From: Lachnospiraceae bacterium YSB2008
Lineage (GTDB): Bacteria; Bacillota; Clostridia; Lachnospirales; Lachnospiraceae
DNA: 64,000 bases
NCBI GenBank assembly: GCA_000687655.1
Contig: JHWR01000001.1
Coordinates: forward strand, 248,001-312,000
Reading direction: 5' to 3'
In this document: positions 1 through 64,000 of the stretch, in pieces
How positions within the stretch are numbered: the first letter of the stretch is position 1
Layout of the letters: every line of letters starts with the position of its first letter
Position numbers and translations under genes: made by a program
Notes under the pieces: model-generated
The model's input: the letters and a program-made list of their open reading frames with translations, nothing else
Database searches by the model: none
Told to the model about the DNA's origin: nothing

Positions 1-975
1 CTCGCCTCTCGCAATCACAGGCTGATTCGTGACAACGATAGCTAAGTATCCAGACTCGTTGATTCTCTTAATCGCCTCTGCTGCGCCAGGTAACAACTCG
101 AAATCATTGATATCTCGTAGGAACCCCACATAACGATTTATCGTACCGTCACGGTCTAAGAAGATTGCTTTCTGCTTGTTCTTCAGATTCTTACTCTCAA
201 CTACACCGGCTGCAAAATCACGAGAGACGGAATAGAACCTCTCTGGCGTTCCCATATCTTTTACATACTCAGGACTATCGTATGCATACATGCGCCCTGT
301 GCTACATAGGGGTTTGAGAATCTGGCGGTCTAAATCGACACGCCTCGGCTTACCATTTTCATCGGGAAGACCTATCTCACTTATATTGAACGGAAGCCGT
401 GTAGCCGTCATCTCTAACACAGTTGGATCGATGACATGGAGACCTGCATTCACTCGATTTTTATACCATTCCGGTCTCGTGTCCTCCTTTGTAAGCCATG
501 AAGTTACACTCATGTCCTCGTCTGCGATAATAAGACCACTATCATACGGATGTGAGTTCGGATGCGTAAACAGAGTAACTAATCCGCCTCGCTCCTTATG
601 GAACTTCACCATCCGATTAAAATCTACATCAAACACAGCGTCGGCGTTGAGTAAGAGGAATGGCTCTGAACCCAACCTATCGCGCATTTTAAATAATGCG
701 CCTGCATTGCCTAGCGGAGTATCTTCGACAAAATAGTCTATCCTTGCTCCGTATGCATCTCCATCACCGAAATAGTTGATAATCTGATCGGAGAGGTGGC
801 TCACAGTTAGAACTATATCGGTAAACCCCTGAGCCACGAGGGAGCGTATCTCCCATTCAAGCACAGGCCTTTCAACACCTGTTCCGTCTTTAATCGGAAT
901 TAACGGCTTAGGTATACCTGGGAACAGTTCACTTATTCTTGTCCCGCGTCCTCCCGCCATAATCACTGTTTTCAT
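1..975 (-). CDS. Sugar-1-phosphate nucleotidyltransferase / HAD phosphatase fusion (3' end cut by window)
   Basis: The minus-strand frame stays open from ATG 975 to the window edge, so the C-terminus is missing. The first ~235 residues are a nucleotidyltransferase: the signature GGRGTRISELFPGIPKP at the N-terminus and the metal-binding LLLNADAVFD. From about residue 268 a HAD domain begins with the DxDGT motif (FLDRDGTINRYVG), as in HisB-N/GmhB phosphatases. Such fusions are known for D-glycero-D-manno-heptose activation (GmhB plus HddC steps), supplying an NDP-heptose for surface polysaccharide. AAGGA lies 10-14 bases upstream of the start. The heptose assignment is by family resemblance; another sugar is possible. 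It may belong to the polysaccharide locus that starts at 4014, from which it is separated by the VanZ-like gene and the transposase. Confidence 0.85.
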   Translation of the reverse strand, partial: MKTVIMAGGRGTRISELFPGIPKPLIPIKDGTGVERPVLEWEIRSLVAQGFTDIVLTVSHLSDQIINYFGDGDAYGARIDYFVEDTPLGNAGALFKMRDRLGSEPFLLLNADAVFDVDFNRMVKFHKERGGLVTLFTHPNSHPYDSGLIIADEDMSVTSWLTKEDTRPEWYKNRVNAGLHVIDPTVLEMTATRLPFNISEIGLPDENGKPRRVDLDRQILKPLCSTGRMYAYDSPEYVKDMGTPERFYSVSRDFAAGVVESKNLKNKQKAIFLDRDGTINRYVGFLRDINDFELLPGAAEAIKRINESGYLAIVVTNQPVIARGE

Positions 976-1198
976 CTATGTTGTCCTTACTTCTGCTTTT
1001 TCTATGATTTGAGACCTATATGATAGGGTTTTAATGATTAACCAAGAGTTACTCCCCATCCTTTATCTCACCCCAACCATCTTCAACATTCCGTCCATAA
1101 ACATCACAGTCAGCCATACATAGGTACCGTGTACCTTTAAGAAACTGTTACAAATGTTACATCCTTATTACTACTAACCTTCTCATCAATGATAACCA

Positions 1199-1645
1199 TC
1201 ACCGTAATATCGCCTCGTTACCAAAACCATTTTTCTTCTTATCTATAATCAAATAAACCGCCATAACAATCCCAAACGCTACTCCAAACCCGACTACATC
1301 CTTCACCAAATCCATCACCCCAAATTCTCTAGTCGGAAGATATATCTTTATCGTTTCATCTATCAGTCCGAAAATCGCAGCTACAACAGCTCCGATACAC
1401 TTCTTCCATCCCATTACATGAAAGAAAAGAGCAACCGCCAGACCAACGCCAAAGTACTCCACCAGATGAATATCACTTCGGAACTGCTTAAGACTTCCTG
1501 TATATCCAAGATTCACCGCAATACTTCTCACCTTTTCACTGATAGATACCGTATCTTCCGCTCCTTGGAATGTCAGAAACAAAACGGTTATCAGCATCAA
1601 AAGAACAATAATTCCTAAAATAACTTGTGTAACCTTTAATTTCAT
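1199..1645 (-). CDS. VanZ-like membrane protein
   Basis: A 148-residue protein with about four membrane segments and the VanZ-family pattern: an early helix, FRSDIHLVEYFGVGLAVAL in the second segment, then GLIDETIKIYLPTREFGVMDLVKDVVGFGVAFG, where the D-E-x-x-Q/K and D...K..G residues are typical. VanZ proteins are linked to teicoplanin resistance but most chromosomal members have unknown function in the envelope. The gene reads towards the nucleotidyltransferase at 975. The 223 bases between them hold no ORF or clear terminator that I can see. The ribosome binding site is weak. Confidence 0.8.
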   Translation of the reverse strand: MKLKVTQVILGIIVLLMLITVLFLTFQGAEDTVSISEKVRSIAVNLGYTGSLKQFRSDIHLVEYFGVGLAVALFFHVMGWKKCIGAVVAAIFGLIDETIKIYLPTREFGVMDLVKDVVGFGVAFGIVMAVYLIIDKKKNGFGNEAILR

Positions 1646-1955
1646 ATCTATCGCTGATCACTTCACACCCTCAGCACAATCCACTCCGAATCATGCTGAA
1701 ACTCACCGTGCATGCCCTTGTAGCTCTATCGCGCCCATACTATCCTTTTAGTACAACCCCACGACTAATACGGTTTTTAAATACAAAAACTGAACTGCTG
1801 ACTCAGCTTTACTCGTTTCAGTAGTTCATAAGGCTGTTCGATAAGGTGTACTTTTCCGAACGATTATTTTCCACACTGCACAATATTATAGCATATAGTC
1901 AAAAATAAGCATATACAATTTTACTGTTACATAGGTACCTGTTAAAAAAAAAAAG

Positions 1956-1980
1956 TAAATTCCACTTTTAACGGAATTTA
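1956..1980. repeat. Palindrome TAAATTCC-N9-GGAATTTA (left)
   Basis: Perfect 8-base arms (TAAATTCC and GGAATTTA) around a 9-base centre. The same arms recur at 3909-3933 with a different centre, on the other side of the transposase. This could be a transposase-binding end or a target palindrome, since IS30-family elements often prefer palindromic targets. Confidence 0.6.
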
Positions 1981-1989
1981 GTCTTACAA
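1973..1989. repeat. 17-base direct repeat, left copy
   Basis: GGAATTTAGTCTTACAA is identical to 3829-3845 and in the same orientation. The pair encloses the left hairpin, the transposase and the right hairpin (about 1.87 kb). Confidence 0.7.
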
Positions 1990-2008
1990 GAGCCTCGCAT
2001 CCTGTCAT

Positions 2009-2130
2009 AATACTTTTCTCGACTCTGCTTTCGCACGGTTTGGGTCCCCTAGGATCACTAAGCTCTCACTTCGAACTTCGTGCTCGTGAATCGCTAAGTG
2101 AACAGACCCAAAACGGTCTCGAAAAGTATT
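2009..2130. repeat. Long imperfect hairpin upstream of transposase
   Basis: AATACTTTTC at 2009-2018 pairs with GAAAAGTATT at 2121-2130, and CGGTTTGGGTC at 2036-2046 pairs with GACCCAAAACG at 2105-2115 with one mismatch. Weaker pairing may extend outward to about 1990 and 2147. It could be a structured IS end, a structured leader of the transposase mRNA or an older element. Confidence 0.65.
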
Positions 2131-2227
2131 TGTCAGCTATGCTCGGCTTATTCATACTTCCTTCAATAGCTCTTATCTGATATATTTCTATGGTTCCTCT
2201 TTTGCATAGATTGAGAGGTAATCACAA

Positions 2228-3565
2228 ATGAAGAATACAATTAAATATCAGAAGCATATGAATCAAGATGATCGAGTTGTTATAGAAAAAGGTCTTGATC
2301 AATCTAAGTCATTGAAGTCCATTGCATTAGAGTTGGGCAAAGATCCTACAACTATTTCAAAAGAAATAAAGAAACATCGTTCTTTTCAAGAGCATAACAA
2401 ATTTAACGATAAACCATTCCGTTGTATGAACTATACCTCTTGCACAAGGAAGAATCTCTGTGAACCCCATCCTGTATCGTGTAAGAAACAATGTCGCAAC
2501 TGCCCTCATTGTCATGTTAAATGTCCTGATTACATTCCTTTTGACTATAACTGCCCATTAACAGATAAAGCACCTTATGTCTGTAATGGATGTCCTAAAA
2601 AATCCGGATGCAGACTTAACAAGTACTACTATAGAGCAACCAGAGCTCATAGAGAATATAAAACTATTCTTGTCGAATCACGAGCTGGCATAAATATTTC
2701 TGAAGATGAATTAAAGGCTTTAGATGACATCGTAAGCCCATTAGTAAAACAAGGTCAATCACTCTATACGATTATTACAAACCATCCAGAAATAACCCAA
2801 TGTGAAAAAACTCTGTACAACTATGTAGGTTCAGGCGCCTTGTCAGTAGGTAATCTAGATCTTCCAAAAAAGGTTAAGTATAAGGTACGTCAAGTACATG
2901 ATACTGAAATCGATGATACCGGGATATTTGAAAACAGAACCTATAAAGATTTTCAATCTTATATCCTAGAGTATCCAGACACTTCTATCGTCGAAATGGA
3001 TACCGTGGTAGGATGCAGCGGAAGTCACAAAGTTCTTCTTACTCTGCATTTTGACTGTTGTTCTTTAATGCTCGCATGCCTTCTTGACTCAAAAGAATCC
3101 AAGTATGTAGAAAAGCGCTTCGACAAGATTGAAAAGAATCTTTCAACATTTATCTTCGCAAAAACTTTCCTTCTGATAATTACAGATCGTGGAGGAGAAT
3201 TCAAGCATCCGGATAAGCTTGAATGCGGGATAGACAACTACATCAGAACTAGTATCTACTACTGTGATCCCATGTGCTCCTGGCAAAAACCACACTGTGA
3301 AAAAAATCATGAATACATAAGAAAGATATGTCCTAAGGGAACTTCTTTCGATAATCTAACTCAGTTTGATGTGAATCTCATTATGAGCCACATCAATAGT
3401 ACACCTCGGGAGAGTCTAGGAGGTCTTACACCTTTAAAGCTTGCAAAAATGATGCTCCCAGATGAACTATTAAAAATGTTTAATCAGCGTGAAATAAAAC
3501 CTGATGAAGTGATACTAACATCAAAACTTCTCGAAGATAAGATTTCGCATAGAAAAAATAAGTAG
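2228..3565 (+). CDS. IS30-family transposase
   Basis: A 445-residue protein, the only well-supported plus-strand gene in the window. The N-terminus is an IS30-type helix-turn-helix (NQDDRVVIEKGLDQSKSLKSIA, then ELGKDPTTISKEIKKH). Residues ~65-140 form a cysteine/histidine-rich segment (repeated CxxC, HCHVKC) that may bind zinc and is seen in some Firmicute members. The DDE core shows IVEMDTVVG, LLIITDRGGEF and the late glutamate in KNHEYIRKICPKGT, the HxxxNxxxR-like signature of IS30. The start ATG follows GAGAGG at a good distance. All catalytic residues are present, so it may be active. Confidence 0.93.
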   Translation: MKNTIKYQKHMNQDDRVVIEKGLDQSKSLKSIALELGKDPTTISKEIKKHRSFQEHNKFNDKPFRCMNYTSCTRKNLCEPHPVSCKKQCRNCPHCHVKCPDYIPFDYNCPLTDKAPYVCNGCPKKSGCRLNKYYYRATRAHREYKTILVESRAGINISEDELKALDDIVSPLVKQGQSLYTIITNHPEITQCEKTLYNYVGSGALSVGNLDLPKKVKYKVRQVHDTEIDDTGIFENRTYKDFQSYILEYPDTSIVEMDTVVGCSGSHKVLLTLHFDCCSLMLACLLDSKESKYVEKRFDKIEKNLSTFIFAKTFLLIITDRGGEFKHPDKLECGIDNYIRTSIYYCDPMCSWQKPHCEKNHEYIRKICPKGTSFDNLTQFDVNLIMSHINSTPRESLGGLTPLKLAKMMLPDELLKMFNQREIKPDEVILTSKLLEDKISHRKNK

Positions 3566-3608
3566 TAGCAATGCGTAACACGCGAGTATTTGCGAGTTTG
3601 TGTTTCAT

Positions 3609-3745
3609 GTGTTTACAGTAGGAAGCATCTATGCTAGGCTGGCGCAGCGCGCCAACAGGCTCTTAGCCCTGCCGTCCCACCGGCAGGGGTAGGGCCTGTT
3701 CCCAGCCTGTTCTCAGCATAGAATGCCGGTCCCTGCTGTCAACAC
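3609..3745. repeat. Long imperfect hairpin downstream of transposase
   Basis: Three nested pairings are visible: GTGTTTACAGTAGGAAGCAT against the complement of TGCCGGTCCCTGCTGTCAAC, then TCTATGCTAGGCTGG against CAGCCTG...AGCATAGA, and an inner stem CAACAGGCTCTTAGCCCTGCCG with CGGCAGGGGTAGGGCCTGTT, closed by a short loop near 3675-3680. It could terminate transposase transcription or be part of the element's end. It does not share sequence with the hairpin at 2009-2130. Confidence 0.7.
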
Positions 3746-3828
3746 TTTAATCATCCGTCGAGCAATACTCTAATAAAAATGCAAAAGAGAAACATCCAAA
3801 AACTTAATACTCCCATCCATAGGTCAGT

Positions 3829-3845
3829 GGAATTTAGTCTTACAA
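3829..3845. repeat. 17-base direct repeat, right copy
   Basis: Identical to 1973-1989, same orientation (GGAATTTAGTCTTACAA). Confidence 0.7.
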
Positions 3846-3908
3846 AGCTACTTTCCAGTGGCTAGCGACTGCATACTCTTTTTTATGAAATATCAGCTCT
3901 AGAATAAT

Positions 3909-4004
3909 TAAATTCCACATTAAACGGAATTTAACCATATGTCAAACCCTTTAAATGTGGAATTTAGTCTTCAGTATGGAATTTACTTTTACAAGTGGAA
4001 TTTA
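3909..4004. repeat. Cluster of GGAATTTA motifs
   Basis: A palindrome TAAATTCC-N9-GGAATTTA at 3909-3933 is followed by GTGGAATTTA at 3957-3966, TGGAATTTA at 3977-3985 and GTGGAATTTA at 3995-4004, the last three spaced 19-20 bases apart. Each is followed by a related CTTT/TCTT tract. The block runs up to the stop codon of the epimerase gene. It could be nested element ends or protein-binding iterons. Confidence 0.55.
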
Positions 4005-4013
4005 ACTTTTCAC

Positions 4014-5075
4014 TCAAGCAAGACTTTTTAAAATCTCTACAGTTCTTTCAAGCCCCTTATTAATCTCATATTGGGATTCCCAGCCAAGACTTCTTATCTT
4101 ACTTCCATCCAATCTAGCCTTAGTTGCTTTACTGTAACCAGCTGATTCGACTGCATCCGGGAGCTCAAAAACAACTTCTTTACCGTTTATTCTTGCAAGT
4201 ATTCTTGCAAGATTTCGAAGTGTTATATCTGAAGAGATATCAGCAATATTATATGCCTCTCCGTTTTCACCACAAAGCAGTACCGTGAGGAGACCGCTTA
4301 CCGCATCTGCTACATATGTATATGAATAATACTGATAGCCTTCGGACTTAAGAACAATATCCTCACCAGCCACGCTCTTTTTTATAAACTGACTTATCGC
4401 TTTAGTATCAGACATAAGCATAGTCGGACCATAGGTTCTTGTAAGGCGTGGAATGACTACATCTAGCCCCTTTTCTGCCTTATAAGCCTGACAAAGAGCT
4501 TCACCGCAACGTTTACTCTCGGGATATCCTGCTCGAAGTGTATTTGAGTCTATATATCCCATGTATGACTCATCGAAGAGTTCAACATCTCCTCTGTTTT
4601 CACCATAGATTTCATTTGAAGAGGCAAATGCAAATCGACTTGTCTTGTGTTCTACTGCAAAATCCAGCAAGTTCATAAGGCCGATTATATTAGTTGTTAT
4701 GGTTGATATCGGTTCAGTTGCATATTGTACTGGATGTGTATTTGATGCAAGATGAAGAATATAGTCGACTGATCCATTAAAAGTAAAAATCAACGGCTCA
4801 CGTACATCATACTTCACGAACTTTAGATACCCTTTTTCGAAGAAATCAGCCTGAAATCTAGTTCTAGCCCTTTCCTCACTTCTTCCAAGTGCGTACACAG
4901 TACAGTTCAGTCCTTCCGCATTCTTCTGCATGATCACATCAACAAGAAAGCTACCTATCATCCCAGTTGCTCCGGAAAGCATGAGTGTTTTCCCTTGAAG
5001 CTTCTCCCACGGAAGTGAAAGCCCTGCCACATAACTGACATCATCCATATATAATTCATTTTGATAAAGTGTCAT
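4014..5075 (-). CDS. NAD-dependent sugar epimerase/dehydratase (extended SDR)
   Basis: A 353-residue extended short-chain dehydrogenase. The Rossmann glycine motif SGATGMIGSFL lies near residue 33, the catalytic Tyr-Lys pair is in GYPESKRCGEAL, and the serine is in FASSNEIYG. It resembles UDP-glucuronate decarboxylases, dTDP-glucose dehydratases and related epimerases that modify nucleotide sugars. It is the last gene of the polysaccharide locus, four bases after the acyltransferase that ends at 5080, and sits two genes from a cytidylyltransferase, so its substrate could be an NDP-sugar or CDP-linked compound made by that neighbour. The exact reaction cannot be read from sequence. Confidence 0.88.
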   Translation of the reverse strand: MTLYQNELYMDDVSYVAGLSLPWEKLQGKTLMLSGATGMIGSFLVDVIMQKNAEGLNCTVYALGRSEERARTRFQADFFEKGYLKFVKYDVREPLIFTFNGSVDYILHLASNTHPVQYATEPISTITTNIIGLMNLLDFAVEHKTSRFAFASSNEIYGENRGDVELFDESYMGYIDSNTLRAGYPESKRCGEALCQAYKAEKGLDVVIPRLTRTYGPTMLMSDTKAISQFIKKSVAGEDIVLKSEGYQYYSYTYVADAVSGLLTVLLCGENGEAYNIADISSDITLRNLARILARINGKEVVFELPDAVESAGYSKATKARLDGSKIRSLGWESQYEINKGLERTVEILKSLA

Positions 5076-5079
5076 ATAA

Positions 5080-6156
5080 TCAATTTATTCCTTTGTCATT
5101 GTTTTCTTTAGTCGCTACAGCAGAGAATGGAGTAAATATCCACTTTTTCACCCACAGTACTTCCATCAATTTTACAGTCACTAAAGGAAACACGATTCCG
5201 ACCAGCGTTCCAAAAATCAAGCAAATTAAAACACTTTCGACCTTTGCAGTCATGAGAATATATCTTATCATAGCTGTGAACATTATATGCAGAACGTATA
5301 TTTCCAAAGAGTGTTTTCCAAGATATCGTAAAAGACTCTTTTTATAGTTAAAACCTATAATTCTGAAAACTGTAAAGCAACTTGGAATCAAAAGCACTGC
5401 TATTAAGGCATTCCGATATGGCATCTGATATATATACTCTGCGTCGCTCCAACTACAATATATGAGCATTATACCACAAATCAACGCAATTACAGACAAT
5501 ATATTGATGATTATGCTTCTTTTGTCTACGCTTTTTAGTTTTCTGCCATCACCAAAATATGATATCAACGTTCCTATCGAGAAAAAAACTCCATAGTAGC
5601 TTATCCTGTACAACTCGAAATCATCAACATATGTCAGTTTCACGGATAGTATATTGATAGGGATAAATATAAGCGTGTAAACCAACGGATTAATCCTAAA
5701 ATGATTAAGCAATCCAAATACCAGGTAAAATGCAATAAGAATGTACAGATACCAATAAGGAGCAATGGTATGTTTCCAAATCATAAGGAGGTCTTTGGGG
5801 CTTATCGTTACAGTAACTATATCATTGTAGAAGAGCTTTATAGTTCCGTGAAGCAGACTGAATATGATGTATACAACCAGCAGATTTGCAATATGGCGTA
5901 GCATTTTTCTCCAATTCAACTTCAGAGAATCGTCCACATATGCTTTCACAAAAACATAGCCGCTAATCACCATAAATAGCGGCATATGAAATGTATATAT
6001 GACATTGTAGATATTTCGTGATATCCATATTGCTCTGTTATTAACCATACTGAATACATATCCATTACAAACATGACCCAGCACTACAAGAATGATGGCA
6101 AATCCTTTTAGAGCATCTATATATGGAATTCTGTTTTTTATCTTCACTTCACTCAT
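5080..6156 (-). CDS. Acyltransferase 3 family membrane protein
   Basis: A 358-residue polytopic protein with the acyltransferase-3 N-terminus RIPYIDALKGFAIILVVLGHV, whose histidine in the first membrane helix is needed for acyl transfer in this family, and about ten membrane segments. Members move acetyl or other acyl groups across the membrane onto sugars of surface polymers. It lies between the cytidylyltransferase and the epimerase with very short gaps, so it is probably in the same transcript and decorates the polymer made by this locus. The acyl group and acceptor are unknown. Confidence 0.9.
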   Translation of the reverse strand: MSEVKIKNRIPYIDALKGFAIILVVLGHVCNGYVFSMVNNRAIWISRNIYNVIYTFHMPLFMVISGYVFVKAYVDDSLKLNWRKMLRHIANLLVVYIIFSLLHGTIKLFYNDIVTVTISPKDLLMIWKHTIAPYWYLYILIAFYLVFGLLNHFRINPLVYTLIFIPINILSVKLTYVDDFELYRISYYGVFFSIGTLISYFGDGRKLKSVDKRSIIINILSVIALICGIMLIYCSWSDAEYIYQMPYRNALIAVLLIPSCFTVFRIIGFNYKKSLLRYLGKHSLEIYVLHIMFTAMIRYILMTAKVESVLICLIFGTLVGIVFPLVTVKLMEVLWVKKWIFTPFSAVATKENNDKGIN

Positions 6157-6176
6157 GATTGATACACTAGTACCTT

Positions 6177-6893
6177 TTACTTTAACCAGTTATCCTTATC
6201 ACTCTTAAGATATGCCTTGAAAAGTTCCAGATCATCCTTCGTTGTAAGCTTGATATTCTTGTCAGATCCAGCAGCAAAATATAGCCTTTCTCCAAGCTCA
6301 ACCATCATCGTATTCGTATAAGAGGATCCATAGATTCCTATCTCCTTCTCAAATGCCTCATGGTACTTTGAGTCAAGCAATTCAAACTTATATGCCTGTG
6401 GAGTTGCAACTCTTCTAAGAGTCTCTCTTGGAATATACTTTGTAGTACTGATATCATCATCTACTACAAAAATCTGCTCATTATAAGGCATGGATGTTAC
6501 AGCATTTCCATACTTCCTGCACTTAACTATAACATCTGAAAGAACAGACTCATCCACAAGCGGTCTGATACCATCATGGATTATAACTATGTCGTCCGGT
6601 CCAACCTTTCCTTCAAGATTATATACTCCATTCCTTATAGATTCCTGACCGGAATTTCCGCCGGAAACGATCCATTTAACTTTATCTATGTTGAACTGCT
6701 TTACATATGCCCACACGACCTCATGCCAGCCATCTATGCATACAACTTCTATGGCATCTATGTCTGGATGACGCTGGAATCCCTCCAGAGTATACACCAG
6801 AACAGGCTTATCATATACGTTTATAAACTGCTTCGGAATGTCCTGTCCCATTCTGCTGCCGGAGCCTCCGGCTATAATTATTGCTGTTGTCAT
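6177..6893 (-). CDS. IspD/TarI-like cytidylyltransferase
   Basis: A 238-residue nucleotidyltransferase with the IspD/TarI signature (IIIAGGSGSRMGQDIPKQF), DDIVIIHDGIRPLVDES and a C-terminal KLTTKDDLELFKAYL. This family makes CDP-methylerythritol (IspD) or CDP-ribitol (TarI, Bcs1). Its place among acyltransferase, epimerase and GT-C genes, with LicD in the same locus, favours activation of a sugar-phosphate or polyol-phosphate for the surface polymer over the isoprenoid pathway. No TarJ-like alcohol dehydrogenase is present, so ribitol is not established. Its start codon overlaps the stop of the membrane gene that ends at 6893. A second, housekeeping IspD elsewhere in the genome would support the polymer role. 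Confidence 0.87.
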   Translation of the reverse strand: MTTAIIIAGGSGSRMGQDIPKQFINVYDKPVLVYTLEGFQRHPDIDAIEVVCIDGWHEVVWAYVKQFNIDKVKWIVSGGNSGQESIRNGVYNLEGKVGPDDIVIIHDGIRPLVDESVLSDVIVKCRKYGNAVTSMPYNEQIFVVDDDISTTKYIPRETLRRVATPQAYKFELLDSKYHEAFEKEIGIYGSSYTNTMMVELGERLYFAAGSDKNIKLTTKDDLELFKAYLKSDKDNWLK

Positions 6894-8206
6894 TATAATT
6901 CCTGCCTTCTTTTTTCTATATCTGATTTATTTAAAACTTCGTTTTGTATCACTTTGCCTCCAAAAGGTGCTATCATACATGCCATTACAGCACATACTGT
7001 CACTGCCATATCTCTCCATGTCATAAATAAATGTATGATTGAGTGGTTGAGTACAACAATATACCACGCAAAAGGATAAAGTGCAATCAGGCCGAGTATT
7101 AAGGTTTTCTTATAATCTATATATCTATACTTCTTAGTAACAATTAACAAGATAACACATATGACTATCAGAATCAAAAGGAACATAGTAAGAGGGCTGT
7201 TCTTCAACACGGAAAAGACTCCTTTTATTGCATCTAGTCTTCCGAATACCACTTCTTCTCCTTCAGAAAAAGAAGCTCCCGAACGATACAGTATCGTATC
7301 AATTCCATCTCGGATGATACTCTTTCCGGTAAAGACAGACGTCAGTATCCATTTACTACACCACATTCCTATGTATCCGAATGTCCATGAAACACTCATC
7401 TTGATCAATTCGAGTATACCAACCAACATACTGTCAGCACTGAATATGAGCATATAGAATACCAGCGGAATTCCAAGTGCTACTATAGGAATAGTAAGAA
7501 AATCAAAGAAAGCACAAGCCACTCCGATCAAAAGAAACAGATATATAAAAGCTCTCTTTTCTGTCAGCCAATCTTTAAAGCAAAGCATGATTATTAATGA
7601 TATAAGAGTTATATAGTATATATCTGCAAACTGAAATGAAACAGCCGCTGTAATAGGATTAATGAACAGTAATCCCGGTATTAAAACTGCCAGATATCTC
7701 TTTCCCAACTTCTCTGACACTAGAGCGGCACATATCATAAGTAATGCCGTCTGCAAGATCATATTAATAATTCTGATATCACTTACATTAAAGAAATAAA
7801 GAAGCGGTTTTAGTATCACCAGATAACCATGCCAATACCGAGGATATTCTGATATCACATTTTCTGCATCCAAGTCAAGAGAATGCACAAGCTTTGACAT
7901 ATTGTCAACATATCCTTTAGCAGATTCACTTCTGTTCAGCATTGCTTCTGTGAGAACAGAATCCTTTCCATCATATACAGCCTTGCCTAACATGATAGCA
8001 TCTGTAAAGCCATCTGATACTGTAATGAATCCTCCCCACTTTGCACGCTCCCCTTCTCGGATCAAATCATCGCCTGATTCCACAACATGGCTTCTCATAT
8101 AATCTACAGGCAAAGCATAGCAAAGAACCATTGATAAGAGCCCGAACAAAATACATATAGAGAGCAATATGACCATTTTAGATATTGTTATTAATAAGCT
8201 CTTCAT
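6893..8206 (-). CDS. Polytopic membrane protein, GT-C-like, paralogue of 16617-17927
   Basis: About 437 residues from the ATG at 8206, which has GAGGA just upstream and follows the stop of the preceding gene (8209) by two bases; the longer non-ATG start would overlap that gene. There are roughly ten membrane segments. After the first comes an acidic outside loop with WGGFITVSDGFTDAIMLGKA and later YWHGYLVILKPLLYFF. Both blocks are conserved in the paralogue at 16617. The early acidic loop followed by many helices is the general layout of GT-C enzymes, which use polyprenyl-phosphate sugars, but I do not recognise the family. Each paralogue is associated with an OpgB-like gene, suggesting that the two functions are linked. 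Confidence 0.8.
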   Translation of the reverse strand: MKSLLITISKMVILLSICILFGLLSMVLCYALPVDYMRSHVVESGDDLIREGERAKWGGFITVSDGFTDAIMLGKAVYDGKDSVLTEAMLNRSESAKGYVDNMSKLVHSLDLDAENVISEYPRYWHGYLVILKPLLYFFNVSDIRIINMILQTALLMICAALVSEKLGKRYLAVLIPGLLFINPITAAVSFQFADIYYITLISLIIMLCFKDWLTEKRAFIYLFLLIGVACAFFDFLTIPIVALGIPLVFYMLIFSADSMLVGILELIKMSVSWTFGYIGMWCSKWILTSVFTGKSIIRDGIDTILYRSGASFSEGEEVVFGRLDAIKGVFSVLKNSPLTMFLLILIVICVILLIVTKKYRYIDYKKTLILGLIALYPFAWYIVVLNHSIIHLFMTWRDMAVTVCAVMACMIAPFGGKVIQNEVLNKSDIEKRRQEL

Positions 8207-8208
8207 GA

Positions 8209-10029
8209 TCAGTCCTCGTCCTTCTCCCACTCATATACCTTGTAATCCTTGATATCTTTTACCGTAAAGAAAATCTCAATTTTAACATCATCCATATCTT
8301 CTTCATGCAGATCCGTATTCGCCCGTACATTAAATGCATTTGGATCTGTTTTGTCAGCTGATATATTCATATCATAATGACTTATCTCACCGGTCGACTT
8401 ACGAGTAACAGAAAGCTCAGCTTTCTCAAGACTCTTCATACCTATACTGCTGATACGCAAAAGGCTGATAGCTGTTCCTCCGCCATCAGAGTTTTCCGTA
8501 CGAAATACAGCATGAGCTACTTTGTCCAGATCCTTGGTTGTGATTTTCACATTACTCTTATCTAAAAGGAACGCTGATGGCTTACCCATATATTCATCCA
8601 TTACTACAGCATCGTACTGCTCTATAAGAGTCTCTTTGTCTGAGTAAAGATTTGTTCCCAACCCAAGTCTGTCACCCGGGATAGTTACTCCAAGTGAGGC
8701 TAACGTTGTCGGAAAAACATCCATGGTTGTGTAGTCACGCTCACCATCCGTTTGTCTTTGACAATTTCCGTTAATTATATTGAAATACGTACGTCTCTTA
8801 TAATCCCCTGACACATTGTCACAGAAGTCAGTATCCATAGTCAGGTGATCTCCGGATAGTATTATAGTTGTATTCTCATAAAAGTCCTGTTGCTGTATCC
8901 AACTAACGAAGTCATAAACCTGTCTGCTCGAACATGAGAATACATCTGCATACCTGTTCCCGTCATGTTCATCTTTGCAGAGTCCGCAAACATATCCATC
9001 CTCAAAATGTGTATCGGCCGTAAGAAGTGTAATATTAAATGGAGCATCTTCTTTGGATAGATTAATTAGCTCCTCTTTGGCAAACTCAAAGAGTTTCTCG
9101 TCTTCATATCCCCACCAAACGAAATAATCGCTTGGAATCTTATCTTCTTTTACAGCCCAGTTATAATCCAGAAGTTCATAACTTCCATGCTGAGTGTAAT
9201 ACTTATCTCTACCACCGAATTTTGCTTCAGAACCTATCATAAGTTTCTGAGTATATCCGTTCTCCTGTAGAATATCCCCCATCGTTACGATATTTGGAAA
9301 GAACTCATCCTGACTCTCCATTCCATTTCCACCCAAAGATATCTGAAGCGGAAGTCCGGCACTCTGGGCAAACATACCGCCCATAGTCCAGTTTGTGCCT
9401 TGTAACGATACTCCTCCATTCAGTATGCCATCATATGAGGAAAAGTCTTCGCCTTCCTTGGATAATTCTGTCAGCTCGGGTATTATATCCTCCTGAAATG
9501 CCCCTCCATGTTCCGGATCTGTATAAGTCATCTCGGTTGATTCAAGAAATATGAATATCAGATTTCTCTTCTTTTCCGGAAAAACAATATCTACATCTCT
9601 TGGATCTATATAGTTATCTCCGATGAAATCATCACCGGCACCGAATTCTATCTCGACTCTGCTTTTAGCATATGAAAGAAGACCCATCCTGCTTTCCAGC
9701 AGATATCCGGCAAATACCAATAATCCTAAAGATCCAATGACATAAAAAGTGTATACAATCTTTGCCTTAGCCTTTTTGTGAGCAATCACCACTACAACTA
9801 CAGCCAGTATAGTGATAAGGACTGTGGCCAGGAAGTACGTCTTGAGATAATGCCTTACCACCTCAGGATTTGCCCCGCCAAGTGACTGCCCCATATGAAA
9901 TATCAGCTCACTTGCATTCATTTCTGACCAGTCTCTTATCAGCCAGATAACCGTAGCTGTAATGAGACCTGATAGAAATGTCATGGCAATGATTAATACC
10001 TTTACAATTGTTTTTAGTATTTTTTTCAT
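8209..10029 (-). CDS. OpgB/LtaS-like phosphoglycerol transferase (copy 1)
   Basis: A 606-residue protein with three or four N-terminal membrane helices and an extracytoplasmic alkaline-phosphatase-fold domain from about residue 150. Catalytic marks are IFIFLESTEMTY (metal-binding Glu), GTNWTMGGMFAQSAG (nucleophile Thr, most like OpgB/MdoB) and LSGDHLTMDTDF. OpgB moves phosphoglycerol onto periplasmic glucans and LtaS polymerises it. Here the likely job is adding phosphoglycerol to the polysaccharide made by this locus. The C-terminal ~120 residues form an extra domain. It is roughly two-thirds identical by eye to the protein at 12960-14777 over the catalytic region, so the two come from a duplication. 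Confidence 0.9.
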   Translation of the reverse strand: MKKILKTIVKVLIIAMTFLSGLITATVIWLIRDWSEMNASELIFHMGQSLGGANPEVVRHYLKTYFLATVLITILAVVVVVIAHKKAKAKIVYTFYVIGSLGLLVFAGYLLESRMGLLSYAKSRVEIEFGAGDDFIGDNYIDPRDVDIVFPEKKRNLIFIFLESTEMTYTDPEHGGAFQEDIIPELTELSKEGEDFSSYDGILNGGVSLQGTNWTMGGMFAQSAGLPLQISLGGNGMESQDEFFPNIVTMGDILQENGYTQKLMIGSEAKFGGRDKYYTQHGSYELLDYNWAVKEDKIPSDYFVWWGYEDEKLFEFAKEELINLSKEDAPFNITLLTADTHFEDGYVCGLCKDEHDGNRYADVFSCSSRQVYDFVSWIQQQDFYENTTIILSGDHLTMDTDFCDNVSGDYKRRTYFNIINGNCQRQTDGERDYTTMDVFPTTLASLGVTIPGDRLGLGTNLYSDKETLIEQYDAVVMDEYMGKPSAFLLDKSNVKITTKDLDKVAHAVFRTENSDGGGTAISLLRISSIGMKSLEKAELSVTRKSTGEISHYDMNISADKTDPNAFNVRANTDLHEEDMDDVKIEIFFTVKDIKDYKVYEWEKDED

Positions 10030-10053
10030 AACCTTCTAATCGATATCAACTTG

Positions 10054-10980
10054 TTATCTTTTATTTTTGTTAACCATGATAAGGTTAGTCTCAAATTCAC
10101 GACGGCTGTTCTCAACCATAGTCTGAAGTATAAAACCTGCAAAGAAGGACTGTATTGCAGCCACCATAGTAAAACCACATACTATAAGTGTCGGAAATCT
10201 AAGAACTAGACCCGTCTTAAAATACTCTACCAGAACCGGAACAAAGAACCCTATCGAAACTAAAGCCAGGATGATAGCTATGATTCCGAAATATGCCATA
10301 GGTTTGTAGTTTCTATAGAGTCTGACTATGGTTCTTAAAACCTTCATTCCATCAGAATAAGTGTTTAATTTTGACTCACTGCCTTCAGGTCTGTCTCTAT
10401 ACTCTATTATTTCATTTTCAACATACATATTCTTATCTATAGCATGTATGCTCATCTCAGTTTCTATCTCAAAGCCTTTGGAAAGTACCGGAAAAGTCTT
10501 CACAAACTGATAAGAGAATGCCCTGTAACCGGTCATTATATCTTTAATATCACTCTTGAAAAGCATATTTATGGAAGCTCGAACGATAGAATTGCCAAAA
10601 TTGTGAAAAGGTCTCTTATTTTCTTCAAAGTAAGTTGATGACAACCTGTCACCGACCACCATATCTACATTCTTCTCGAGAACCTTCTGCGCCATAGCAG
10701 GTGCAAATTCAGCAGGATATGTATCATCTCCATCAGCCATGATATAACACTCTGCATCTATGTCGCGGAACATACGCCTGATAACATTTCCCTTTCCCTG
10801 CTGATACTCATATCTGACTACGGCTCCAGCCTTCCTGGCTATCTCGTCTGTTCCATCTGTGGAGTTGTTGTCATATACATATATGACAGCCTCAGGAAGA
10901 ACCTTTCTGAAGTCTTCCACAACCTTTTTTATAGTTTTTGATTCATTGTAACATGGTATTAAAACCGCTATTCTGTCCAT
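10054..10980 (-). CDS. GT2 glycosyltransferase, dolichyl-phosphate-mannose-synthase-like
   Basis: A 308-residue family 2 glycosyltransferase. The N-terminus DRIAVLIPCYNESKTIKKVV, then YVYDNNSTDGT and the metal-binding ADGDDTYP, are typical. Two membrane helices follow at the C-terminus (~residues 230-290). This layout fits DPM1/GtrB-like enzymes that make polyprenyl-phosphate-linked monosaccharides on the inner membrane face. It could supply polyprenyl-P-sugar donors to the GT-C-like membrane proteins encoded on either side. The sugar is not known. Confidence 0.9.
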   Translation of the reverse strand: MDRIAVLIPCYNESKTIKKVVEDFRKVLPEAVIYVYDNNSTDGTDEIARKAGAVVRYEYQQGKGNVIRRMFRDIDAECYIMADGDDTYPAEFAPAMAQKVLEKNVDMVVGDRLSSTYFEENKRPFHNFGNSIVRASINMLFKSDIKDIMTGYRAFSYQFVKTFPVLSKGFEIETEMSIHAIDKNMYVENEIIEYRDRPEGSESKLNTYSDGMKVLRTIVRLYRNYKPMAYFGIIAIILALVSIGFFVPVLVEYFKTGLVLRFPTLIVCGFTMVAAIQSFFAGFILQTMVENSRREFETNLIMVNKNKR

Positions 10981-11025
10981 TGATTCATCCTATTCTTTTG
11001 AATTGATCTTATAATCAAGTATCAC

Positions 11026-12957
11026 TTACTCTATTTCTAAAAGCCTAAATGTACTATCTTCAGGCACTACTTTATATAAACCGGCGTGCAGTACTCCATC
11101 CTGGGTATATGTTCCAAGGTTATCAGACAGATTTTCATTTACTGTCATAAAGAATATATAATCTTCAGATTCTCTGATTTCACTTATTACTGCATCTCTG
11201 ACAGCATCATCATCGAGATTTGCTGTAAAATAGTTTGTCCCCCAAGGTATATCCCTATCGTTCAGATAATACTGCAAATGTGATTGAACATATCCATACC
11301 AACCGCTCTGAGGATCATAGATTACTTTGATTGAAGTATCTTCTTCTGTTTTCAGTCGGATATAATCCGCTTCCTCCTCATAAAGATTGCCATCTCTGAT
11401 TGACTGAGGAATCATATACTGCATATTCGTTCCATTTAGCAATACCATCATAGCCATAACCAGTATCAAGAAGTTTACGTTTCTATTTAGAATACCTCCC
11501 TTATGGAAAGCACACATTAAGAATACTAAGACTACGACAAGTATCTCGCCAAGCAAATATCCGTCTATATATCTTGCGTAGCCTCTAAGTTCCTCCATCT
11601 CATCAGGCGTAAAACAGAATAAGAACATAACTGATAGCATAAAAGCGTAACCCACATGACCAACCAAAAATGACATTCCAAGAGATATTGCTTTTTCTTT
11701 TGAAAATTGTTCCTTGTAAAAATGTTTTATTATATAAATAAGAATAAACAAAAGAAAAAGCGCAGAAACAAATGAAATACTCACAAATCCAACATCTGAT
11801 ACATTTCTGCTAAAAAGAGCCTTTATCAGATTCCTGAATGTATCCGTTTTTAACGAATCACCTTTCCCGGAAACTGCTTCCAAATACATTCTCATATCAA
11901 TCTTTGATATATCAAACTGTCCCCCTCCATCAGAACCACGAATATCACTGATATTCTGATTTTTCACAAACAAATTCCATGATATGTAAGATGAAGCTGA
12001 TGTCAGTATACTGAAAACAGCAGTTAATGAACTGGTAATGTTCAGCTTTTTTGCAAGTCCACCATATAGTATATAAAAGAATATGGCAACCATAAGCAGT
12101 GCCACGCCAACCTGCTTGGTCATAACTACAGCAACTGCTGCAGCTATAAAGCTCACCTTTGAAAATGAGTCCTCGTATACTTTTTCTGTTACCACCAGCA
12201 AAAGTAAATATGCAAATATATAAGCCAACGGAATATCAGCAAGTAATGTATTGCCTATATGGGCATTATCAAAAGCACATGTAACACTCGCAATGAATGT
12301 TATCAATAAGACACTTCTGACAGCAGTTGTCGTCAAACTCTTTAACCCTATCAGCTTACCGTTGCTGTCAAAGGATTCTTTATCAGACAACGCTTCGATA
12401 ATTGGACAGGCAAGCATGGACATGGTGAACATATGAAGTCCTGTTGTTGCTATCCCTTCAGAAAACTTTCCTGACAACTTACACCAGAGTACCTCTATCA
12501 TACAGAGAAATGGTGGATAGTCCTTATGTATTATCTGCCTTGATGCTTCGACGGCATAGAAACGATCAAGTCTGAGCGACTCCTTAATCATCATTCCCCA
12601 ATGCCAGAATTCGTCAAGGTCTGTGAGCGGACGATGATAATCATAGATAGTTATAACTAAAAACACAACTATCATGGCTATAAGTCCAGGAGTAATCACA
12701 TAATCAATCGAAGCCTTGAGCCGCTGTTGACTAACATAGCGAAAAATAGCAATCAGAAACAGGAGAAGAGAAATCCCTACCAGTGCATATAAGCCTATAC
12801 TGAATGTACTAAAAACATACTGAGATATGTACATTACAAGTGCCGATAAAATGAATGTAGCAGGAATAACTTCACCAAATTTCCTCTTAACCAGCAGACT
12901 AATTCCTGTGTTCATTATAATACAATATGCAATTGGAACAAATATTGCTCTTAGCAT
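11026..12957 (-). CDS. GT-C-like polytopic membrane glycosyltransferase
   Basis: About 643 residues from ATG 12957. A TTG seven codons earlier would overlap the previous gene more. There are 11-13 membrane segments; the loop after the third or fourth carries YDYHRPLTDLDEFWHWGMM, an acidic motif (DLDE) in the place where GT-C enzymes have their catalytic aspartate, followed by the KDYPPF segment. The C-terminal ~120 residues are outside the membrane. The fold and context with a polyprenyl-P-sugar synthase suggest a transferase that adds a sugar to the polymer on the outer face. No named family is certain. Confidence 0.8.
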   Translation of the reverse strand: MLRAIFVPIAYCIIMNTGISLLVKRKFGEVIPATFILSALVMYISQYVFSTFSIGLYALVGISLLLFLIAIFRYVSQQRLKASIDYVITPGLIAMIVVFLVITIYDYHRPLTDLDEFWHWGMMIKESLRLDRFYAVEASRQIIHKDYPPFLCMIEVLWCKLSGKFSEGIATTGLHMFTMSMLACPIIEALSDKESFDSNGKLIGLKSLTTTAVRSVLLITFIASVTCAFDNAHIGNTLLADIPLAYIFAYLLLLVVTEKVYEDSFSKVSFIAAAVAVVMTKQVGVALLMVAIFFYILYGGLAKKLNITSSLTAVFSILTSASSYISWNLFVKNQNISDIRGSDGGGQFDISKIDMRMYLEAVSGKGDSLKTDTFRNLIKALFSRNVSDVGFVSISFVSALFLLFILIYIIKHFYKEQFSKEKAISLGMSFLVGHVGYAFMLSVMFLFCFTPDEMEELRGYARYIDGYLLGEILVVVLVFLMCAFHKGGILNRNVNFLILVMAMMVLLNGTNMQYMIPQSIRDGNLYEEEADYIRLKTEEDTSIKVIYDPQSGWYGYVQSHLQYYLNDRDIPWGTNYFTANLDDDAVRDAVISEIRESEDYIFFMTVNENLSDNLGTYTQDGVLHAGLYKVVPEDSTFRLLEIE

Positions 12958-12959
12958 TA

Positions 12960-14777
12960 TTAATCTGTTTTCTCCCAAAATAGAACTCTGTAGTTTTCAA
13001 TTCCCTGTACTGTAAAGTATATCTCCACGGTAATATCATTTAAATCCGTCTCAGAGAAATCTGTTTCAGAACTCACCGTAAATATATTAGGATCTACATC
13101 ATCTTCAATTATACTCATATCATAAAGACTCTTCTCTCCCGAAGACTTACGAGTTATAACAAGTTCTGCTTTCTCCAAACTATTAACATTGATACTTCGA
13201 ATATATGATAACGAAACTGTAATCTTCCCATCTTCATTAGTTTCAGTTATATAATAACCTTCACTAACCTTATCTAAATCCTCAGTAGTAATATAAACAT
13301 TACTGAGGTTCATCATAAACGATGAAGGTCTTCCCATCAGATCATCAAGTTCATCAGTTCCATACAACTCCAACAGAGTTTTTTTATCCGAATAAAGATT
13401 AGTACCCAACCCCAGTCGGTCTCCCTGAATACTAATTCCCATAGCTGCCAAAGTAGTCGGGAACAAATCCATGGTTGTATATTTTCTGTCATTTTGCATC
13501 ATTCTTTCAGAATTCCCATTGATGATATTAACATAGGTTCGTCTTTGATACTCCCCACTTACTTTTGCACAGAAGTCCGTATCCATAGTTGTATGATCAC
13601 CGGAGATTATTACTGTAGTATCTTCATAAAATGGTTGTTCTTGTATCCATTTCACAAAACTATATACTTGTCTGTCAGAACATGCAAAAACATTCGCATA
13701 CCTATCATCTCCAAATTCATCCCTACACTGAGGGCAAATATAACCATCTTCGAAATGTGTATCAACCGTAAGAAGTGTCAGATTAAAAGGCTTCTCTCCT
13801 GAAGATAATCTATCAAGTTCTTCTTTTGCAAATTCAAATAGTTTCTCATCTTCATAGCCCCACCAAACATAGTAATCCTCAGGGATTTTATTATTCTTAA
13901 TAGCCCAGTTATAGTCCAACAGTTTATAATTTCCATGTTGAGTATAGTACTTATCACGTCCGCCAAATTTAGCATCTGAACCAATCATTAATTCCTGGAC
14001 ATACCCTTCTTCTTCAAGTATGTCACCCAAAGCAGTAAGTCCCGGGAAGAAATCTTCTTGATCCTGCATACCATTACCACCTATTGATACTTGAAGTGGA
14101 ACCCCTGCACTTTCGGCAAACATCCCCCCCATAGTCCAGTCTGTACCGGTAAGAGACTCTCCTCCTTCCAGCATTTCATCATCCCCTGAAAAATCCTCAC
14201 CCTCAAAGGAGAGTTCAGTCATCATAGGTATTACATTTCTTTCAAATGCTCCGCCATGCGAAGCATCAGCATATGTCATTTCAAATGACTCAAGAAAAAT
14301 GTATATAATGTTTCTCTTCTTCTCGGGAAACAGTATTTCAACACTTTTAGGATCAACATAGTTTTCCTTTATAAAGTCTTCTTCTATCCCCTTCGCAATT
14401 TTGTATTGGTGTTTGTAATAAGTAATTAGCCCCATCCTCGTCTCCAGAAGATATCCTGAAAAGCAGACCAAACCCATAGATCCCAGCAGGTAAAGTGAAT
14501 AAACTATTATTGCTTTTGATCTTCTGTGCGCATACACTGCTACGATTACAGCAATAATCATTATCAGTACTGTCACAAAAAAGTATTTTAACAGATAGTG
14601 CTTAACAACTTCCGGATTTGCCCCATTAACCGACTGAGTCAAATGGTATATCAATTCACTGGCATTCATCTCTGCCCAGTTACGAATAATCCAGATAATC
14701 GTAGCTGTCACCAATCCTGATAGAAAAGTTAGTGCGAGTATTAGTATCTTAATTATTCTTTTTAAAATTATTTTCAT
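12960..14777 (-). CDS. OpgB/LtaS-like phosphoglycerol transferase (copy 2)
   Basis: About 605 residues from ATG 14777, chosen because AAGGA lies upstream and the N-terminus then matches copy 1 (MKIILKRII against MKKILKTIV). A longer reading would run into the preceding gene. The catalytic marks are IYIFLESFEMTY, GTDWTMGGMFAESAG and ISGDHTTMDTDF, so the phosphoglycerol transferase site is complete. Long stretches such as AKFGGRDKYYTQHG are identical to copy 1. The two copies may act on different positions of the same polymer or on different acceptors. Its stop codon almost touches the start of the GT-C-like gene at 12957. Confidence 0.9.
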   Translation of the reverse strand: MKIILKRIIKILILALTFLSGLVTATIIWIIRNWAEMNASELIYHLTQSVNGANPEVVKHYLLKYFFVTVLIMIIAVIVAVYAHRRSKAIIVYSLYLLGSMGLVCFSGYLLETRMGLITYYKHQYKIAKGIEEDFIKENYVDPKSVEILFPEKKRNIIYIFLESFEMTYADASHGGAFERNVIPMMTELSFEGEDFSGDDEMLEGGESLTGTDWTMGGMFAESAGVPLQVSIGGNGMQDQEDFFPGLTALGDILEEEGYVQELMIGSDAKFGGRDKYYTQHGNYKLLDYNWAIKNNKIPEDYYVWWGYEDEKLFEFAKEELDRLSSGEKPFNLTLLTVDTHFEDGYICPQCRDEFGDDRYANVFACSDRQVYSFVKWIQEQPFYEDTTVIISGDHTTMDTDFCAKVSGEYQRRTYVNIINGNSERMMQNDRKYTTMDLFPTTLAAMGISIQGDRLGLGTNLYSDKKTLLELYGTDELDDLMGRPSSFMMNLSNVYITTEDLDKVSEGYYITETNEDGKITVSLSYIRSINVNSLEKAELVITRKSSGEKSLYDMSIIEDDVDPNIFTVSSETDFSETDLNDITVEIYFTVQGIENYRVLFWEKTD

Positions 14778-14802
14778 AACGTTTCCTTGCTTATAGCGAT
14801 AC

Positions 14803-16617
14803 TCATACACAGTCAAATGTGTTATATTCCCTGAATAATAATCCAACACTAATCGGTATAGATACAATCACTGGATACACATATCTATATAAGACGACCG
14901 GTCCCAGGAATAATGTAGCTAAAAACAACAACAGAAAGACCATGACCATACATGCATCTGTTTTTTTAGCGTATAAAGAATACATGAATAAAAACAACAA
15001 TCCCCAAACAGCGAATCCCGAACTAAACATAAATGAAATTATAGGAATTCTAAGGTATATATTGTCATAAGTCAGCTTTCTATAAAAGCGATCCAAATAA
15101 CGGAATGGACCGATTGGCGTTCTGTTTATAGTAATCCAATTTTCTTCTCTTTGCTCGGTGTTGTCATATTCCCAATTAGGATGAATTATTCTATCATCAT
15201 AACCTATTTCCGGATACCATAAAGATAAAGTAAGTCTTGCAAAAGCATCAAAATAAACAACCGGTTTTTTTCTGAGAACAGCTATATATAACTGTATAAA
15301 CTCCTTGGGATTATTTTTAAACTGCCCTGTATTAAATGAATTCTTCATAGAATCAGATATTCCCGGATTATCCAAATAAGATGAATAATTTGGAATATAC
15401 TCCTCTATCTTTTCTTTTTCATATTCTGACAATTCATTATCATCAAGCACATATGCTCTTGATATTTGAACAATCGGAACACTTAGCATTTCCTTAACAG
15501 AATCCGACTTAACTCCTCCCATTGCCTTTGTAATAGGTCCTGAATATACTACATACAAGAATAGAACAATAATAAGAGTCATAATTAACTCTTTTTTACG
15601 TACCAAAAGAAAGGTCAATACCAATCCTGCTATAACTACATATACTCCTTGATTTAACGCTATCGAGCAAAGGAAGGCTACACTGATCAATCCTAACACA
15701 TTCCGTTTGTTTTCTTTAAGCTTCTTTTTGTTATTCAAAACAATGAATACAACAATCTGAAGAATCACAAACAGCGCTGCAAACAAAGTATTCTTAGTAG
15801 ACGAAACAGCCATTATTGGATTCAAAGGAAACAAAGCGAAGAATAATAACGATAGCACTCTTATTATCCGTCTTGTCTTGATATAATACATAAAAGTGCA
15901 TATGCTCGAAAAAGCAGCGGATGTAAGAAGCATTTGCGAAATAGAATATACCAACATTCCTGCTTCATAACTTCCAAGCAATCTCTGACCGATAGAAATG
16001 ATACAAGCCCCAAGATAATACGAATGAATAATCGGATGATGAAGACTGAAAACAGCATTTTTATAATAGTTCACTTGATATACACTGTCATAGCCATATA
16101 TGCCTGGAAAAGAGGCCAAAAGTGTAGGTAGCCATAATACAAAAATAAAAACCCATTGTATTATAAATAGTTTTTTCAAAGATAGTTTTTCTAAAGCATT
16201 CAACTTATCATTTTTTTCCTCTGATACAAGTCTGTCAAGCCAAGACATAATGAAAAATATAAAAGCGGAGAAAGGCACAGTGCACAATGCGATTAATACC
16301 CATGTGTATAGGTTTACTATATTTGAATTGGAGTAGCAAACAAAGTTTGCACCTAACACTGTAAAAAAACTGAACACGACTCCCGTTATTACAGCAAAAA
16401 GTGTTCTTCTCTTTTGATAGTTTTTATATACAAAACAGTACAAAAAAAACAGCGCAACAAACAAAAACAATGGCAACAGGCTATACACAAGCCTCTCTCC
16501 ATTCGTTAGCGATAATACATATGTCATAGCGCATGCAGAAAAGGCACTTAATAACAGAATAATTACTATATGCTTTTTACTACTAGATATTCCTGTCATT
16601 CCAAGCTCTTTCATCAT
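14803..16617 (-). CDS. Large polytopic membrane protein, DUF6020-like, GT-C-like
   Basis: 604 residues with about 12-13 membrane segments. The conserved piece is SFPGIYGYDSVYQVNYYK, then FSLHHPIIHSYYLGACI, with a later AVSSTKNTLFAALFV. This pattern is what I know from the DUF6020 group of Firmicute membrane proteins, which have the overall shape of GT-C glycosyltransferases (acidic residue in the first outside loop). Function is unproven. It lies between copy 2 of the OpgB-like gene and its partner membrane protein, four-base-type coupling (ATGA-like) at 16617 suggesting translation in series. Confidence 0.78.
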   Translation of the reverse strand: MMKELGMTGISSSKKHIVIILLLSAFSACAMTYVLSLTNGERLVYSLLPLFLFVALFFLYCFVYKNYQKRRTLFAVITGVVFSFFTVLGANFVCYSNSNIVNLYTWVLIALCTVPFSAFIFFIMSWLDRLVSEEKNDKLNALEKLSLKKLFIIQWVFIFVLWLPTLLASFPGIYGYDSVYQVNYYKNAVFSLHHPIIHSYYLGACIISIGQRLLGSYEAGMLVYSISQMLLTSAAFSSICTFMYYIKTRRIIRVLSLLFFALFPLNPIMAVSSTKNTLFAALFVILQIVVFIVLNNKKKLKENKRNVLGLISVAFLCSIALNQGVYVVIAGLVLTFLLVRKKELIMTLIIVLFLYVVYSGPITKAMGGVKSDSVKEMLSVPIVQISRAYVLDDNELSEYEKEKIEEYIPNYSSYLDNPGISDSMKNSFNTGQFKNNPKEFIQLYIAVLRKKPVVYFDAFARLTLSLWYPEIGYDDRIIHPNWEYDNTEQREENWITINRTPIGPFRYLDRFYRKLTYDNIYLRIPIISFMFSSGFAVWGLLFLFMYSLYAKKTDACMVMVFLLLFLATLFLGPVVLYRYVYPVIVSIPISVGLLFREYNTFDCV

Positions 16618-17927
16618 TAATCTCCATCAGAATTTAAGACTGGATTTTTACTGACTCCATTTAGTAATATACATAAAACTGAAATAACTGCAGAAAACGA
16701 AATAGAAAGATTTCTCCACGCTATAGTAATATGAACTGCAGAATGGTTGAGTAGTAACACATACCAAAAGAATGGGAATAATGCCACAATAAACAGTCCA
16801 AGTATTAAAAACCTTTTCTCTACTATGGAAGCTAAAGGATTCTCCCTATTTTTTAGGCATATTGCTAATATAGCAACCATCAATACTATCAACATAATAA
16901 TCAGTACATACATCTGCGGTGTCTTATAAACATACTTTATATTCCTGATTATCCCTTCGAATCTACTGATGTTATCAATACCACCCTCCCCTGCATTGAG
17001 GTCATTGCCGGATCTATATAATAATTGATTTAAAGCATCTGTTACGGTATTTTCACCTGTAAGAATCATTGCAACAATCCATTTACTTCCCCACATAAAT
17101 GCATATCCGATTCCCCAAATAGAGCTATACCTCAAAATAACAGATATAGTTCTTCTAACGTTTATGTATTCTGAACTCATTTTTAGTAACACAAACACTA
17201 ACGGAAGTCCTAATGAAACCAGTGGGTAAGTAAGAAGATCAAAAAACGCACACATTATCCCACTTAACATAAAAATATATGAGTACTTGTTCTCTTCTAT
17301 CAGTGTTAACGCTATTATTGATAGTATTGTAATATACAGAACATTTGAAAACTGAAAGGAGAGAACGCTTGTTATAGGATTAATAAAAACAACTGCACTT
17401 ACTACAGGTAATATAGCTAAAGAAGCTTTTCTTGATAATATGAATATCAGCAAGGCTATTAACGAAAACAATATGATCATGTTAATCATACGAATTTCTT
17501 GAACATTAAAAAACAAAAGCAATGGTTTCAGAAAAACAAGATACCCATGCCAATACCTGGAATAATAGCCTGTATAAGTCTCATTATCAGTATCAAGGGT
17601 TACCAACACTCTTTCCATATGTGAACCTTGCGAAGCACTCAATTCACCGGGATTTAACATTGCCTTTCTAATAACACTCTCGCCACCATTATAGATTGCC
17701 CTATCCAGCATCACACTATCAGAAAATCCGTCGCTTACCGATGTAGGTCCACCCCATGAGGGATAATCGCCTTCTCGGATAAGCATATCTCTTGATTCCA
17801 TAACATGATCAACGATTCTATGTTCGGGCAAGGAAGCTGTTATGATCATGATAATTGTTGCAAAAACTATACACGTTACTATAACTGCAAAATATTGAAT
17901 TATTCGTCTTAGAACCTTTCTTATCAT
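16617..17927 (-). CDS. Polytopic membrane protein, GT-C-like, paralogue of 6893-8206
   Basis: About 436 residues from ATG 17927 with AAGGA upstream; a TTG earlier would overlap the acyltransferase stop at 17945. It shares WGGPTSVSDGFSDSVMLDRA, YWHGYLVFLKPLLLFFN and FINPIT with the protein at 6893, in the same order and spacing, so these are paralogues. There are about ten membrane segments with an acidic outside loop after the first. Not assigned to a named family. With the OpgB-like copies it marks a duplicated functional pair inside the locus. Confidence 0.8.
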   Translation of the reverse strand: MIRKVLRRIIQYFAVIVTCIVFATIIMIITASLPEHRIVDHVMESRDMLIREGDYPSWGGPTSVSDGFSDSVMLDRAIYNGGESVIRKAMLNPGELSASQGSHMERVLVTLDTDNETYTGYYSRYWHGYLVFLKPLLLFFNVQEIRMINMIILFSLIALLIFILSRKASLAILPVVSAVVFINPITSVLSFQFSNVLYITILSIIALTLIEENKYSYIFMLSGIMCAFFDLLTYPLVSLGLPLVFVLLKMSSEYINVRRTISVILRYSSIWGIGYAFMWGSKWIVAMILTGENTVTDALNQLLYRSGNDLNAGEGGIDNISRFEGIIRNIKYVYKTPQMYVLIIMLIVLMVAILAICLKNRENPLASIVEKRFLILGLFIVALFPFFWYVLLLNHSAVHITIAWRNLSISFSAVISVLCILLNGVSKNPVLNSDGD

Positions 17928-17944
17928 CAAAAGATATCCTTCTA

Positions 17945-19090
17945 TCAATCCATCTTTTTTAATTCACGCCCACTAAAGTATGCTTTTGTTCCTCGCATAA
18001 TCAGTTTTTTTATCAGCGTATAGATTTCAACTACAATAAGGGAGCAAAGGATAGTAATACCCATCTTATATAATTGTGTAACAAGAATAGATATTCCGGA
18101 ATCTGTTCTCATTTCATCCAACTTAGACATTATTCCAAAATTCGTCAATGCAGATATTATTAACACATGAACAAAATATACACCCATGGAAAGGCTGCTC
18201 AAATGTCTGATAACTGATGATATTATACGTCCACTTATTAGTTTTTTTATTCCAAAGCAAAAAACAATAAGCGAATATGAAGTAAGGACCGCAAATGATG
18301 AAAACCAAAATATCAGATGATTGGATTTACCAATTGCTGCTAAGTGGTATTGCAATACAGTTCTGACTATATTGATACATAAGAAGCTGAATAATCCCAG
18401 TATTCCAATCAAAGCTTTATTCTCAAACATTGTTTTTCTACGGTATATCATATATCCAAAAAGGATTATGAAACATGCTCCGAATGTTCCCTGAAAAGGG
18501 CTCAGAGAAAAACCTATTAGTCCATTCAAAACTATATCGTTTGCAACGATAAGTATAGATAATACTATAAATAATGTTTTGAATGAATTATGTTCCTGAT
18601 AATAATCAATAATTCTTTTCAATATCGGAAAAGCTAAGACTGCAACAACCATATAACAATATAAGTACCAAAAATGCCCTGTATATCCGATTACTGTTCG
18701 CCATCTGAGAAGTCCCTCTATAAGAAGATTAGTATAATCACTTATAGATCTCTTAAAACCGAAGAATATATCCTTCGTTCCTCCACTCAAAAAATCCCCC
18801 ATATAGAACATTAAAGCTTCATAAACAAACATAGGGACAAGCACACGTTTGATAGATCTCTTAATAACCTTTTTATAATCTGAATCAAACAGAAAGAACC
18901 CCATAATCATCCAAAAGAAAGCGACTCCATCTCCTACAAAACAGGAAATAAGTACTCCTGTTGGTCTCAGCTTATCATAGTAGTAGAATCCCTGATTTAC
19001 ATGAACTCCAATCACAACAATTGCCGCTATAATTCTTAACAGTTCAACACTTACATCTCTTTTATCATTTTGAGAAAATTTCATATTCAT
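17945..19090 (-). CDS. Acyltransferase 3 family membrane protein
   Basis: About 381 residues from ATG 19090 (GAGAG upstream; the longer frame would run into the UbiA gene stop). The N-terminal pattern DVSVELLRIIAAIVVIGVHV with the helix histidine, followed by about nine more membrane segments, places it among acyltransferase-3 proteins. It probably O-acylates a sugar of the polymer. It is the second of four such genes between 5080 and 36478, and they differ enough in sequence to have separate targets. Confidence 0.88.
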   Translation of the reverse strand: MNMKFSQNDKRDVSVELLRIIAAIVVIGVHVNQGFYYYDKLRPTGVLISCFVGDGVAFFWMIMGFFLFDSDYKKVIKRSIKRVLVPMFVYEALMFYMGDFLSGGTKDIFFGFKRSISDYTNLLIEGLLRWRTVIGYTGHFWYLYCYMVVAVLAFPILKRIIDYYQEHNSFKTLFIVLSILIVANDIVLNGLIGFSLSPFQGTFGACFIILFGYMIYRRKTMFENKALIGILGLFSFLCINIVRTVLQYHLAAIGKSNHLIFWFSSFAVLTSYSLIVFCFGIKKLISGRIISSVIRHLSSLSMGVYFVHVLIISALTNFGIMSKLDEMRTDSGISILVTQLYKMGITILCSLIVVEIYTLIKKLIMRGTKAYFSGRELKKMD

Positions 19091-19127
19091 ATCACTCTCG
19101 CACCCATGTAAATGATTGAAATCTCGA

Positions 19128-19994
19128 TTAATAAATATACAAAAAAACAAACATAACAGTTACATACAAAACGCACAATGCAAGTAACACCTTATCATGC
19201 AGTAAAACTTCAACTGGATCCCCATCAGAATCCCCTTCAATATCCATACTGTATTTTAAGGTGATAAGAAGTACAACAGGAACTGTCAGAACAAGCCTGT
19301 CAGTATTATAGAGCTTAACAGTATCATCGGCCATACTCCATAGTGCATAGAATACGTTGGCCAAAGATAAACACATAACCATGCTTTTATCCAAAAAGCC
19401 CATTGAATATGACTGCAAAACCTTCCTGGTTTCCCCATCAACGGATTGTTTAAGTTCATTTCTCCTTTTTCCCAATGCAAAATAAAATGATATTACAATA
19501 ACTGTAAGATAAAGCCAGTTTGATATCTTTGTATCGGTTACTATTGCACCATATAGTATCCTGATAATAAAGCCTGAAACTAATATGGTTATATCAAGTA
19601 TCGGTATGTTTTTAAGTCCAAAACTATACGCAACATTTAACAATAGATAAGATAACAACACTGTTGTTGACGATATTCTAAAAACAAAAGCATTAAAAAC
19701 CATAGCGAGTATGAATAGTATTACTGCCATCACACAAGCATTTTTAACACTTATTTTTCCTGAAGCAATTGGTCGCCTGCACTTCGTGGGATGGATACTA
19801 TCTTTGTTAACATCCTTTATATCATTAATAATATATACCACCGAGGAAATACAACAAAATGCGAAGAATGCAGCAACACAACTTAACAGTCTATCCCTTG
19901 AAAACATTTGTCCGCTACAAGCTAAAGCAGCAAAAACAAGTATATTTTTTATATAATGATGCACACGTATAAGCCGTATGTATGATTTAGCCAT
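19128..19994 (-). CDS. UbiA-family polyprenyl-phosphate phosphoribosyltransferase-like enzyme
   Basis: About 288 residues from ATG 19994 (GAGGTG upstream). It has eight or nine membrane helices. The first aspartate-rich motif NDIKDVNKDSIHPTKCRRP and the later ILDITILVSGFIIRILYG...FALGKRRNEL match the decaprenyl-phosphate phosphoribose synthase group (Rv3806c of Mycobacterium) rather than ubiquinone or heme enzymes. That enzyme joins phosphoribosyl pyrophosphate to polyprenyl phosphate. The next gene upstream is a HAD phosphatase, a frequent partner that could remove the 5-phosphate. The predicted product is polyprenyl-P-ribose, a donor for the GT-C-like proteins here. No DprE1/DprE2 epimerase pair is present, so conversion to arabinose is not indicated. 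Confidence 0.88.
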   Translation of the reverse strand: MAKSYIRLIRVHHYIKNILVFAALACSGQMFSRDRLLSCVAAFFAFCCISSVVYIINDIKDVNKDSIHPTKCRRPIASGKISVKNACVMAVILFILAMVFNAFVFRISSTTVLLSYLLLNVAYSFGLKNIPILDITILVSGFIIRILYGAIVTDTKISNWLYLTVIVISFYFALGKRRNELKQSVDGETRKVLQSYSMGFLDKSMVMCLSLANVFYALWSMADDTVKLYNTDRLVLTVPVVLLITLKYSMDIEGDSDGDPVEVLLHDKVLLALCVLYVTVMFVFLYIY

Positions 19995-20005
19995 ATACAC
20001 CTCGC

Positions 20006-20566
20006 TTAATCTATATTCCATTTAGTTACTGTACCATTTATAACTCTGTAAGCTCTTTTTGAAATGTGAGCAATCGGATAATCTGACAATGAATCCGAAT
20101 AGAATTCATCAACTTCATCTATATGACACTCTTTCTTGAGGCGATTCACTTTTTCTATACCTTTACAATTCAACGAACGAAAATGTCCGGTCTTTATATC
20201 GACTTTCGTAGCAATGACCCGCTCTATTCCCATGGAGCTACAGATAGGTCGTAGCAGAAATTCAGGCGAGGCAGAGATTATTATATCATCAGATTTTTTT
20301 TGTTTTAAATACCACTTATTAATCTTTCGTTTTTTGACAATCCAAAACCGTTTTACCATTAGATTGGCATCAATTCCTTGTAAAAAGCAAAAAAAGAATT
20401 CTTTAAATCTGGTTTTATCTATTTTTTTTAAAGTATATAGAATTCCACCATATAACTGCTTGGGTATAAATCTTACTAACGAAGGATTTGCTTTCAGAGA
20501 AAAAAGATAAAAATCAACTGAACTATCGCCTCTATATATAGTTCCGTCAAAATCATAAACATTCAT
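20006..20566 (-). CDS. HAD-superfamily phosphatase
   Basis: A 186-residue HAD protein of subfamily IB type. Motif I is the N-terminal VYDFDGTIYRGDSSVDF, motif II is IIISASPEFLLRP, and motif IV is in FYSDSLSDYP. It resembles the phosphatase found next to, or fused with, UbiA-type phosphoribosyl transferases, and it sits 11 bases before the UbiA start. Its probable role is to dephosphorylate polyprenyl-P-phosphoribose to polyprenyl-P-ribose. A role on another phosphate is possible because HAD substrates are hard to predict. Confidence 0.85.
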   Translation of the reverse strand: MNVYDFDGTIYRGDSSVDFYLFSLKANPSLVRFIPKQLYGGILYTLKKIDKTRFKEFFFCFLQGIDANLMVKRFWIVKKRKINKWYLKQKKSDDIIISASPEFLLRPICSSMGIERVIATKVDIKTGHFRSLNCKGIEKVNRLKKECHIDEVDEFYSDSLSDYPIAHISKRAYRVINGTVTKWNID

Positions 20567-20575
20567 AGGGATTCA

Positions 20576-22273
20576 CTACCTGCCAACCTTCCATTTTACG
20601 TTATAATATGGTAATGTATACGCTTCCTCATCATCGCGTAAGGCATCATCTATTACGTAATCAATATGCTTATCATTCAAATTATAGTAAATGCCATCAA
20701 ATCTTTCACTGTATACAGTAATTCCATCATCCAGTATCAAGCCATTCAACGAACTATTAATAGTCTTTGACTGATAATATGAATTTTTCAAGCAAACAAG
20801 CGGAATACAGCTATTCATTATTATGATGATTGACAGAACGAATCCAAATCTTCTAACAAATCTATTTCCACTTGAAACAGCAATAATCAATGCTATGATC
20901 GTCACAAAATAAATATACGGAGCATATCTCGCCCACCAGCTCTCCTTTATTACCAGAGAAAGTCCTATACACACAATTACATTTAACAATACCAAATAAT
21001 ACTTTCTGTCTCTTTTTGAAACTATAACATATACCAGTATTATTATGACAGATAGTACCAGAATACCACTAAAAAGGATGCCAAAGCCGGATATTCTGTT
21101 ATCAACATTGCCTAGGTACTGCTTTTCATAATTCCAAAATACTGAAAATGGCATCTTAAGAATCGGTTTATGATCACTATTGATATTAATATTATCTAAT
21201 CTTGAAAATAAAGATATCATCAGGTTTTTAACGCGATTTCCTCCAACAAATGGTGAATTTGACGTCATGATATCCATTTTATTCACACCGGTCAAAGGAA
21301 ATGTCGGTGAACCATGTCTTATAGTATTGGTAATATATGTTGAATATCCCACAAAACACGTGGTAACTACTGCAAGAGCCGCAAACACAAAAAAGCCGGG
21401 TAAAACTCTCTTAAACCACATTTGACCGGCTCTATACTCTTTCCATGAATCAAAGAGGAAATATACTATACAGAACACACCTCCATATAATAGTCCAGTA
21501 AACTTAATGTTTCCACATATTATCATTGATCCAAATATCAAACTATATGATATCTTTTTGTCAAAGAGACTTTTTTCACTCAGCATAAGTAATGCTATTA
21601 TCAACAATTCAAGCAAAGAGCAAAGAAGTCCATCTATGTAAAATGATAAACACTGTTGTACTGAAATCGGATTCAAAGCAAGGCACGCCGCAATAGAAAT
21701 ACGATATAAAAAGCCAATATTCTTTTTCTTAAAATAGTAGTACGAAACCGAAAAAACGCACAGCATTATCATCAAAGTGTACACCTTGCCGCACTCTATA
21801 TTTCCGGTAACCAAATAAACACTTGCAGCAAAAAACCAAGATCCTTTACAGTAAACCTCACTCCAGAAATAGTTGCTCGGATCCTCTATTTCTGCACTTA
21901 CATCATGCACCAGCTTTTCTTTGACGGGATTCCACCCATCCTTAAGTAGCCCGACCGCCAGTTTATGATATGCATTGCCATCCCAGGTAAGATCATAAAA
22001 TTTACCCACAATAAAAGCTAATATAATGAAAACAAATACTGATAAAAGAATCTCGATAACAAATCTTTCATCCAGAGTTTCATTATAAAGCAGATACAGT
22101 GTTACTATCGCAAGTATAAAGGCAATCGGTAAGGTTATCCACGAAATATGTAATCCCAGAAAAAAACCACCACTTACAATAACAATGTCAAATGCCAGAG
22201 TATATAGTATAATCTGTCCAATATGAAATAGCATATCTGAAAATATGTTCTTTTTAATTACACTATTCATCAT
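20576..22273 (-). CDS. GT-C-like polytopic membrane protein
   Basis: 565 residues with about 11-12 membrane segments and a C-terminal outside domain. After the third helix comes YDLTWDGNAYHKLAVGLLKDGWNP, with an acidic residue in the first large outside loop as in GT-C glycosyltransferases. Its start lies 13 bases after the stop of the acyltransferase that ends at 22287, and it is followed directly by the HAD/UbiA pair. It is a good candidate to use the polyprenyl-P-ribose made by the next two genes. This link is an inference from gene order only. Confidence 0.78.
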   Translation of the reverse strand: MMNSVIKKNIFSDMLFHIGQIILYTLAFDIVIVSGGFFLGLHISWITLPIAFILAIVTLYLLYNETLDERFVIEILLSVFVFIILAFIVGKFYDLTWDGNAYHKLAVGLLKDGWNPVKEKLVHDVSAEIEDPSNYFWSEVYCKGSWFFAASVYLVTGNIECGKVYTLMIMLCVFSVSYYYFKKKNIGFLYRISIAACLALNPISVQQCLSFYIDGLLCSLLELLIIALLMLSEKSLFDKKISYSLIFGSMIICGNIKFTGLLYGGVFCIVYFLFDSWKEYRAGQMWFKRVLPGFFVFAALAVVTTCFVGYSTYITNTIRHGSPTFPLTGVNKMDIMTSNSPFVGGNRVKNLMISLFSRLDNININSDHKPILKMPFSVFWNYEKQYLGNVDNRISGFGILFSGILVLSVIIILVYVIVSKRDRKYYLVLLNVIVCIGLSLVIKESWWARYAPYIYFVTIIALIIAVSSGNRFVRRFGFVLSIIIIMNSCIPLVCLKNSYYQSKTINSSLNGLILDDGITVYSERFDGIYYNLNDKHIDYVIDDALRDDEEAYTLPYYNVKWKVGR

Positions 22274-22286
22274 TCTATACCAAAAC

Positions 22287-23327
22287 TTACGGAAGCATAA
22301 TCCTAAACAGTTTAGTCTTCCTTAATACATATGTCACAAAACAGCAAATACAAATCACTACAAATGGCATACAGAGTCTATATACTATAGATCTTATCGG
22401 AAGGTTAAACAATCTTACAATAAAGTCTATAACAAACCAATGAAGCAAATACACAGAAAATGTATATTTATCCAGTATTTCAATCAATTTTCTAATTGGT
22501 TTGATATTATTCTTCTGACTTACTTGCTTTATGAAAACAAATATCCCGACAGAGTATATTAGAGCAGGTAAAGCAGTATATCCTTTAAAGAATTTAGATA
22601 CCTCTCCCGCATTTACTGAATAGATATATGTTCCAAATAAATGAAGTAAGAACGCACCGATAGAAAAAGAATAAAGAACAATCCTATGTATTGTTTTTAA
22701 TTCAATTTTACTGATCACATATCCTAATAGTATATATATTATATACCCTTGCCCACAGTCAAAAGATAAAACATTTGGTAAATACGCAAATCTTTCAAAC
22801 TTGCAAACAAACGGTAACAAGTAATTAATTACAAAGCTTATTGAAATAGCATAAGTAAATAGCTTTAATTTCCTATCTTTCGGAATAGCCGCAACCAAAG
22901 GCATACATAAATACACACTGAATAACGGAATAAAAAACCAATAAACCGGAACATACTTATAAGTAATAATATCTCGTGGAAAGTTCAAAATGAACTCAGC
23001 ATTTAGTTTTACGCCGCCAAGAATCAGGGCATATGCTGCACCTACTGTATTCCATATCAGAAAAGGAATAACCGTTTTATGTACTCTTCTGGCAAAAAAG
23101 GTTTTTGTGTCATATCTATCATAATAGTCCAACAACGTTGCACCTGAAATCATAAAGAACACCGGAACTGCGTAGTAAAACAACGCATCAATAATATTGG
23201 CTGTTTTCCAATATCTTTCGGAACTATATGTCCAAAAGCATTGATTTACATGCAAGAAAACTACTGCAATCATTGATACAACCGACGCTACACTTAAATA
23301 TTCTTTTTTTGTTGTATTCTTATCCAT
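22287..23327 (-). CDS. Acyltransferase 3 family membrane protein
   Basis: 346 residues. The N-terminus carries YLSVASVVSMIAVVFLHVNQ with the family's helix histidine, and PVFFMISGATLLDYYDR, a pattern typical of OafA/WecH-like acyltransferases. About ten membrane helices follow. The start overlaps the end of the polymerase-like gene at 23294, so the two are translationally coupled. Likely O-acetylates the polymer. Confidence 0.88.
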   Translation of the reverse strand: MDKNTTKKEYLSVASVVSMIAVVFLHVNQCFWTYSSERYWKTANIIDALFYYAVPVFFMISGATLLDYYDRYDTKTFFARRVHKTVIPFLIWNTVGAAYALILGGVKLNAEFILNFPRDIITYKYVPVYWFFIPLFSVYLCMPLVAAIPKDRKLKLFTYAISISFVINYLLPFVCKFERFAYLPNVLSFDCGQGYIIYILLGYVISKIELKTIHRIVLYSFSIGAFLLHLFGTYIYSVNAGEVSKFFKGYTALPALIYSVGIFVFIKQVSQKNNIKPIRKLIEILDKYTFSVYLLHWFVIDFIVRLFNLPIRSIVYRLCMPFVVICICCFVTYVLRKTKLFRIMLP

Positions 23328-24559
23328 GAATTCTTTTTCCGGTAAACTAGTATATCCTTATGTTCATAATTCTTTTTAATCACTCCAAAAGCAGTCAAAA
23401 CAAATGGAGTGTAAACAATTGATAACAGCTGTGGATCCGTACATGAATGGAGTCCGACTATAACAAGAATCCATGTAAAAACAGCATCTTTTTTCCAAAT
23501 ACTGTCAATCATAAGAATCATATAAAGAACCATAATCAGCACAAGCATCACTATTCCATATCTGATAATTATGTTCCAGTATGAACAATCTACAAAAAGG
23601 TAATTATCTGTCCCTCTGTAACCCGCTGTTCTCCATTCAAAATCATGTCCAAACATATGAATACCATATTCAGAAATGGCATCGTTAGTAAGTTGCAGTC
23701 TCCTGGATAAAACTCTATTAAGTCCCTTCATCCACTCGACTTCTGAGTCATATTTTATTCCGAGATAGAGTGACACTCCCAGATATATAGGCCACGAAAT
23801 GATTGCCATAGTTTTAACAAGCAGGTTATTATCTACATTATAATTACAAGTCTCTTTGATGAATTTGATTATGTATGCCACCACGATAAACAGCATTACT
23901 TCGTAGTATATAGCACGTGTATTTGTAACCTTATATAAAACATAATTTATAATTAGTGCCAATATAACAAGTAATAGGTTGCGGCGCTTGTTCCTCAGAG
24001 AATACGCCAGCATAAGCACAATTGACATAAAACAATTTGGCACTTTCGTAGGATAATCAAACCCCAGAAAACTTCTGCTTACAATTCCATCTTCTGTCAT
24101 TCTATCTACATTTTCAAAGTATAATTCGTATTCACTGAAAGCTCCTACTAAATCAAGTATTATCACAAATGAAATATATGCTATCATAAAAATAGCTGCA
24201 ATTAGGAAAACTCGTTCAAGATTAATATTTTCAGCCGCAACTATAAAAAGAGCTACCATAATTAATTCTCTTAATTTTCCGGCCGACAAAAGTGTAAGAA
24301 GAAAAATCGCAGAAACAATAATCATCAATATAGTGTTACTATATCTCTTATCTAATAGAATAACTGTTAGCAATAACGAAGTAATTGGTATAAAATAAAA
24401 ATACCTAAAAAAAGGGGGGTCAATCCCCCCCACGTAGTATTGTGAGGAAACGTATAGTTCCCTAAAGATATAAATGATCAATGCTGCAAGATACAAAAAA
24501 TCATTATTTTTTATCTTCTTATCAGATATCACTAATTCTTTCCTTTTATTCTCAGTCAA
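23294..24559 (-). CDS. O-antigen polymerase/ligase-like membrane protein (Wzy-like)
   Basis: 421 residues with about 10-12 membrane segments and one larger outside loop around residues 255-330 containing arginines (GLNRVLSRRLQLTNDAISEYG, HDFEWRTAGYRGTDNYLFVD), as is usual for Wzy and WaaL proteins. Sequence conservation is low in these families. The assignment rests on topology, the NYLFVD-type loop and the position directly after a Wzz-like gene. It would join repeat units on polyprenyl diphosphate outside the membrane. Confidence 0.8.
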   Translation of the reverse strand: MTENKRKELVISDKKIKNNDFLYLAALIIYIFRELYVSSQYYVGGIDPPFFRYFYFIPITSLLLTVILLDKRYSNTILMIIVSAIFLLTLLSAGKLRELIMVALFIVAAENINLERVFLIAAIFMIAYISFVIILDLVGAFSEYELYFENVDRMTEDGIVSRSFLGFDYPTKVPNCFMSIVLMLAYSLRNKRRNLLLVILALIINYVLYKVTNTRAIYYEVMLFIVVAYIIKFIKETCNYNVDNNLLVKTMAIISWPIYLGVSLYLGIKYDSEVEWMKGLNRVLSRRLQLTNDAISEYGIHMFGHDFEWRTAGYRGTDNYLFVDCSYWNIIIRYGIVMLVLIMVLYMILMIDSIWKKDAVFTWILVIVGLHSCTDPQLLSIVYTPFVLTAFGVIKKNYEHKDILVYRKKNSWIRIQQKKNI

Positions 24560-25772
24560 CTAAAACTACACCAAGATTCTTTACTCTGGTGTTATCATAC
24601 AGAACATATGCATCCTCCAAATCCCTCATAAGTGTTTTCCCATATTTGGAAAGCATTAATATAGCGTCACTTTTACCTACAAACTTTAAAGAATCAGCGC
24701 TGCCCTTTATATCATCAGAGAGAATAACAATAAGATCATTTTCGTTTTTCATTTTATCTATTATGCTATCATCTGATATTTGACCGGACATAAGAACAGC
24801 ACTTTTTGTTTTTGAGTTTTGTAAAAACTTCTCAATATTCTCTTTAATGCCACCAATTTCAGAATACGCATCAATAGGCGAAATCATCAGTATCTTTCCA
24901 AAATCACTTTCCAGTGCTTTAGTCAACACTTTTTCTGTATCTATACCTGTAGTTTTTTTAGTATGTATTGTTCCAAAAGGTATAAAACCTACATATTCTA
25001 TATCACGATAGGTTCTGACCGAGTCCTTACATATGTAAATTATAATTAACGCAACTAAAGTCAGCATTAATCCGATAAGTGCACCGGCTATAAGGTGTTT
25101 AAGAACACTCTTCTTGTTTATTACCTTCTTATTAACTACATTGGTCTCCGATGGCATGCTTGCCGGATCCAATATCCTTGCATCTTCTGCAAGTCCAAAC
25201 TCTACAGCCTTATCCACGAAAATTGAAGCCACTTTTTCGGCAACATCATGAGCTCTCTTGGCATCAACATCAGTTACAACTATGTTCATAACATGAGCTC
25301 CCTGCATATTCTTGTTTACCATCCATGAAAGCTCTTCTCCATTCAGATTCTTCATATCATCATATGAATTCAAATCCAACTCATCGATAATCTGATCCAT
25401 AGTAGCTTCGCTTACACACATAAGAAGTGCATCATTTGATAATTGAACAAGAATATTATTACTATCTACCTTCTCACCCGCCTTTAGATTTCCATAATTG
25501 AAATCTATGTAGACTCTTGCTCTGGACTCCACTGTTCCTGCCGGCCTATAGGCATCAGTAAAATTCGTGGACTGATTAAAATATGCATCCCTATTCTGTT
25601 TTACGATTGAATAAATAGTATTCGAGGAACCGCTATAAAACTTACCATTTTTATACCCATATGCTAAAAGAATTCCCGCAAAAACAAAAGCAACTATCAA
25701 TACGATGAACAAATGCTCCCACACATACTTTATAAACTGCTTCGCATCAAAATATCTATTTTTATCACTCAT
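24552..25772 (-). CDS. Wzz/CpsC-like chain-length protein with degenerate kinase-like C-terminus
   Basis: 406 residues: a cytoplasmic N-terminus, a membrane helix at ~22-38, an outside coil-rich region, a second helix at ~225-245, and a C-terminal cytoplasmic domain of ~150 residues. This is the Wzz/CpsC topology controlling polysaccharide length. The C-terminal part has the alternating hydrophobic strands of a bacterial tyrosine kinase (KILMISPIDAYSE... ending LGVVLVD), but the place of the Walker A GKS/T has no glycine-lysine, so ATP binding is unlikely. It overlaps the Wzy-like gene by eight bases. Confidence 0.85.
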   Translation of the reverse strand: MSDKNRYFDAKQFIKYVWEHLFIVLIVAFVFAGILLAYGYKNGKFYSGSSNTIYSIVKQNRDAYFNQSTNFTDAYRPAGTVESRARVYIDFNYGNLKAGEKVDSNNILVQLSNDALLMCVSEATMDQIIDELDLNSYDDMKNLNGEELSWMVNKNMQGAHVMNIVVTDVDAKRAHDVAEKVASIFVDKAVEFGLAEDARILDPASMPSETNVVNKKVINKKSVLKHLIAGALIGLMLTLVALIIIYICKDSVRTYRDIEYVGFIPFGTIHTKKTTGIDTEKVLTKALESDFGKILMISPIDAYSEIGGIKENIEKFLQNSKTKSAVLMSGQISDDSIIDKMKNENDLIVILSDDIKGSADSLKFVGKSDAILMLSKYGKTLMRDLEDAYVLYDNTRVKNLGVVLVD

Positions 25773-25793
25773 GATAACCTTCCTCTTTACATA

Positions 25794-26744
25794 CTACTTA
25801 TAAACAACACTTTTATAAGACTTTATCCCCAGTAACCTAAATACCTTTATTCTCTTCCTTGTCGTAGCATAGAATTCTCGATAGTTTTGCTTAATCAATT
25901 GATCAAATCTATACAATTCTCTTGCATGTTCTTCGGTAGGCTCAAGGTTTAAGAACACCAGATATGTTTGACTTACCAGAGTTTTTATCTTTTCGTTATA
26001 AAGCTTTTTGATATTTATATCTGTTATGCACGTATTCCTTTTTAGAAGTTTAGTTGTCACGTGAACCAGATTCAGATAGTGTTTTCTGTAACTCGCCATA
26101 CTCACACTTTGACCTGCCCTACCCATTCGATATGCATATACTTCTATAGGGCAAAAATGGACTGTCTTCACGTTTTCTACTGAAAGCATTACAAATTCTT
26201 CGTCTGTGTAAAAACAATTCTCTGAAATAGTAATCCTATCCTTTATCACGGACGTCTTAAAAGTACAATGATGCATTCCGAATCTTCCCGTTAAAAACTC
26301 ATACTCTAAGTCAACGGTTCTACCAATGGGTGCATCTTCCTTTATCGAATGCAATTCAATCTCTTCAGAATCATCATAAAATACAATATATGGATTGTAT
26401 ACCATATCTGCATCTATTTCCTGTAATGCTCTTACAAATGCATCGATATTTGTGAAGTAATCATCACCATCCAATAGTTTAAAATACTTTCCATGAGAGT
26501 TTTTTAGACCGTAATTAACCGTGGAACCCCATCCACCATTTTCTTTATCGATCAATCTAAAAGTATCCGGATATTTATCCTGATATTCCTTGGCTATCTC
26601 CGGTGTACTATCAGTACTTCCATCATTAACAATCAACACTTCAAGAACATCCATGATTTCATTATTAACTAGTGAATCCAACGTCATACGAAGGAATTTT
26701 TCAACATTATATGCTGCTATAGAGACAGTAAGAATCTTATTCAT
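25794..26744 (-). CDS. GT2 glycosyltransferase
   Basis: About 316 residues from ATG 26744 (AAGGA upstream; a longer start would overlap the preceding gene further). The N-terminus MNKILTVSIAAYNVEKFLRM, then LIVNDGSTDSTPEIA and KLLDGDDYFT, are the GT-A fold marks of family 2. The protein has no membrane helix, so it works on the inner face on lipid-linked intermediates. Sugar specificity is unknown. It is one of three adjacent GT2 genes. Confidence 0.9.
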   Translation of the reverse strand: MNKILTVSIAAYNVEKFLRMTLDSLVNNEIMDVLEVLIVNDGSTDSTPEIAKEYQDKYPDTFRLIDKENGGWGSTVNYGLKNSHGKYFKLLDGDDYFTNIDAFVRALQEIDADMVYNPYIVFYDDSEEIELHSIKEDAPIGRTVDLEYEFLTGRFGMHHCTFKTSVIKDRITISENCFYTDEEFVMLSVENVKTVHFCPIEVYAYRMGRAGQSVSMASYRKHYLNLVHVTTKLLKRNTCITDINIKKLYNEKIKTLVSQTYLVFLNLEPTEEHARELYRFDQLIKQNYREFYATTRKRIKVFRLLGIKSYKSVVYK

Positions 26745-27636
26745 AATAATAATCCTTATATACTTCGAAAGAATCAATCATATTGGAATACTTAAATACT
26801 ACATAATCCTTAATATCATCATACGCTTTTATACTTGAAATACCATGCATATGTCTAACTTTAAGATTTGGAGTATATAGTAATATGTAGCCCTTCTTTC
26901 TGCATTTTTCTGATAATAATAATTCTTCAAAATAAAACTGTGTTTCGGGATAAAACAGTTTTTCATTATCTTGAATATAAAGATCGGTAAATATCAAAAA
27001 TGATCCCGACAAGACCGGGTTGATTATATCCTTATTCTGCCTATTTAGCTTTTTGTTACCTGTAATGCATCTTATTGCACTAATAATAAAGGCAGGAAGA
27101 TACTTTTTAATTGCATTCTTTCGAATCCGATTAGCTTCCCAACTGACACTTTCTTCAATATTACTTAATCTACCTCTTATATCAACCATATTCTGTTCAA
27201 CCAAAGCAATATCAGGATACGTTTCATAAAGTGGTGATTGATGCTCAGCCACAGTCGGAGCATATATATCCGGGCCAATAACATGACAATCGTATGCTTT
27301 TCGTATGCATACAAGTCTCTTCAAAAAATCCTTCTGACGAACTACGATATCATTGTTTGATGCAATAATAAACTTCGGATTATAGTTTTTTGCTATCTCA
27401 TAGGCTTTATTATTACCTCTGCTGAAGCCATCTTTTTCAGTATTGCAAAACACTTTTATGTTATTTTGTGTCTTGTAGTGTTCTCTCAAAACTTCATAAC
27501 TACCATCAAATGATCCATTATCATATATCAATATCAAACACTTCTCAATGCCGTGAAGTTTAAGTATAGAATCTACACATTTCATAGTTTCCACATAGTT
27601 TTTATAATGTAGTATTATGAATGTGGCCAGTATCAT
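26737..27636 (-). CDS. GT2 glycosyltransferase, rhamnosyl/galactofuranosyl-type
   Basis: 299 residues beginning MILATFIILHYKNYVETMKCV, with LIYDNGSFDGSYEVL and ASNNDIVV in the place of the DxD motif. The SNNDI version and FYFEELLLSEKCRKKG near the C-terminus are typical of the WbbL/GlfT-like branch of GT2, which often transfers rhamnose or galactofuranose. Four-base overlap with the previous gene (27633) indicates coupling. Confidence 0.88.
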   Translation of the reverse strand: MILATFIILHYKNYVETMKCVDSILKLHGIEKCLILIYDNGSFDGSYEVLREHYKTQNNIKVFCNTEKDGFSRGNNKAYEIAKNYNPKFIIASNNDIVVRQKDFLKRLVCIRKAYDCHVIGPDIYAPTVAEHQSPLYETYPDIALVEQNMVDIRGRLSNIEESVSWEANRIRKNAIKKYLPAFIISAIRCITGNKKLNRQNKDIINPVLSGSFLIFTDLYIQDNEKLFYPETQFYFEELLLSEKCRKKGYILLYTPNLKVRHMHGISSIKAYDDIKDYVVFKYSNMIDSFEVYKDYYYE

Positions 27637-28664
27637 TTGAAACTCCTTTTTATGTCTCTTAATCGTCTAAAACAATCATATTCGTTAAACAGTCTTTTTC
27701 CCTTAAACAGAAGCAATTGAGTCTTATCCAAATAACCTAAAGAATCATACAAATCCGATCCAAAAATCTCTTGAAATTCAAATCTTTCATATATATTGTT
27801 GATTACTCTGTTTTTATCAACGTCTTTTAATCCATTCAGTCCAGAGTATAGAAATAATCTGTGAATAGTCTTCATACTCTCAAAATAATAACCTACCATT
27901 TCCCGGTAAATATATGGATTCTTCATATCAACTGTTTCAAACAATCTGGAAAAAGTCTTTTCAAAACAATCAGCTATCTCAGGATTAGTTGCATTTGATA
28001 CAGACTCCTCATTTTCATGATAAAAATACCAGAGCCTATTCACAAATAAGGTTTTCTTTGAACTCTCAATAACCTGTATATTCCATAACATATCCTCTCC
28101 AACCTTTAACCGTGTATCAAAAAGATTGGAAAGTGCCAACTCTCGACGAATAAGTCTGGATACGCACCCTCTTCCAACATATGTACCATCTTTAAAATGA
28201 TATAATGCATTATAATTCAGGAGATGTGATTCAACTTTTTCCCTATTATGTACCTTTACAATCTTTCCTGATCCACCGGATAAATCAGGAATATCATTTC
28301 CCCTATATAGTTTTCCAATCAGAAATTCCGCATCATACCTACAAGCCAAGTCATATGCCTCGTCTATGTACCCATTCAACACTTCATCATCTGCATCAAC
28401 AAATGCAATGTATTCTCCCTTTGCTTCATGAATCCCTCGATTTCTGGCATCAGATACACCTTTGTTTTCCTGACTGATCATTCTGACATTTTTATAATGG
28501 CTACAAATATCATCCAAAAAACCATCATATATCGATGAGCTCCCATCATTCACAAGAATTATCTCATGTTCAATGGTTGAAGATTCTTCTATACTGGAAA
28601 TACACCTATCCAGTCTTTGCTCATTTCCATTATAAAAAGGTACAACAACTGAAACTTTTATCAT
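27633..28664 (-). CDS. GT2 glycosyltransferase
   Basis: 343 residues with the GT2 start IKVSVVVPFYNGNEQRLDRCI, LVNDGSSSIYDGFLD and AFVDADDEVLNG (metal-binding DAD). A longer C-terminal region (~residues 210-343) is predicted helical and has no recognisable domain. Cytosolic. It follows the GT4-like gene after 16 bases and overlaps the next GT2 gene by four. Confidence 0.9.
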   Translation of the reverse strand: MIKVSVVVPFYNGNEQRLDRCISSIEESSTIEHEIILVNDGSSSIYDGFLDDICSHYKNVRMISQENKGVSDARNRGIHEAKGEYIAFVDADDEVLNGYIDEAYDLACRYDAEFLIGKLYRGNDIPDLSGGSGKIVKVHNREKVESHLLNYNALYHFKDGTYVGRGCVSRLIRRELALSNLFDTRLKVGEDMLWNIQVIESSKKTLFVNRLWYFYHENEESVSNATNPEIADCFEKTFSRLFETVDMKNPYIYREMVGYYFESMKTIHRLFLYSGLNGLKDVDKNRVINNIYERFEFQEIFGSDLYDSLGYLDKTQLLLFKGKRLFNEYDCFRRLRDIKRSFK

Positions 28665-28680
28665 AACACTCCATTTCAGA

Positions 28681-29949
28681 TCAATATCTTACAACAGCCT
28701 TTTCATAAACCTTTGATAACAGTTTACTCGGACCTATCGAGTCAATAGAATCCGGAATACTTTTTTTCGTATCAAACATTAAGCTTTCTAACTCATTGTT
28801 TTGAGAAACATCCTTTATCACAAAACAGTCATTATAATATGTCTTAACAATATCATAAAAACTATCGTCGTGAATGGATTGAATCAAGCTTTCAATATCA
28901 TCAAATACCTTTCCGCATCTATTCTCATTTACGAAATCCTCTATATTGCCACTTCCTTTTAATGTAACTATAAAGCATCCGGCCTCAACAGCTTCAAAGA
29001 GAGTGTAACAATACGTTTCCTGGCACTTTGACCATAAAAAAGCGACATCTATCTTGTTTCTTTTTAATTCGTCGGCCATGGGTATCAATCTACCATCTTT
29101 CATACCAACATAGACCTTATCAACTACACTACCTACTTGTTCATCTATCATCTTTCCAAAATAGTAATAGCTTACATGGTCCGACTTGCCTTTCTCTGTA
29201 AGCATTCGCCATTCTTCTATGCCCTTTATAGGGATTACATTTCCAAGGTAAGCCACTTTTAAAACTGAGCCAACAGACTTATTCTTTTTATAACTTGAAT
29301 ACGTTAAGTGAGGTCTTATTGTTGCTCTTTTGTTGAATCTTTCGTATATACTACACCATGCTCCCTTAATACTTTCTGATGGAAAGATTACTCTTTCTAC
29401 AAGGCTGTCTACCTTATCAAAAAAACTATTAATTGTTGTAGCATACTCTTTACCTTTTTCCAGGTGAATACACCCTTCACATTTTACATCATCAGGCACA
29501 TGTATGGTTTTATCATTCTCATTTATTGACTGTCCCTCATTATTTATATATGGGCAAACCATGTAATAATCATGAACTATAATATTTATAGGAAGCCCTA
29601 TCCTTAATAATGAATCAGCTAAATCATCTGTATTCCAAAGTAACAAATGATTTATGCTAACACCTATATATTCAAGTTTTAGCTTATCCTGAATATATTT
29701 TAACGCCTCAGGTAGCTTCTCCTGCAAATATAAACCTATATACTTCCCATCAAGATGCATCCCAAGATAATTACCTTTAAAGCCAAGATACTTTTTCAAG
29801 TACTTGTTGATTGCCTTCACTGGAAACGCTTGCAAAACATGGATTCCCGTATCATTGTAAAGCTTTTGAATCTCAGCAATAAACTTTTCTGTACCTGCAA
29901 ACGTTTTTCTATAATTTGAATGTGATAGTATTATTACACATTTAGACAT
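28681..29949 (-). CDS. GT4-like glycosyltransferase
   Basis: 422 residues. The N-terminal half starts CVIILSHSNYRKTFAGTEKFI, where AGTEKF resembles the G-G substrate loop of GT-B enzymes, and the middle contains IIVHDYYMVCPYIN, seen in GT4 proteins of capsule loci. The C-terminal half holds VAYLGNVIPIKGIEEW and CYTLFEAVEAGCFIVTLKG, with the E-x7-E-like donor site. It is likely to add an internal sugar of the repeat unit. Four cysteines around residues 130-165 (VCPYIN, CEGCIHLE) are of a kind seen in this subgroup. Confidence 0.87.
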   Translation of the reverse strand: MSKCVIILSHSNYRKTFAGTEKFIAEIQKLYNDTGIHVLQAFPVKAINKYLKKYLGFKGNYLGMHLDGKYIGLYLQEKLPEALKYIQDKLKLEYIGVSINHLLLWNTDDLADSLLRIGLPINIIVHDYYMVCPYINNEGQSINENDKTIHVPDDVKCEGCIHLEKGKEYATTINSFFDKVDSLVERVIFPSESIKGAWCSIYERFNKRATIRPHLTYSSYKKNKSVGSVLKVAYLGNVIPIKGIEEWRMLTEKGKSDHVSYYYFGKMIDEQVGSVVDKVYVGMKDGRLIPMADELKRNKIDVAFLWSKCQETYCYTLFEAVEAGCFIVTLKGSGNIEDFVNENRCGKVFDDIESLIQSIHDDSFYDIVKTYYNDCFVIKDVSQNNELESLMFDTKKSIPDSIDSIGPSKLLSKVYEKAVVRY

Positions 29950-29970
29950 AGTCTGTCCTTTTCTATAAAA

Positions 29971-30783
29971 CTATACTATTTCGATATGTTCTTCCTGCCT
30001 TTCTGAAACAGGAGGAAGCTGCATATAATCTCCATATATTCTAGTCAAATACTTATCATACTTATTAGGAACAGATATCTCGATATCTTCAAAAACAAGC
30101 TTTTTTGCCTTTCCAAAATAGCCATTCGGTACAAACTCTCTGAATCCATATCTTCCTGAAATATCACCTACAAGTTTGCACTTTTTCCCTTTAGTACTTT
30201 TAAAAACACTATCGAATTTATACTGTTCTTCTTTTAGATTGAGAACCCTATTGATTCTGAATAATTTAGCTGCAGTTATAAGAATCCTCTCATAAAGCGG
30301 CCTGTCAACATTTTTCCTTAACCTGTCAATATTACAAAAACCGATGCGCATTTTATAATAATAGTACTTTAACTTATATATAAATTGAGCAAATCTATCA
30401 TTGGGATATCCATCTATAGGAAAAACATCAATGCTCAAATAACTCACACTGTTTTCACCTAACCGTTGTTCTTTTACCCTGGTTTCCAGATCTCTGATTT
30501 TAAGCGGATAAAAATAAACATCCTCTTGGATAGAAAAATGCTCAACGTCGTATTTTTCAGAAAGATCATATCTAAACCGTTCAAGAAATCTATCATAATC
30601 TTTCCTGGGCATGGCAACATCCATATCATCATCCCATGGAATAAAGCCATCATGCCTTACTGCTCCAAGAAGAGTGCCTCCCACGGCGTAATACCTTAAA
30701 TTATTACTCTCGCAAACTCTGATAAAGTCCTTTAAAATATCTAATTCCTTTATTTGAATTTCTCTAAGTTTACTATTGCTCAT
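29971..30783 (-). CDS. licD: LicD-family phosphotransferase
   Basis: 270 residues with the LicD core: RYYAVGGTLLGAVRHDGFIPWDDDMDVAMPRKDYDRF split over the first 70 residues, where GGTLLGAVRH and WDDDMDVAM form the nucleotidyltransferase-fold site. The family transfers phosphocholine from CDP-choline, or phosphoribitol and similar groups from CDP donors, to sugars. The cytidylyltransferase at 6177 in the same locus could provide the CDP donor. No choline kinase (LicA), LicC or transporter (LicB) is in the window, so phosphocholine is not specifically supported. Confidence 0.92.
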   Translation of the reverse strand: MSNSKLREIQIKELDILKDFIRVCESNNLRYYAVGGTLLGAVRHDGFIPWDDDMDVAMPRKDYDRFLERFRYDLSEKYDVEHFSIQEDVYFYPLKIRDLETRVKEQRLGENSVSYLSIDVFPIDGYPNDRFAQFIYKLKYYYYKMRIGFCNIDRLRKNVDRPLYERILITAAKLFRINRVLNLKEEQYKFDSVFKSTKGKKCKLVGDISGRYGFREFVPNGYFGKAKKLVFEDIEISVPNKYDKYLTRIYGDYMQLPPVSERQEEHIEIV

Positions 30784-30802
30784 TATGCATCCTATACCGT
30801 TA

Positions 30803-31669
30803 CTAAAAACTCTTCTCCGGTTTTTTTCCTATAAACTTTGCCTTCAAAAAGGTCATACCTTTATCTAATAGATTAATCTTCTCAGTATACATAAATGGTA
30901 TTTCTTTGATTTCCTCTTTTTTTATTTTTCCTTCATGTATCTGATAAGTAAGCCATACATTAAACAACCTTTCGCTCACTCTGCCAGGAAAACGATTCTC
31001 AAAGTCTGTAAGGGCATCAGAATCATCCTCCAGCCTCTTCTCAAGTTCAAAAAGAATATCAAATATCCATCTGCAATATTCATCCATAAGATCATGCCGC
31101 ATGATCATCATATTGAACATATATCCCCAGGTTCTATGGATTGCAATATCATATGATTCTTTATATTCAGGATACTTCTCAACCATTATATCACGTGCAG
31201 CATTTAATTCTTTTATTCTATGATTGTGCATATAATGCTGTTCGAGAGTCTCAATGTAATAGTGCCTCTTCTTTGGCACAAAAACCTTATACTTACTAAG
31301 GAGAGGTCTGATTTCTTTATAGTTCAGAACCCGTTCAGTTTTTTCTTTTACAATACTATATCGTGATCCTTGAAAATGTCTTCTGTAATGTACAAGTCCC
31401 AGATATTCAGAATCAAGATTCTTCCATGCCCAATAGAGTCCGGTCAATTCACAAAACTGAGCATTTTTATCAGAGATGTTTTCTCCTGTATTATCCTTTT
31501 GAAAACCAAAATCAAGAGGCATCCCCTCATCGTCAAACTTTCCTTCCGCTCCGACATGAAGCGGAATATACATCTTATCTTTTGGCATAGGATAAAGCTT
31601 ATGGGTTGCAATAACAACCCATATTTTAGCTTTCCTTTTGTAGTTTTCATTTATGAAAATCTTGGACAT
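30803..31669 (-). CDS. DUF4422 putative capsular glycosyltransferase
   Basis: 288 residues matching the DUF4422 pattern: KIWVVIATHKLYPMP at the start, YIPLHVGAEGK, GLYWAWKNLDSEYLGLVHYRRHF and the later MFNMMIMRHDLMDEYCRW. The family is common in capsule and exopolysaccharide loci and is thought to be a glycosyltransferase related to GT2/GT32-like enzymes. It follows the NlpC/P60 gene after 26 bases. Confidence 0.9.
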   Translation of the reverse strand: MSKIFINENYKRKAKIWVVIATHKLYPMPKDKMYIPLHVGAEGKFDDEGMPLDFGFQKDNTGENISDKNAQFCELTGLYWAWKNLDSEYLGLVHYRRHFQGSRYSIVKEKTERVLNYKEIRPLLSKYKVFVPKKRHYYIETLEQHYMHNHRIKELNAARDIMVEKYPEYKESYDIAIHRTWGYMFNMMIMRHDLMDEYCRWIFDILFELEKRLEDDSDALTDFENRFPGRVSERLFNVWLTYQIHEGKIKKEEIKEIPFMYTEKINLLDKGMTFLKAKFIGKKPEKSF

Positions 31670-31695
31670 ATATCAGTATGCCTTTCAGGTTACAG

Positions 31696-33519
31696 TTAAT
31701 TAATAAAACGACGGATAGTAAACAGTTTTCTGCTTGATACGATTGCTGCTCCAACTACAACTCCGTGTGCCGGATCAGCCGCATGTACCATCTGTCCATT
31801 TCCTATATAAAGGCCAACGTGTCCGGCCTCTGCCTGGTCAAATGTACCTCTGCATATAACATCACCAGGAAGAGCGTTCTCGATACCTATAACTTCTGTT
31901 CCCTGCTTCTGCTGTGCTGAAGAACTTGGTGATGCATATATTCCAAACTGTTTAAATACATAATAAGTGAATCCTGAACAGTCAAATCCTGTTTCTGGTG
32001 ACTTTCCTGCGTGTACATATGGATAACCAACAAATTGAAGTGCGAAATTTACTACAGCCTCCCTGAGTGAACCGTTGTTGTTCATAGAAAGATTTTCCTT
32101 CATTTCCAGATAATCCTTCTTATCTCCTACCCAACTTATAGCCATTACATCATTGTGGAGATCATGTTTTGCAAAATACTCAATAGCCTTGAGATCATCA
32201 AATCTGGTAACCTTTCTTACTGCAGCGTTATTCTTGTAATAATAATTGAAATCATACACTGACATATATTCTACGTCCTTGTATATAGTTTCATAATTCT
32301 GCATCGTCTTGCATCCGGTTGCTTTTCTGCCTTCACGTTTTCCGTAATTGACATAGTGCATATAGTAACCTTTGAAGTTATCTTTAAATGCACGGCGAAG
32401 ATCTACATATCTATATGCATATGAAGTAAGGTCAAAGTTAGGACTTGATACTCTTCCTTCCTTCATTCCATATGTAATCAGGTGGTTAAGTACTGCTGTA
32501 TCATCAAGTGGATTAAACGCATTCTTAACATCAGGATTCTTCTGAGTATAATAGTAATAGTCATATACCGGAGAATAATCTACTCCATTCAGTTTTGTAA
32601 CAGGATTCTTAATAGATGTTGTTCCTGTAGCTTTTCTTCCTTCCTTGCTACCATATTTGACATAATGGTTGTAGTAAGACTTAAGATCAGTTCTAAACGC
32701 TACACGTAAATCCTGATATGCGTATGCGTAAGAATAAACGTTAAAATTCTCTTTTGCCTGACGGCCTTCTTTCATGCCATAATTAACAAAGTGCTGGAGA
32801 ATCTGAATATCATCCCCCTTGAATGCATTTTTAACATCACCATTGTGCTGAGTGTAATAATTGTAATCATATAAAGCCGAGTAATCTACACCATTCAATT
32901 TGGTAATTGCTCCAACAAGTTCCTTAACACCTGTTGTTTTTCTTCTGCCTTCCTTAAGACCATATCTAAGGTAATGAGTATAATAATCCGGAAGGTTAGA
33001 TCCAAATGCATTTCTAAGATCTGCATATGCATTCTTATACGAAAAAACATCGAAGTCAGTTGAACCCATTCTACCTTCTCTGACACCATACGTTGCAAAA
33101 TGTCTGAGTGTTGCGACATCATCCTCGCCAAACGCATTCCATATATCACCATATTTTGTAACATAGAAGTTGTAATCATATACCGGTGCATAATCCACAC
33201 CATTGTATACAGTTGTAAACTCATCTTTTACTATATTATCATTCTTTTCAGCTGGATCTGAAACAACCGAAACCATCTCCTGATTAGTAGATACAGTTCC
33301 TGCAGCTATAGTTGCATTATCTGTATTCTCGACCTTGTTTGCAACTGGAGAATTCTCTTCTATAACTTCTTCATTTTCATACTTGTCCATGCTTTCTTCA
33401 ACTACTACCTCTGCATCACCGGATGTTGCAGTTTCCGCAGCGTATGCTTTATTGCAAGGGACGAAAAGCCCCCCGGCAACAATGATTGAAAATAATAAAA
33501 CCTTGCTTATTTTTCTCAT
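31696..33519 (-). CDS. Secreted NlpC/P60 peptidoglycan hydrolase with surface repeats
   Basis: 607 residues. Signal peptide with AYAA near residue 28, then an acidic linker with ATSGDAEV, then seven half-repeats (residues ~101-460) and an NlpC/P60 domain (~485-607). The catalytic cysteine is in TGFDCSGF (~514), the histidine in AGHVGLYIG (~567) and the third polar residue in MVHA (~579), so it should cleave peptide bonds in the cell-wall stem. The seventh half-repeat is degenerate and has lost the EGR end. It is the only non-biosynthetic gene of the polysaccharide locus, between a Wzz-like gene (start 13 bases away from that stop) and the DUF4422 transferase. The same repeats are on the operon at 53378-64000. 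Confidence 0.95.
   Translation of the reverse strand: MRKISKVLLFSIIVAGGLFVPCNKAYAAETATSGDAEVVVEESMDKYENEEVIEENSPVANKVENTDNATIAAGTVSTNQEMVSVVSDPAEKNDNIVKDEFTTVYNGVDYAPVYDYNFYVTKYGDIWNAFGEDDVATLRHFATYGVREGRMGSTDFDVFSYKNAYADLRNAFGSNLPDYYTHYLRYGLKEGRRKTTGVKELVGAITKLNGVDYSALYDYNYYTQHNGDVKNAFKGDDIQILQHFVNYGMKEGRQAKENFNVYSYAYAYQDLRVAFRTDLKSYYNHYVKYGSKEGRKATGTTSIKNPVTKLNGVDYSPVYDYYYYTQKNPDVKNAFNPLDDTAVLNHLITYGMKEGRVSSPNFDLTSYAYRYVDLRRAFKDNFKGYYMHYVNYGKREGRKATGCKTMQNYETIYKDVEYMSVYDFNYYYKNNAAVRKVTRFDDLKAIEYFAKHDLHNDVMAISWVGDKKDYLEMKENLSMNNNGSLREAVVNFALQFVGYPYVHAGKSPETGFDCSGFTYYVFKQFGIYASPSSSAQQKQGTEVIGIENALPGDVICRGTFDQAEAGHVGLYIGNGQMVHAADPAHGVVVGAAIVSSRKLFTIRRFIN
32140..33219 (-). repeat. Repeat array of the NlpC/P60 protein: seven half-repeats
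   Basis: Alternating A and B half-repeats of 51-52 codons. A units read GVDY..VYDYNYY...GDV.NAF..DD...L.HF..YGMKEGR; B units read F.V.SY..AY.DLR.AF...L..YY.HY..YG.KEGR. Order A-B-A-B-A-B-A, the last A being degenerate. Confidence 0.9.
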
Positions 33520-33532
33520 ATTCCCATCCTTT

Positions 33533-35128
33533 CTAACTGATTACTACTGCTCCTATAACCTCTGTACCAAATTCATTACAAAGTTCAACTTCTCTCATGA
33601 TATGAGCGAACTTCGACTTATCTTTCTTCTCTACGAATACAACCATATCAGCTTCTGAAAGTTTTTGCATTGAATGCGCGTTGGATATAACTGATTCAGC
33701 CACATCAACCTTTATTTCTTTCGAGTCTGATTCAGCCTTCTCTTTTATTCTGTTTCTGAAGTCAACAGAAACTTCATCGCTTGAAGCTCCGATAAGGAGT
33801 ATATTCTTTGCGTCTGCCTTCTTGGCACTGATTCCTATATTGGAGCCTATTACTTCAAGCTTATTGTCCACATCATCTGCACCTTTTCCAAATATCCAAT
33901 CAAGGAGTTTATCTATTGGATTAGTTCTTTCATCAGATGATACATTAATCTCACCAATCACCATAAGATGTAATGCGTCTCTTATATCGTCAGCAGTATG
34001 AAGCTTTGATGAAATGATATACTTAATTGCATACCAGCACGCAACAAGGAAGATTCCTACTATAAGACCTAACGCCATGTACTTCTTGGACACGTGACCT
34101 TTGGTTACTGTCATTATAGCCTGATTCGAATCAGTGGAATCACCGACCGTTCCCTTTTCGTCGCTTTCTGAAAGGTCATCCGACGTTACATTCCCTTCTT
34201 CATCCAGAAGTTCCTCTATCTTCGAAGCTATAAGAGCTTCATAATACTTCTTTGAATCATCTGTAAACTTGCTTCCAATGTAATCCATATCATACTTCAA
34301 AGAATACATGTCATTATTTATGCTTCGCTGATATGAAAGGATATTATCACTCCTCTGAGTATAAGCACTACTTTCCAAGAAATATATGTCATGATCGTAG
34401 CCCTCTTTAATCTTTTCAGTTATATCATCCATATGATTCATGATGATATCTGTGATAGCACGACACATCTCATAATCCGTACCGTATACACTTACAGTCA
34501 GAGCTTTCTCACCTTCTACATCCACATACACAAGGTCAGGAACATCTATTTCTTCAACTCTGTCGCCCATAGCCTCATGAATTTCGTTGATTATTGGATC
34601 ACTCAGTATCTCTGCTCTGTAAAGTGCCCTGAGACTGATCGGTTTGCTTAAGCTTGTCTCAACCTCACCATTTTTAGTTACACTTCCGTTCTCGTTATCA
34701 GCTTCATCAAATGATATAACATGTTTTTCAGAATGATCTTCTATAACATAGTAACTTGTGATAGTTGGAATACTTGTAGGATCCAGCTTCATAAATACTG
34801 AGTTTTCAGCATATTCTTTAAGTTTCATATACTTATTGAAATAAACTATATACTGATCAGCGGTCTGTTCAACTACAACAGCATTGCCTTCAGAAAGACT
34901 TGCTCTGAGATTTTCAAGTTCACTCTCTTTACTTGCCGGTTCAACCACCGATGCTTTTGATGACTTTATATAGCTGAACGCCCCTGCCACCACGGCTCCC
35001 AAGAGCATCCATATGATCATAACTCTCCATTTACAGAATACATGATATATGAGGTCGAGCAAATCAATCTCAATGTCCTCTTTATAGTCAGAGTAGTTCA
35101 TATATTTTATCAATTCCTTGTTATCCAT
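33533..35128 (-). CDS. Wzz/CpsC-like chain-length protein fused to a degenerate kinase domain
   Basis: About 531 residues from ATG 35128 (GAGAGG upstream); the TTG at 35161 is less likely. Membrane helix at ~35-58 after DIEIDLLDLIYHVFCKW, a long outside region to about residue 345, second helix (MALGLIVGIFLVACWYAIKYI), then ~165 cytoplasmic residues. That last part looks like a tyrosine-kinase (CpsD) fold: KNILLIGASSDE, DVAESVISN and EVIGAVVIS. The P-loop glycine/lysine residues and the tyrosine cluster are missing. It opens the polysaccharide locus. A paralogue with the same defect is at 24552. Confidence 0.88.
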   Translation of the reverse strand: MDNKELIKYMNYSDYKEDIEIDLLDLIYHVFCKWRVMIIWMLLGAVVAGAFSYIKSSKASVVEPASKESELENLRASLSEGNAVVVEQTADQYIVYFNKYMKLKEYAENSVFMKLDPTSIPTITSYYVIEDHSEKHVISFDEADNENGSVTKNGEVETSLSKPISLRALYRAEILSDPIINEIHEAMGDRVEEIDVPDLVYVDVEGEKALTVSVYGTDYEMCRAITDIIMNHMDDITEKIKEGYDHDIYFLESSAYTQRSDNILSYQRSINNDMYSLKYDMDYIGSKFTDDSKKYYEALIASKIEELLDEEGNVTSDDLSESDEKGTVGDSTDSNQAIMTVTKGHVSKKYMALGLIVGIFLVACWYAIKYIISSKLHTADDIRDALHLMVIGEINVSSDERTNPIDKLLDWIFGKGADDVDNKLEVIGSNIGISAKKADAKNILLIGASSDEVSVDFRNRIKEKAESDSKEIKVDVAESVISNAHSMQKLSEADMVVFVEKKDKSKFAHIMREVELCNEFGTEVIGAVVIS

Positions 35129-35207
35129 TCGTGGAAACCTCTCATTATTATAATAAGGCAAATTAGTCTTTCTAAAGCCCGCGGATAATAAGCTTTTTTC
35201 TACCGCG

Positions 35208-35278
35208 AGCAGGATACGGGAGTCGAACCCGCCTATCCAGCTTGGGAAGCTGGCGCCCTACCGATAGACTAATCCTGC
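35208..35278 (-). tRNA. tRNA-Gly (anticodon CCC)
   Basis: A full cloverleaf reads on the minus strand: acceptor GCAGGAT paired with ATCCTGC and discriminator T; the anticodon arm CCAGC-TTCCCAA-GCTGG gives anticodon CCC for GGG; the T arm has GGCGGGTTCGACTCCCGT-type pairing with TTCGA. The CCA end is not encoded. The 5' end lies 13 bases from a strong -10 box. Confidence 0.93.
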
Positions 35279-35290
35279 ATAATCTTTAAT

Positions 35291-35319
35291 ATTTTAACAG
35301 ACCATGCAGGATTTATCAA
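35291..35319 (-). promoter_or_regulatory. Promoter of tRNA-Gly, possibly also of the polysaccharide locus
   Basis: -35 TTGATA at 35319-35314 and -10 TAAAAT at 35296-35291, spacer 17 bases. It begins 17 bases after the acyltransferase stop. No clear terminator with a T-run lies between the tRNA and the first gene of the locus at 35128. Confidence 0.75.
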
Positions 35320-35335
35320 TAATTCAAAAGAATTT

Positions 35336-36478
35336 TTAAAGATTACTCACAGAATAAATACGACACTTTTTCCACCGTTCTGACACTATCTTAAATAATG
35401 GTTTCGTAATGAGGTCATATATGCAGGTTATTATGAACGAGATGACGTAAATGATTACGGTACATACAAGTATATGAATAAAGAGTATCCCTGGATTTTT
35501 CTTCACAAATTCAGTTATTTTACAGTATTCCAGCAGATTGATATGAATCAGATATGTTGGAAAGGATGCCAGCGCCAGCTTATTGATTATCTTGCCATCT
35601 TTAATCTTTATATTTCTGAAAAGAAGGAAGTATAATACTGCTTCGGATATGACCAGCGGATTCTCGTAATTAATGGCAACCGTACTTGTAATCGGTACAT
35701 TCACAAATAGTCTTTCGAAATAAGCCCACATTACAAGAAGTATAGTATCAATCAGAAGAAACAGAAATATCTTCTCAGTCGATACTACTATACCATCTTC
35801 CTCTTTATCTCTAATATAACAACCGAGCAGATACATAAGTACGAAGATTACTATTGTATACCCCTGTTCTGATCCCCAGAGACCGATTGTGTTAAGTCCA
35901 TTCATTGCAATGTTTCTTCGCAGACCTATGATATCAAGAAGTATAGGATAGACCGCAAAAAGGCTGATGAGAACGATCAAAAGTGTTTTTTTCTCCTTCA
36001 TGGTAAGTTTATTCCATGACAGATTGATGTATGGTGAGATCATATAAAGCGATATATAAACAAATATAAACCAGTAACTTGGTGTCATATATTTGAATAT
36101 GGTATCAAATGATATGCCCTGCCCTTTAGGTAACTCTTTGATCAGACAAAAAGTAAGTTCAATAATTCCAAGCTGTACTAGGAGCTTAATCGGTTTCAGG
36201 AGATCTCTCTTATACGAATCACACATGAAATAACCTGAGATCAATACATATAGATTCACAGCACATATGGCCATCATCTCCAGTGTCATCAAGATAAACT
36301 GATTCATGCTCTCATCTGCTACTGCACCAAATCCTCCGCCTATCCCTGCGTTGTTATAGTGAAGGATTATGACTCCACATGCAGCAAAGATACGAAGGAG
36401 TTCTATATTTGATTGTCTGGGTTTAGTACTGGATTGGGGAGTTTCAGTACCTTTTGTTATATTTTTGCTTTCAGTCAT
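35336..36478 (-). CDS. Acyltransferase 3 family membrane protein
   Basis: 380 residues. After a polar N-terminal tail (~22 residues) comes QSNIELLRIFAACGVIILHY with the catalytic-type histidine and LYVLISGYFM, typical of the acyltransferase-3 group in Gram-positive capsule loci. About ten membrane segments. It lies upstream of the tRNA and is therefore probably transcribed apart from the main locus. Likely O-acylates a surface glycan. Confidence 0.9.
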   Translation of the reverse strand: MTESKNITKGTETPQSSTKPRQSNIELLRIFAACGVIILHYNNAGIGGGFGAVADESMNQFILMTLEMMAICAVNLYVLISGYFMCDSYKRDLLKPIKLLVQLGIIELTFCLIKELPKGQGISFDTIFKYMTPSYWFIFVYISLYMISPYINLSWNKLTMKEKKTLLIVLISLFAVYPILLDIIGLRRNIAMNGLNTIGLWGSEQGYTIVIFVLMYLLGCYIRDKEEDGIVVSTEKIFLFLLIDTILLVMWAYFERLFVNVPITSTVAINYENPLVISEAVLYFLLFRNIKIKDGKIINKLALASFPTYLIHINLLEYCKITEFVKKNPGILFIHILVCTVIIYVISFIITCIYDLITKPLFKIVSERWKKCRIYSVSNL

Positions 36479-36584
36479 GTCGGCGTTTTATTCCTTATCA
36501 TATTTGTTGCACATACTCCTTGAAGTAAATGCGCAATAATTGCATGTTGTAGATTCCCGTAATGTGCAATTCCGCTAATCAAAC

Positions 36585-36938
36585 TCAAATGGACAATTTT
36601 TCACTCCACTCAGCTTCCTTGAAGCCGACAAGAACAGTATCTCCATTTATAACTATCGGGCGTTTTACGAGCATTCCATTTGTAGAAAGAATCTCCAGCT
36701 GTTCCTCCTCAGTCATGGATGGAATCCGGTCTTTAAGCTTCATATCTTTATAGAGCAGCCCACTGGTATTGAAGAATCTCTTAAGTGGAAGTCCGCTCTT
36801 TTCGTACCATTCTTTCAGTTCATCATAACTCGGATTATCCCCAGCGATATGGCGCTCTTCGTAATTGATATTATGCTCATCAAGCCACTTCTTAGCCTTC
36901 TGGCATGTTGTACATTTGGGATAACATATGAATAGCAT
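36585..36938 (-). CDS. ArsC/Spx-family thioredoxin-fold protein
   Basis: 117 residues with the N-terminal CTTC redox motif in FICYPKCTTCQKAKKWLDE and the family's later RFFNTSGLLYK, IPSMTEEEQLEIL and KRPIVINGDTVLVGFKEAEW. Small members are called ArsC-like or Spx/MgsR-like; the KRPI motif suits the reductase branch. It lacks the RPI-to-arsenate context (no ars operon here), so an arsenate role is unproven. A perfect AGGAGG is upstream. Confidence 0.9.
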   Translation of the reverse strand: MLFICYPKCTTCQKAKKWLDEHNINYEERHIAGDNPSYDELKEWYEKSGLPLKRFFNTSGLLYKDMKLKDRIPSMTEEEQLEILSTNGMLVKRPIVINGDTVLVGFKEAEWSEKLSI

Positions 36939-36994
36939 ATTAGGTTCTCCTCCTTTTACTGTTCTTAAGGCATAGGCTATCTACGTCATTTTCA

Positions 36995-37738
36995 TTAATT
37001 AACCAATTTCAGGAACTTCTTATCATTCATCTGCTCGTTAGTAACATACTCCCCGTCTTTGAACAGAGCATAGTTTGTTATAGGTGTAGGGGCATTCTGT
37101 GCCTCAGCTTTACTCTCTATATGAATTGCCCTAAATGGAATACCATTCTCTTTTGCTGTCTGCTCCACAATCGGAACATACTTTGCATTAAATGGACATT
37201 GATTTGTGTAATACAGAACATATCCCTTCTCATCTATGTGAGGATGCTTGGCGCATTCCTTGAAACTTGGACTTTCAGCCTTCTTGTCAAAAGGTAAATA
37301 CCAGAGCTGGATGCCATTATCTGCCTCATCAGCGACAGCGAACCCTTTGTACTTCAGGAATTTAGGATCCGCCAGGAATGGCTTTTTCTTTGCAGCACAT
37401 AAAATGCAAAGCCCATTCTTTCCCTTCTTCTTGCTGTCTTCGATGCATGCTTCCAGCAGATCCGATGAATATCCATGTCCTTTGAAGGATCCGGACACCC
37501 ACAGACAGTCAATGTACATATAACCATCCGCTTCTATCGGTACCCATGCATTTTCCGCAGGGATGTATTCGATAAAGCACTTGCCTCTCTCTACACTTTT
37601 GAGAAAGACAAGTCCTTCATCAAAGCGTTCAGTAAGCCATGCTTTCTTTGAAGACACCTGCACATCCTTGTTATTCGATATAGCACAGCAGATGTGTTCT
37701 TCTTCGATATTCTCTTTCGTTACACGGATATATTCCAT
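36995..37738 (-). CDS. YoaP-type N-acetyltransferase
   Basis: 247 residues: a GNAT acetyltransferase domain (residues ~1-135; YIDCLWVSGSFKGHGYSSDLL with the acetyl-CoA loop) followed by the YoaP domain, seen in YVLYYTNQCPFNAKYVPIVE and YALFKDGEYVTNEQM. The second part has a thioredoxin-like CPFN motif. Substrate unknown. It starts 16 bases after the RhuM gene stop, with AAGGAG upstream, so it may be read from the same message. Confidence 0.88.
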   Translation of the reverse strand: MEYIRVTKENIEEEHICCAISNNKDVQVSSKKAWLTERFDEGLVFLKSVERGKCFIEYIPAENAWVPIEADGYMYIDCLWVSGSFKGHGYSSDLLEACIEDSKKKGKNGLCILCAAKKKPFLADPKFLKYKGFAVADEADNGIQLWYLPFDKKAESPSFKECAKHPHIDEKGYVLYYTNQCPFNAKYVPIVEQTAKENGIPFRAIHIESKAEAQNAPTPITNYALFKDGEYVTNEQMNDKKFLKLVN

Positions 37739-37753
37739 TACCCCTAGCTCCTT

Positions 37754-38779
37754 TCAGTCATTTTGCTTTTCAAGCATTTTCTTTACAGCCTTGTCAAAAT
37801 CTGAATCTATCGGTTGCGTCCTATTGAATATCTCATATTCCGAACTTGCTTTTTCCAATGCCTGTTTATGAGTTATTTTACCATTATCCTTTAAAATCTT
37901 ATATTGTCGAAATTCAAGAAATGCATTTACACTCTTTTCAAATTCCTCCATTGTAAATACATTTTCCCGTTCAATCAAATCCTCTATATAATCAAAGTAG
38001 CCCGTAACTGCTCGTTCCAATTGTCTGATTTGTTTCTCATCAAGATAATTCTTTGCAACAGAAACATCAGATTTCAGTATCCTTCCGTCAGGTGCATTCT
38101 TCCAAGTTGTGAGTCCCATATGTTCTTTACTATGATCTGCAGACTCATATACGATTTCTGCCGCTGTATGATTAGTAATTGCATAATGGAACTTGTTCTG
38201 AATTGTAGCATAGAAATGATATGCTATTTCCGAATCCTCAGTATAGTCAATACTGCATTCTGCGAAAATGTCTGTAATCTGTTGCCAGATACGGCGTTCG
38301 CTGGCACGGATTGAACGAACACGCTCCAAGAGTTCTCGAAAGTAGTCTTTACCAAAGGCGGTCTTACCTTGCTTGAGTCTTTCATCATCAAGTACAAAGC
38401 CCTTTGTCATAAACTCTTTTAAAACTTTAGTTGCCCATATACGAAACTGTGTAGCCTTCTTGGAATTAACACGATATCCAACAGAGATAATCGCATCAAG
38501 ATTATAAAACATTGTCTCATTATTCTGCGTTTTCCCTGGAAGCGCCCCATGTACACTGGTTGTTGCAATTTTTGCAACAACCACTTTTTCATCTAACTCA
38601 CCACTTTCAAATATTTTCTTTAGATGTCTGCTGATACCGGATTTATCAACTCCGAACAATTCCGCCATAGCCTTCTGAGTAATCCACAGGCTATCATCCA
38701 TTATATATGCATCTACAGAAATATCCCCATCATCCGTATGATAAAGAACCATTTCCATCTGCTTATCAAATTCTTTCAT
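37754..38779 (-). CDS. RhuM family protein
   Basis: 341 residues with the RhuM pattern: an N-terminal DNA-binding-like part (WITQKAMAELFGVDKSGISRHLKKIFESGEL), then NETMFYNLDAIISVGYRVNSKKATQFRIWA and VLKEFMTKGFVLDDERLKQ. The family is widespread on mobile elements and pathogenicity islands; its biochemical role is unknown, though related proteins pair with defence or toxin loci. Its ATG overlaps the stop of the XRE gene by four bases, so both form one unit. Confidence 0.9.
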   Translation of the reverse strand: MKEFDKQMEMVLYHTDDGDISVDAYIMDDSLWITQKAMAELFGVDKSGISRHLKKIFESGELDEKVVVAKIATTSVHGALPGKTQNNETMFYNLDAIISVGYRVNSKKATQFRIWATKVLKEFMTKGFVLDDERLKQGKTAFGKDYFRELLERVRSIRASERRIWQQITDIFAECSIDYTEDSEIAYHFYATIQNKFHYAITNHTAAEIVYESADHSKEHMGLTTWKNAPDGRILKSDVSVAKNYLDEKQIRQLERAVTGYFDYIEDLIERENVFTMEEFEKSVNAFLEFRQYKILKDNGKITHKQALEKASSEYEIFNRTQPIDSDFDKAVKKMLEKQND

Positions 38780-38979
38780 AGACGATTTTCCTCCTTCCCT
38801 ATCAGTTCTTCATATTTAAACTGATACGATATAAGTCTTGGAATATACTCCGGCGGTGTTCTTCTTCCTGCCTCCCAATCTTCCAATGTTCGAACAGGGA
38901 TACCCGTATGTTCTGAAAACTCTTTACGTGACATCCCTGTACTCTCTCGTAATTCTTTTATAGTTCTTGCTATATCCAT
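38776..38979 (-). CDS. XRE-family helix-turn-helix regulator
   Basis: 67 residues, almost wholly a Cro/CI-type helix-turn-helix: ELRESTGMSRKEFSEHTGIPVRTLEDWEAG, with the recognition helix near VRTLEDWE. GAGGTGA precedes the ATG. It is coupled to RhuM by a four-base overlap, and its promoter is flanked by two palindromes, which suggests that it represses its own operon. Confidence 0.9.
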   Translation of the reverse strand: MDIARTIKELRESTGMSRKEFSEHTGIPVRTLEDWEAGRRTPPEYIPRLISYQFKYEELIGKEENRL

Positions 38980-38991
38980 AATCTATCACCT

Positions 38992-39043
38992 CGCATTGCG
39001 TATTTTTATCAGTATATCATATTGATACAACATTCGCAATGCG
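38992..39043 (-). promoter_or_regulatory. Promoter and paired palindromic operator of the XRE-RhuM unit
   Basis: -35 TTGCGA (39039-39034) and -10 TATACT (39016-39011) are 17 bases apart. Two nine-base palindromes, CGCAATGCG at 39035-39043 and CGCATTGCG at 38992-39000, lie 43 bases apart, the first overlapping the -35 box and the second just before the ribosome binding site. Confidence 0.75.
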
Positions 39044-39192
39044 TGAATCTGATTTTTGAGATTTTTATCTTTTAACTTCAACCTCTTTCAAGTAGCACAA
39101 CCGTCTCGATTTGCGAACCATTGTCCAAACTTATTTTCATATACTTTGAAATGACTGGTAGTTTGAACTCTATCCTTATGAGTTTAAAACCT

Positions 39193-39393
39193 TTACTGAT
39201 ATCCTTCAAAGATACTCTCAACAACGAGATAACATGCGTACCTGGTAAGTCTGTAATCCTCAACCTTTCGAATCCCTTCCTTACCAATTTTTATCATTTT
39301 GCTGACGTCAGCGAAATAATCTGGAATATTTATTCCATTGTTATCGCACGAAGTTTTTTCTTTAATAAAAAGATTGACAATCCCATTCCAATA
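39193..39393 (-). pseudogene. DinD/BRO-type fragment (damage-inducible protein D family)
   Basis: The frame from 39393 reads NIPDYFADVSKMIKIG and VEDYRLTRYACYLVV, which is the conserved block of DinD-like proteins, and then meets TAA at 39193. There is no credible start and the expected C-terminal half is absent. The following bases to about 39060 keep no clear homology. It is a remnant of a gene often carried by mobile elements. Confidence 0.75.
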
Positions 39394-39438
39394 TTATAAC
39401 ATACCAACCAGAGAAACGAAGTTTACTACCGTACAGTC

Positions 39439-39837
39439 TTATGACTCAAGCGGCGTGCTCGTTTCTTTTTTTACTGTCACAATGTCATACAAATACATTT
39501 TCCCATTCTCGTCACGTCTAACCAATATCCTAGCTCGAAAAATATTATATTTCTTTAATTCTCCAGATTCATCATATACAGGAATTCCAAATCTGGTTGT
39601 ATATCGATACCAACCATACTTAGCTTTATTTCCATGTTTATTATTATAATCAGGATATTCTGTTTTATCAGTTGCTATTTCTACTAGATTTTCAATTGCA
39701 GTAATAGCATTAGCCTTTGCTTTTTCATTAGCACCTTTTACATCCTTTGTATCTCTTGAATGTGCAAATTCATCAGGGAAATCAGTACCAACATAGACCT
39801 TATCTGATGTTTCTAATATTTCAAAGCATTCTCCCAC
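39439..39837 (-). pseudogene. Phage PBECR-type nuclease domain fragment
   Basis: About 133 codons; the frame opens just after a TGA at 39868-39870. It reads FEILETSDKVYVGTDFPDEFA, AKANAITAIENLVEIA, KYGWYRYTTRFGIPVYDE and ILVRRDENGKMYLYDIVTVKKE. This is the layout of the barnase/EndoU/colicin/RelE-like (PBECR) domains that end large phage or element proteins. Only the final domain is left, with a GTG as the best possible start, so it is probably a truncated leftover. It could still be a small free-standing toxin; no antitoxin is adjacent. Confidence 0.65.
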
Positions 39838-39856
39838 ATATTGCTTAAGATAAGTT

Positions 39857-41398
39857 TCAATCTCGTTTCAAAAGCGCAGCAGTCTCCACATGTCCCGAAT
39901 GACAAAACTGATCATAAACCGCTGCCTTTTTCATCTGGAAACCACGTTCTGTCAGATATGCAACATCTCTGGCAAGTGTTGCCGGGTCACATGATACGTA
40001 CACCAGCCTGTCCGGCGCCATACTGCAGATAGTCTCAAGCAGTTTCTCATCACATCCTTTTCTCGGAGGGTCTACGATCACTACTTCGGCTCTGCTTCCA
40101 TCATCGCCGTTTTCATATATCTCCGGCACAACCTCTTCTGCCTTTCCTACGAAAAATGTAGTGTTCTCTATTTCATTAAGCGCAGCATTGCTCCTTGCAT
40201 CCTCTATAGCCTCAGGTACAATCTCAACGCCATATACCTCTTTTGCTTTGGACGCCACAGAAAGCGAAATGGTTCCTATGCCACAGTACATATCCCATAC
40301 GGTCTCTGTACCATTCAGGCCGGCATATTCTATGGCCTTACTATATAATTCTCTTGTCATTGCAGGATTGACTTGATAGAAGGATTCCGCAGATATATGG
40401 AACTTTACGATTCTCTCAGTACCTGATGCATCTCTGGTTGTTATATAGTCTTCTATATAGTTACGTCCATACAGAATCTTGCTTTTCCTGCCTAAGATTC
40501 GATTTGTATTCTCATCATTTATACTTACTACAACAGATGCCAAGTCTATGTTTGTCCCATTCTGTCGGTGCAAATCTGTATCGGCATTCATTTCCCTGCC
40601 GGCATTAGAATTCATCTCATTTAACTCTTCCTGTGCATCATTATACTCATCCACCGCTTCCTGCATGATTTCTATGAATCTGTACTTCTCAGGTAGCTCC
40701 TTTCCGTTCACTACAACGCATATCATGAGTTCGCCTGTAGCGAACCCTATCCTCGTTATGACATGTCTCAGAAGCCCCTTCAGCTTCTTCTCATCATATA
40801 TGCTGACGCGGCACTCCTCTATATACTTATACATAGCGGCTATGATGTACCTGTTCACTTCATGCCCTATGATACAGTCATCAGACGGAATTATAAAATG
40901 CGTCCTTCCGGCATAGAATCCGATAACCGGTTTTCCGTCCTTATCCCTGCCTATCGGAAATTGCATCTTATTTCGGAATCTGTATGGCTCTTTTGACGTT
41001 CCCCTCGCGGAATTACCATCGCCCTCCGTCATTCCGTGTGCCGGTTCCATTATACTTTCAATAAAGTCCTTATCCTGCTTTCCGATCCTTACCAGTGCAT
41101 TAATAACCTTATCTCTCTTATATTTCAGCTGTGCCTCGTAATCCATATGCATGAGTGTGCATCCGCCACACCTTCTGGCGTTCTCACACTTAGGCTCCAC
41201 TCTGTAAGAAGACGGTTCTATAATCTCTTCCAACCTTCCGTAGGCATAGTTCTTCTTCAGCTTTATAATCTTTGCACGGATCCTGTCACCCGGAAGAGCG
41301 TCCTTAACAAAGACAGCCATGCCATCAATATGACCCACGCCCTGTCCTGCATCAGCTATATCTTCAATTGTAATCTCGTATATCTCTTCTTTTCTCAT
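39857..41398 (-). CDS. 23S rRNA (uracil-C5)-methyltransferase, RlmD/RlmCD type
   Basis: About 513 residues from ATG 41398 (GGTGGA upstream; a TTG at 41410 is less likely). N-terminal TRAM domain (~1-60), then the iron-sulfur cysteines CENARRCGGCTLMH and a distant fourth cysteine, followed by the SAM-binding domain (WDMYCGIGTISLSVA), the VDPPRKGCDEK motif and YVSCDPATLARDVAYL with the catalytic cysteine. The family methylates U1939/U747 of 23S rRNA. The insertion at ~residues 255-300 is longer than usual. It ends beside the PBECR fragment. Confidence 0.95.
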   Translation of the reverse strand: MRKEEIYEITIEDIADAGQGVGHIDGMAVFVKDALPGDRIRAKIIKLKKNYAYGRLEEIIEPSSYRVEPKCENARRCGGCTLMHMDYEAQLKYKRDKVINALVRIGKQDKDFIESIMEPAHGMTEGDGNSARGTSKEPYRFRNKMQFPIGRDKDGKPVIGFYAGRTHFIIPSDDCIIGHEVNRYIIAAMYKYIEECRVSIYDEKKLKGLLRHVITRIGFATGELMICVVVNGKELPEKYRFIEIMQEAVDEYNDAQEELNEMNSNAGREMNADTDLHRQNGTNIDLASVVVSINDENTNRILGRKSKILYGRNYIEDYITTRDASGTERIVKFHISAESFYQVNPAMTRELYSKAIEYAGLNGTETVWDMYCGIGTISLSVASKAKEVYGVEIVPEAIEDARSNAALNEIENTTFFVGKAEEVVPEIYENGDDGSRAEVVIVDPPRKGCDEKLLETICSMAPDRLVYVSCDPATLARDVAYLTERGFQMKKAAVYDQFCHSGHVETAALLKRD

Positions 41399-41552
41399 GA
41401 TATCCACCAAAAGTCAAAACGCGCCGCAAATGTTACAAGCCTCTAAAATGCAGGTTGCGCAGCAATCATATCAATTCATCGTCACATACAGAATTATTAT
41501 AAATCCTGGAGAGTATTTAGTAAACCGCCATAAGTCCTTTTTCCCATAAGAA

Positions 41553-41579
41553 AAGCCCCGTGCGCACGCACAGGGCTTT
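41553..41579 (-). terminator. Intrinsic terminator after the CarD gene
   Basis: On the minus strand AAAGCCCTGTGCGTGCGCACGGGGCTTTT: nearly perfect 10-11-bp GC-rich stem with a short loop, followed by TTTTCTT. It lies 27 bases after the CarD stop codon. On the plus strand the T-run is weaker. Confidence 0.85.
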
Positions 41580-41605
41580 ATCTTAGTTTAACATTTCCCG
41601 ACATC

Positions 41606-42091
41606 TCAAACACTTAGCTTAATATAGTCTCTGACTTCATCCTTGTCCATATCAAGCGATATGGCGAGCTCGCCATACAGATTTTCTTCTGCAATATGAA
41701 AATATTTCGAATCCGATGCCGTCGCCTTCTTACCTTCAGCCTGTCTTTCTTCAGTCCTGAAGTAGATAGTCTTGATTGTCTTAACTATCTCAGAAGGATC
41801 ACATGTCAGAAGCGCTCTCTTATAATCATGATCAATCTTTCTCTCATCAAGAATATCAAGGGTTCCTATATTCTTGATTCCCTTTATGAATTCCTGCGCC
41901 TCTTCTTTTGTCATGACTTCCCGCATAACAACTCTGTCATTGTCGATCGGTGTGAGTATCGTACTGTCCCTTATATATATAGGCTTAAGCGTATAATACT
42001 CCCTGTCATCACTGTCATCCAGCGGTCCAACACTCATGACCTTACAAACTCCACTGTTACCATAAATGATGTAATCTCCGACACTAAACAC
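41606..42091 (-). CDS. CarD family transcription regulator
   Basis: About 161 residues. The N-terminal Tudor-like RNA-polymerase-interaction domain is clear: VFSVGDYIIYGNSGVCKV, YYTLKPIYIRDSTILTPID; the C-terminal part is helical (DHDYKRALLTCDPSEIVKTIKTIYFR, KYFHIAEENLYGELA). CarD/CdnL proteins bind the RNA polymerase beta subunit and stabilise open complexes. The start is uncertain: GTG 42091 has AGGAG at a normal distance, whereas GTG 42100 would sit against it. Confidence 0.93.
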   Translation of the reverse strand: MFSVGDYIIYGNSGVCKVMSVGPLDDSDDREYYTLKPIYIRDSTILTPIDNDRVVMREVMTKEEAQEFIKGIKNIGTLDILDERKIDHDYKRALLTCDPSEIVKTIKTIYFRTEERQAEGKKATASDSKYFHIAEENLYGELAISLDMDKDEVRDYIKLSV

Positions 42092-42282
42092 GGCTCCCAC
42101 TCTCCTTTTCTACCTGTGCCCGCCGCAGGGCAAAACATCCGATCTCCAATCTCCTCCACGCCCGGAAGTACATGGAACCAACCCCCAGACAAGTTCATTG
42201 TAACACCGAAATTAAGGTATTGTAAGCCGAAAATTAGTGTCTGAATCATTTTCGTGAGTTTACACAAATGAAACGTTTTCTG

Positions 42283-43023
42283 TTATGCAATTTTGCCTCT
42301 TATCTGGCGTTTCAAAGCTACCGCAATGTCACTCAGGATGAAGTCTCCTCCCCTAGGTTTCGGTTCGCGCACTGCCACCTCCCCTTCAACCTTCGCCGGG
42401 CTTCCCTTGATGACATATATCCTGTCAGATATCAGTATTGCTTCGTCCACGTCATGCGTTATGAAGAGTGCTGATATCTCAAGCTTATCAAATGTATCGA
42501 GGAACCATTCATGCATTTTTTCCCTTGTTATGGTATCCAGAGCAGAGAAAGGTTCATCCAGAAGCATTGCATCCTTGCCGCATAGATAAGTCCTAAGAAG
42601 TGCCGCTCTCTGCCTCATACCGCCTGACAGCTCCGAAGGATACTTATACTCATATCCTTCCAGTCCGAATTCTCGAAAATGTACCGCTGCCTTATCTCTG
42701 GCTTCACTCTTCTTCATTCCGCCTATTACAAGCGGGAGCGATACATTATCTATAACCTTCTTATGCGGAAGCAGCATATCCTTCTGGAGCATATAGCTGA
42801 CATGACCGCTCGCACCGGTTACATCCTCACCATTCAGTAGCACCCGTCCCTCGTCAGGTTGAGTCAGTCCTGATATCACATTGAACAGCGTTGTCTTACC
42901 CACACCGCTGCCACCTATGATACTGACAATTTCACCTTTACGCAGCGTTATATCTATGCCGCCCAAAACCGTCTTACCATCGAAGCTCTTTATGATATTT
43001 TCTGTACGTAATATCTCGTTCAA
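42283..43023 (-). CDS. thiZ: ABC transporter ATP-binding protein (ThiZ type)
   Basis: About 246 residues from TTG 43023, which has GGTGA just upstream; the TTG at 43047 lacks a binding site. Walker A is GGSGVGKTT, the Q-loop YMLQKDMLLPHK, the signature LSGGMRQRAALLR and Walker B AMLLDEPFSALD with the switch histidine in FITHDVDEA. It is closest to the nitrate/sulfonate/HMP-precursor (NitT/TauT, ThiZ) group. Last gene of the riboswitch-controlled transporter, 65 bases after the binding protein. Confidence 0.92.
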   Translation of the reverse strand: MNEILRTENIIKSFDGKTVLGGIDITLRKGEIVSIIGGSGVGKTTLFNVISGLTQPDEGRVLLNGEDVTGASGHVSYMLQKDMLLPHKKVIDNVSLPLVIGGMKKSEARDKAAVHFREFGLEGYEYKYPSELSGGMRQRAALLRTYLCGKDAMLLDEPFSALDTITREKMHEWFLDTFDKLEISALFITHDVDEAILISDRIYVIKGSPAKVEGEVAVREPKPRGGDFILSDIAVALKRQIRGKIA

Positions 43024-43087
43024 ATCGTCACCAATTAATATCAACAACCAAAAGAATTTTGCTTCTCTTTTTTTCTCATAACAATAA

Positions 43088-44128
43088 CTATTTTAAATAA
43101 TCATTACTGAATCCCGTACCTGCAGGTATCTCACCGCTGAGTTTGTTCTCATATAACCATGCATAAAACGCATCCCAACGTTCAGCATCAATATAGCCCC
43201 ATGACTCAGCATCAGATATATATTCCTTTGCGATCCACTCCTGGCTCTTTGCCACAAGTTCTTTATCAAGCTCAGGAACCTCCTCACAGAGTATATCTGC
43301 TGCCTTTGACGGATCACTCGCAGCAAGCTCATATCCCTTCCTAGTTGCAGCAAGGAATGCCTTGGCAGTCTCAGGATCATCTTTAAGAAAGTCATTATTT
43401 GCTATGATTACCGGGCTATAATAATCAAATGCAGGATTTATATCCTTGAAGTAAATCATGTTGGTATCAAGCCCTGCAAGCTCAGTAGCAACACCTGCCC
43501 ATGCATAATAAACCCATATAGCATCGATATTCTGCTGAAGTGCAGCAGCTTCGTCAGTAACTGTTTCAGGGATCATCTTAACCTTACTGAAATCACCACC
43601 ATCTGCCTCAACTATATTCTTAAGCATCGCCTGTTCTACCGGAAGCTCCCACGTAGCATAATTCTTACCCTCAAGTCCCTTTGGAGATGTAATGCCATCC
43701 TCCTTGAGAGATATAATACCCGATGTATTGTGCTGTAATATCGCAGCAACAGCAGTAACCTTAATATCCCCACTTTCATATACAGGTGCAAGATAATCCT
43801 GGAAATCTATTCCGAACTCCGCATCTCCCGAAGCCACCATCATAGTTGCTCCATCCTCAGGCGGCTGTATTACGTTTACATGTAATCCGACCTCTTCATA
43901 GTAGCCCTCATGAAGTGCCACATATATTCCCGTATGGTTCGTATTCGGAGTCCAGTCAAGAACCAGAGTTATCTCTTTCTTCTCATAACCATCCCCGTCA
44001 CGCTTCCCCTCTTCGGAAGTCACCTCCGTCTGAGATGCGCCACACCCAGCAACGCAAAGTCCAATTGCCATTGTGGTGATGATCGTCACAGTCTTTTTAA
44101 TCATTTTAATGATTTGTTTATTAATCAT
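43088..44128 (-). CDS. thiY: HMP-precursor ABC transporter substrate-binding lipoprotein (ThiY/THI5-like)
   Basis: 346 residues: signal peptide ending in the lipobox VAGC (Cys ~29), then the NMT1/THI5 domain. Visible marks are LVLDWTPNTNHTGIYVALHEGYY, PPEDGATMMVASGDAEFGIDFQ and WVYYAWAGV. ThiY binds formylaminopyrimidine precursors of the thiamin pyrimidine. AGAGGAT precedes the ATG. It follows the permease after a 199-base gap that holds a long inverted repeat. The TPP riboswitch of the operon supports the thiamin role over taurine or nitrate. Confidence 0.92.
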   Translation of the reverse strand: MINKQIIKMIKKTVTIITTMAIGLCVAGCGASQTEVTSEEGKRDGDGYEKKEITLVLDWTPNTNHTGIYVALHEGYYEEVGLHVNVIQPPEDGATMMVASGDAEFGIDFQDYLAPVYESGDIKVTAVAAILQHNTSGIISLKEDGITSPKGLEGKNYATWELPVEQAMLKNIVEADGGDFSKVKMIPETVTDEAAALQQNIDAIWVYYAWAGVATELAGLDTNMIYFKDINPAFDYYSPVIIANNDFLKDDPETAKAFLAATRKGYELAASDPSKAADILCEEVPELDKELVAKSQEWIAKEYISDAESWGYIDAERWDAFYAWLYENKLSGEIPAGTGFSNDYLK

Positions 44129-44178
44129 AGAATTATCCTCTTCAAATTATTTTATTATGTATGATTATCATGGTTACA

Positions 44179-44333
44179 GATTAATTACTATGATCATATG
44201 CATGAAAAACCCTCTGAGGCCGTCGGTGCTTAACGAATAGACATGTTAATGTCTATGAGTTTAGCATCCGCTACGTGTCCGAAGCGGAGCCGAGAGGCGC
44301 GTTTTGAATGCATATGAATCCGAGTAATTAATC
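44179..44333. repeat. 155-bp imperfect inverted repeat between permease and binding protein
   Basis: Outer arms GATTAATTACT (44179-44189) and AGTAATTAATC (44323-44333) are exact complements; pairing goes on through CATATGCAT on both sides. Inside are further stems: TAGACAT-GTTA-ATGTCTA, TGCTTAAC with GTTTAGCA, and TCCGCT with AGCGGA. The right arm includes the stop codon of the permease gene (44328-44330). It is MITE-like in form, or a processing/attenuation structure. Confidence 0.75.
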
Positions 44334-45107
44334 GTCACCCCTTTTATTCCACGGCATACAAACACTTTGTAGCACTTTTACAATCAACATCAGCACCAAA
44401 CTGATAACGGAGACGAGCAGCACCACAGCAAACATCTTATCATAGCTGTACGCCTTCCTAACTCTCGTCATATAAACTCCGAGCCCCTTCAGTCCTCCGA
44501 GCCACTCAGCTATCACGGCTCCGACCACCGAGTATGAAACCGCAATCTTCAGTGCCGCAAAGAACTCACCTAAGGCATTCGGGAACTTCACATGCCAGAA
44601 TATCTGCCAGTTCGAAGCCTTCATGCTCCGCATCAGCGTTATCATATCCTTATCTACCGACTGGAAGCCTTCCAGTAGTCCGACAGCCATAGGGAAGTAT
44701 GTAACTAGCACAACAAGCACAACCTTCGGTGCGATTCCATACGAGAACCACAGTATCAGAAGCGGTGCTATCGCAACAGCCGGTATTGTCTGCGTTATAA
44801 CAAGTATCGGATAAAGTCCATCCTTCACATACGGAAATGTATCCATAAGTGCTGCTGACAAAAATCCGAAAGCCACGCCTATCAGAAGTCCCAGTCCTGC
44901 CTCAATGAGAGTCGCTCCCGAATGGTACATAAGGAGCGGAAAGTCCGATATGAAAGCTTTGACTACATCAACCGGTGAAGGCAGCATATATCCAGGAACA
45001 AGCCCTGTCATACAGACAACCTGCCATATCAGCACCAGTCCCACCAGCACAAAAACCGGAGTCAGCTTACGTATTCTGTTTTCTTTCTTTGTCTTCTCTT
45101 TATTCAT
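44328..45107 (-). CDS. thiX: ABC transporter permease (ThiX type)
   Basis: About 259 residues from ATG 45107; a longer frame would run through the terminator and riboswitch and is rejected. Six membrane segments with the BPD-type loop YFPMAVGLLEGFQSVDKDMITL and AVIAEWLGGLKGLGVYM. Same family as SsuC/TauC/ThiX permeases. First gene of the transporter, directly behind the TPP riboswitch and its terminator. Confidence 0.92.
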   Translation of the reverse strand: MNKEKTKKENRIRKLTPVFVLVGLVLIWQVVCMTGLVPGYMLPSPVDVVKAFISDFPLLMYHSGATLIEAGLGLLIGVAFGFLSAALMDTFPYVKDGLYPILVITQTIPAVAIAPLLILWFSYGIAPKVVLVVLVTYFPMAVGLLEGFQSVDKDMITLMRSMKASNWQIFWHVKFPNALGEFFAALKIAVSYSVVGAVIAEWLGGLKGLGVYMTRVRKAYSYDKMFAVVLLVSVISLVLMLIVKVLQSVCMPWNKRGDD

Positions 45108-45157
45108 AGTCCAACTTACTATCAATAATAATCCGCTATAAAACGGCCAATCACAGA

Positions 45158-45191
45158 ATAAAAAAGACAGAACGTAATGCACGGTCTGTCT
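45158..45191 (-). terminator. Intrinsic terminator of the TPP riboswitch
   Basis: On the minus strand AGACAGA - CCGTGCATTACGT - TCTGTCT followed by six T. It lies between the riboswitch and the thiX start, so binding of TPP would favour this hairpin and stop transcription. Confidence 0.85.
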
Positions 45192-45199
45192 CTTTCTCT

Positions 45200-45287
45200 C
45201 ATTCCTTACGATGGCATTACCCATATCAAGTCTACGGTCGAAGTGACGACACTTCCTCTCAGCCGGCTCAATTACCAGCTCCCGGTT
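45200..45287 (-). ncRNA. TPP riboswitch (THI element)
   Basis: The minus strand carries the conserved THI-box parts in order: GGGAGCT near 45284, GGCTGAGAGGAAGTG, ACTTCGACC, CTTGATATGGGTAATGCCA and CGTAAGGAA near 45203. These give the pyrimidine-sensing helix and the TPP-specific junction. It precedes the intrinsic terminator at 45158-45191 and the ThiXYZ genes. Confidence 0.93.
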
Positions 45288-45327
45288 ATATAGTTTTGAT
45301 GCACTGATCAATCAGATACATCTAATA

Positions 45328-46104
45328 TTAAGGCATATAGTTGATATAGATGTACTCAAGCTCGCCCTTTACAAACTCAAAGCTGTAGTAGCTGCTTCCG
45401 TAATACTTCTCTGAATCCCTCTTATACTTGATAGTATCTGTATAGTATGTAGCATCATCATCAGATACCCAGTGCTTATTCTCATCAGGCTCACCACATG
45501 CAGCAAGAAGCTCATCCATAGTGATGTCGGTTGGGAAGTCAAATGAAAGTATGTTCTGCTGTACATCCTGCTTTACAGGAAGATATATCTCGCAAAGGAA
45601 GCAATCTGACGTCTTCTTATTCTCAGAAGTATCGTTCATAACATAAACCTGAGCACTGTAATAGTCGCCCAGTTCAATCTTGAATCCCTGTGATATGTTA
45701 TTTGCATTTATATTGTTACCTGCATTTGCGATATCATTATCGTTAAATGGAACGCCATCATCGATCATTGTCTGAAGTGTATCAGTACCAAGAGTGTACT
45801 TCTTTCCATTTACGAAGAAATGCATATCATCAAAGTTAACGAAGCTTCCTTCGAAGTTTCTGTCTGCTGCAGGAGCAGCTGTTGTAGCCTCTGTATCTGC
45901 CTCTGTAGGAGCTTCTGTAGCCTCTGTTGCAGCTACTGTTGTGTCCTCCTGAACTGCTGCTGTAGTAGCCTCAGTTGTAACTTCTGTTGTGTCTTCTACT
46001 CCACCAACAGTGCCGCCCTGTCCAGGAAGTCCGGGAATGTTACATCCTGTAGTTGAAGCAGCCATACCAAGTACAAGTGTAAGTGCTAAAATCTTCTTCT
46101 TCAT
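45328..46104 (-). CDS. Lipoprotein with Thr/Ala/Glu-rich linker
   Basis: 258 residues. Signal peptide with lipobox STTGC (Cys ~21), a glycine-rich turn, then a threonine-glutamate-alanine linker (residues ~36-80, repeats of the TTEATTAA type), then a folded domain of ~175 residues rich in aspartate and tyrosine (NFDDMHFFVNGKKYTLG, ACGEPDENKHW). I do not recognise the domain. The linker would hold the domain away from the membrane, within the wall. It has its own promoter. Confidence 0.85.
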   Translation of the reverse strand: MKKKILALTLVLGMAASTTGCNIPGLPGQGGTVGGVEDTTEVTTEATTAAVQEDTTVAATEATEAPTEADTEATTAAPAADRNFEGSFVNFDDMHFFVNGKKYTLGTDTLQTMIDDGVPFNDNDIANAGNNINANNISQGFKIELGDYYSAQVYVMNDTSENKKTSDCFLCEIYLPVKQDVQQNILSFDFPTDITMDELLAACGEPDENKHWVSDDDATYYTDTIKYKRDSEKYYGSSYYSFEFVKGELEYIYINYMP

Positions 46105-46163
46105 CTTTTTCTCCTCTTATTTTAACATGCTTATATGGGTTTCTCCCATAATCAACATGTGCT

Positions 46164-46191
46164 AGTTTAACACATTTTTTTTAAATGTCAA
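46164..46191 (-). promoter_or_regulatory. Promoter of the lipoprotein gene
   Basis: -35 TTGACA (46191-46186) and -10 TAAACT (46169-46164), spacer 16 bases. Downstream, a small hairpin TATGGG-AGAAA-CCCATA near 46133-46150 lies in the leader. Confidence 0.7.
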
Positions 46192-46197
46192 TCAAAA

Positions 46198-46806
46198 CTA
46201 CAGAGCTGCCTTGATGGCATTAAGAAGGTCATCAAACTCTTCAAATGCAGGGTACTGCGGATATTCTTTCTTGATTGCTTCAGTACTCTTGAAGAGAAAA
46301 CCTGCCTTGCTGGCCTGTATCATACCAAGGTCATTGAAGCTGTCACCGCTGGCTATGGTATCGAAACCTATGCTCTGAAGAGCCTTTACTGTTGTAAGCT
46401 TTGACTTGTCACAGCGCATCCTGTAACCTACTATCTCACCGTCCGGTGCAACCTCGAGTGTATTGCAGAAAAGTGTCGGATATCCGAGCTTCTTCATAAG
46501 TGGAGCTGCAAACTGTGTAAATGTATCGCTCAGGACTATAACCTGTGTGATGCTTCTAAGTTCATCAAGAAACTCCTTGGCACCCGGAAGCGGATCTATA
46601 GTTGCTATTGTATCCTGTATCTCCTTAAGACCAAGTCCATGCTCCTTAAGGATTCCTATACGATACTTCATAAGTTTATCGTAATCCGGCTCATCTCTTG
46701 TAGTCTTTCTAAGCTCAGGAATTCCTGTTGCTTCTGAAAAAGCTATCCATATCTCAGGAACAAGAACTCCTTCCATATCAAGGCACACGATGTTTAATTC
46801 ACTCAT
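46198..46806 (-). CDS. thrH: ThrH: bifunctional phosphoserine phosphatase / homoserine phosphotransferase
   Basis: 202 residues, the normal ThrH length. HAD motif I is CLDMEGVLVPEIWIAFSEATG, in which the second aspartate of DxD is replaced by E, as is usual for ThrH. The motif II region is VIVLSDTFTQFAAPL and motif IV ASGDSFNDLGM. ThrH moves phosphate from phosphoserine to homoserine or hydrolyses it. It follows the DHHW gene and lies close to the lipoprotein promoter; no amino-acid biosynthesis operon is around it. Confidence 0.93.
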   Translation of the reverse strand: MSELNIVCLDMEGVLVPEIWIAFSEATGIPELRKTTRDEPDYDKLMKYRIGILKEHGLGLKEIQDTIATIDPLPGAKEFLDELRSITQVIVLSDTFTQFAAPLMKKLGYPTLFCNTLEVAPDGEIVGYRMRCDKSKLTTVKALQSIGFDTIASGDSFNDLGMIQASKAGFLFKSTEAIKKEYPQYPAFEEFDDLLNAIKAAL

Positions 46807-46878
46807 TACATTTCCTCCTGTAATATTTCATCCATCGAATTCACCACAGCCGTATTGCCTGCGGATTCATGTATATCA

Positions 46879-48153
46879 TCACTCTGCATCAGTAGAAGTC
46901 GCATCACTCGGTGATGCTTTTCCTTTTGATGCTGTGCCGCCACCTGCTGCATTGAGTGTATCAGCAAGTGATGTATCTACAACAAATGTATCTGCACTGT
47001 AGAGATACAGCACATCTGTTATGTTATATGTCTTTATGATCGAATCTACGTCATCATAATAGTATCTCGGATCAACCAGAACTATATTCTCATAATAAGG
47101 TGTCAAAAACTGCACGAAGCTGTTCGCATAAGAATCCTTGAATATAAGAAGGTTCTTTCCTGTCTCAGCTGTCGTCTCGATTTCAACCGTCGGATGATTT
47201 CCGCCGAAGAATACCATATACTGATCCTTTTCATCCAGATATTCAGATCTGAATATGGAACGAAGTCTGAGCTGTGAATCCGGATAATAACAGTTATAGA
47301 TTACATCCGTTCCCGTAGGCTCATAAACCGTTATCTGGTCTTCACTTCCGTGGTTACCACTTCTGCTTGCGAGTGTTCCCTGGAATGTCTCACTCACAAC
47401 ATGAGGAACATAAGTCACCTCACCAACGCTCACGCCGAGTGTACTTGCAGAATCCTGGAATACCGTAAGAGCTCCGAGGCTGGTCCAGTGGTGGTCAGTC
47501 CTGTAATAGAGTCCCTTTTCCTTCGTGGCACTGTTTGCACTCTTATATGCATTATTGAGAGCGTCCGCAGCATCTATGACATTGAAGCTGTCCAGAAGCT
47601 TGCCCTCTATACTCGCTATGTCCTTAATCTGATCTCTGACAGGAGCCTTTGCCGGAAGCATGTCAGGCATTATTGCAGCCGCATCCGGAACTATAAGAGC
47701 ATACATCTTTATGTCCTTATACTTAGAAGCAAAACTGTTCATTGCTTCAACAGTATTCTTGACACTGTCCTCGTCAGGAGTCTTCGGTGCAGAAAGAAGA
47801 TAACCCTTCTTGCCTATATAGATGCCGTCAAATTCTCTCTTGCCTGTCATATAGTCAAGATTGTACTTTGCAGTCATCCATACATCTCTTCCGAGGAACT
47901 GATCTGCATATGCCGTCTCAAAATCCTTGGCAAAGCTTCCACTCTTAACACCGTCCCATGTAAGCTTCGGTCTCTGTGCAAGCGGCCTGTTCTCATTGTC
48001 AGAGAAATCCTTCTGGCCCTTAAATGCATTCACGAGCAGAACTATCACAATCAGAATATAGACAATCCTTGTGACCCACGTATTGTGGAATCTTCGGTTT
48101 GCCGCGATACGCTTCTTAAGCTCACGCCTTTTCTGCTTTTGTTGTCTATCCAT
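46879..48153 (-). CDS. DHHW/AlgX-like O-acetylation protein
   Basis: 424 residues: one membrane helix at ~27-44, then an outside SGNH-like domain with FSDNENRPLAQRPKL, FLGRDVWMTAKYNLDY, YYRTDHHWTSLGALTVFQD (the DHHW motif) and LLIFKDSYANSFVQFL. AlgJ/AlgX-type proteins complete transfer of acetyl groups supplied by an MBOAT protein to a polysaccharide. The C-terminus ends in ASPSDATSTDAE, a motif shared with unrelated secreted proteins here. It follows the MBOAT gene after nine bases. Confidence 0.92.
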   Translation of the reverse strand: MDRQQKQKRRELKKRIAANRRFHNTWVTRIVYILIVIVLLVNAFKGQKDFSDNENRPLAQRPKLTWDGVKSGSFAKDFETAYADQFLGRDVWMTAKYNLDYMTGKREFDGIYIGKKGYLLSAPKTPDEDSVKNTVEAMNSFASKYKDIKMYALIVPDAAAIMPDMLPAKAPVRDQIKDIASIEGKLLDSFNVIDAADALNNAYKSANSATKEKGLYYRTDHHWTSLGALTVFQDSASTLGVSVGEVTYVPHVVSETFQGTLASRSGNHGSEDQITVYEPTGTDVIYNCYYPDSQLRLRSIFRSEYLDEKDQYMVFFGGNHPTVEIETTAETGKNLLIFKDSYANSFVQFLTPYYENIVLVDPRYYYDDVDSIIKTYNITDVLYLYSADTFVVDTSLADTLNAAGGGTASKGKASPSDATSTDAE

Positions 48154-48162
48154 TTACATACC

Positions 48163-49518
48163 CTAGAACTGGAAATATAAGAATGTCTGGTAAGTAGCAC
48201 TCACCATGTAAACTATAGTTATCAGGAACAATACTATATATATCGCTATGGATGCGAGACGATAGCCTCCATCCTGTTTAAATGCATATTTATCATGAAG
48301 CTTCTTCACATAAGGTCCGCAGAGTATGAAGCTTATCACGAGGAGCAACAGGTTCTGCTTAAGCAGGAACGTTGTTGTGCTGTTCCAGAAGCCGCCACCG
48401 CCCGCACCGAACATTTCCGCCATGTAGTGGAATGATCCTCCGAGGTTAGGTGTGAAGAAGAATATCCATCCGACAAATGCTATAAGCCCTGTCATAAGAA
48501 CCTTCACTGCATCAGGAAGGAATTCGAGTCTCTTCTTTATAACGAACTTCTCAAGTATTACGAATATACCGTGATATATACCCCATGCCAGGAAGTTCAG
48601 AGTAGAACCATGCCAGAGTCCCGTCAGTATCCATACTATAGCCAGATTTCTGAACTGCATAACCGGTGCACATCTGTTACCACCGAGCGGAATATATACA
48701 TAATCCCTGAACCATGCACCAAGAGATATATGCCATCTTCGCCAGAATTCTGACATATTCTTGGAGGTATAAGGATAATCGAAGTTCTTTTCAAACTTGA
48801 ATCCGAACATCTGAGCCAGGCCTATGGCCATATCAGAATATCCGCTGAAATCGAAGTAAAGCTGGAGTGAATAGAATATCATTCCGAGCCATGCTGTAAC
48901 GCTTGCCTTACTTTCAACCGCATATGCGGCAGCAAATGCACTACCCAGATTATCTGCGAGAAGAACCTTCTTATAAAGGCCTATCAGGAATAGATTCATT
49001 CCCTTGCTGATATTTGCCTTCTTGTATTCAAGGCTCATCATCTGCTTCTTGAAATCAGCATACTGAACTATAGGTCCTGATATAAGCTTAGGGAAAAATG
49101 TAACGTACATCGCTGTATCCAGCGGATTAGCAGACATCGGAACCTTTCCGTAGTATATATCAACTATGTAGGATATTTCTGAAAATGTGAAGAACGATAT
49201 ACCTATAGGAAGTGCAAGTCCTGCATACTTGAATACTGCAAGTACAAGAACATCAAATCCTATAGTCGTAAAGAGCATGATCTTCTTGGTAAAGAAGTTG
49301 CCTCTCTCCTCAGCCTTTGCTATCTCCATTCCTGTTGCGTAATGAAGTACGACTGAAAGAAGAAGCAGAAGAAGATTCTTCGGACTTCCCCATGCATAGA
49401 ATATAAGCCCTGCCAGGAAGATAAGAAGCTGCTTCAGCTTCACTCCCGGTATATACATAAAGAGCAGGAGTACTACCGGCAGAAATATGAAAATGAAAAC
49501 TAAACTACTGAATGTCAA
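48163..49518 (-). CDS. MBOAT O-acyltransferase (AlgI/DltB-like)
   Basis: 451 residues with about 11 membrane segments. Typical AlgI/PatA marks: GISFFTFSEISYIVDIYYGK near residue 90, SGYSDMAIGLAQMFGF, FWRRWHISLGAWFRDYVYIPLGG and GLWHGSTLNFLAWGIYHG with the catalytic histidine. It brings acetyl from the cytoplasm for O-acetylation of a surface polymer. Together with the DHHW, SGNH and DUF4358 proteins it forms a four-gene cassette, and the LtaS gene upstream hints that teichoic acid or the neighbouring polymer is the target. Confidence 0.94.
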   Translation of the reverse strand: MTFSSLVFIFIFLPVVLLLFMYIPGVKLKQLLIFLAGLIFYAWGSPKNLLLLLLSVVLHYATGMEIAKAEERGNFFTKKIMLFTTIGFDVLVLAVFKYAGLALPIGISFFTFSEISYIVDIYYGKVPMSANPLDTAMYVTFFPKLISGPIVQYADFKKQMMSLEYKKANISKGMNLFLIGLYKKVLLADNLGSAFAAAYAVESKASVTAWLGMIFYSLQLYFDFSGYSDMAIGLAQMFGFKFEKNFDYPYTSKNMSEFWRRWHISLGAWFRDYVYIPLGGNRCAPVMQFRNLAIVWILTGLWHGSTLNFLAWGIYHGIFVILEKFVIKKRLEFLPDAVKVLMTGLIAFVGWIFFFTPNLGGSFHYMAEMFGAGGGGFWNSTTTFLLKQNLLLLVISFILCGPYVKKLHDKYAFKQDGGYRLASIAIYIVLFLITIVYMVSATYQTFLYFQF

Positions 49519-49534
49519 GTCCGCTTCCTCCCGG

Positions 49535-50056
49535 TTATTTGAGTGCCTTTAGATACTCAGCCACAATCTCATCAGGATTATCAGCTGAAACCATCAGAAG
49601 GTAATTACCTTCTACATCTATCTTTGCTTTCTTAAGCATATCAACCTGATCCGGTGCATAGCCTTCGAAAACATTTATCTGTGAATTAACTCTGTCCTCC
49701 AGAGCCTTGCGTGCTGCTTCCTTCTGAGAAGGATCTGCAAGCTTAACAAGGATCAGTTCCTCTGATCCCATATTGGTTGAAGGATACAGCAGGTATACGC
49801 CTGCATATTCATTCGGGTCTATGCCATAAAGTCTCTTGACCATCTGGTTATCGCCCTCTATGACATTATCCATACTGAACTTAGCTGCTACTGCCTTACT
49901 TACATCACTGAAGGCAGCCGTACTCTCCTTCTCAAACTTGAATTCACTCGCAACAAAAACAACCATCAGTATGATGGCAACCACTTTGAGCGCAGTAAAG
50001 AGAGGCGCTGTACCTATATCAAATTTCTGATAATCGTTGCTCATGTGTTTTCTCAT
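49535..50056 (-). CDS. DUF4358 membrane-anchored protein
   Basis: 173 residues. Membrane helix at ~20-40, outside domain with KRLYGIDPNEYAGVYLLYPSTNM, LVKLADPSQKEAARKALEDRV and NYLLMVSADNPDEIV, the pattern of DUF4358. Function is unknown, but the family is regularly found with MBOAT and DHHW genes in Firmicutes. The start could be M1 or M5. It precedes the MBOAT gene by 16 bases. Confidence 0.9.
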   Translation of the reverse strand: MRKHMSNDYQKFDIGTAPLFTALKVVAIILMVVFVASEFKFEKESTAAFSDVSKAVAAKFSMDNVIEGDNQMVKRLYGIDPNEYAGVYLLYPSTNMGSEELILVKLADPSQKEAARKALEDRVNSQINVFEGYAPDQVDMLKKAKIDVEGNYLLMVSADNPDEIVAEYLKALK

Positions 50057-50101
50057 CCAAGTTTTTTAATCAAATCTGTATTTTATATCAATCGGAATAC
50101 T

Positions 50102-50941
50102 CTACTCGTCAGTAGAGGCATCAGTTGCGGTTGCGAATTCATAAAGTCCGGCATTTACATCATAATAAACACCCATGATGTTCTTGCCCCAGTACTTATA
50201 AAATGGAGATTTGAGATGTATTCCATCACCTTCGTAGAGATCCTTATGCTCTGCAGCAATACTGTCATTATCTATATAAGGGACTCCCATCTCATTGCAC
50301 ATTTTCTTAAGTGCTGCATTGTATTCAGGTATATTACGGAACCTGGAATTCTTTGCAAATGCTATATCAGTAGCAGGAATCGCAGAATTCACATATATAG
50401 TAGCATTCGGAAGTGCTTCTCTGAGCTTCAGTATGACTTCCTTCATACCGTCAGCATATGCCTCTCCTGTCATCCAGTTTCCTATTACTTCATTTACACC
50501 GAAGCAAAGGAATACACATGAAGGATTGAGCGCCTTAAGTTCCGGTATCTGTTCTTCCACGTTATTGATAGTCCATCCTGCTTTCGCAAAAACTCTCTCA
50601 GGAGCGAGGAATTTATAGTATTCGAATCCAACACAGCGGCTGTCACCAATGAACGCATAATCCTCAAAGAGTGACCATACATCTGTGTCATCGGAAAGAA
50701 GTTCAGCCTTCTTCTGCTCCAGCTCAGCTCTGATAGCAGCCTTACGCCTCTCTTCCTTGATATTTGAGACTTCAGCTACATCCTGCTTCTCAAGTCCTTT
50801 TACATACTTGATGCCATCAGCCGTATTGGCAGCCTTCTTCTTGTCACTGCTGATTCCTGCGATTTTGACCACAACAATAACAAGCACCAGGAGTATAAGT
50901 GCTGCGATAACATATGTATATTTGTTACCTTTAATATTCAT
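50102..50941 (-). CDS. Membrane-anchored SGNH/GDSL hydrolase
   Basis: 279 residues. Membrane helix at ~8-28, a charged coiled-coil-like stretch (KQDVAEVSNIKEERRKAAIRA), then an SGNH domain: FIGDSRCVG (block I serine), the glycine/asparagine block FLCFGVNEV, and GDGIHLKSPFY (Asp/His block V). A likely acetylesterase or acetyltransferase for polysaccharide, first gene of the O-acetylation cassette. It ends in ATATDASTDE. Confidence 0.92.
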   Translation of the reverse strand: MNIKGNKYTYVIAALILLVLVIVVVKIAGISSDKKKAANTADGIKYVKGLEKQDVAEVSNIKEERRKAAIRAELEQKKAELLSDDTDVWSLFEDYAFIGDSRCVGFEYYKFLAPERVFAKAGWTINNVEEQIPELKALNPSCVFLCFGVNEVIGNWMTGEAYADGMKEVILKLREALPNATIYVNSAIPATDIAFAKNSRFRNIPEYNAALKKMCNEMGVPYIDNDSIAAEHKDLYEGDGIHLKSPFYKYWGKNIMGVYYDVNAGLYEFATATDASTDE

Positions 50942-51049
50942 TCGTTGCTATACCTCTTAATTGAAGCATCGTTACAGTAGCATCCCCATGAGGAGCAATT
51001 GTTTGCGCCACAGAGAATGATACCATTATTCCCCGTTTGTTTCAACTTA

Positions 51050-53320
51050 CTAATCATCGCCATCAGTAGTATCTTCGGTCTTTTCGGTATCGTCCTTTTT
51101 ATCAGCGTCCGTCTTTGTCGACTTTCTGTCCCTCGTTATCTTCTCTTCCTTGAATGTATAATTCTCGAAAACATGTCCATAATAATCAGTCTTCATGAAG
51201 CCTGACATGAAATTAACCTTATTTCTGACAATAGTCTTCATTCTTTCGACATAGTCATCCGGAATCTCAACAGAATCATCAACAGGTGTAAATGTACCGC
51301 TTGCAGCGATATATGTACCCTTATCAGTCTTCCAGTCATAGCAGAGATTGAACATCAGAGGCTCAGCATTTGAAAGAACATCTCTACCAGGGAAGAGTCT
51401 CGAATCAAATTCTGTTCCGAAGAGGTTCGAAAGTGTAGGAAGAAGGTCTATAGATGATGCAGGTGCATCAACAACTATAGGATCCATCTTCTCGAGAGCA
51501 CCTGACCATATGATGGCTCTGTTGTGATCTCTCTGAATATAGTTTTCTACATTGTATCCATAAAGTTCTGACAGATATGGCATATTTCCAAGACTTGCAT
51601 CATAATCAAGTCCGTATGGGAAGTGATCCGCTGATACCACTATGACTGTATCATCTGCCATACCCTTCTTCTCCAGCTCTTTTACAAGCCATGTAAGGGC
51701 ATTCTCAAGCTCGAGGTTACAAGCCTTATATGCCTTTATGGTATCTGAACAATTAAGGTTCTCAACCTTATCCCAGTTCTTCTTGGCCATATCATTGTTG
51801 TCTTTACCGTACAATGAATGTCCGCTGACTGACATATAGTAAATATTGAACGGCTCTTTGTTTGAGTATTCCTTGAAGGTTCCCTGAATCATCTCGAGAT
51901 CACTCTCAGGCCATGTCTTCTTGACATATTCTTCCATTCCATTTCCGTATCCCATATAGCCGTCAGAATAACCGAAGCATACATGAGTCTTATGTCTGTC
52001 ATAATACATGTAATCATTATTGTGATACATCTTTCCGTAGTATCCCATACGATCAAGCTGTGATCCCATAGTCATGTAATTATGATTCTTTATCATATCT
52101 GACATGGACTTACCGCCATCCATAGGAAGCATGCCCATGATATTCTCAAACTCACCACCTGTCGTACCTGCAGTTGCCTGTACGTAGTAATCATTGAACT
52201 GAATACCCTTATGAGAAAGTCTGTAAAGTGTAGGGGTCAGCTTCTCGTCTATGATATCTCCTGAGAAGGCCTCAGCAGTTATAAAGATAAGATTCTTACC
52301 CTTGAAAAGGCCTGTATATTCATTCTGCTTTGAAGGTGTAAGTGATGCAAGATATGTATCAAGATCCTTATTTGTTCCTGATGCAGATTCAGCAAGCTTC
52401 TCAAAATCAAGATCAAGAGCATTGTATGGGTAATTCTTAGGCTTTGTATCCTTCTTCTCCGCAGTCTTTGCGTCTCCGGCTGTTGCATTGGCATCGCCTG
52501 CTGTAGCACCTTCATCCGTGCCTGTATAATTCTCATCAGGATTGTAATCTGACTTCTCAAATCCTTCTGTTTCAAATGTAACCTTGTTTCCGAAGAAATG
52601 ATTCCTGAGTTCAAGTCTGAATCCGGTCATGAGTCCGAAGTTACCTACTGCACCCTGGAATTCATATTCCTTCTTGTATATACGCCTTACATTTCCATTC
52701 AGAAGTATAAGTATCCATGTCACAAAGAAGAGTAATGCTATGACTATAACCGTACGTATACGTCTCTTGGTCTTAACCCTCTTTGCAGGATCCATATTCT
52801 TAAGTAAAAATGCATAAAGTAATCCCGGAAGGAGCAGAAGTATAAGATATGACATACCTCGTAGACTAAATACCATGACCATAACGTGGCCCATAAAGCC
52901 CGTCACAACGCCTCCGGCTCCGTTCAGTATCGTATTCAGGTCATACAGAACCTTGAACTGGAAATGTATGAAGAATTCCACTATAAACGGAATTGTATTC
53001 AGGAATATCAGAACTGTTTTTATTATCCTGTTCTGCTTTGGTTTAAGTATTGAATAAAGCAGGAAGCCTATAAGTCCCCATGCAAGTGAATAAAGGAGCA
53101 TATAGACCAGAGACATCCCCCACGGAGTCTTCAAAGTATAAAGCTTGAATAAAACCTCATAATAGAATATTACGATACCAAGCGAATATCTTGATATAGT
53201 ATTCCTTCTGTACTTTGGTTCCCAGCTTTTCTTATAATGCTTTAACTGTTTCCTTCCGAACTTTTTGATTGTTCTGCTGATACTTTCCCACGTAGTGAGA
53301 CTTCTTTCTCTTGATTCCAT
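51050..53320 (-). CDS. LtaS-type lipoteichoic acid synthase
   Basis: 756 residues. Charged N-terminal tail (~40), five membrane helices to about residue 205, linker rich in Thr/Gly/Asp/Ala (TAGDANATAGDA), then the sulfatase-fold domain from ~335: NLIFITAEAFSGD (metal Glu), AGTTGGEFENIMG (nucleophile Thr) and VVSADHFPYG. It transfers glycerol phosphate from phosphatidylglycerol. It differs from the two OpgB-like proteins in the nucleophile motif and in having the LtaS arrangement of five helices. The C-terminal tail is Asp/Lys/Thr-rich. The terminator of the hydrolase operon lies just before its start, so it is a separate unit. Confidence 0.93.
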   Translation of the reverse strand: MESRERSLTTWESISRTIKKFGRKQLKHYKKSWEPKYRRNTISRYSLGIVIFYYEVLFKLYTLKTPWGMSLVYMLLYSLAWGLIGFLLYSILKPKQNRIIKTVLIFLNTIPFIVEFFIHFQFKVLYDLNTILNGAGGVVTGFMGHVMVMVFSLRGMSYLILLLLPGLLYAFLLKNMDPAKRVKTKRRIRTVIVIALLFFVTWILILLNGNVRRIYKKEYEFQGAVGNFGLMTGFRLELRNHFFGNKVTFETEGFEKSDYNPDENYTGTDEGATAGDANATAGDAKTAEKKDTKPKNYPYNALDLDFEKLAESASGTNKDLDTYLASLTPSKQNEYTGLFKGKNLIFITAEAFSGDIIDEKLTPTLYRLSHKGIQFNDYYVQATAGTTGGEFENIMGMLPMDGGKSMSDMIKNHNYMTMGSQLDRMGYYGKMYHNNDYMYYDRHKTHVCFGYSDGYMGYGNGMEEYVKKTWPESDLEMIQGTFKEYSNKEPFNIYYMSVSGHSLYGKDNNDMAKKNWDKVENLNCSDTIKAYKACNLELENALTWLVKELEKKGMADDTVIVVSADHFPYGLDYDASLGNMPYLSELYGYNVENYIQRDHNRAIIWSGALEKMDPIVVDAPASSIDLLPTLSNLFGTEFDSRLFPGRDVLSNAEPLMFNLCYDWKTDKGTYIAASGTFTPVDDSVEIPDDYVERMKTIVRNKVNFMSGFMKTDYYGHVFENYTFKEEKITRDRKSTKTDADKKDDTEKTEDTTDGDD

Positions 53321-53344
53321 AATCGTTCTTTTCCTTCACCTTCG

Positions 53345-53371
53345 AAAAGGCATACCCAGGAGGTATGCCCT
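53345..53371 (-). terminator. Intrinsic terminator after the GH25 gene
   Basis: Minus strand GGCATACC-TCCT-GGGTATGCC followed by TTTT. It begins a few bases after the GH25 stop codon and closes the four-gene operon. Confidence 0.85.
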
Positions 53372-53377
53372 TCGATA

Positions 53378-55501
53378 CTATCTATACCAGATATTATAAT
53401 CAACTCTTCCGTTGATACCCTTTATAGTTCCTGAACTTGAATACTGCCATATTTCATATGGGAGTCCATGCTTATCAAGTATATTTCTGTTCAGGTTGAT
53501 ATCTGTTGGATAATAAGCAAACCATCTAGGATACTGTGTAAGCTGTTCTGAATAGAATGGCCAGTAGTATCCGCCATAGTATCCAGGCTTATATCCGAGC
53601 TGCTTTACTCTCTCACAGAAAGCTTTGATTACATTTGTTCTCTGCTGAGCAGAGATGTTATTGTGTCTCGTTCCATTTCCATTTTCATCCTTCTGAGACT
53701 CAGAATCGATGAATATAGGAAGATCCACTTTACCACCATACTTCTTGATGAGTCCTACCGTAAACTCTGCTTCCTCCATAGCCTCTTCTTCATTTATAGC
53801 CTGTGTAAAGAAGTAAAGACCTATAGGAACTCCTGCCTTATTGGCATTGATGATATTGTTCATCAACTGAGTGTCTTCAACCAGTCTAAGTGAACCATAG
53901 CCTCTGAATCCGGCTCTAAGTATGGCAAAATCAACACCGTCAGCCTTAACTGCATTCCAGTCAATAACCCCCTGGTAATGAGAAACATCTATTCCGAACC
54001 AGGAAGTTATATTTCCGTTTTCATCTATATGATACTTACGTCCATTTATGGTTATATTTGAGCGCTCGTTGAAAAGTGCGATGTATCTGGTGTAAGTGCT
54101 CTTATCAGCTCCGGCTTTCGCATCACGGTTTTCCTTAAGTCCATACTTTACGAAATGCTCGAGTACTGCTTGATCATCATCTCCCAGCGCTTTTACAACG
54201 TCAGGATTGTGAGCCACATAATAGTTATAATCGTATATTGAACTAAGGTCTACACCACGGTATGTGGTTATAGGATCAACTATTTTAGTTGTTCCTGTAG
54301 CCTTACGACCTTCTTTCTTACCATACTGGATGTAATGCTTATAATACTTTGGAAGATCTTTTCCAAACGCCTGTCTTAAGTCTCTGTACTGATATCTGTA
54401 TGACCTTACATCAAAGTTCTTTGATCCCTGGCGTCCTTCCTTCATTCCATAATTAACGAAATGGCGAAGTGCGAGGAAATCATTGTTAAAGCCGAAAGCT
54501 TTCTTGATATCAGAATACTTATTGAAGTAAAAATCCGCATTGAATACTGCACTGTAATCAGTATTGTCACCACGAAGCTTTGTTACTGACCCAACTCTTG
54601 TAGAAACTCCAGTTGTTTTTCTGCCTTCACGCTTTCCATAATTCACGTAATGCATATAGTAACTTGCATAGTCACCTTCAAATGCCTGTCTGAGATCAGC
54701 ATATGCATTCATATATGAATTAACATCAAATGAACCGCTTGAAGTTCTTTTCTCCTTCATTCCATACTTAACGAAATGCTGGAGTGTCTTATCTTCGTCG
54801 CCATTGAAGGCTTTCTTTACATCGGCATTCTTGGAAAGATAGTAATCATAATTGTAAACTGCTGAATAATCTACACCATTTAACTTAGTTACAGCGCCCT
54901 TAAGCTTGGTAACGCCTGTAGATACTCTACCCTCTTTCTTGCCGTAATTCATGTAATGAATGTAATACTTAGCGTAGTCATAACCAAAAGCAGCCCTGAG
55001 GTCTCTGTAAGCGTTTCTGTATGATTTAAGATCAAATGCCTCCGATGCCCTTCTTCCTTCGTTCATTCCATATGTTATGAAATGACGAAGTGTCTTCTCC
55101 TGATCGCCGTTAAACGCCTTTTTTACATCAGGATTCTTAGCAATATAATAGTAATAATCATATACAGCTGAATAGTCTACGCCATCAAGAGATGAAAGTG
55201 CCGGAGCCGGAACAGTAGTTATCATCTTGCTGTCGGTATCCTTTATTGACGATGTAGCATTTGCTGGTTTTGCGTCAACCTCGTCTGCCTTTGTATCTGC
55301 AGTATTCCCTACATTTCCATCTACAACTGCATTTTTATCAACTTTTGCATTTTCATCTACAGCTGTCTCAATAACTGCATCTGTAGATGTGGCAATATCC
55401 TCTTCGGCATGTGCCGTGATGCTTCCGGTCCCCAGCATGAAAGCCATGACAGGAATCGAAGCCGTTATAAATACTGCCTTCGCAAGTTTTCTGTTAAACA
55501 T
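53378..55501 (-). CDS. Secreted GH25 lysozyme with N-terminal surface repeats
   Basis: About 707 residues from ATG 55501 with AGGAGG upstream; a longer frame would overlap the preceding gene. Signal peptide ending near HAEE (~31), linker with ATSTDAV, seven half-repeats (~101-461), a short segment INGRKYHIDENGNITSW, then GH25 (~500-707). Catalytic marks: FGIDVSHYQGVIDW (first Asp) and LPIFIDSES (the D-x-E pair), so it should cleave between N-acetylmuramic acid and N-acetylglucosamine. Fourth gene of the operon. Confidence 0.94.
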   Translation of the reverse strand: MFNRKLAKAVFITASIPVMAFMLGTGSITAHAEEDIATSTDAVIETAVDENAKVDKNAVVDGNVGNTADTKADEVDAKPANATSSIKDTDSKMITTVPAPALSSLDGVDYSAVYDYYYYIAKNPDVKKAFNGDQEKTLRHFITYGMNEGRRASEAFDLKSYRNAYRDLRAAFGYDYAKYYIHYMNYGKKEGRVSTGVTKLKGAVTKLNGVDYSAVYNYDYYLSKNADVKKAFNGDEDKTLQHFVKYGMKEKRTSSGSFDVNSYMNAYADLRQAFEGDYASYYMHYVNYGKREGRKTTGVSTRVGSVTKLRGDNTDYSAVFNADFYFNKYSDIKKAFGFNNDFLALRHFVNYGMKEGRQGSKNFDVRSYRYQYRDLRQAFGKDLPKYYKHYIQYGKKEGRKATGTTKIVDPITTYRGVDLSSIYDYNYYVAHNPDVVKALGDDDQAVLEHFVKYGLKENRDAKAGADKSTYTRYIALFNERSNITINGRKYHIDENGNITSWFGIDVSHYQGVIDWNAVKADGVDFAILRAGFRGYGSLRLVEDTQLMNNIINANKAGVPIGLYFFTQAINEEEAMEEAEFTVGLIKKYGGKVDLPIFIDSESQKDENGNGTRHNNISAQQRTNVIKAFCERVKQLGYKPGYYGGYYWPFYSEQLTQYPRWFAYYPTDINLNRNILDKHGLPYEIWQYSSSGTIKGINGRVDYNIWYR
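54119..55201 (-). repeat. Repeat array of the GH25 protein: seven half-repeats
   Basis: Order A-B-A-B-A-B-A, units of 51-54 codons. Each A unit has NPDVKKAF or a near form followed by HFV.YGMKEGR; each B unit has AY.DLRQAF...YYMHYVNYGKREGR. The third A unit has a three-residue insert, and the last A ends KENRDA. Confidence 0.9.
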
Positions 55502-55511
55502 CAGTTTCCTC

Positions 55512-58500
55512 CTACTGAACAACAATTCTGCTGTTAAACGCTTCATAAGCGTATTTCTTTCTTGGTATCAGGTGTTTATCAGCATGATTACCCGGCATCA
55601 TTATTGTGCTGAAGAAGCTTTCGGTTGCCCTTTCAACACATTCCTGATCAGTTTCACCTTCATTTGGCTTGATGTTCTTGTAAGTATTGAAGTATGTTGT
55701 CTTCTTGGCATTTTCATAGCGCATGAAGAATGCAAGCTGTACATCTGCAGAATTCCATGCATAGTTATAATAATTTGCCTCTACCTTATTTGTTCCCGGA
55801 TTATAGTGCAGAAGGTTATATGCTCTCTGACCTGTCCACTGTATTATACCCATACCTGGATAGTAGAGTTCATTGTACTTATAACCATTCTTGCTTATGG
55901 CAAGTCCCATATTTGCATAACATGGGAACAGATAGTTTATACAATACCCGTTAAGATCACTCAGAATAGTTGCCCTGTCAGGAAATCCTCCAACCCATTC
56001 TGCTTCTATGATATCAAATTTGAAATTTGTCTCAGCCTTCATACATCCCATGATTCCGGCTATAGCATAATCAGAGTATCCTTCAGCTCTGAGGTATTCC
56101 CATATAAGCTTCTCCGGCTGCGATACATTTACAGGAATGGCTATGAACTTTGTATCATTGCCCTTGGCATTTCTGCCTTCCTTTGCACCATACTTTATAT
56201 AATGTGTATAGTAATTAATCATGGTCGTGCCAAAGGTTCTCTGAAGATCCAAGTATCTGTTGGCATATGAGAAAACATTGAACCACTCACTTGGACGTCT
56301 GTTTTCTTTCATACCATAGTTAACGAAGTGCTGAAGAAGCTTATCGTCACAGAATCCGAAAGCCTGTCTCAGATCGCCGTTATGCTGCAGGTAATAATTG
56401 CCGTCGTATATACAGCTGTAATCAACACCGTTATATACCGTTGCATAGCCTCTCAGATTACTTACGCCTGTAGCAATTCTTCCTTCACGTTTTCCGTAGT
56501 TTATATAGTGAATATAATACTTAGCATAATCATTTCCGAAAGCACGTCTGAGGTCCGGATAAGCATACGCATATGAAGTAAGACTGAATGTAGCGATAGT
56601 CGCTCTTCCTTCCTTCATACCATAGTTAACAAGATGCTTAAGTGCAGCGATATCATTATTCCAGCCAAATGCAGCCTTTACATCTGCATTCTTAGTGAAA
56701 TAATAATCCGCATTGAATATATCGCTGTAATCAACACCGTTCATCTTTGTTACAGTACCGACTCTCTTGGTGCATCCGGTAGTTTTTCTACCTTCACGCT
56801 TACCGTAATTCAGGTAATGTATATAATACTTCGCCCAATCATCAAAGAATGCATTTCTGAGATCAGGGTACTGATTCCTGTATGAATCAAGTGAGAAGTT
56901 AGCACTTGCCTGACGACCTTCCTTCATACCATAAACCACGAAGTGTCTTATAGCCTTTTCTCTGTCTTCCTTACTGCCTGAACCAAAAGCCTTCTTAAGA
57001 TCACCATACTTACCTATATAGTATCTATAATCATATATCGATGAGTAATCGACACCGTTATATTTGTTTATTGCATCCTTATCAACAGTATTTGTATTGG
57101 TATTTGTGTTCGTGTTTGTATTTGTGTTTGTTGACTTCTTCTTAAGTCCGTAATAGCTTACGATAGCTTCCGCATCAGCCTTTGCAAGAGCCTGAAGCTT
57201 AGCGTCAGTTGAAAGGAAGCTGTTATAATCACTCTCCGTAGTCAAATATGCATGCTTTATCATGATTGCCGGTAAACCTGCAAGCTTAGGGCGACTGAGC
57301 AGTCCCCACCACTCCATATTGGTTCCGTCATCATAAGTAGTATTCCGAGGTTTACTTACGAGAGCCCCATTATTAACAAGTCCAAGCTTTGCGAGTCTGT
57401 TTACTATCTCTTGTCCCAATTTTGATCCAATTGTATTAAAGTCAGCTCTAAGTCCAGTGTTTTGAATTATTACATAAGCACCAACTTCTGTTTTATTATC
57501 TCCATCACCAACACCTATAGAAATGAATATATCTGCACTATTATTCTTAGCATAATCTACTCTCTTCTGATTAGCTGCCACTTCATCAGAAGGATTGTAA
57601 TCATACATAGAATACCTTGGAACATTAAGCACTACACAATCATATTCAGCAAGATAGTTTGAGAGATATTGACGAATTTTCCCATTTATCTCATTTTCCT
57701 GAACAGTCTTGCCACTGTATGTTTTAACAATACCTGTTTTGTATGAAGTCTTCTTTGTATCATCCTGTTCTGCATTAAGTGCTATAACATACTTTCCATT
57801 TGACTTGCCGAGATTTGACTCGCCATTTGGGCTGTACAGTGTTATATCATCAGCTATTGGCTGTTCGGTATACTCATCAGTTGGTATGGAAAGTGAATTG
57901 CTTGCTACATTCTCATCAGTAACAGACTCTGTCTCGTCACCTTCAACTATCCATGCGTCGGCCTCTATCTCAACTTCTCTGTCTACACCAAATGAAGCTG
58001 CACATTCATCATCACCGAAAGGTATGAACTGATAGTTTCCTGAAAGACCTGCTTCGAAGCTAACGACTATCTCATCCTCTGAAGCCACATCAACTGCAGA
58101 AGCATCGAGCACAGTCTCTTCACCTGTGATTGCATTCTTAACAACGAATGCATCCTCGAGAGCCGCTGCCTTTTCAGCTACAGAATCAGCAGCTGCATCA
58201 GAGTCAGTTGCATCCTCATCTGTTCCGAGCTTGATATATACAAACTGATCTTCTCCGGACTTGAGATTGTCGTATCCGACCACCATGTAGTCTATGGACG
58301 GCACAAATGCATCCTCGGATACCTCTCCATCCAAAGTATCTGTATCAGCCGGTACATTTGTCACATCCATAACATTTGTAAATGCTTCAGTGTTTGGTTC
58401 ATTCTTTGCATCTGTTTCAGATGCTGCTGGTCTACTTTCTGCCTCGTCCTCTGCCGCAAAAATATCCGTGGTCGTTCTATTTACCGAAACGCCCAGAAGC

Positions 58501-58547
58501 ATTGCAGCTGCTAGTCCCATTGCCAGGATTCGCTTAAGTTTTCGCAT
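55512..58547 (-). CDS. Secreted protein: degenerate amidase-3 domain, repeats, phage-tail-type lysozyme
   Basis: About 1,011 residues from ATG 58547, just after the stop of the protease gene. Signal peptide (~1-31), acidic linker region and an unassigned domain (~80-205), an amidase-3-like domain (~245-468), a (Thr-Asn)n linker (~473-485), six half-repeats (~490-801) and a phage-tail lysozyme-like domain (~805-1011). In the amidase part the zinc and catalytic sites are replaced: VIALNAEQDD stands for LDPGHGG, ISIGV for SIHxN, and IMIKH for LVExG, so it is probably inactive. The lysozyme part keeps IAGIMGCMKAETNF (Glu ~837) and GIIQWTGQR and is likely active on peptidoglycan. Confidence 0.9.
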   Translation of the reverse strand: MRKLKRILAMGLAAAMLLGVSVNRTTTDIFAAEDEAESRPAASETDAKNEPNTEAFTNVMDVTNVPADTDTLDGEVSEDAFVPSIDYMVVGYDNLKSGEDQFVYIKLGTDEDATDSDAAADSVAEKAAALEDAFVVKNAITGEETVLDASAVDVASEDEIVVSFEAGLSGNYQFIPFGDDECAASFGVDREVEIEADAWIVEGDETESVTDENVASNSLSIPTDEYTEQPIADDITLYSPNGESNLGKSNGKYVIALNAEQDDTKKTSYKTGIVKTYSGKTVQENEINGKIRQYLSNYLAEYDCVVLNVPRYSMYDYNPSDEVAANQKRVDYAKNNSADIFISIGVGDGDNKTEVGAYVIIQNTGLRADFNTIGSKLGQEIVNRLAKLGLVNNGALVSKPRNTTYDDGTNMEWWGLLSRPKLAGLPAIMIKHAYLTTESDYNSFLSTDAKLQALAKADAEAIVSYYGLKKKSTNTNTNTNTNTNTNTVDKDAINKYNGVDYSSIYDYRYYIGKYGDLKKAFGSGSKEDREKAIRHFVVYGMKEGRQASANFSLDSYRNQYPDLRNAFFDDWAKYYIHYLNYGKREGRKTTGCTKRVGTVTKMNGVDYSDIFNADYYFTKNADVKAAFGWNNDIAALKHLVNYGMKEGRATIATFSLTSYAYAYPDLRRAFGNDYAKYYIHYINYGKREGRIATGVSNLRGYATVYNGVDYSCIYDGNYYLQHNGDLRQAFGFCDDKLLQHFVNYGMKENRRPSEWFNVFSYANRYLDLQRTFGTTMINYYTHYIKYGAKEGRNAKGNDTKFIAIPVNVSQPEKLIWEYLRAEGYSDYAIAGIMGCMKAETNFKFDIIEAEWVGGFPDRATILSDLNGYCINYLFPCYANMGLAISKNGYKYNELYYPGMGIIQWTGQRAYNLLHYNPGTNKVEANYYNYAWNSADVQLAFFMRYENAKKTTYFNTYKNIKPNEGETDQECVERATESFFSTIMMPGNHADKHLIPRKKYAYEAFNSRIVVQ
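56145..57080 (-). repeat. Repeat array of the amidase/lysozyme protein: six half-repeats
   Basis: Order A-B-A-B-A-B between the Thr-Asn linker and the lysozyme domain. The first A unit has a four-residue insert (SGSKEDRE region); the last A ends KENRRP. Confidence 0.9.
57087..57132 (-). repeat. Hexanucleotide tandem repeat coding a Thr-Asn linker
   Basis: About seven ACAAAY-type hexamer copies in frame code alternating Thr and Asn residues between the amidase-like domain and the repeats. Length changes would alter the linker without breaking the frame. Confidence 0.85.
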
Positions 58548-58548
58548 A

Positions 58549-61365
58549 TCAGTACGCCTTTCTTCCTTCCTTGCTACCATACTTAATATAGTGCAGATAA
58601 TAATTCTTCATGTCCGATCCGAACGCTTTCCTCAGATCGGCATATCTGTTTTTATATATATTTACATTGAAGGTCGACTTAGAAAGTCTTCCCTCTTTCA
58701 TGCCATAATTTACAAAGTGCTTCAGAGTTGCCTCATCATCAAGTCCAAAGACTCTCTTGACATCGGCATTCTTAGAAACATAGTAATTATAGTCATAAAC
58801 GAGGCTGTAGTTAGTACCGCCATAGCTCACAGCGCAGCCCTGCATAGTAGTAACGCCGGTCGCACGTCTGCCCTCTCGCTTACCGTAATTCATATAATGT
58901 GTATAGTACTTCGTAAGGTCATTCTTGAAGGCACGTCGGAGATCCGGGTATGCATAAGCATAAGAATATACGCTGAATGTGCTGCTTGCCTGTCGACCTT
59001 CCTTCATTCCGTAATTAATGAAATGCTTAAGAGCACTTATATCATCATTGGTTCCGAATGCATTGGCTATATCACCATTATGATTGAAATAGTAATCTGC
59101 ATCGAATAAGCCACTGTAATCTACACCGTTATACTTCGTTACTGTACCGACTCTCTTGGTAGTTCCCGTAGCCTTCCTGCCTTCTCGTTTTCCATAATTG
59201 ATATAATGGAGATAATACTTCTTGTTATCCTCGCCGAAGGCATTTCTTAGATCTACATATGCAAGCTTATATGAATAGTAATTAAAGGTTGACTTAGCCT
59301 GGCGCCCTTCCTTCATTCCGTAATTAACGAAATGCTTAAGAGCTGCCGCATCATTTGTTCCGAATGCTTTCCAGAGGTCACCATACTTTCCTACATAGTA
59401 GTTGTAATCATATACATCCTTATAATCAACACCGGCATATACCGTTGCATAGCTTGACTTTATGGTCTTATATGATTCTGTAGGGGTATTGTTGTTTCTG
59501 CTGGTATCGTTTTTTGTAAAAGCCTTGATTCTTGCACAGATTCCCATGCCTTTTCCGGTGACGGAACCACCGCCATCCAATGGGAACGTTGTCTCATATA
59601 TATCTTCTACCTTGCCGCCTTCAATGAGATATGACTGACCGGCAGCAGTTGAACTGTGATAAGAATAGTACTGACTTGTTGAAGAGGCATCTATGTATAT
59701 ATCTACATGATCTCCATCAGCATCATCAGCATTAACATCCCAAAGTGTAAATACAACCGAGAATCTGTCTCCTTTATTCAGAGTAATAGTCTTTCCGAGA
59801 TTAATCCTCTGAAGTCCTGCGTAATCCGTAGTTCCTGTTACAGGTGATGACAGCATCGCCGTTCCGGATTTAGGATTAGATGTTGAAGGATTCTTATATA
59901 TCTGAAGCGAATACTTAACATGGTCATCTGCAAGTGCTATGGAAACTGCTGAAAGTTTTTCCGAAGCGGCTGCACTGGCTTTAAATACATTTGCTACAGA
60001 ATCTCCATTGTCTATCGGATATGTATAACTGCCAAACCCACCATCATATTGATAATTGTTATCATACTGAGAAGTTGATTCAAATCTGTATGCTACAACA
60101 TCATCCAAAGTACTGTCTTCATAGGATAACCAGAAGTAGCTGTTACTGCTGCCCCAGCTATTCTTAATAAGCCATGCGCCGTTGTTTTCAGGATGTAGCT
60201 TTCTATTCTTGTTATCATAATGATCAAAATTATCCTTATCATAATTATCATCCCACCCCACTATCATTACAGCATGATTTGCTGATGTTGAATAAGCTCG
60301 TGGTGTGTAATATGATACACCGTCCGATCCCATACACGACGATTGGAAATACAGTCCTGTTATGGCTGCTCCATATGTGAGAATAAGGTTTTTTACATAG
60401 TCAACATTAACTATAGAACCCGTCGGATGCGAGTTAATATCTGAAGGAACTATCCTTGTTTCTGCAAGGTGAGCCACGTCTTTACTGTATTCAAAGGATG
60501 CATCAAGATCCCTGTATGCCCAGCTGTAAGGTACAGTAGATTCATTCGTTACACCTACCCATGAAGCCAGTGCCATAGAAGCAAGCATCGGATTTCCACC
60601 ATTTGATATGTAGTTTTTACCATTCGTACCAACTGTATTATAATCACCCTTGAGAAGCCCCAAAGGGTCAGTTGTTTTACCGCTGTTAAATGTAAAGTAG
60701 GCAAGCTGCATCTCCGAATAATCAGGTGTAGTTCTTGAAGCATTTCCTGTTGCAAGTCCCTGTTTAAGCATAGATGTTTCCGCCATACCTGTTGCCGTGA
60801 ATGCCCAGCAGGTATTATATGCGCCCTGATCCTTTACGGACGTAATAATCCCAAGATTTCTGGAATCATAGCTGGTATAGGAATTACCAAGAACTCCAAC
60901 TTCGTTAGGATCCGGAGCGTAAATACTGTTCTCATCAGTATCTTCGCCTACTTCATCATTTCCCGAACCCATTGCCGGCTCTGCATCCTGAGGTGTAGCA
61001 TCTCCCGGTGACGCATTATCAGAGTCACCTTTGTCATCTGAAGCATCTGAACCAACATTACTGTCATCAGTATCAGCGTCGACTGTTCCGTCTGCAGTCT
61101 CACCATCAGCTTCTTCAATGAGATCCTGCATCTCGTCTGACAGAAGGTCATCCTCATGTGATTCTTTTGTATCGTAAGTAGTATTGGTATCTATCGAAAT
61201 ATATCCATCCGAACCGTAGCCTTTAACAGCATCATCCGGAATGTGGATACCCCCGCTGGCATAAGAAACCTCTTCCGCAGCATTGGACACACCAAGAGAA
61301 CTGCCCTGCGCAGCCGCAGTCAGTATCATGCCTATAGAGAGAATTATTGCCAACCTTTTTCTCAT
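58549..61365 (-). CDS. Secreted papain-like (C1A) cysteine protease with C-terminal surface repeats
   Basis: 938 residues. Signal peptide (~1-30), a pro-region or linker rich in Asp, Glu and Gly with ASPGDATPQDAEP, then a C1A protease domain: DQGAYNTCWAFTATG (Cys ~186), SANHAVMIVGWDD (His ~364) and AWLIKNSWGSSN (Asn ~402). A beta-rich lectin-like domain follows (~435-620), as in related clostridial proteases, then six half-repeats to the C-terminus (~639-938). All three catalytic residues are present. It starts four bases after the cellulase stop codon begins, so the genes are co-transcribed. Confidence 0.94.
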   Translation of the reverse strand: MRKRLAIILSIGMILTAAAQGSSLGVSNAAEEVSYASGGIHIPDDAVKGYGSDGYISIDTNTTYDTKESHEDDLLSDEMQDLIEEADGETADGTVDADTDDSNVGSDASDDKGDSDNASPGDATPQDAEPAMGSGNDEVGEDTDENSIYAPDPNEVGVLGNSYTSYDSRNLGIITSVKDQGAYNTCWAFTATGMAETSMLKQGLATGNASRTTPDYSEMQLAYFTFNSGKTTDPLGLLKGDYNTVGTNGKNYISNGGNPMLASMALASWVGVTNESTVPYSWAYRDLDASFEYSKDVAHLAETRIVPSDINSHPTGSIVNVDYVKNLILTYGAAITGLYFQSSCMGSDGVSYYTPRAYSTSANHAVMIVGWDDNYDKDNFDHYDNKNRKLHPENNGAWLIKNSWGSSNSYFWLSYEDSTLDDVVAYRFESTSQYDNNYQYDGGFGSYTYPIDNGDSVANVFKASAAASEKLSAVSIALADDHVKYSLQIYKNPSTSNPKSGTAMLSSPVTGTTDYAGLQRINLGKTITLNKGDRFSVVFTLWDVNADDADGDHVDIYIDASSTSQYYSYHSSTAAGQSYLIEGGKVEDIYETTFPLDGGGSVTGKGMGICARIKAFTKNDTSRNNNTPTESYKTIKSSYATVYAGVDYKDVYDYNYYVGKYGDLWKAFGTNDAAALKHFVNYGMKEGRQAKSTFNYYSYKLAYVDLRNAFGEDNKKYYLHYINYGKREGRKATGTTKRVGTVTKYNGVDYSGLFDADYYFNHNGDIANAFGTNDDISALKHFINYGMKEGRQASSTFSVYSYAYAYPDLRRAFKNDLTKYYTHYMNYGKREGRRATGVTTMQGCAVSYGGTNYSLVYDYNYYVSKNADVKRVFGLDDEATLKHFVNYGMKEGRLSKSTFNVNIYKNRYADLRKAFGSDMKNYYLHYIKYGSKEGRKAY
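58552..59451 (-). repeat. Repeat array of the papain-like protease: six half-repeats
   Basis: Order A-B-A-B-A-B, ending with a short final B unit (KEGRKAY) at the C-terminus. Units are 51-52 codons except the last (43). Confidence 0.9.
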
Positions 61366-61368
61366 ATA

Positions 61369-64000
61369 TTACCTCGCTCCTTTTCTTCCTTCTTTCTTAC
61401 CGTACTTTATGTAATGCATATAGTAATCACTCATGTTATTACCAAATGCCCTACGTAAATCTCCGTATGTATTCTTGTAATAATTAACATTAAATGACTT
61501 GGATGCAACTCGTCCTTCCTTCATTCCGTAATTTACAAAATGCTTAAGTACTGCTACATCATCATTTCCAAACACCCTTCTGATATCCGGATTATTCTGA
61601 AGGTAGTAATTGAAGTCGTATACATCCTTATAATCAACTCCGCCTATCCTTGTAACATATCCAACCGGATTTGCTACGCCTGTAGTCTTATTTCTGCCTT
61701 CCTTGCTTCCGTAGTTGATATAGTGAATGTAATACTTCTCTATATCTCCTTCAAATGCAGCCCTGAGATCAGCATATGAATTCTTATATGAACGAACATC
61801 GAAGCTTGCCTTGCCCTGACGTCCTTCCTTCATTCCGTATGTCACAAAATGCTTAAGTACTGCCTGGTCATCAAGGTCAAAAGCCTTCTTGATGTCAGGA
61901 TACTTCTTGATATAGAAATTGTAGTCGTAAACCTTGCTGTAATTCACTCCGTCAAGTGTTGTTGCATATCCACTTGCTGTACTGCATGCAGCACCGGACC
62001 TTCCTTCTTTCTTTCCATACTGGATAAAATGGAGATAATACTTAACAAGGTTATTCTTAAATGCATGTCTGAGGTCGCCATATCTGTATGCATAGCCTCT
62101 GACATTAAATGTAGCGATTCCCTGACGACCTTCCTTCATTCCGTAGTTTACGAAATGCTGGAGTGTCTTGATATCGTCGTTACCGAATGCCCTCTTTATA
62201 TCTGCGTTATTATTAGAATAATAGTTGTAATCATATACAGCCGAATAATCTACACCATTCAGCTTCTTTACACTGCCGACAGGATTTGCTACGCCTGTAG
62301 CCTTACGTCCTTCCTTCTTACCATAATTGATATAATGCTTATAGTAAGATGCGAGATCTGTTCCAAATGCCTCACGAAGATCTACATTAGCATTTTTATA
62401 TGACTTAACATCAAATGTAGATTTCGCCTGACGTCCTTCCTTCATACCATAGTTTACGAAGTGCTGAAGAACCTTGTATGGATCATTTCCAAGTGCATTC
62501 TTCACATCAGGATTATTCTTAACATAGTAATTAAAATCATAAACAGCTGAATAATCAACACCTTCATATACAGTTACAGGACCGTCTGTATACATTCCAG
62601 GATCAACAACAGCCTCCCCCTTGTGTCCACTGTATATAGCCGCTGCAGCTGCAACAAGTGTTGCATTATAATCTATAGCAACCTCATTACACTGATAATC
62701 ATCAGCTGTATCTCTGTAACCACCGTTTGAAGGTCCGCCTACAAGAGCTCCAAGAAGAACATGCGCCTGCTTGGTTGTACCCTTAGGGCCGCCTGTATAG
62801 CCTGAAGCTGCTCTGTGGTGAGGATACTTAGAACTATTGGATGCAAATCCGACTACGTAGCACTGATTCTTAGGATTCTGACCGAGAAGATAGTTCATCT
62901 GACCCTCTGCCCAGCTTCTGTATGTCTTTGTGCCTGTAAGTTTATCGTACATAAGTGCTGTATACTGAAGTGAAGTATTGTATCTTGCTGAGCCCCACTC
63001 ATTTACACACTTATACTTTCCGTCTAAAGTACTTCCGCCAATACTGTTCTGCATTGTCTTAAATGCCTGTGAATTTCCGTTATAATATGCAACGGCCGGT
63101 GCAACATTATCCCATCCAAGTGGCCAATAATAATTCTTTGCCTTTCCGTCTTTATAGTAACTGTTGAATTCATTCAGGTACTGTCTGTCACCTGTAACCT
63201 TGTAAAGCATTATAGCTGCAAGGCAGTAGTCATCTTCCCAGCCTGAAGAAGCATAAAAACTTCCTGCAGATTTGTTGGTTCCTTTATTTGTTCTCTTTGC
63301 ATAATCAAAGAGCTTCTTAGCTGTATCGAGATACTTCTGTCCGCCAAAGTTCTTGTAGTGCATTGCAAGTGCTGCGGCTGAAAGGCTTACTATATCTGTT
63401 GATGGATCACTTGAGCTTGAGAAATAAGCTGTTCTGTTGCTCTGTGGCTGGTTTGAAGGATTTCCCCAATAACCGTGGTCATATCCGCCACCGCCCTGGC
63501 CTACCTGAACGCAGAAGCCATCAACTGATGTACCGTTTGCGTTTAAAACGGCACATTTTACAAAATAATCTGCAAAACGTGTTGTTATATTTCTGAGATG
63601 TCCTGTCTGACCTGCAGACTCGTAAGCATCCTTATTTGTATCGTAGCTCATGCCCAGAACGAATGCTGAATATGCAGCAGGAAGTCCGAACTTTACATGA
63701 TCACCGGCATCATGATAACCGCCTGTGAGATCAACCTTTACTGTAACTCCGTCACTTCTTCTGTACTGATACCAGTCGTATGTATGGCAGTTACTTCTCC
63801 AGCCCTTCTGAAGACTGGCTGTTGATACGTCGCCTCCGCACATATTTGCATCGTAGAAATAAAGAGATTCCTGAAGAAGCTTTGCATAATTGTATGGAAC
63901 TGCCGCCTCCACTTCATTCGCTCCGGTATTCTTAGCGTAATCTGTTATTCCTGTTACAGGTGCCATAAATGCAGTACCGACTGCAAGCATTCCTGCAAGT
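61369..64000 (-). CDS. Secreted GH9 cellulase with C-terminal surface repeats (5' end cut by window)
   Basis: At least 877 codons; the frame stays open past 64000 and the visible start of the protein (LAGMLAVGTAFMAPV) is the core of a signal peptide, so only a few residues are missing. The GH9 domain begins YNYAKLLQESLYFYDANMCG and has DLTGGYHDAGDHVKFG (catalytic base Asp pair), PHHRAASGYTGGP and CNEVAIDYNATL (catalytic acid Glu). GH9 enzymes cut beta-1,4-glucan. There is no carbohydrate-binding module or dockerin; the C-terminus is eight half-repeats. First visible gene of the four-gene operon. Confidence 0.95.
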   Translation of the reverse strand, partial: LAGMLAVGTAFMAPVTGITDYAKNTGANEVEAAVPYNYAKLLQESLYFYDANMCGGDVSTASLQKGWRSNCHTYDWYQYRRSDGVTVKVDLTGGYHDAGDHVKFGLPAAYSAFVLGMSYDTNKDAYESAGQTGHLRNITTRFADYFVKCAVLNANGTSVDGFCVQVGQGGGGYDHGYWGNPSNQPQSNRTAYFSSSSDPSTDIVSLSAAALAMHYKNFGGQKYLDTAKKLFDYAKRTNKGTNKSAGSFYASSGWEDDYCLAAIMLYKVTGDRQYLNEFNSYYKDGKAKNYYWPLGWDNVAPAVAYYNGNSQAFKTMQNSIGGSTLDGKYKCVNEWGSARYNTSLQYTALMYDKLTGTKTYRSWAEGQMNYLLGQNPKNQCYVVGFASNSSKYPHHRAASGYTGGPKGTTKQAHVLLGALVGGPSNGGYRDTADDYQCNEVAIDYNATLVAAAAAIYSGHKGEAVVDPGMYTDGPVTVYEGVDYSAVYDFNYYVKNNPDVKNALGNDPYKVLQHFVNYGMKEGRQAKSTFDVKSYKNANVDLREAFGTDLASYYKHYINYGKKEGRKATGVANPVGSVKKLNGVDYSAVYDYNYYSNNNADIKRAFGNDDIKTLQHFVNYGMKEGRQGIATFNVRGYAYRYGDLRHAFKNNLVKYYLHFIQYGKKEGRSGAACSTASGYATTLDGVNYSKVYDYNFYIKKYPDIKKAFDLDDQAVLKHFVTYGMKEGRQGKASFDVRSYKNSYADLRAAFEGDIEKYYIHYINYGSKEGRNKTTGVANPVGYVTRIGGVDYKDVYDFNYYLQNNPDIRRVFGNDDVAVLKHFVNYGMKEGRVASKSFNVNYYKNTYGDLRRAFGNNMSDYYMHYIKYGKKEGRKGAR
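61372..62580 (-). repeat. Repeat array of the GH9 protein: eight half-repeats
   Basis: Order A-B four times, the longest array here. Units of 51-52 codons, the last B shortened at the C-terminus (KEGRKGAR). The third linker segment differs (GAACSTASG in place of the usual GATG/GVANPVG). Confidence 0.9.

Follow-up and report, generated by a model that had tools for sequence, protein, structure and literature searches.

The stretch of Lachnospiraceae bacterium YSB2008 DNA analysed here (the window, 64,000 nucleotides of contig C1) encodes a predicted secreted NlpC/P60 wall hydrolase that carries seven copies of a half-repeat and is surrounded by glycan genes. The features discussed are listed in window coordinates.

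8209..10029, minus strand: OpgB-like phosphoglycerol transferase, in the polymer locus of the original prediction (second copy at 12960-14867)
29971..30783, minus strand: LicD family protein (PF04991, 169 bits)
30803..31669, minus strand: DUF4422 putative transferase (PF14393, 272 bits)
31696..33519, minus strand: NlpC/P60 wall hydrolase with repeats, predicted secreted, 607 aa (profile and sequence reading)
31753..32028, minus strand: NlpC/P60 catalytic domain, aa 498-589 (PF00877, 74 bits)
32149..33183, minus strand: seven half-repeats, that is three A+B units and one unpaired half, aa 113-457
33533..35128, minus strand: chain-length (Wzz/CpsC-like) protein (weak PF02706 and TIGR01006 matches)
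53378..55546, minus strand: GH25 muramidase-domain repeat protein, 7 half-repeats
55512..58580, minus strand: Amidase_3 and Phage_lysozyme2 repeat protein, 6 half-repeats
58549..61365, minus strand: papain-like and lectin-like repeat protein, 6 half-repeats (matches 4d59/4ci7)
61369..64000, minus strand: GH9-domain repeat protein, 8 half-repeats (start beyond the window, at C1:312035)

The wzz-like, repeat-NlpC, DUF4422 and LicD genes are all co-directional, with 13 bp between the repeat-NlpC gene and the wzz-like gene upstream, 26 bp between it and the DUF4422 gene downstream, and a further 19 bp to LicD. The original prediction placed a seven-half-repeat NlpC/P60 gene between a chain-length gene and a DUF4422 gene with short gaps, and this arrangement holds. 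The neighbours are as it described, except that the DUF4422 gene falls just outside the interval 31696-35128 given for the group. The chain-length identity of the upstream gene (frame 33533-35161, with an ATG at 35128) stands as a weak match, its PF02706 score of 15.8 bits being below the cut-off of 25.5. A tRNA-Gly gene (anticodon CCC; window 35207-35278, minus strand) lies directly upstream of the wzz-nlpC-DUF4422-licD run. The order repeat-NlpC, wzz-like, DUF4422, licD, GT2 is retained in the congener G214 (L185), so the place of the target gene is not accidental and its linkage to DUF4422 and licD is real; a search of the G214 genome found no OpgB-like gene.

The 607-aa protein belongs to the NlpC/P60 family, with a PF00877 match at 74 bits against a Pfam cut-off of 23 and both catalytic motifs in place, the Cys in DCSG (starting at aa 513) and the His in GHVG (aa 566), and by this domain it presumably cuts peptidoglycan peptides. 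Its signal sequence, by direct reading, is MRKISKVLLFSIIVAGGLFVPCNKAYAAE. The half-repeats occupy aa 113-151, 155-193, 216-254, 258-296, 318-357, 361-399 and 421-457 and score 33-68 bits each, the seventh being degenerate.

The repeat and the proteins that carry it

The half-repeat is 39 aa long and occurs as alternating A and B halves, separated by about 4 residues within a unit and by about 22 residues between units, which gives a period of about 103 aa. Each half has invariant Y, D, H, G, E and R residues throughout the 37 units of this genome. No family in Pfam, NCBIfam or PHROGs covers the half-repeat, and no description of it was found in a literature search confined to papers outside subscription. 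Among established wall-binding modules, CWB2 (PF04122) gave no Pfam match at E 0.1 for the target protein or 0.01 for the set of repeat proteins; choline-binding repeats (PF01473) were found neither in the target nor, at E 0.001, in the genome as a whole; and CW_7 (PF08230) gave no match in Pfam, nor in the PDB by profile or fold. The best hit of a PDB profile search with the repeat had an E of 0.21, which is the level of chance.

The AlphaFold2 model of the repeat array, built from 47 sequences (pLDDT 96.4, pTM 0.86), is a long regular array with three helices per half-repeat, and a single A+B unit modelled alone reached a pLDDT of 94.6. Fold searches of the PDB with the array and the single unit returned nothing at E 0.001. 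A VIA comparison found no match at Z 2 among 43 chains for one model and 3 chains for the other, numbers small enough that it weighs lightly both as evidence for a new fold and as exclusion of CW_7 by fold. In a structure search of viral models the best matches were giant-virus glycosyltransferases and other glycan enzymes, and tblastn detected repeats with 22-34% identity on plasmids from alphaproteobacteria and on a few others, where they sit in RTX-like calcium-binding proteins, M10 peptidases and glycosyltransferases. The repeat superfamily is thus wider than Gram-positive walls.

The genome encodes 14 envelope or surface enzymes that carry the repeat, which is the only part they have in common. 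Their catalytic domains comprise two polysaccharide deacetylases, a YkuD L,D-transpeptidase, three NlpC/P60 (one of them encoded at C1:203728), M23, GH25, Amidase_3 with Phage_lysozyme2, papain with a lectin-like part, GH9, transglutaminase-like and CAP domains. Thirteen of the 14 genes lie within C1:191-330 kb of the 2.69-Mb genome, among glycan genes; no glycan neighbour was found at the lone off-cluster gene (CAP, on C3), nor at a repeat-free NlpC/P60 gene on C3. The papain/lectin-like part of the 58549-61365 protein matches the solved structures 4d59 and 4ci7, which we take to be those of Cwp84, a surface cysteine protease of C. difficile; Cwp84 carries CWB2, whereas the resembling protein here carries the repeat instead. 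A surface protein of 1693 aa (C8:68009-73090; L035:2009-7090), which combines S8 peptidase, SpaA and T-Q ester domains, has two weak half-repeat matches, and this possible fifteenth repeat protein is excluded from the count of 14. The protein encoded at C1:197195-199072 (L025:12195-14072) has a C-terminal domain at aa 455-625 that lacks a Pfam match and is similar to the catalytic part of the phage lysins L254, L269, L282 and L302; judged from sequence, it resembles an NlpC/CHAP-like peptidase domain, as yet unnamed, common to host and phage.

Phages also carry the repeat. Two scans of IMG/VR gave 13 and 61 repeat loci, with contigs partly shared between the scans. A search with a small set of queries recognised a lysin domain in 36 of 55 distinct viral repeat proteins; by eye, several of the remaining 19 resemble amidases or CHAP-type lysins. 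Pfam confirmed Amidase_2, Phage_lysozyme, and Glucosaminidase with Amidase_3 on these lysins; PHROGs returned endolysin for four of five viral repeat proteins tested, and small holin-like membrane ORFs adjoin several of the lysin genes. The repeat forms the C-terminal module, with exactly one A+B unit in 44 of the 55 proteins and two units in nine. Endolysin cell-wall-binding domains are usually recognised in this way, as a non-catalytic C-terminal module joined to a variety of unrelated catalytic domains. Choline-binding repeats are another module that anchors phage lysins. Long tape-measure-like viral proteins (L244:294-5642, L298 and L303) have two or three half-repeats near the C-terminus.

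Distribution and linkage to glycan genes

At a presence threshold of E 1e-8 the repeat was found in 40 genomes of a family-wide set of 200 (close to one per genus). It was also found in 26 of the 61 congeners, with 10 to 52 units in 11 of these; it is patchy within this one genus. Named relatives are found mostly among Lachnospiraceae MAGs; Sharpea azabuensis and a small number of others also have it, and some of the bins may be contaminated.

Among the 61 congeners, the 11 repeat-rich genomes (at least 10 units) were compared with the 35 that are repeat-free. Wzt_C, representing the Wzm/Wzt exporter, was present in 11/11 repeat-rich and 11/35 repeat-free congeners (p 5e-5), a figure to be read, like those that follow, in view of genomes that are related, MAGs that are incomplete, statistics that ignore kinship, and thresholds (10 units; 10 or 5 choline-binding copies) picked after the tables were seen. 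The relation was inverse for LicD (7/11 versus 34/35, p 0.009) and for the presence of at least 10 choline-binding repeats (1/11 versus 25/35, p 4e-4), the largest counts per congener standing as at least 121; the OpgB-like gene was found in 5/11 versus 26/35 (p 0.14). With approximately one genome per genus, Wzt_C occurred in 12 of 14 repeat-rich genomes versus 14 of 32 repeat-free ones (p 0.01), LicD in 8/14 versus 20/32 (p 0.75), and at least five choline-binding repeats in 0/14 versus 10/31 (p 0.02). The link between Wzt_C and the repeat is neither exclusive nor complete, since 11 repeat-free congeners have Wzt_C and four that carry one to four units, some of them incomplete genomes, lack it.

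The original prediction named as a check whether the repeat family is always accompanied by this type of locus; on that check it fails, the OpgB-like gene being missing from six of the 11 repeat-rich congeners and LicD from four. Co-occurrence across the 61 congeners rules out both as obligate partner genes. In the congeners LicD tracks the choline-binding repeats (PF01473) rather than the 39-aa half-repeat. Nearly all repeat-free congeners have LicD, and choline-binding repeats are numerous in most of them; a separate link between licD and a choline anchor is possible in the genus.

The association with the exporter extends to gene position. In seven of the 11 repeat-rich congeners a repeat gene is found no more than 4 kb from Wzt_C; in the other four the two are on different contigs among the matches listed. 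In this genome the Wzm/Wzt and dTDP-rhamnose genes lie at C1:312-317 kb, just beyond the window end, and the block rfbC-wzm-wzt-unknown-GH9-papain-amidase-GH25 is collinear here and in the congeners G214 and G257. A 498-aa protein lacking a Pfam match is encoded between wzt and the repeat genes (C1:312222-313718; L029:12222-13718). Its relatives occur in 33 of the 61 congeners, as many as have Wzt_C and, among the matches listed, the same genomes; it is possibly a polymer-finishing enzyme. Between about 182 and 336 kb of contig C1 repeat genes are intermingled with glycan genes, so the glycan locus does not end at window position 35128, as had been supposed.

Wzm, Wzt_C, RfbA or RfbC was found at 18 of 72 non-redundant repeat loci against none of 36 control regions, and any glycan gene at 36 of 72 against 1 of 36; the p-values of this linkage are descriptive, since the controls, taken from repeat-bearing genomes, consisted largely of the initial 20 kb of arbitrary contigs and were not a random draw, and glycan genes habitually cluster. 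OpgB adjoins none of the 72 loci and LicD one.

Probable anchor role and candidate ligand

The array of 39-aa half-repeats is very probably a non-covalent cell-wall anchor, because it is the common part of 14 envelope and surface enzymes, forms the C-terminal module of endolysins, and, where abundant, is mostly not accompanied by choline-binding repeats. The best candidate for its ligand is the Wzm/Wzt glycan, since the exporter is present in every repeat-rich congener, and within 4 kb in seven, and OpgB and LicD are often missing; this correlation gives the exported polymer an even or slightly better chance of being what the repeats bind. The joint reading, that the repeat is a wall anchor and its ligand probably a Wzm/Wzt-exported secondary wall glycopolymer, not the OpgB/LicD polymer, is assigned a probability of roughly 0.55. 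Against it stand the distant repeats in alphaproteobacterial and giant-virus proteins, which have no such wall, and the position of the target gene itself beside DUF4422 and licD, kept in G214; the paralogue at 31696-33519 may have a ligand of its own. The proposal of a wall-binding module linked to the genes for its ligand has accordingly survived as regards the anchor and the glycan linkage, and has been revised as regards the polymer named. The further suggestion that the hydrolase may open the wall for polymer attachment gained no support.

On the joint reading the repeat would be a module, as yet unnamed, that does for secreted wall and surface enzymes what CWB2, SLH and choline-binding repeats do. 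The NlpC protein would be exported, and its three and a half repeats would then keep it on the wall, where its catalytic domain would act on peptidoglycan peptides; the repeats would bind the Wzm/Wzt polymer linked to dTDP-rhamnose genes, and phages would use the same anchor module on their endolysins. A more far-reaching version, to which somewhat less than even odds are given, is that a glycan-binding fold not previously described anchors proteins in part of the Lachnospiraceae, recognises a rhamnose-type Wzm/Wzt polymer and has replaced choline-binding anchors lineage by lineage, with phages following.

Peptidoglycan itself, the ligand of CW_7 and LysM, is unlikely to be what the repeats bind; if it were, a particular polymer locus would be unnecessary. 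The wall-enzyme and endolysin partners are of the same classes as those of CW_7 (PMC5705596), the half-repeat, at about 40 aa and with three predicted helices, is of similar size, and Wzt_C occurs outside repeat genomes too; yet a universal ligand would require neither the patchiness of the repeat within the genus nor its tracking of a glycan exporter, and no CW_7 match was found in Pfam or the PDB. Binding to the OpgB/LicD/DUF4422 polymer of 4014-35128, the ligand originally put forward, is improbable: the operon-like gaps of 13 and 26 bp and the gene order retained in G214 speak for it, but the OpgB-like gene and LicD occur in five and seven of the 11 repeat-rich congeners and are commoner in repeat-free ones (26 and 34 of 35), they adjoin almost none of the 72 repeat loci, and G214 has no OpgB-like gene. 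There is very little likelihood that the repeats form an outward carbohydrate-binding adhesin or a spacer and leave the protein unattached to its own wall, as the GH9 cellulase partner, the long regular array of the model and the distant relatives in RTX-like proteins might suggest, because most partners act on the cell's own wall and phage endolysins on the host wall, and a single C-terminal unit on lysins is not an inter-domain spacer.

Comparison with known anchors

An anchor bound to a Wzm/Wzt polymer would give a means of wall attachment and a candidate receptor to surface proteins of gut and rumen Lachnospiraceae that are known only by their catalytic parts. It would suggest how autolysins and a cellulase of these bacteria remain cell-bound, and it would predict which strains could be open to attack by matching phage lysins. 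As congeners with and without the repeat exist, the idea that the anchor travels with the polymer genes is directly testable.

The closest parallel in organisation is with the CWB2 proteins of C. difficile, in which CWB2 binds PSII, the polymer locus directly follows the protein cluster on its downstream side and each of three CWB2 units is required (PMC4973711). Like CWB2, the repeat is a tandem module of about 100 aa, present mostly as three units and placed at either terminus of surface and wall enzymes, whose genes adjoin a wall-polymer locus and include a papain/lectin-like protease. Unlike CWB2, the repeat has no PF04122 match, a single unit suffices on phage lysins as opposed to three, and the polymer genes differ from the PSII locus, with Wzm/Wzt and Rfb found at the repeat genes. 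Choline-binding repeats anchor autolysins and surface polysaccharidases in Lachnospiraceae (PMC2914790); they are unrelated to the half-repeat in sequence, and the two are largely alternatives within the genus. CW_7, which recognises a peptidoglycan fragment (PMC5705596), is likewise a three-helix unit of about 40 aa on lysins (Cpl-7-type endolysins) and wall enzymes, whereas here two alternating halves make one unit, and no sequence or fold match was found. The alphaproteobacterial RTX-like, M10 and glycosyltransferase proteins and the giant-virus proteins are related by 22-34% identity or by similar predicted structure, and they differ in belonging to hosts without a Gram-positive wall and in having no wall-enzyme partners.
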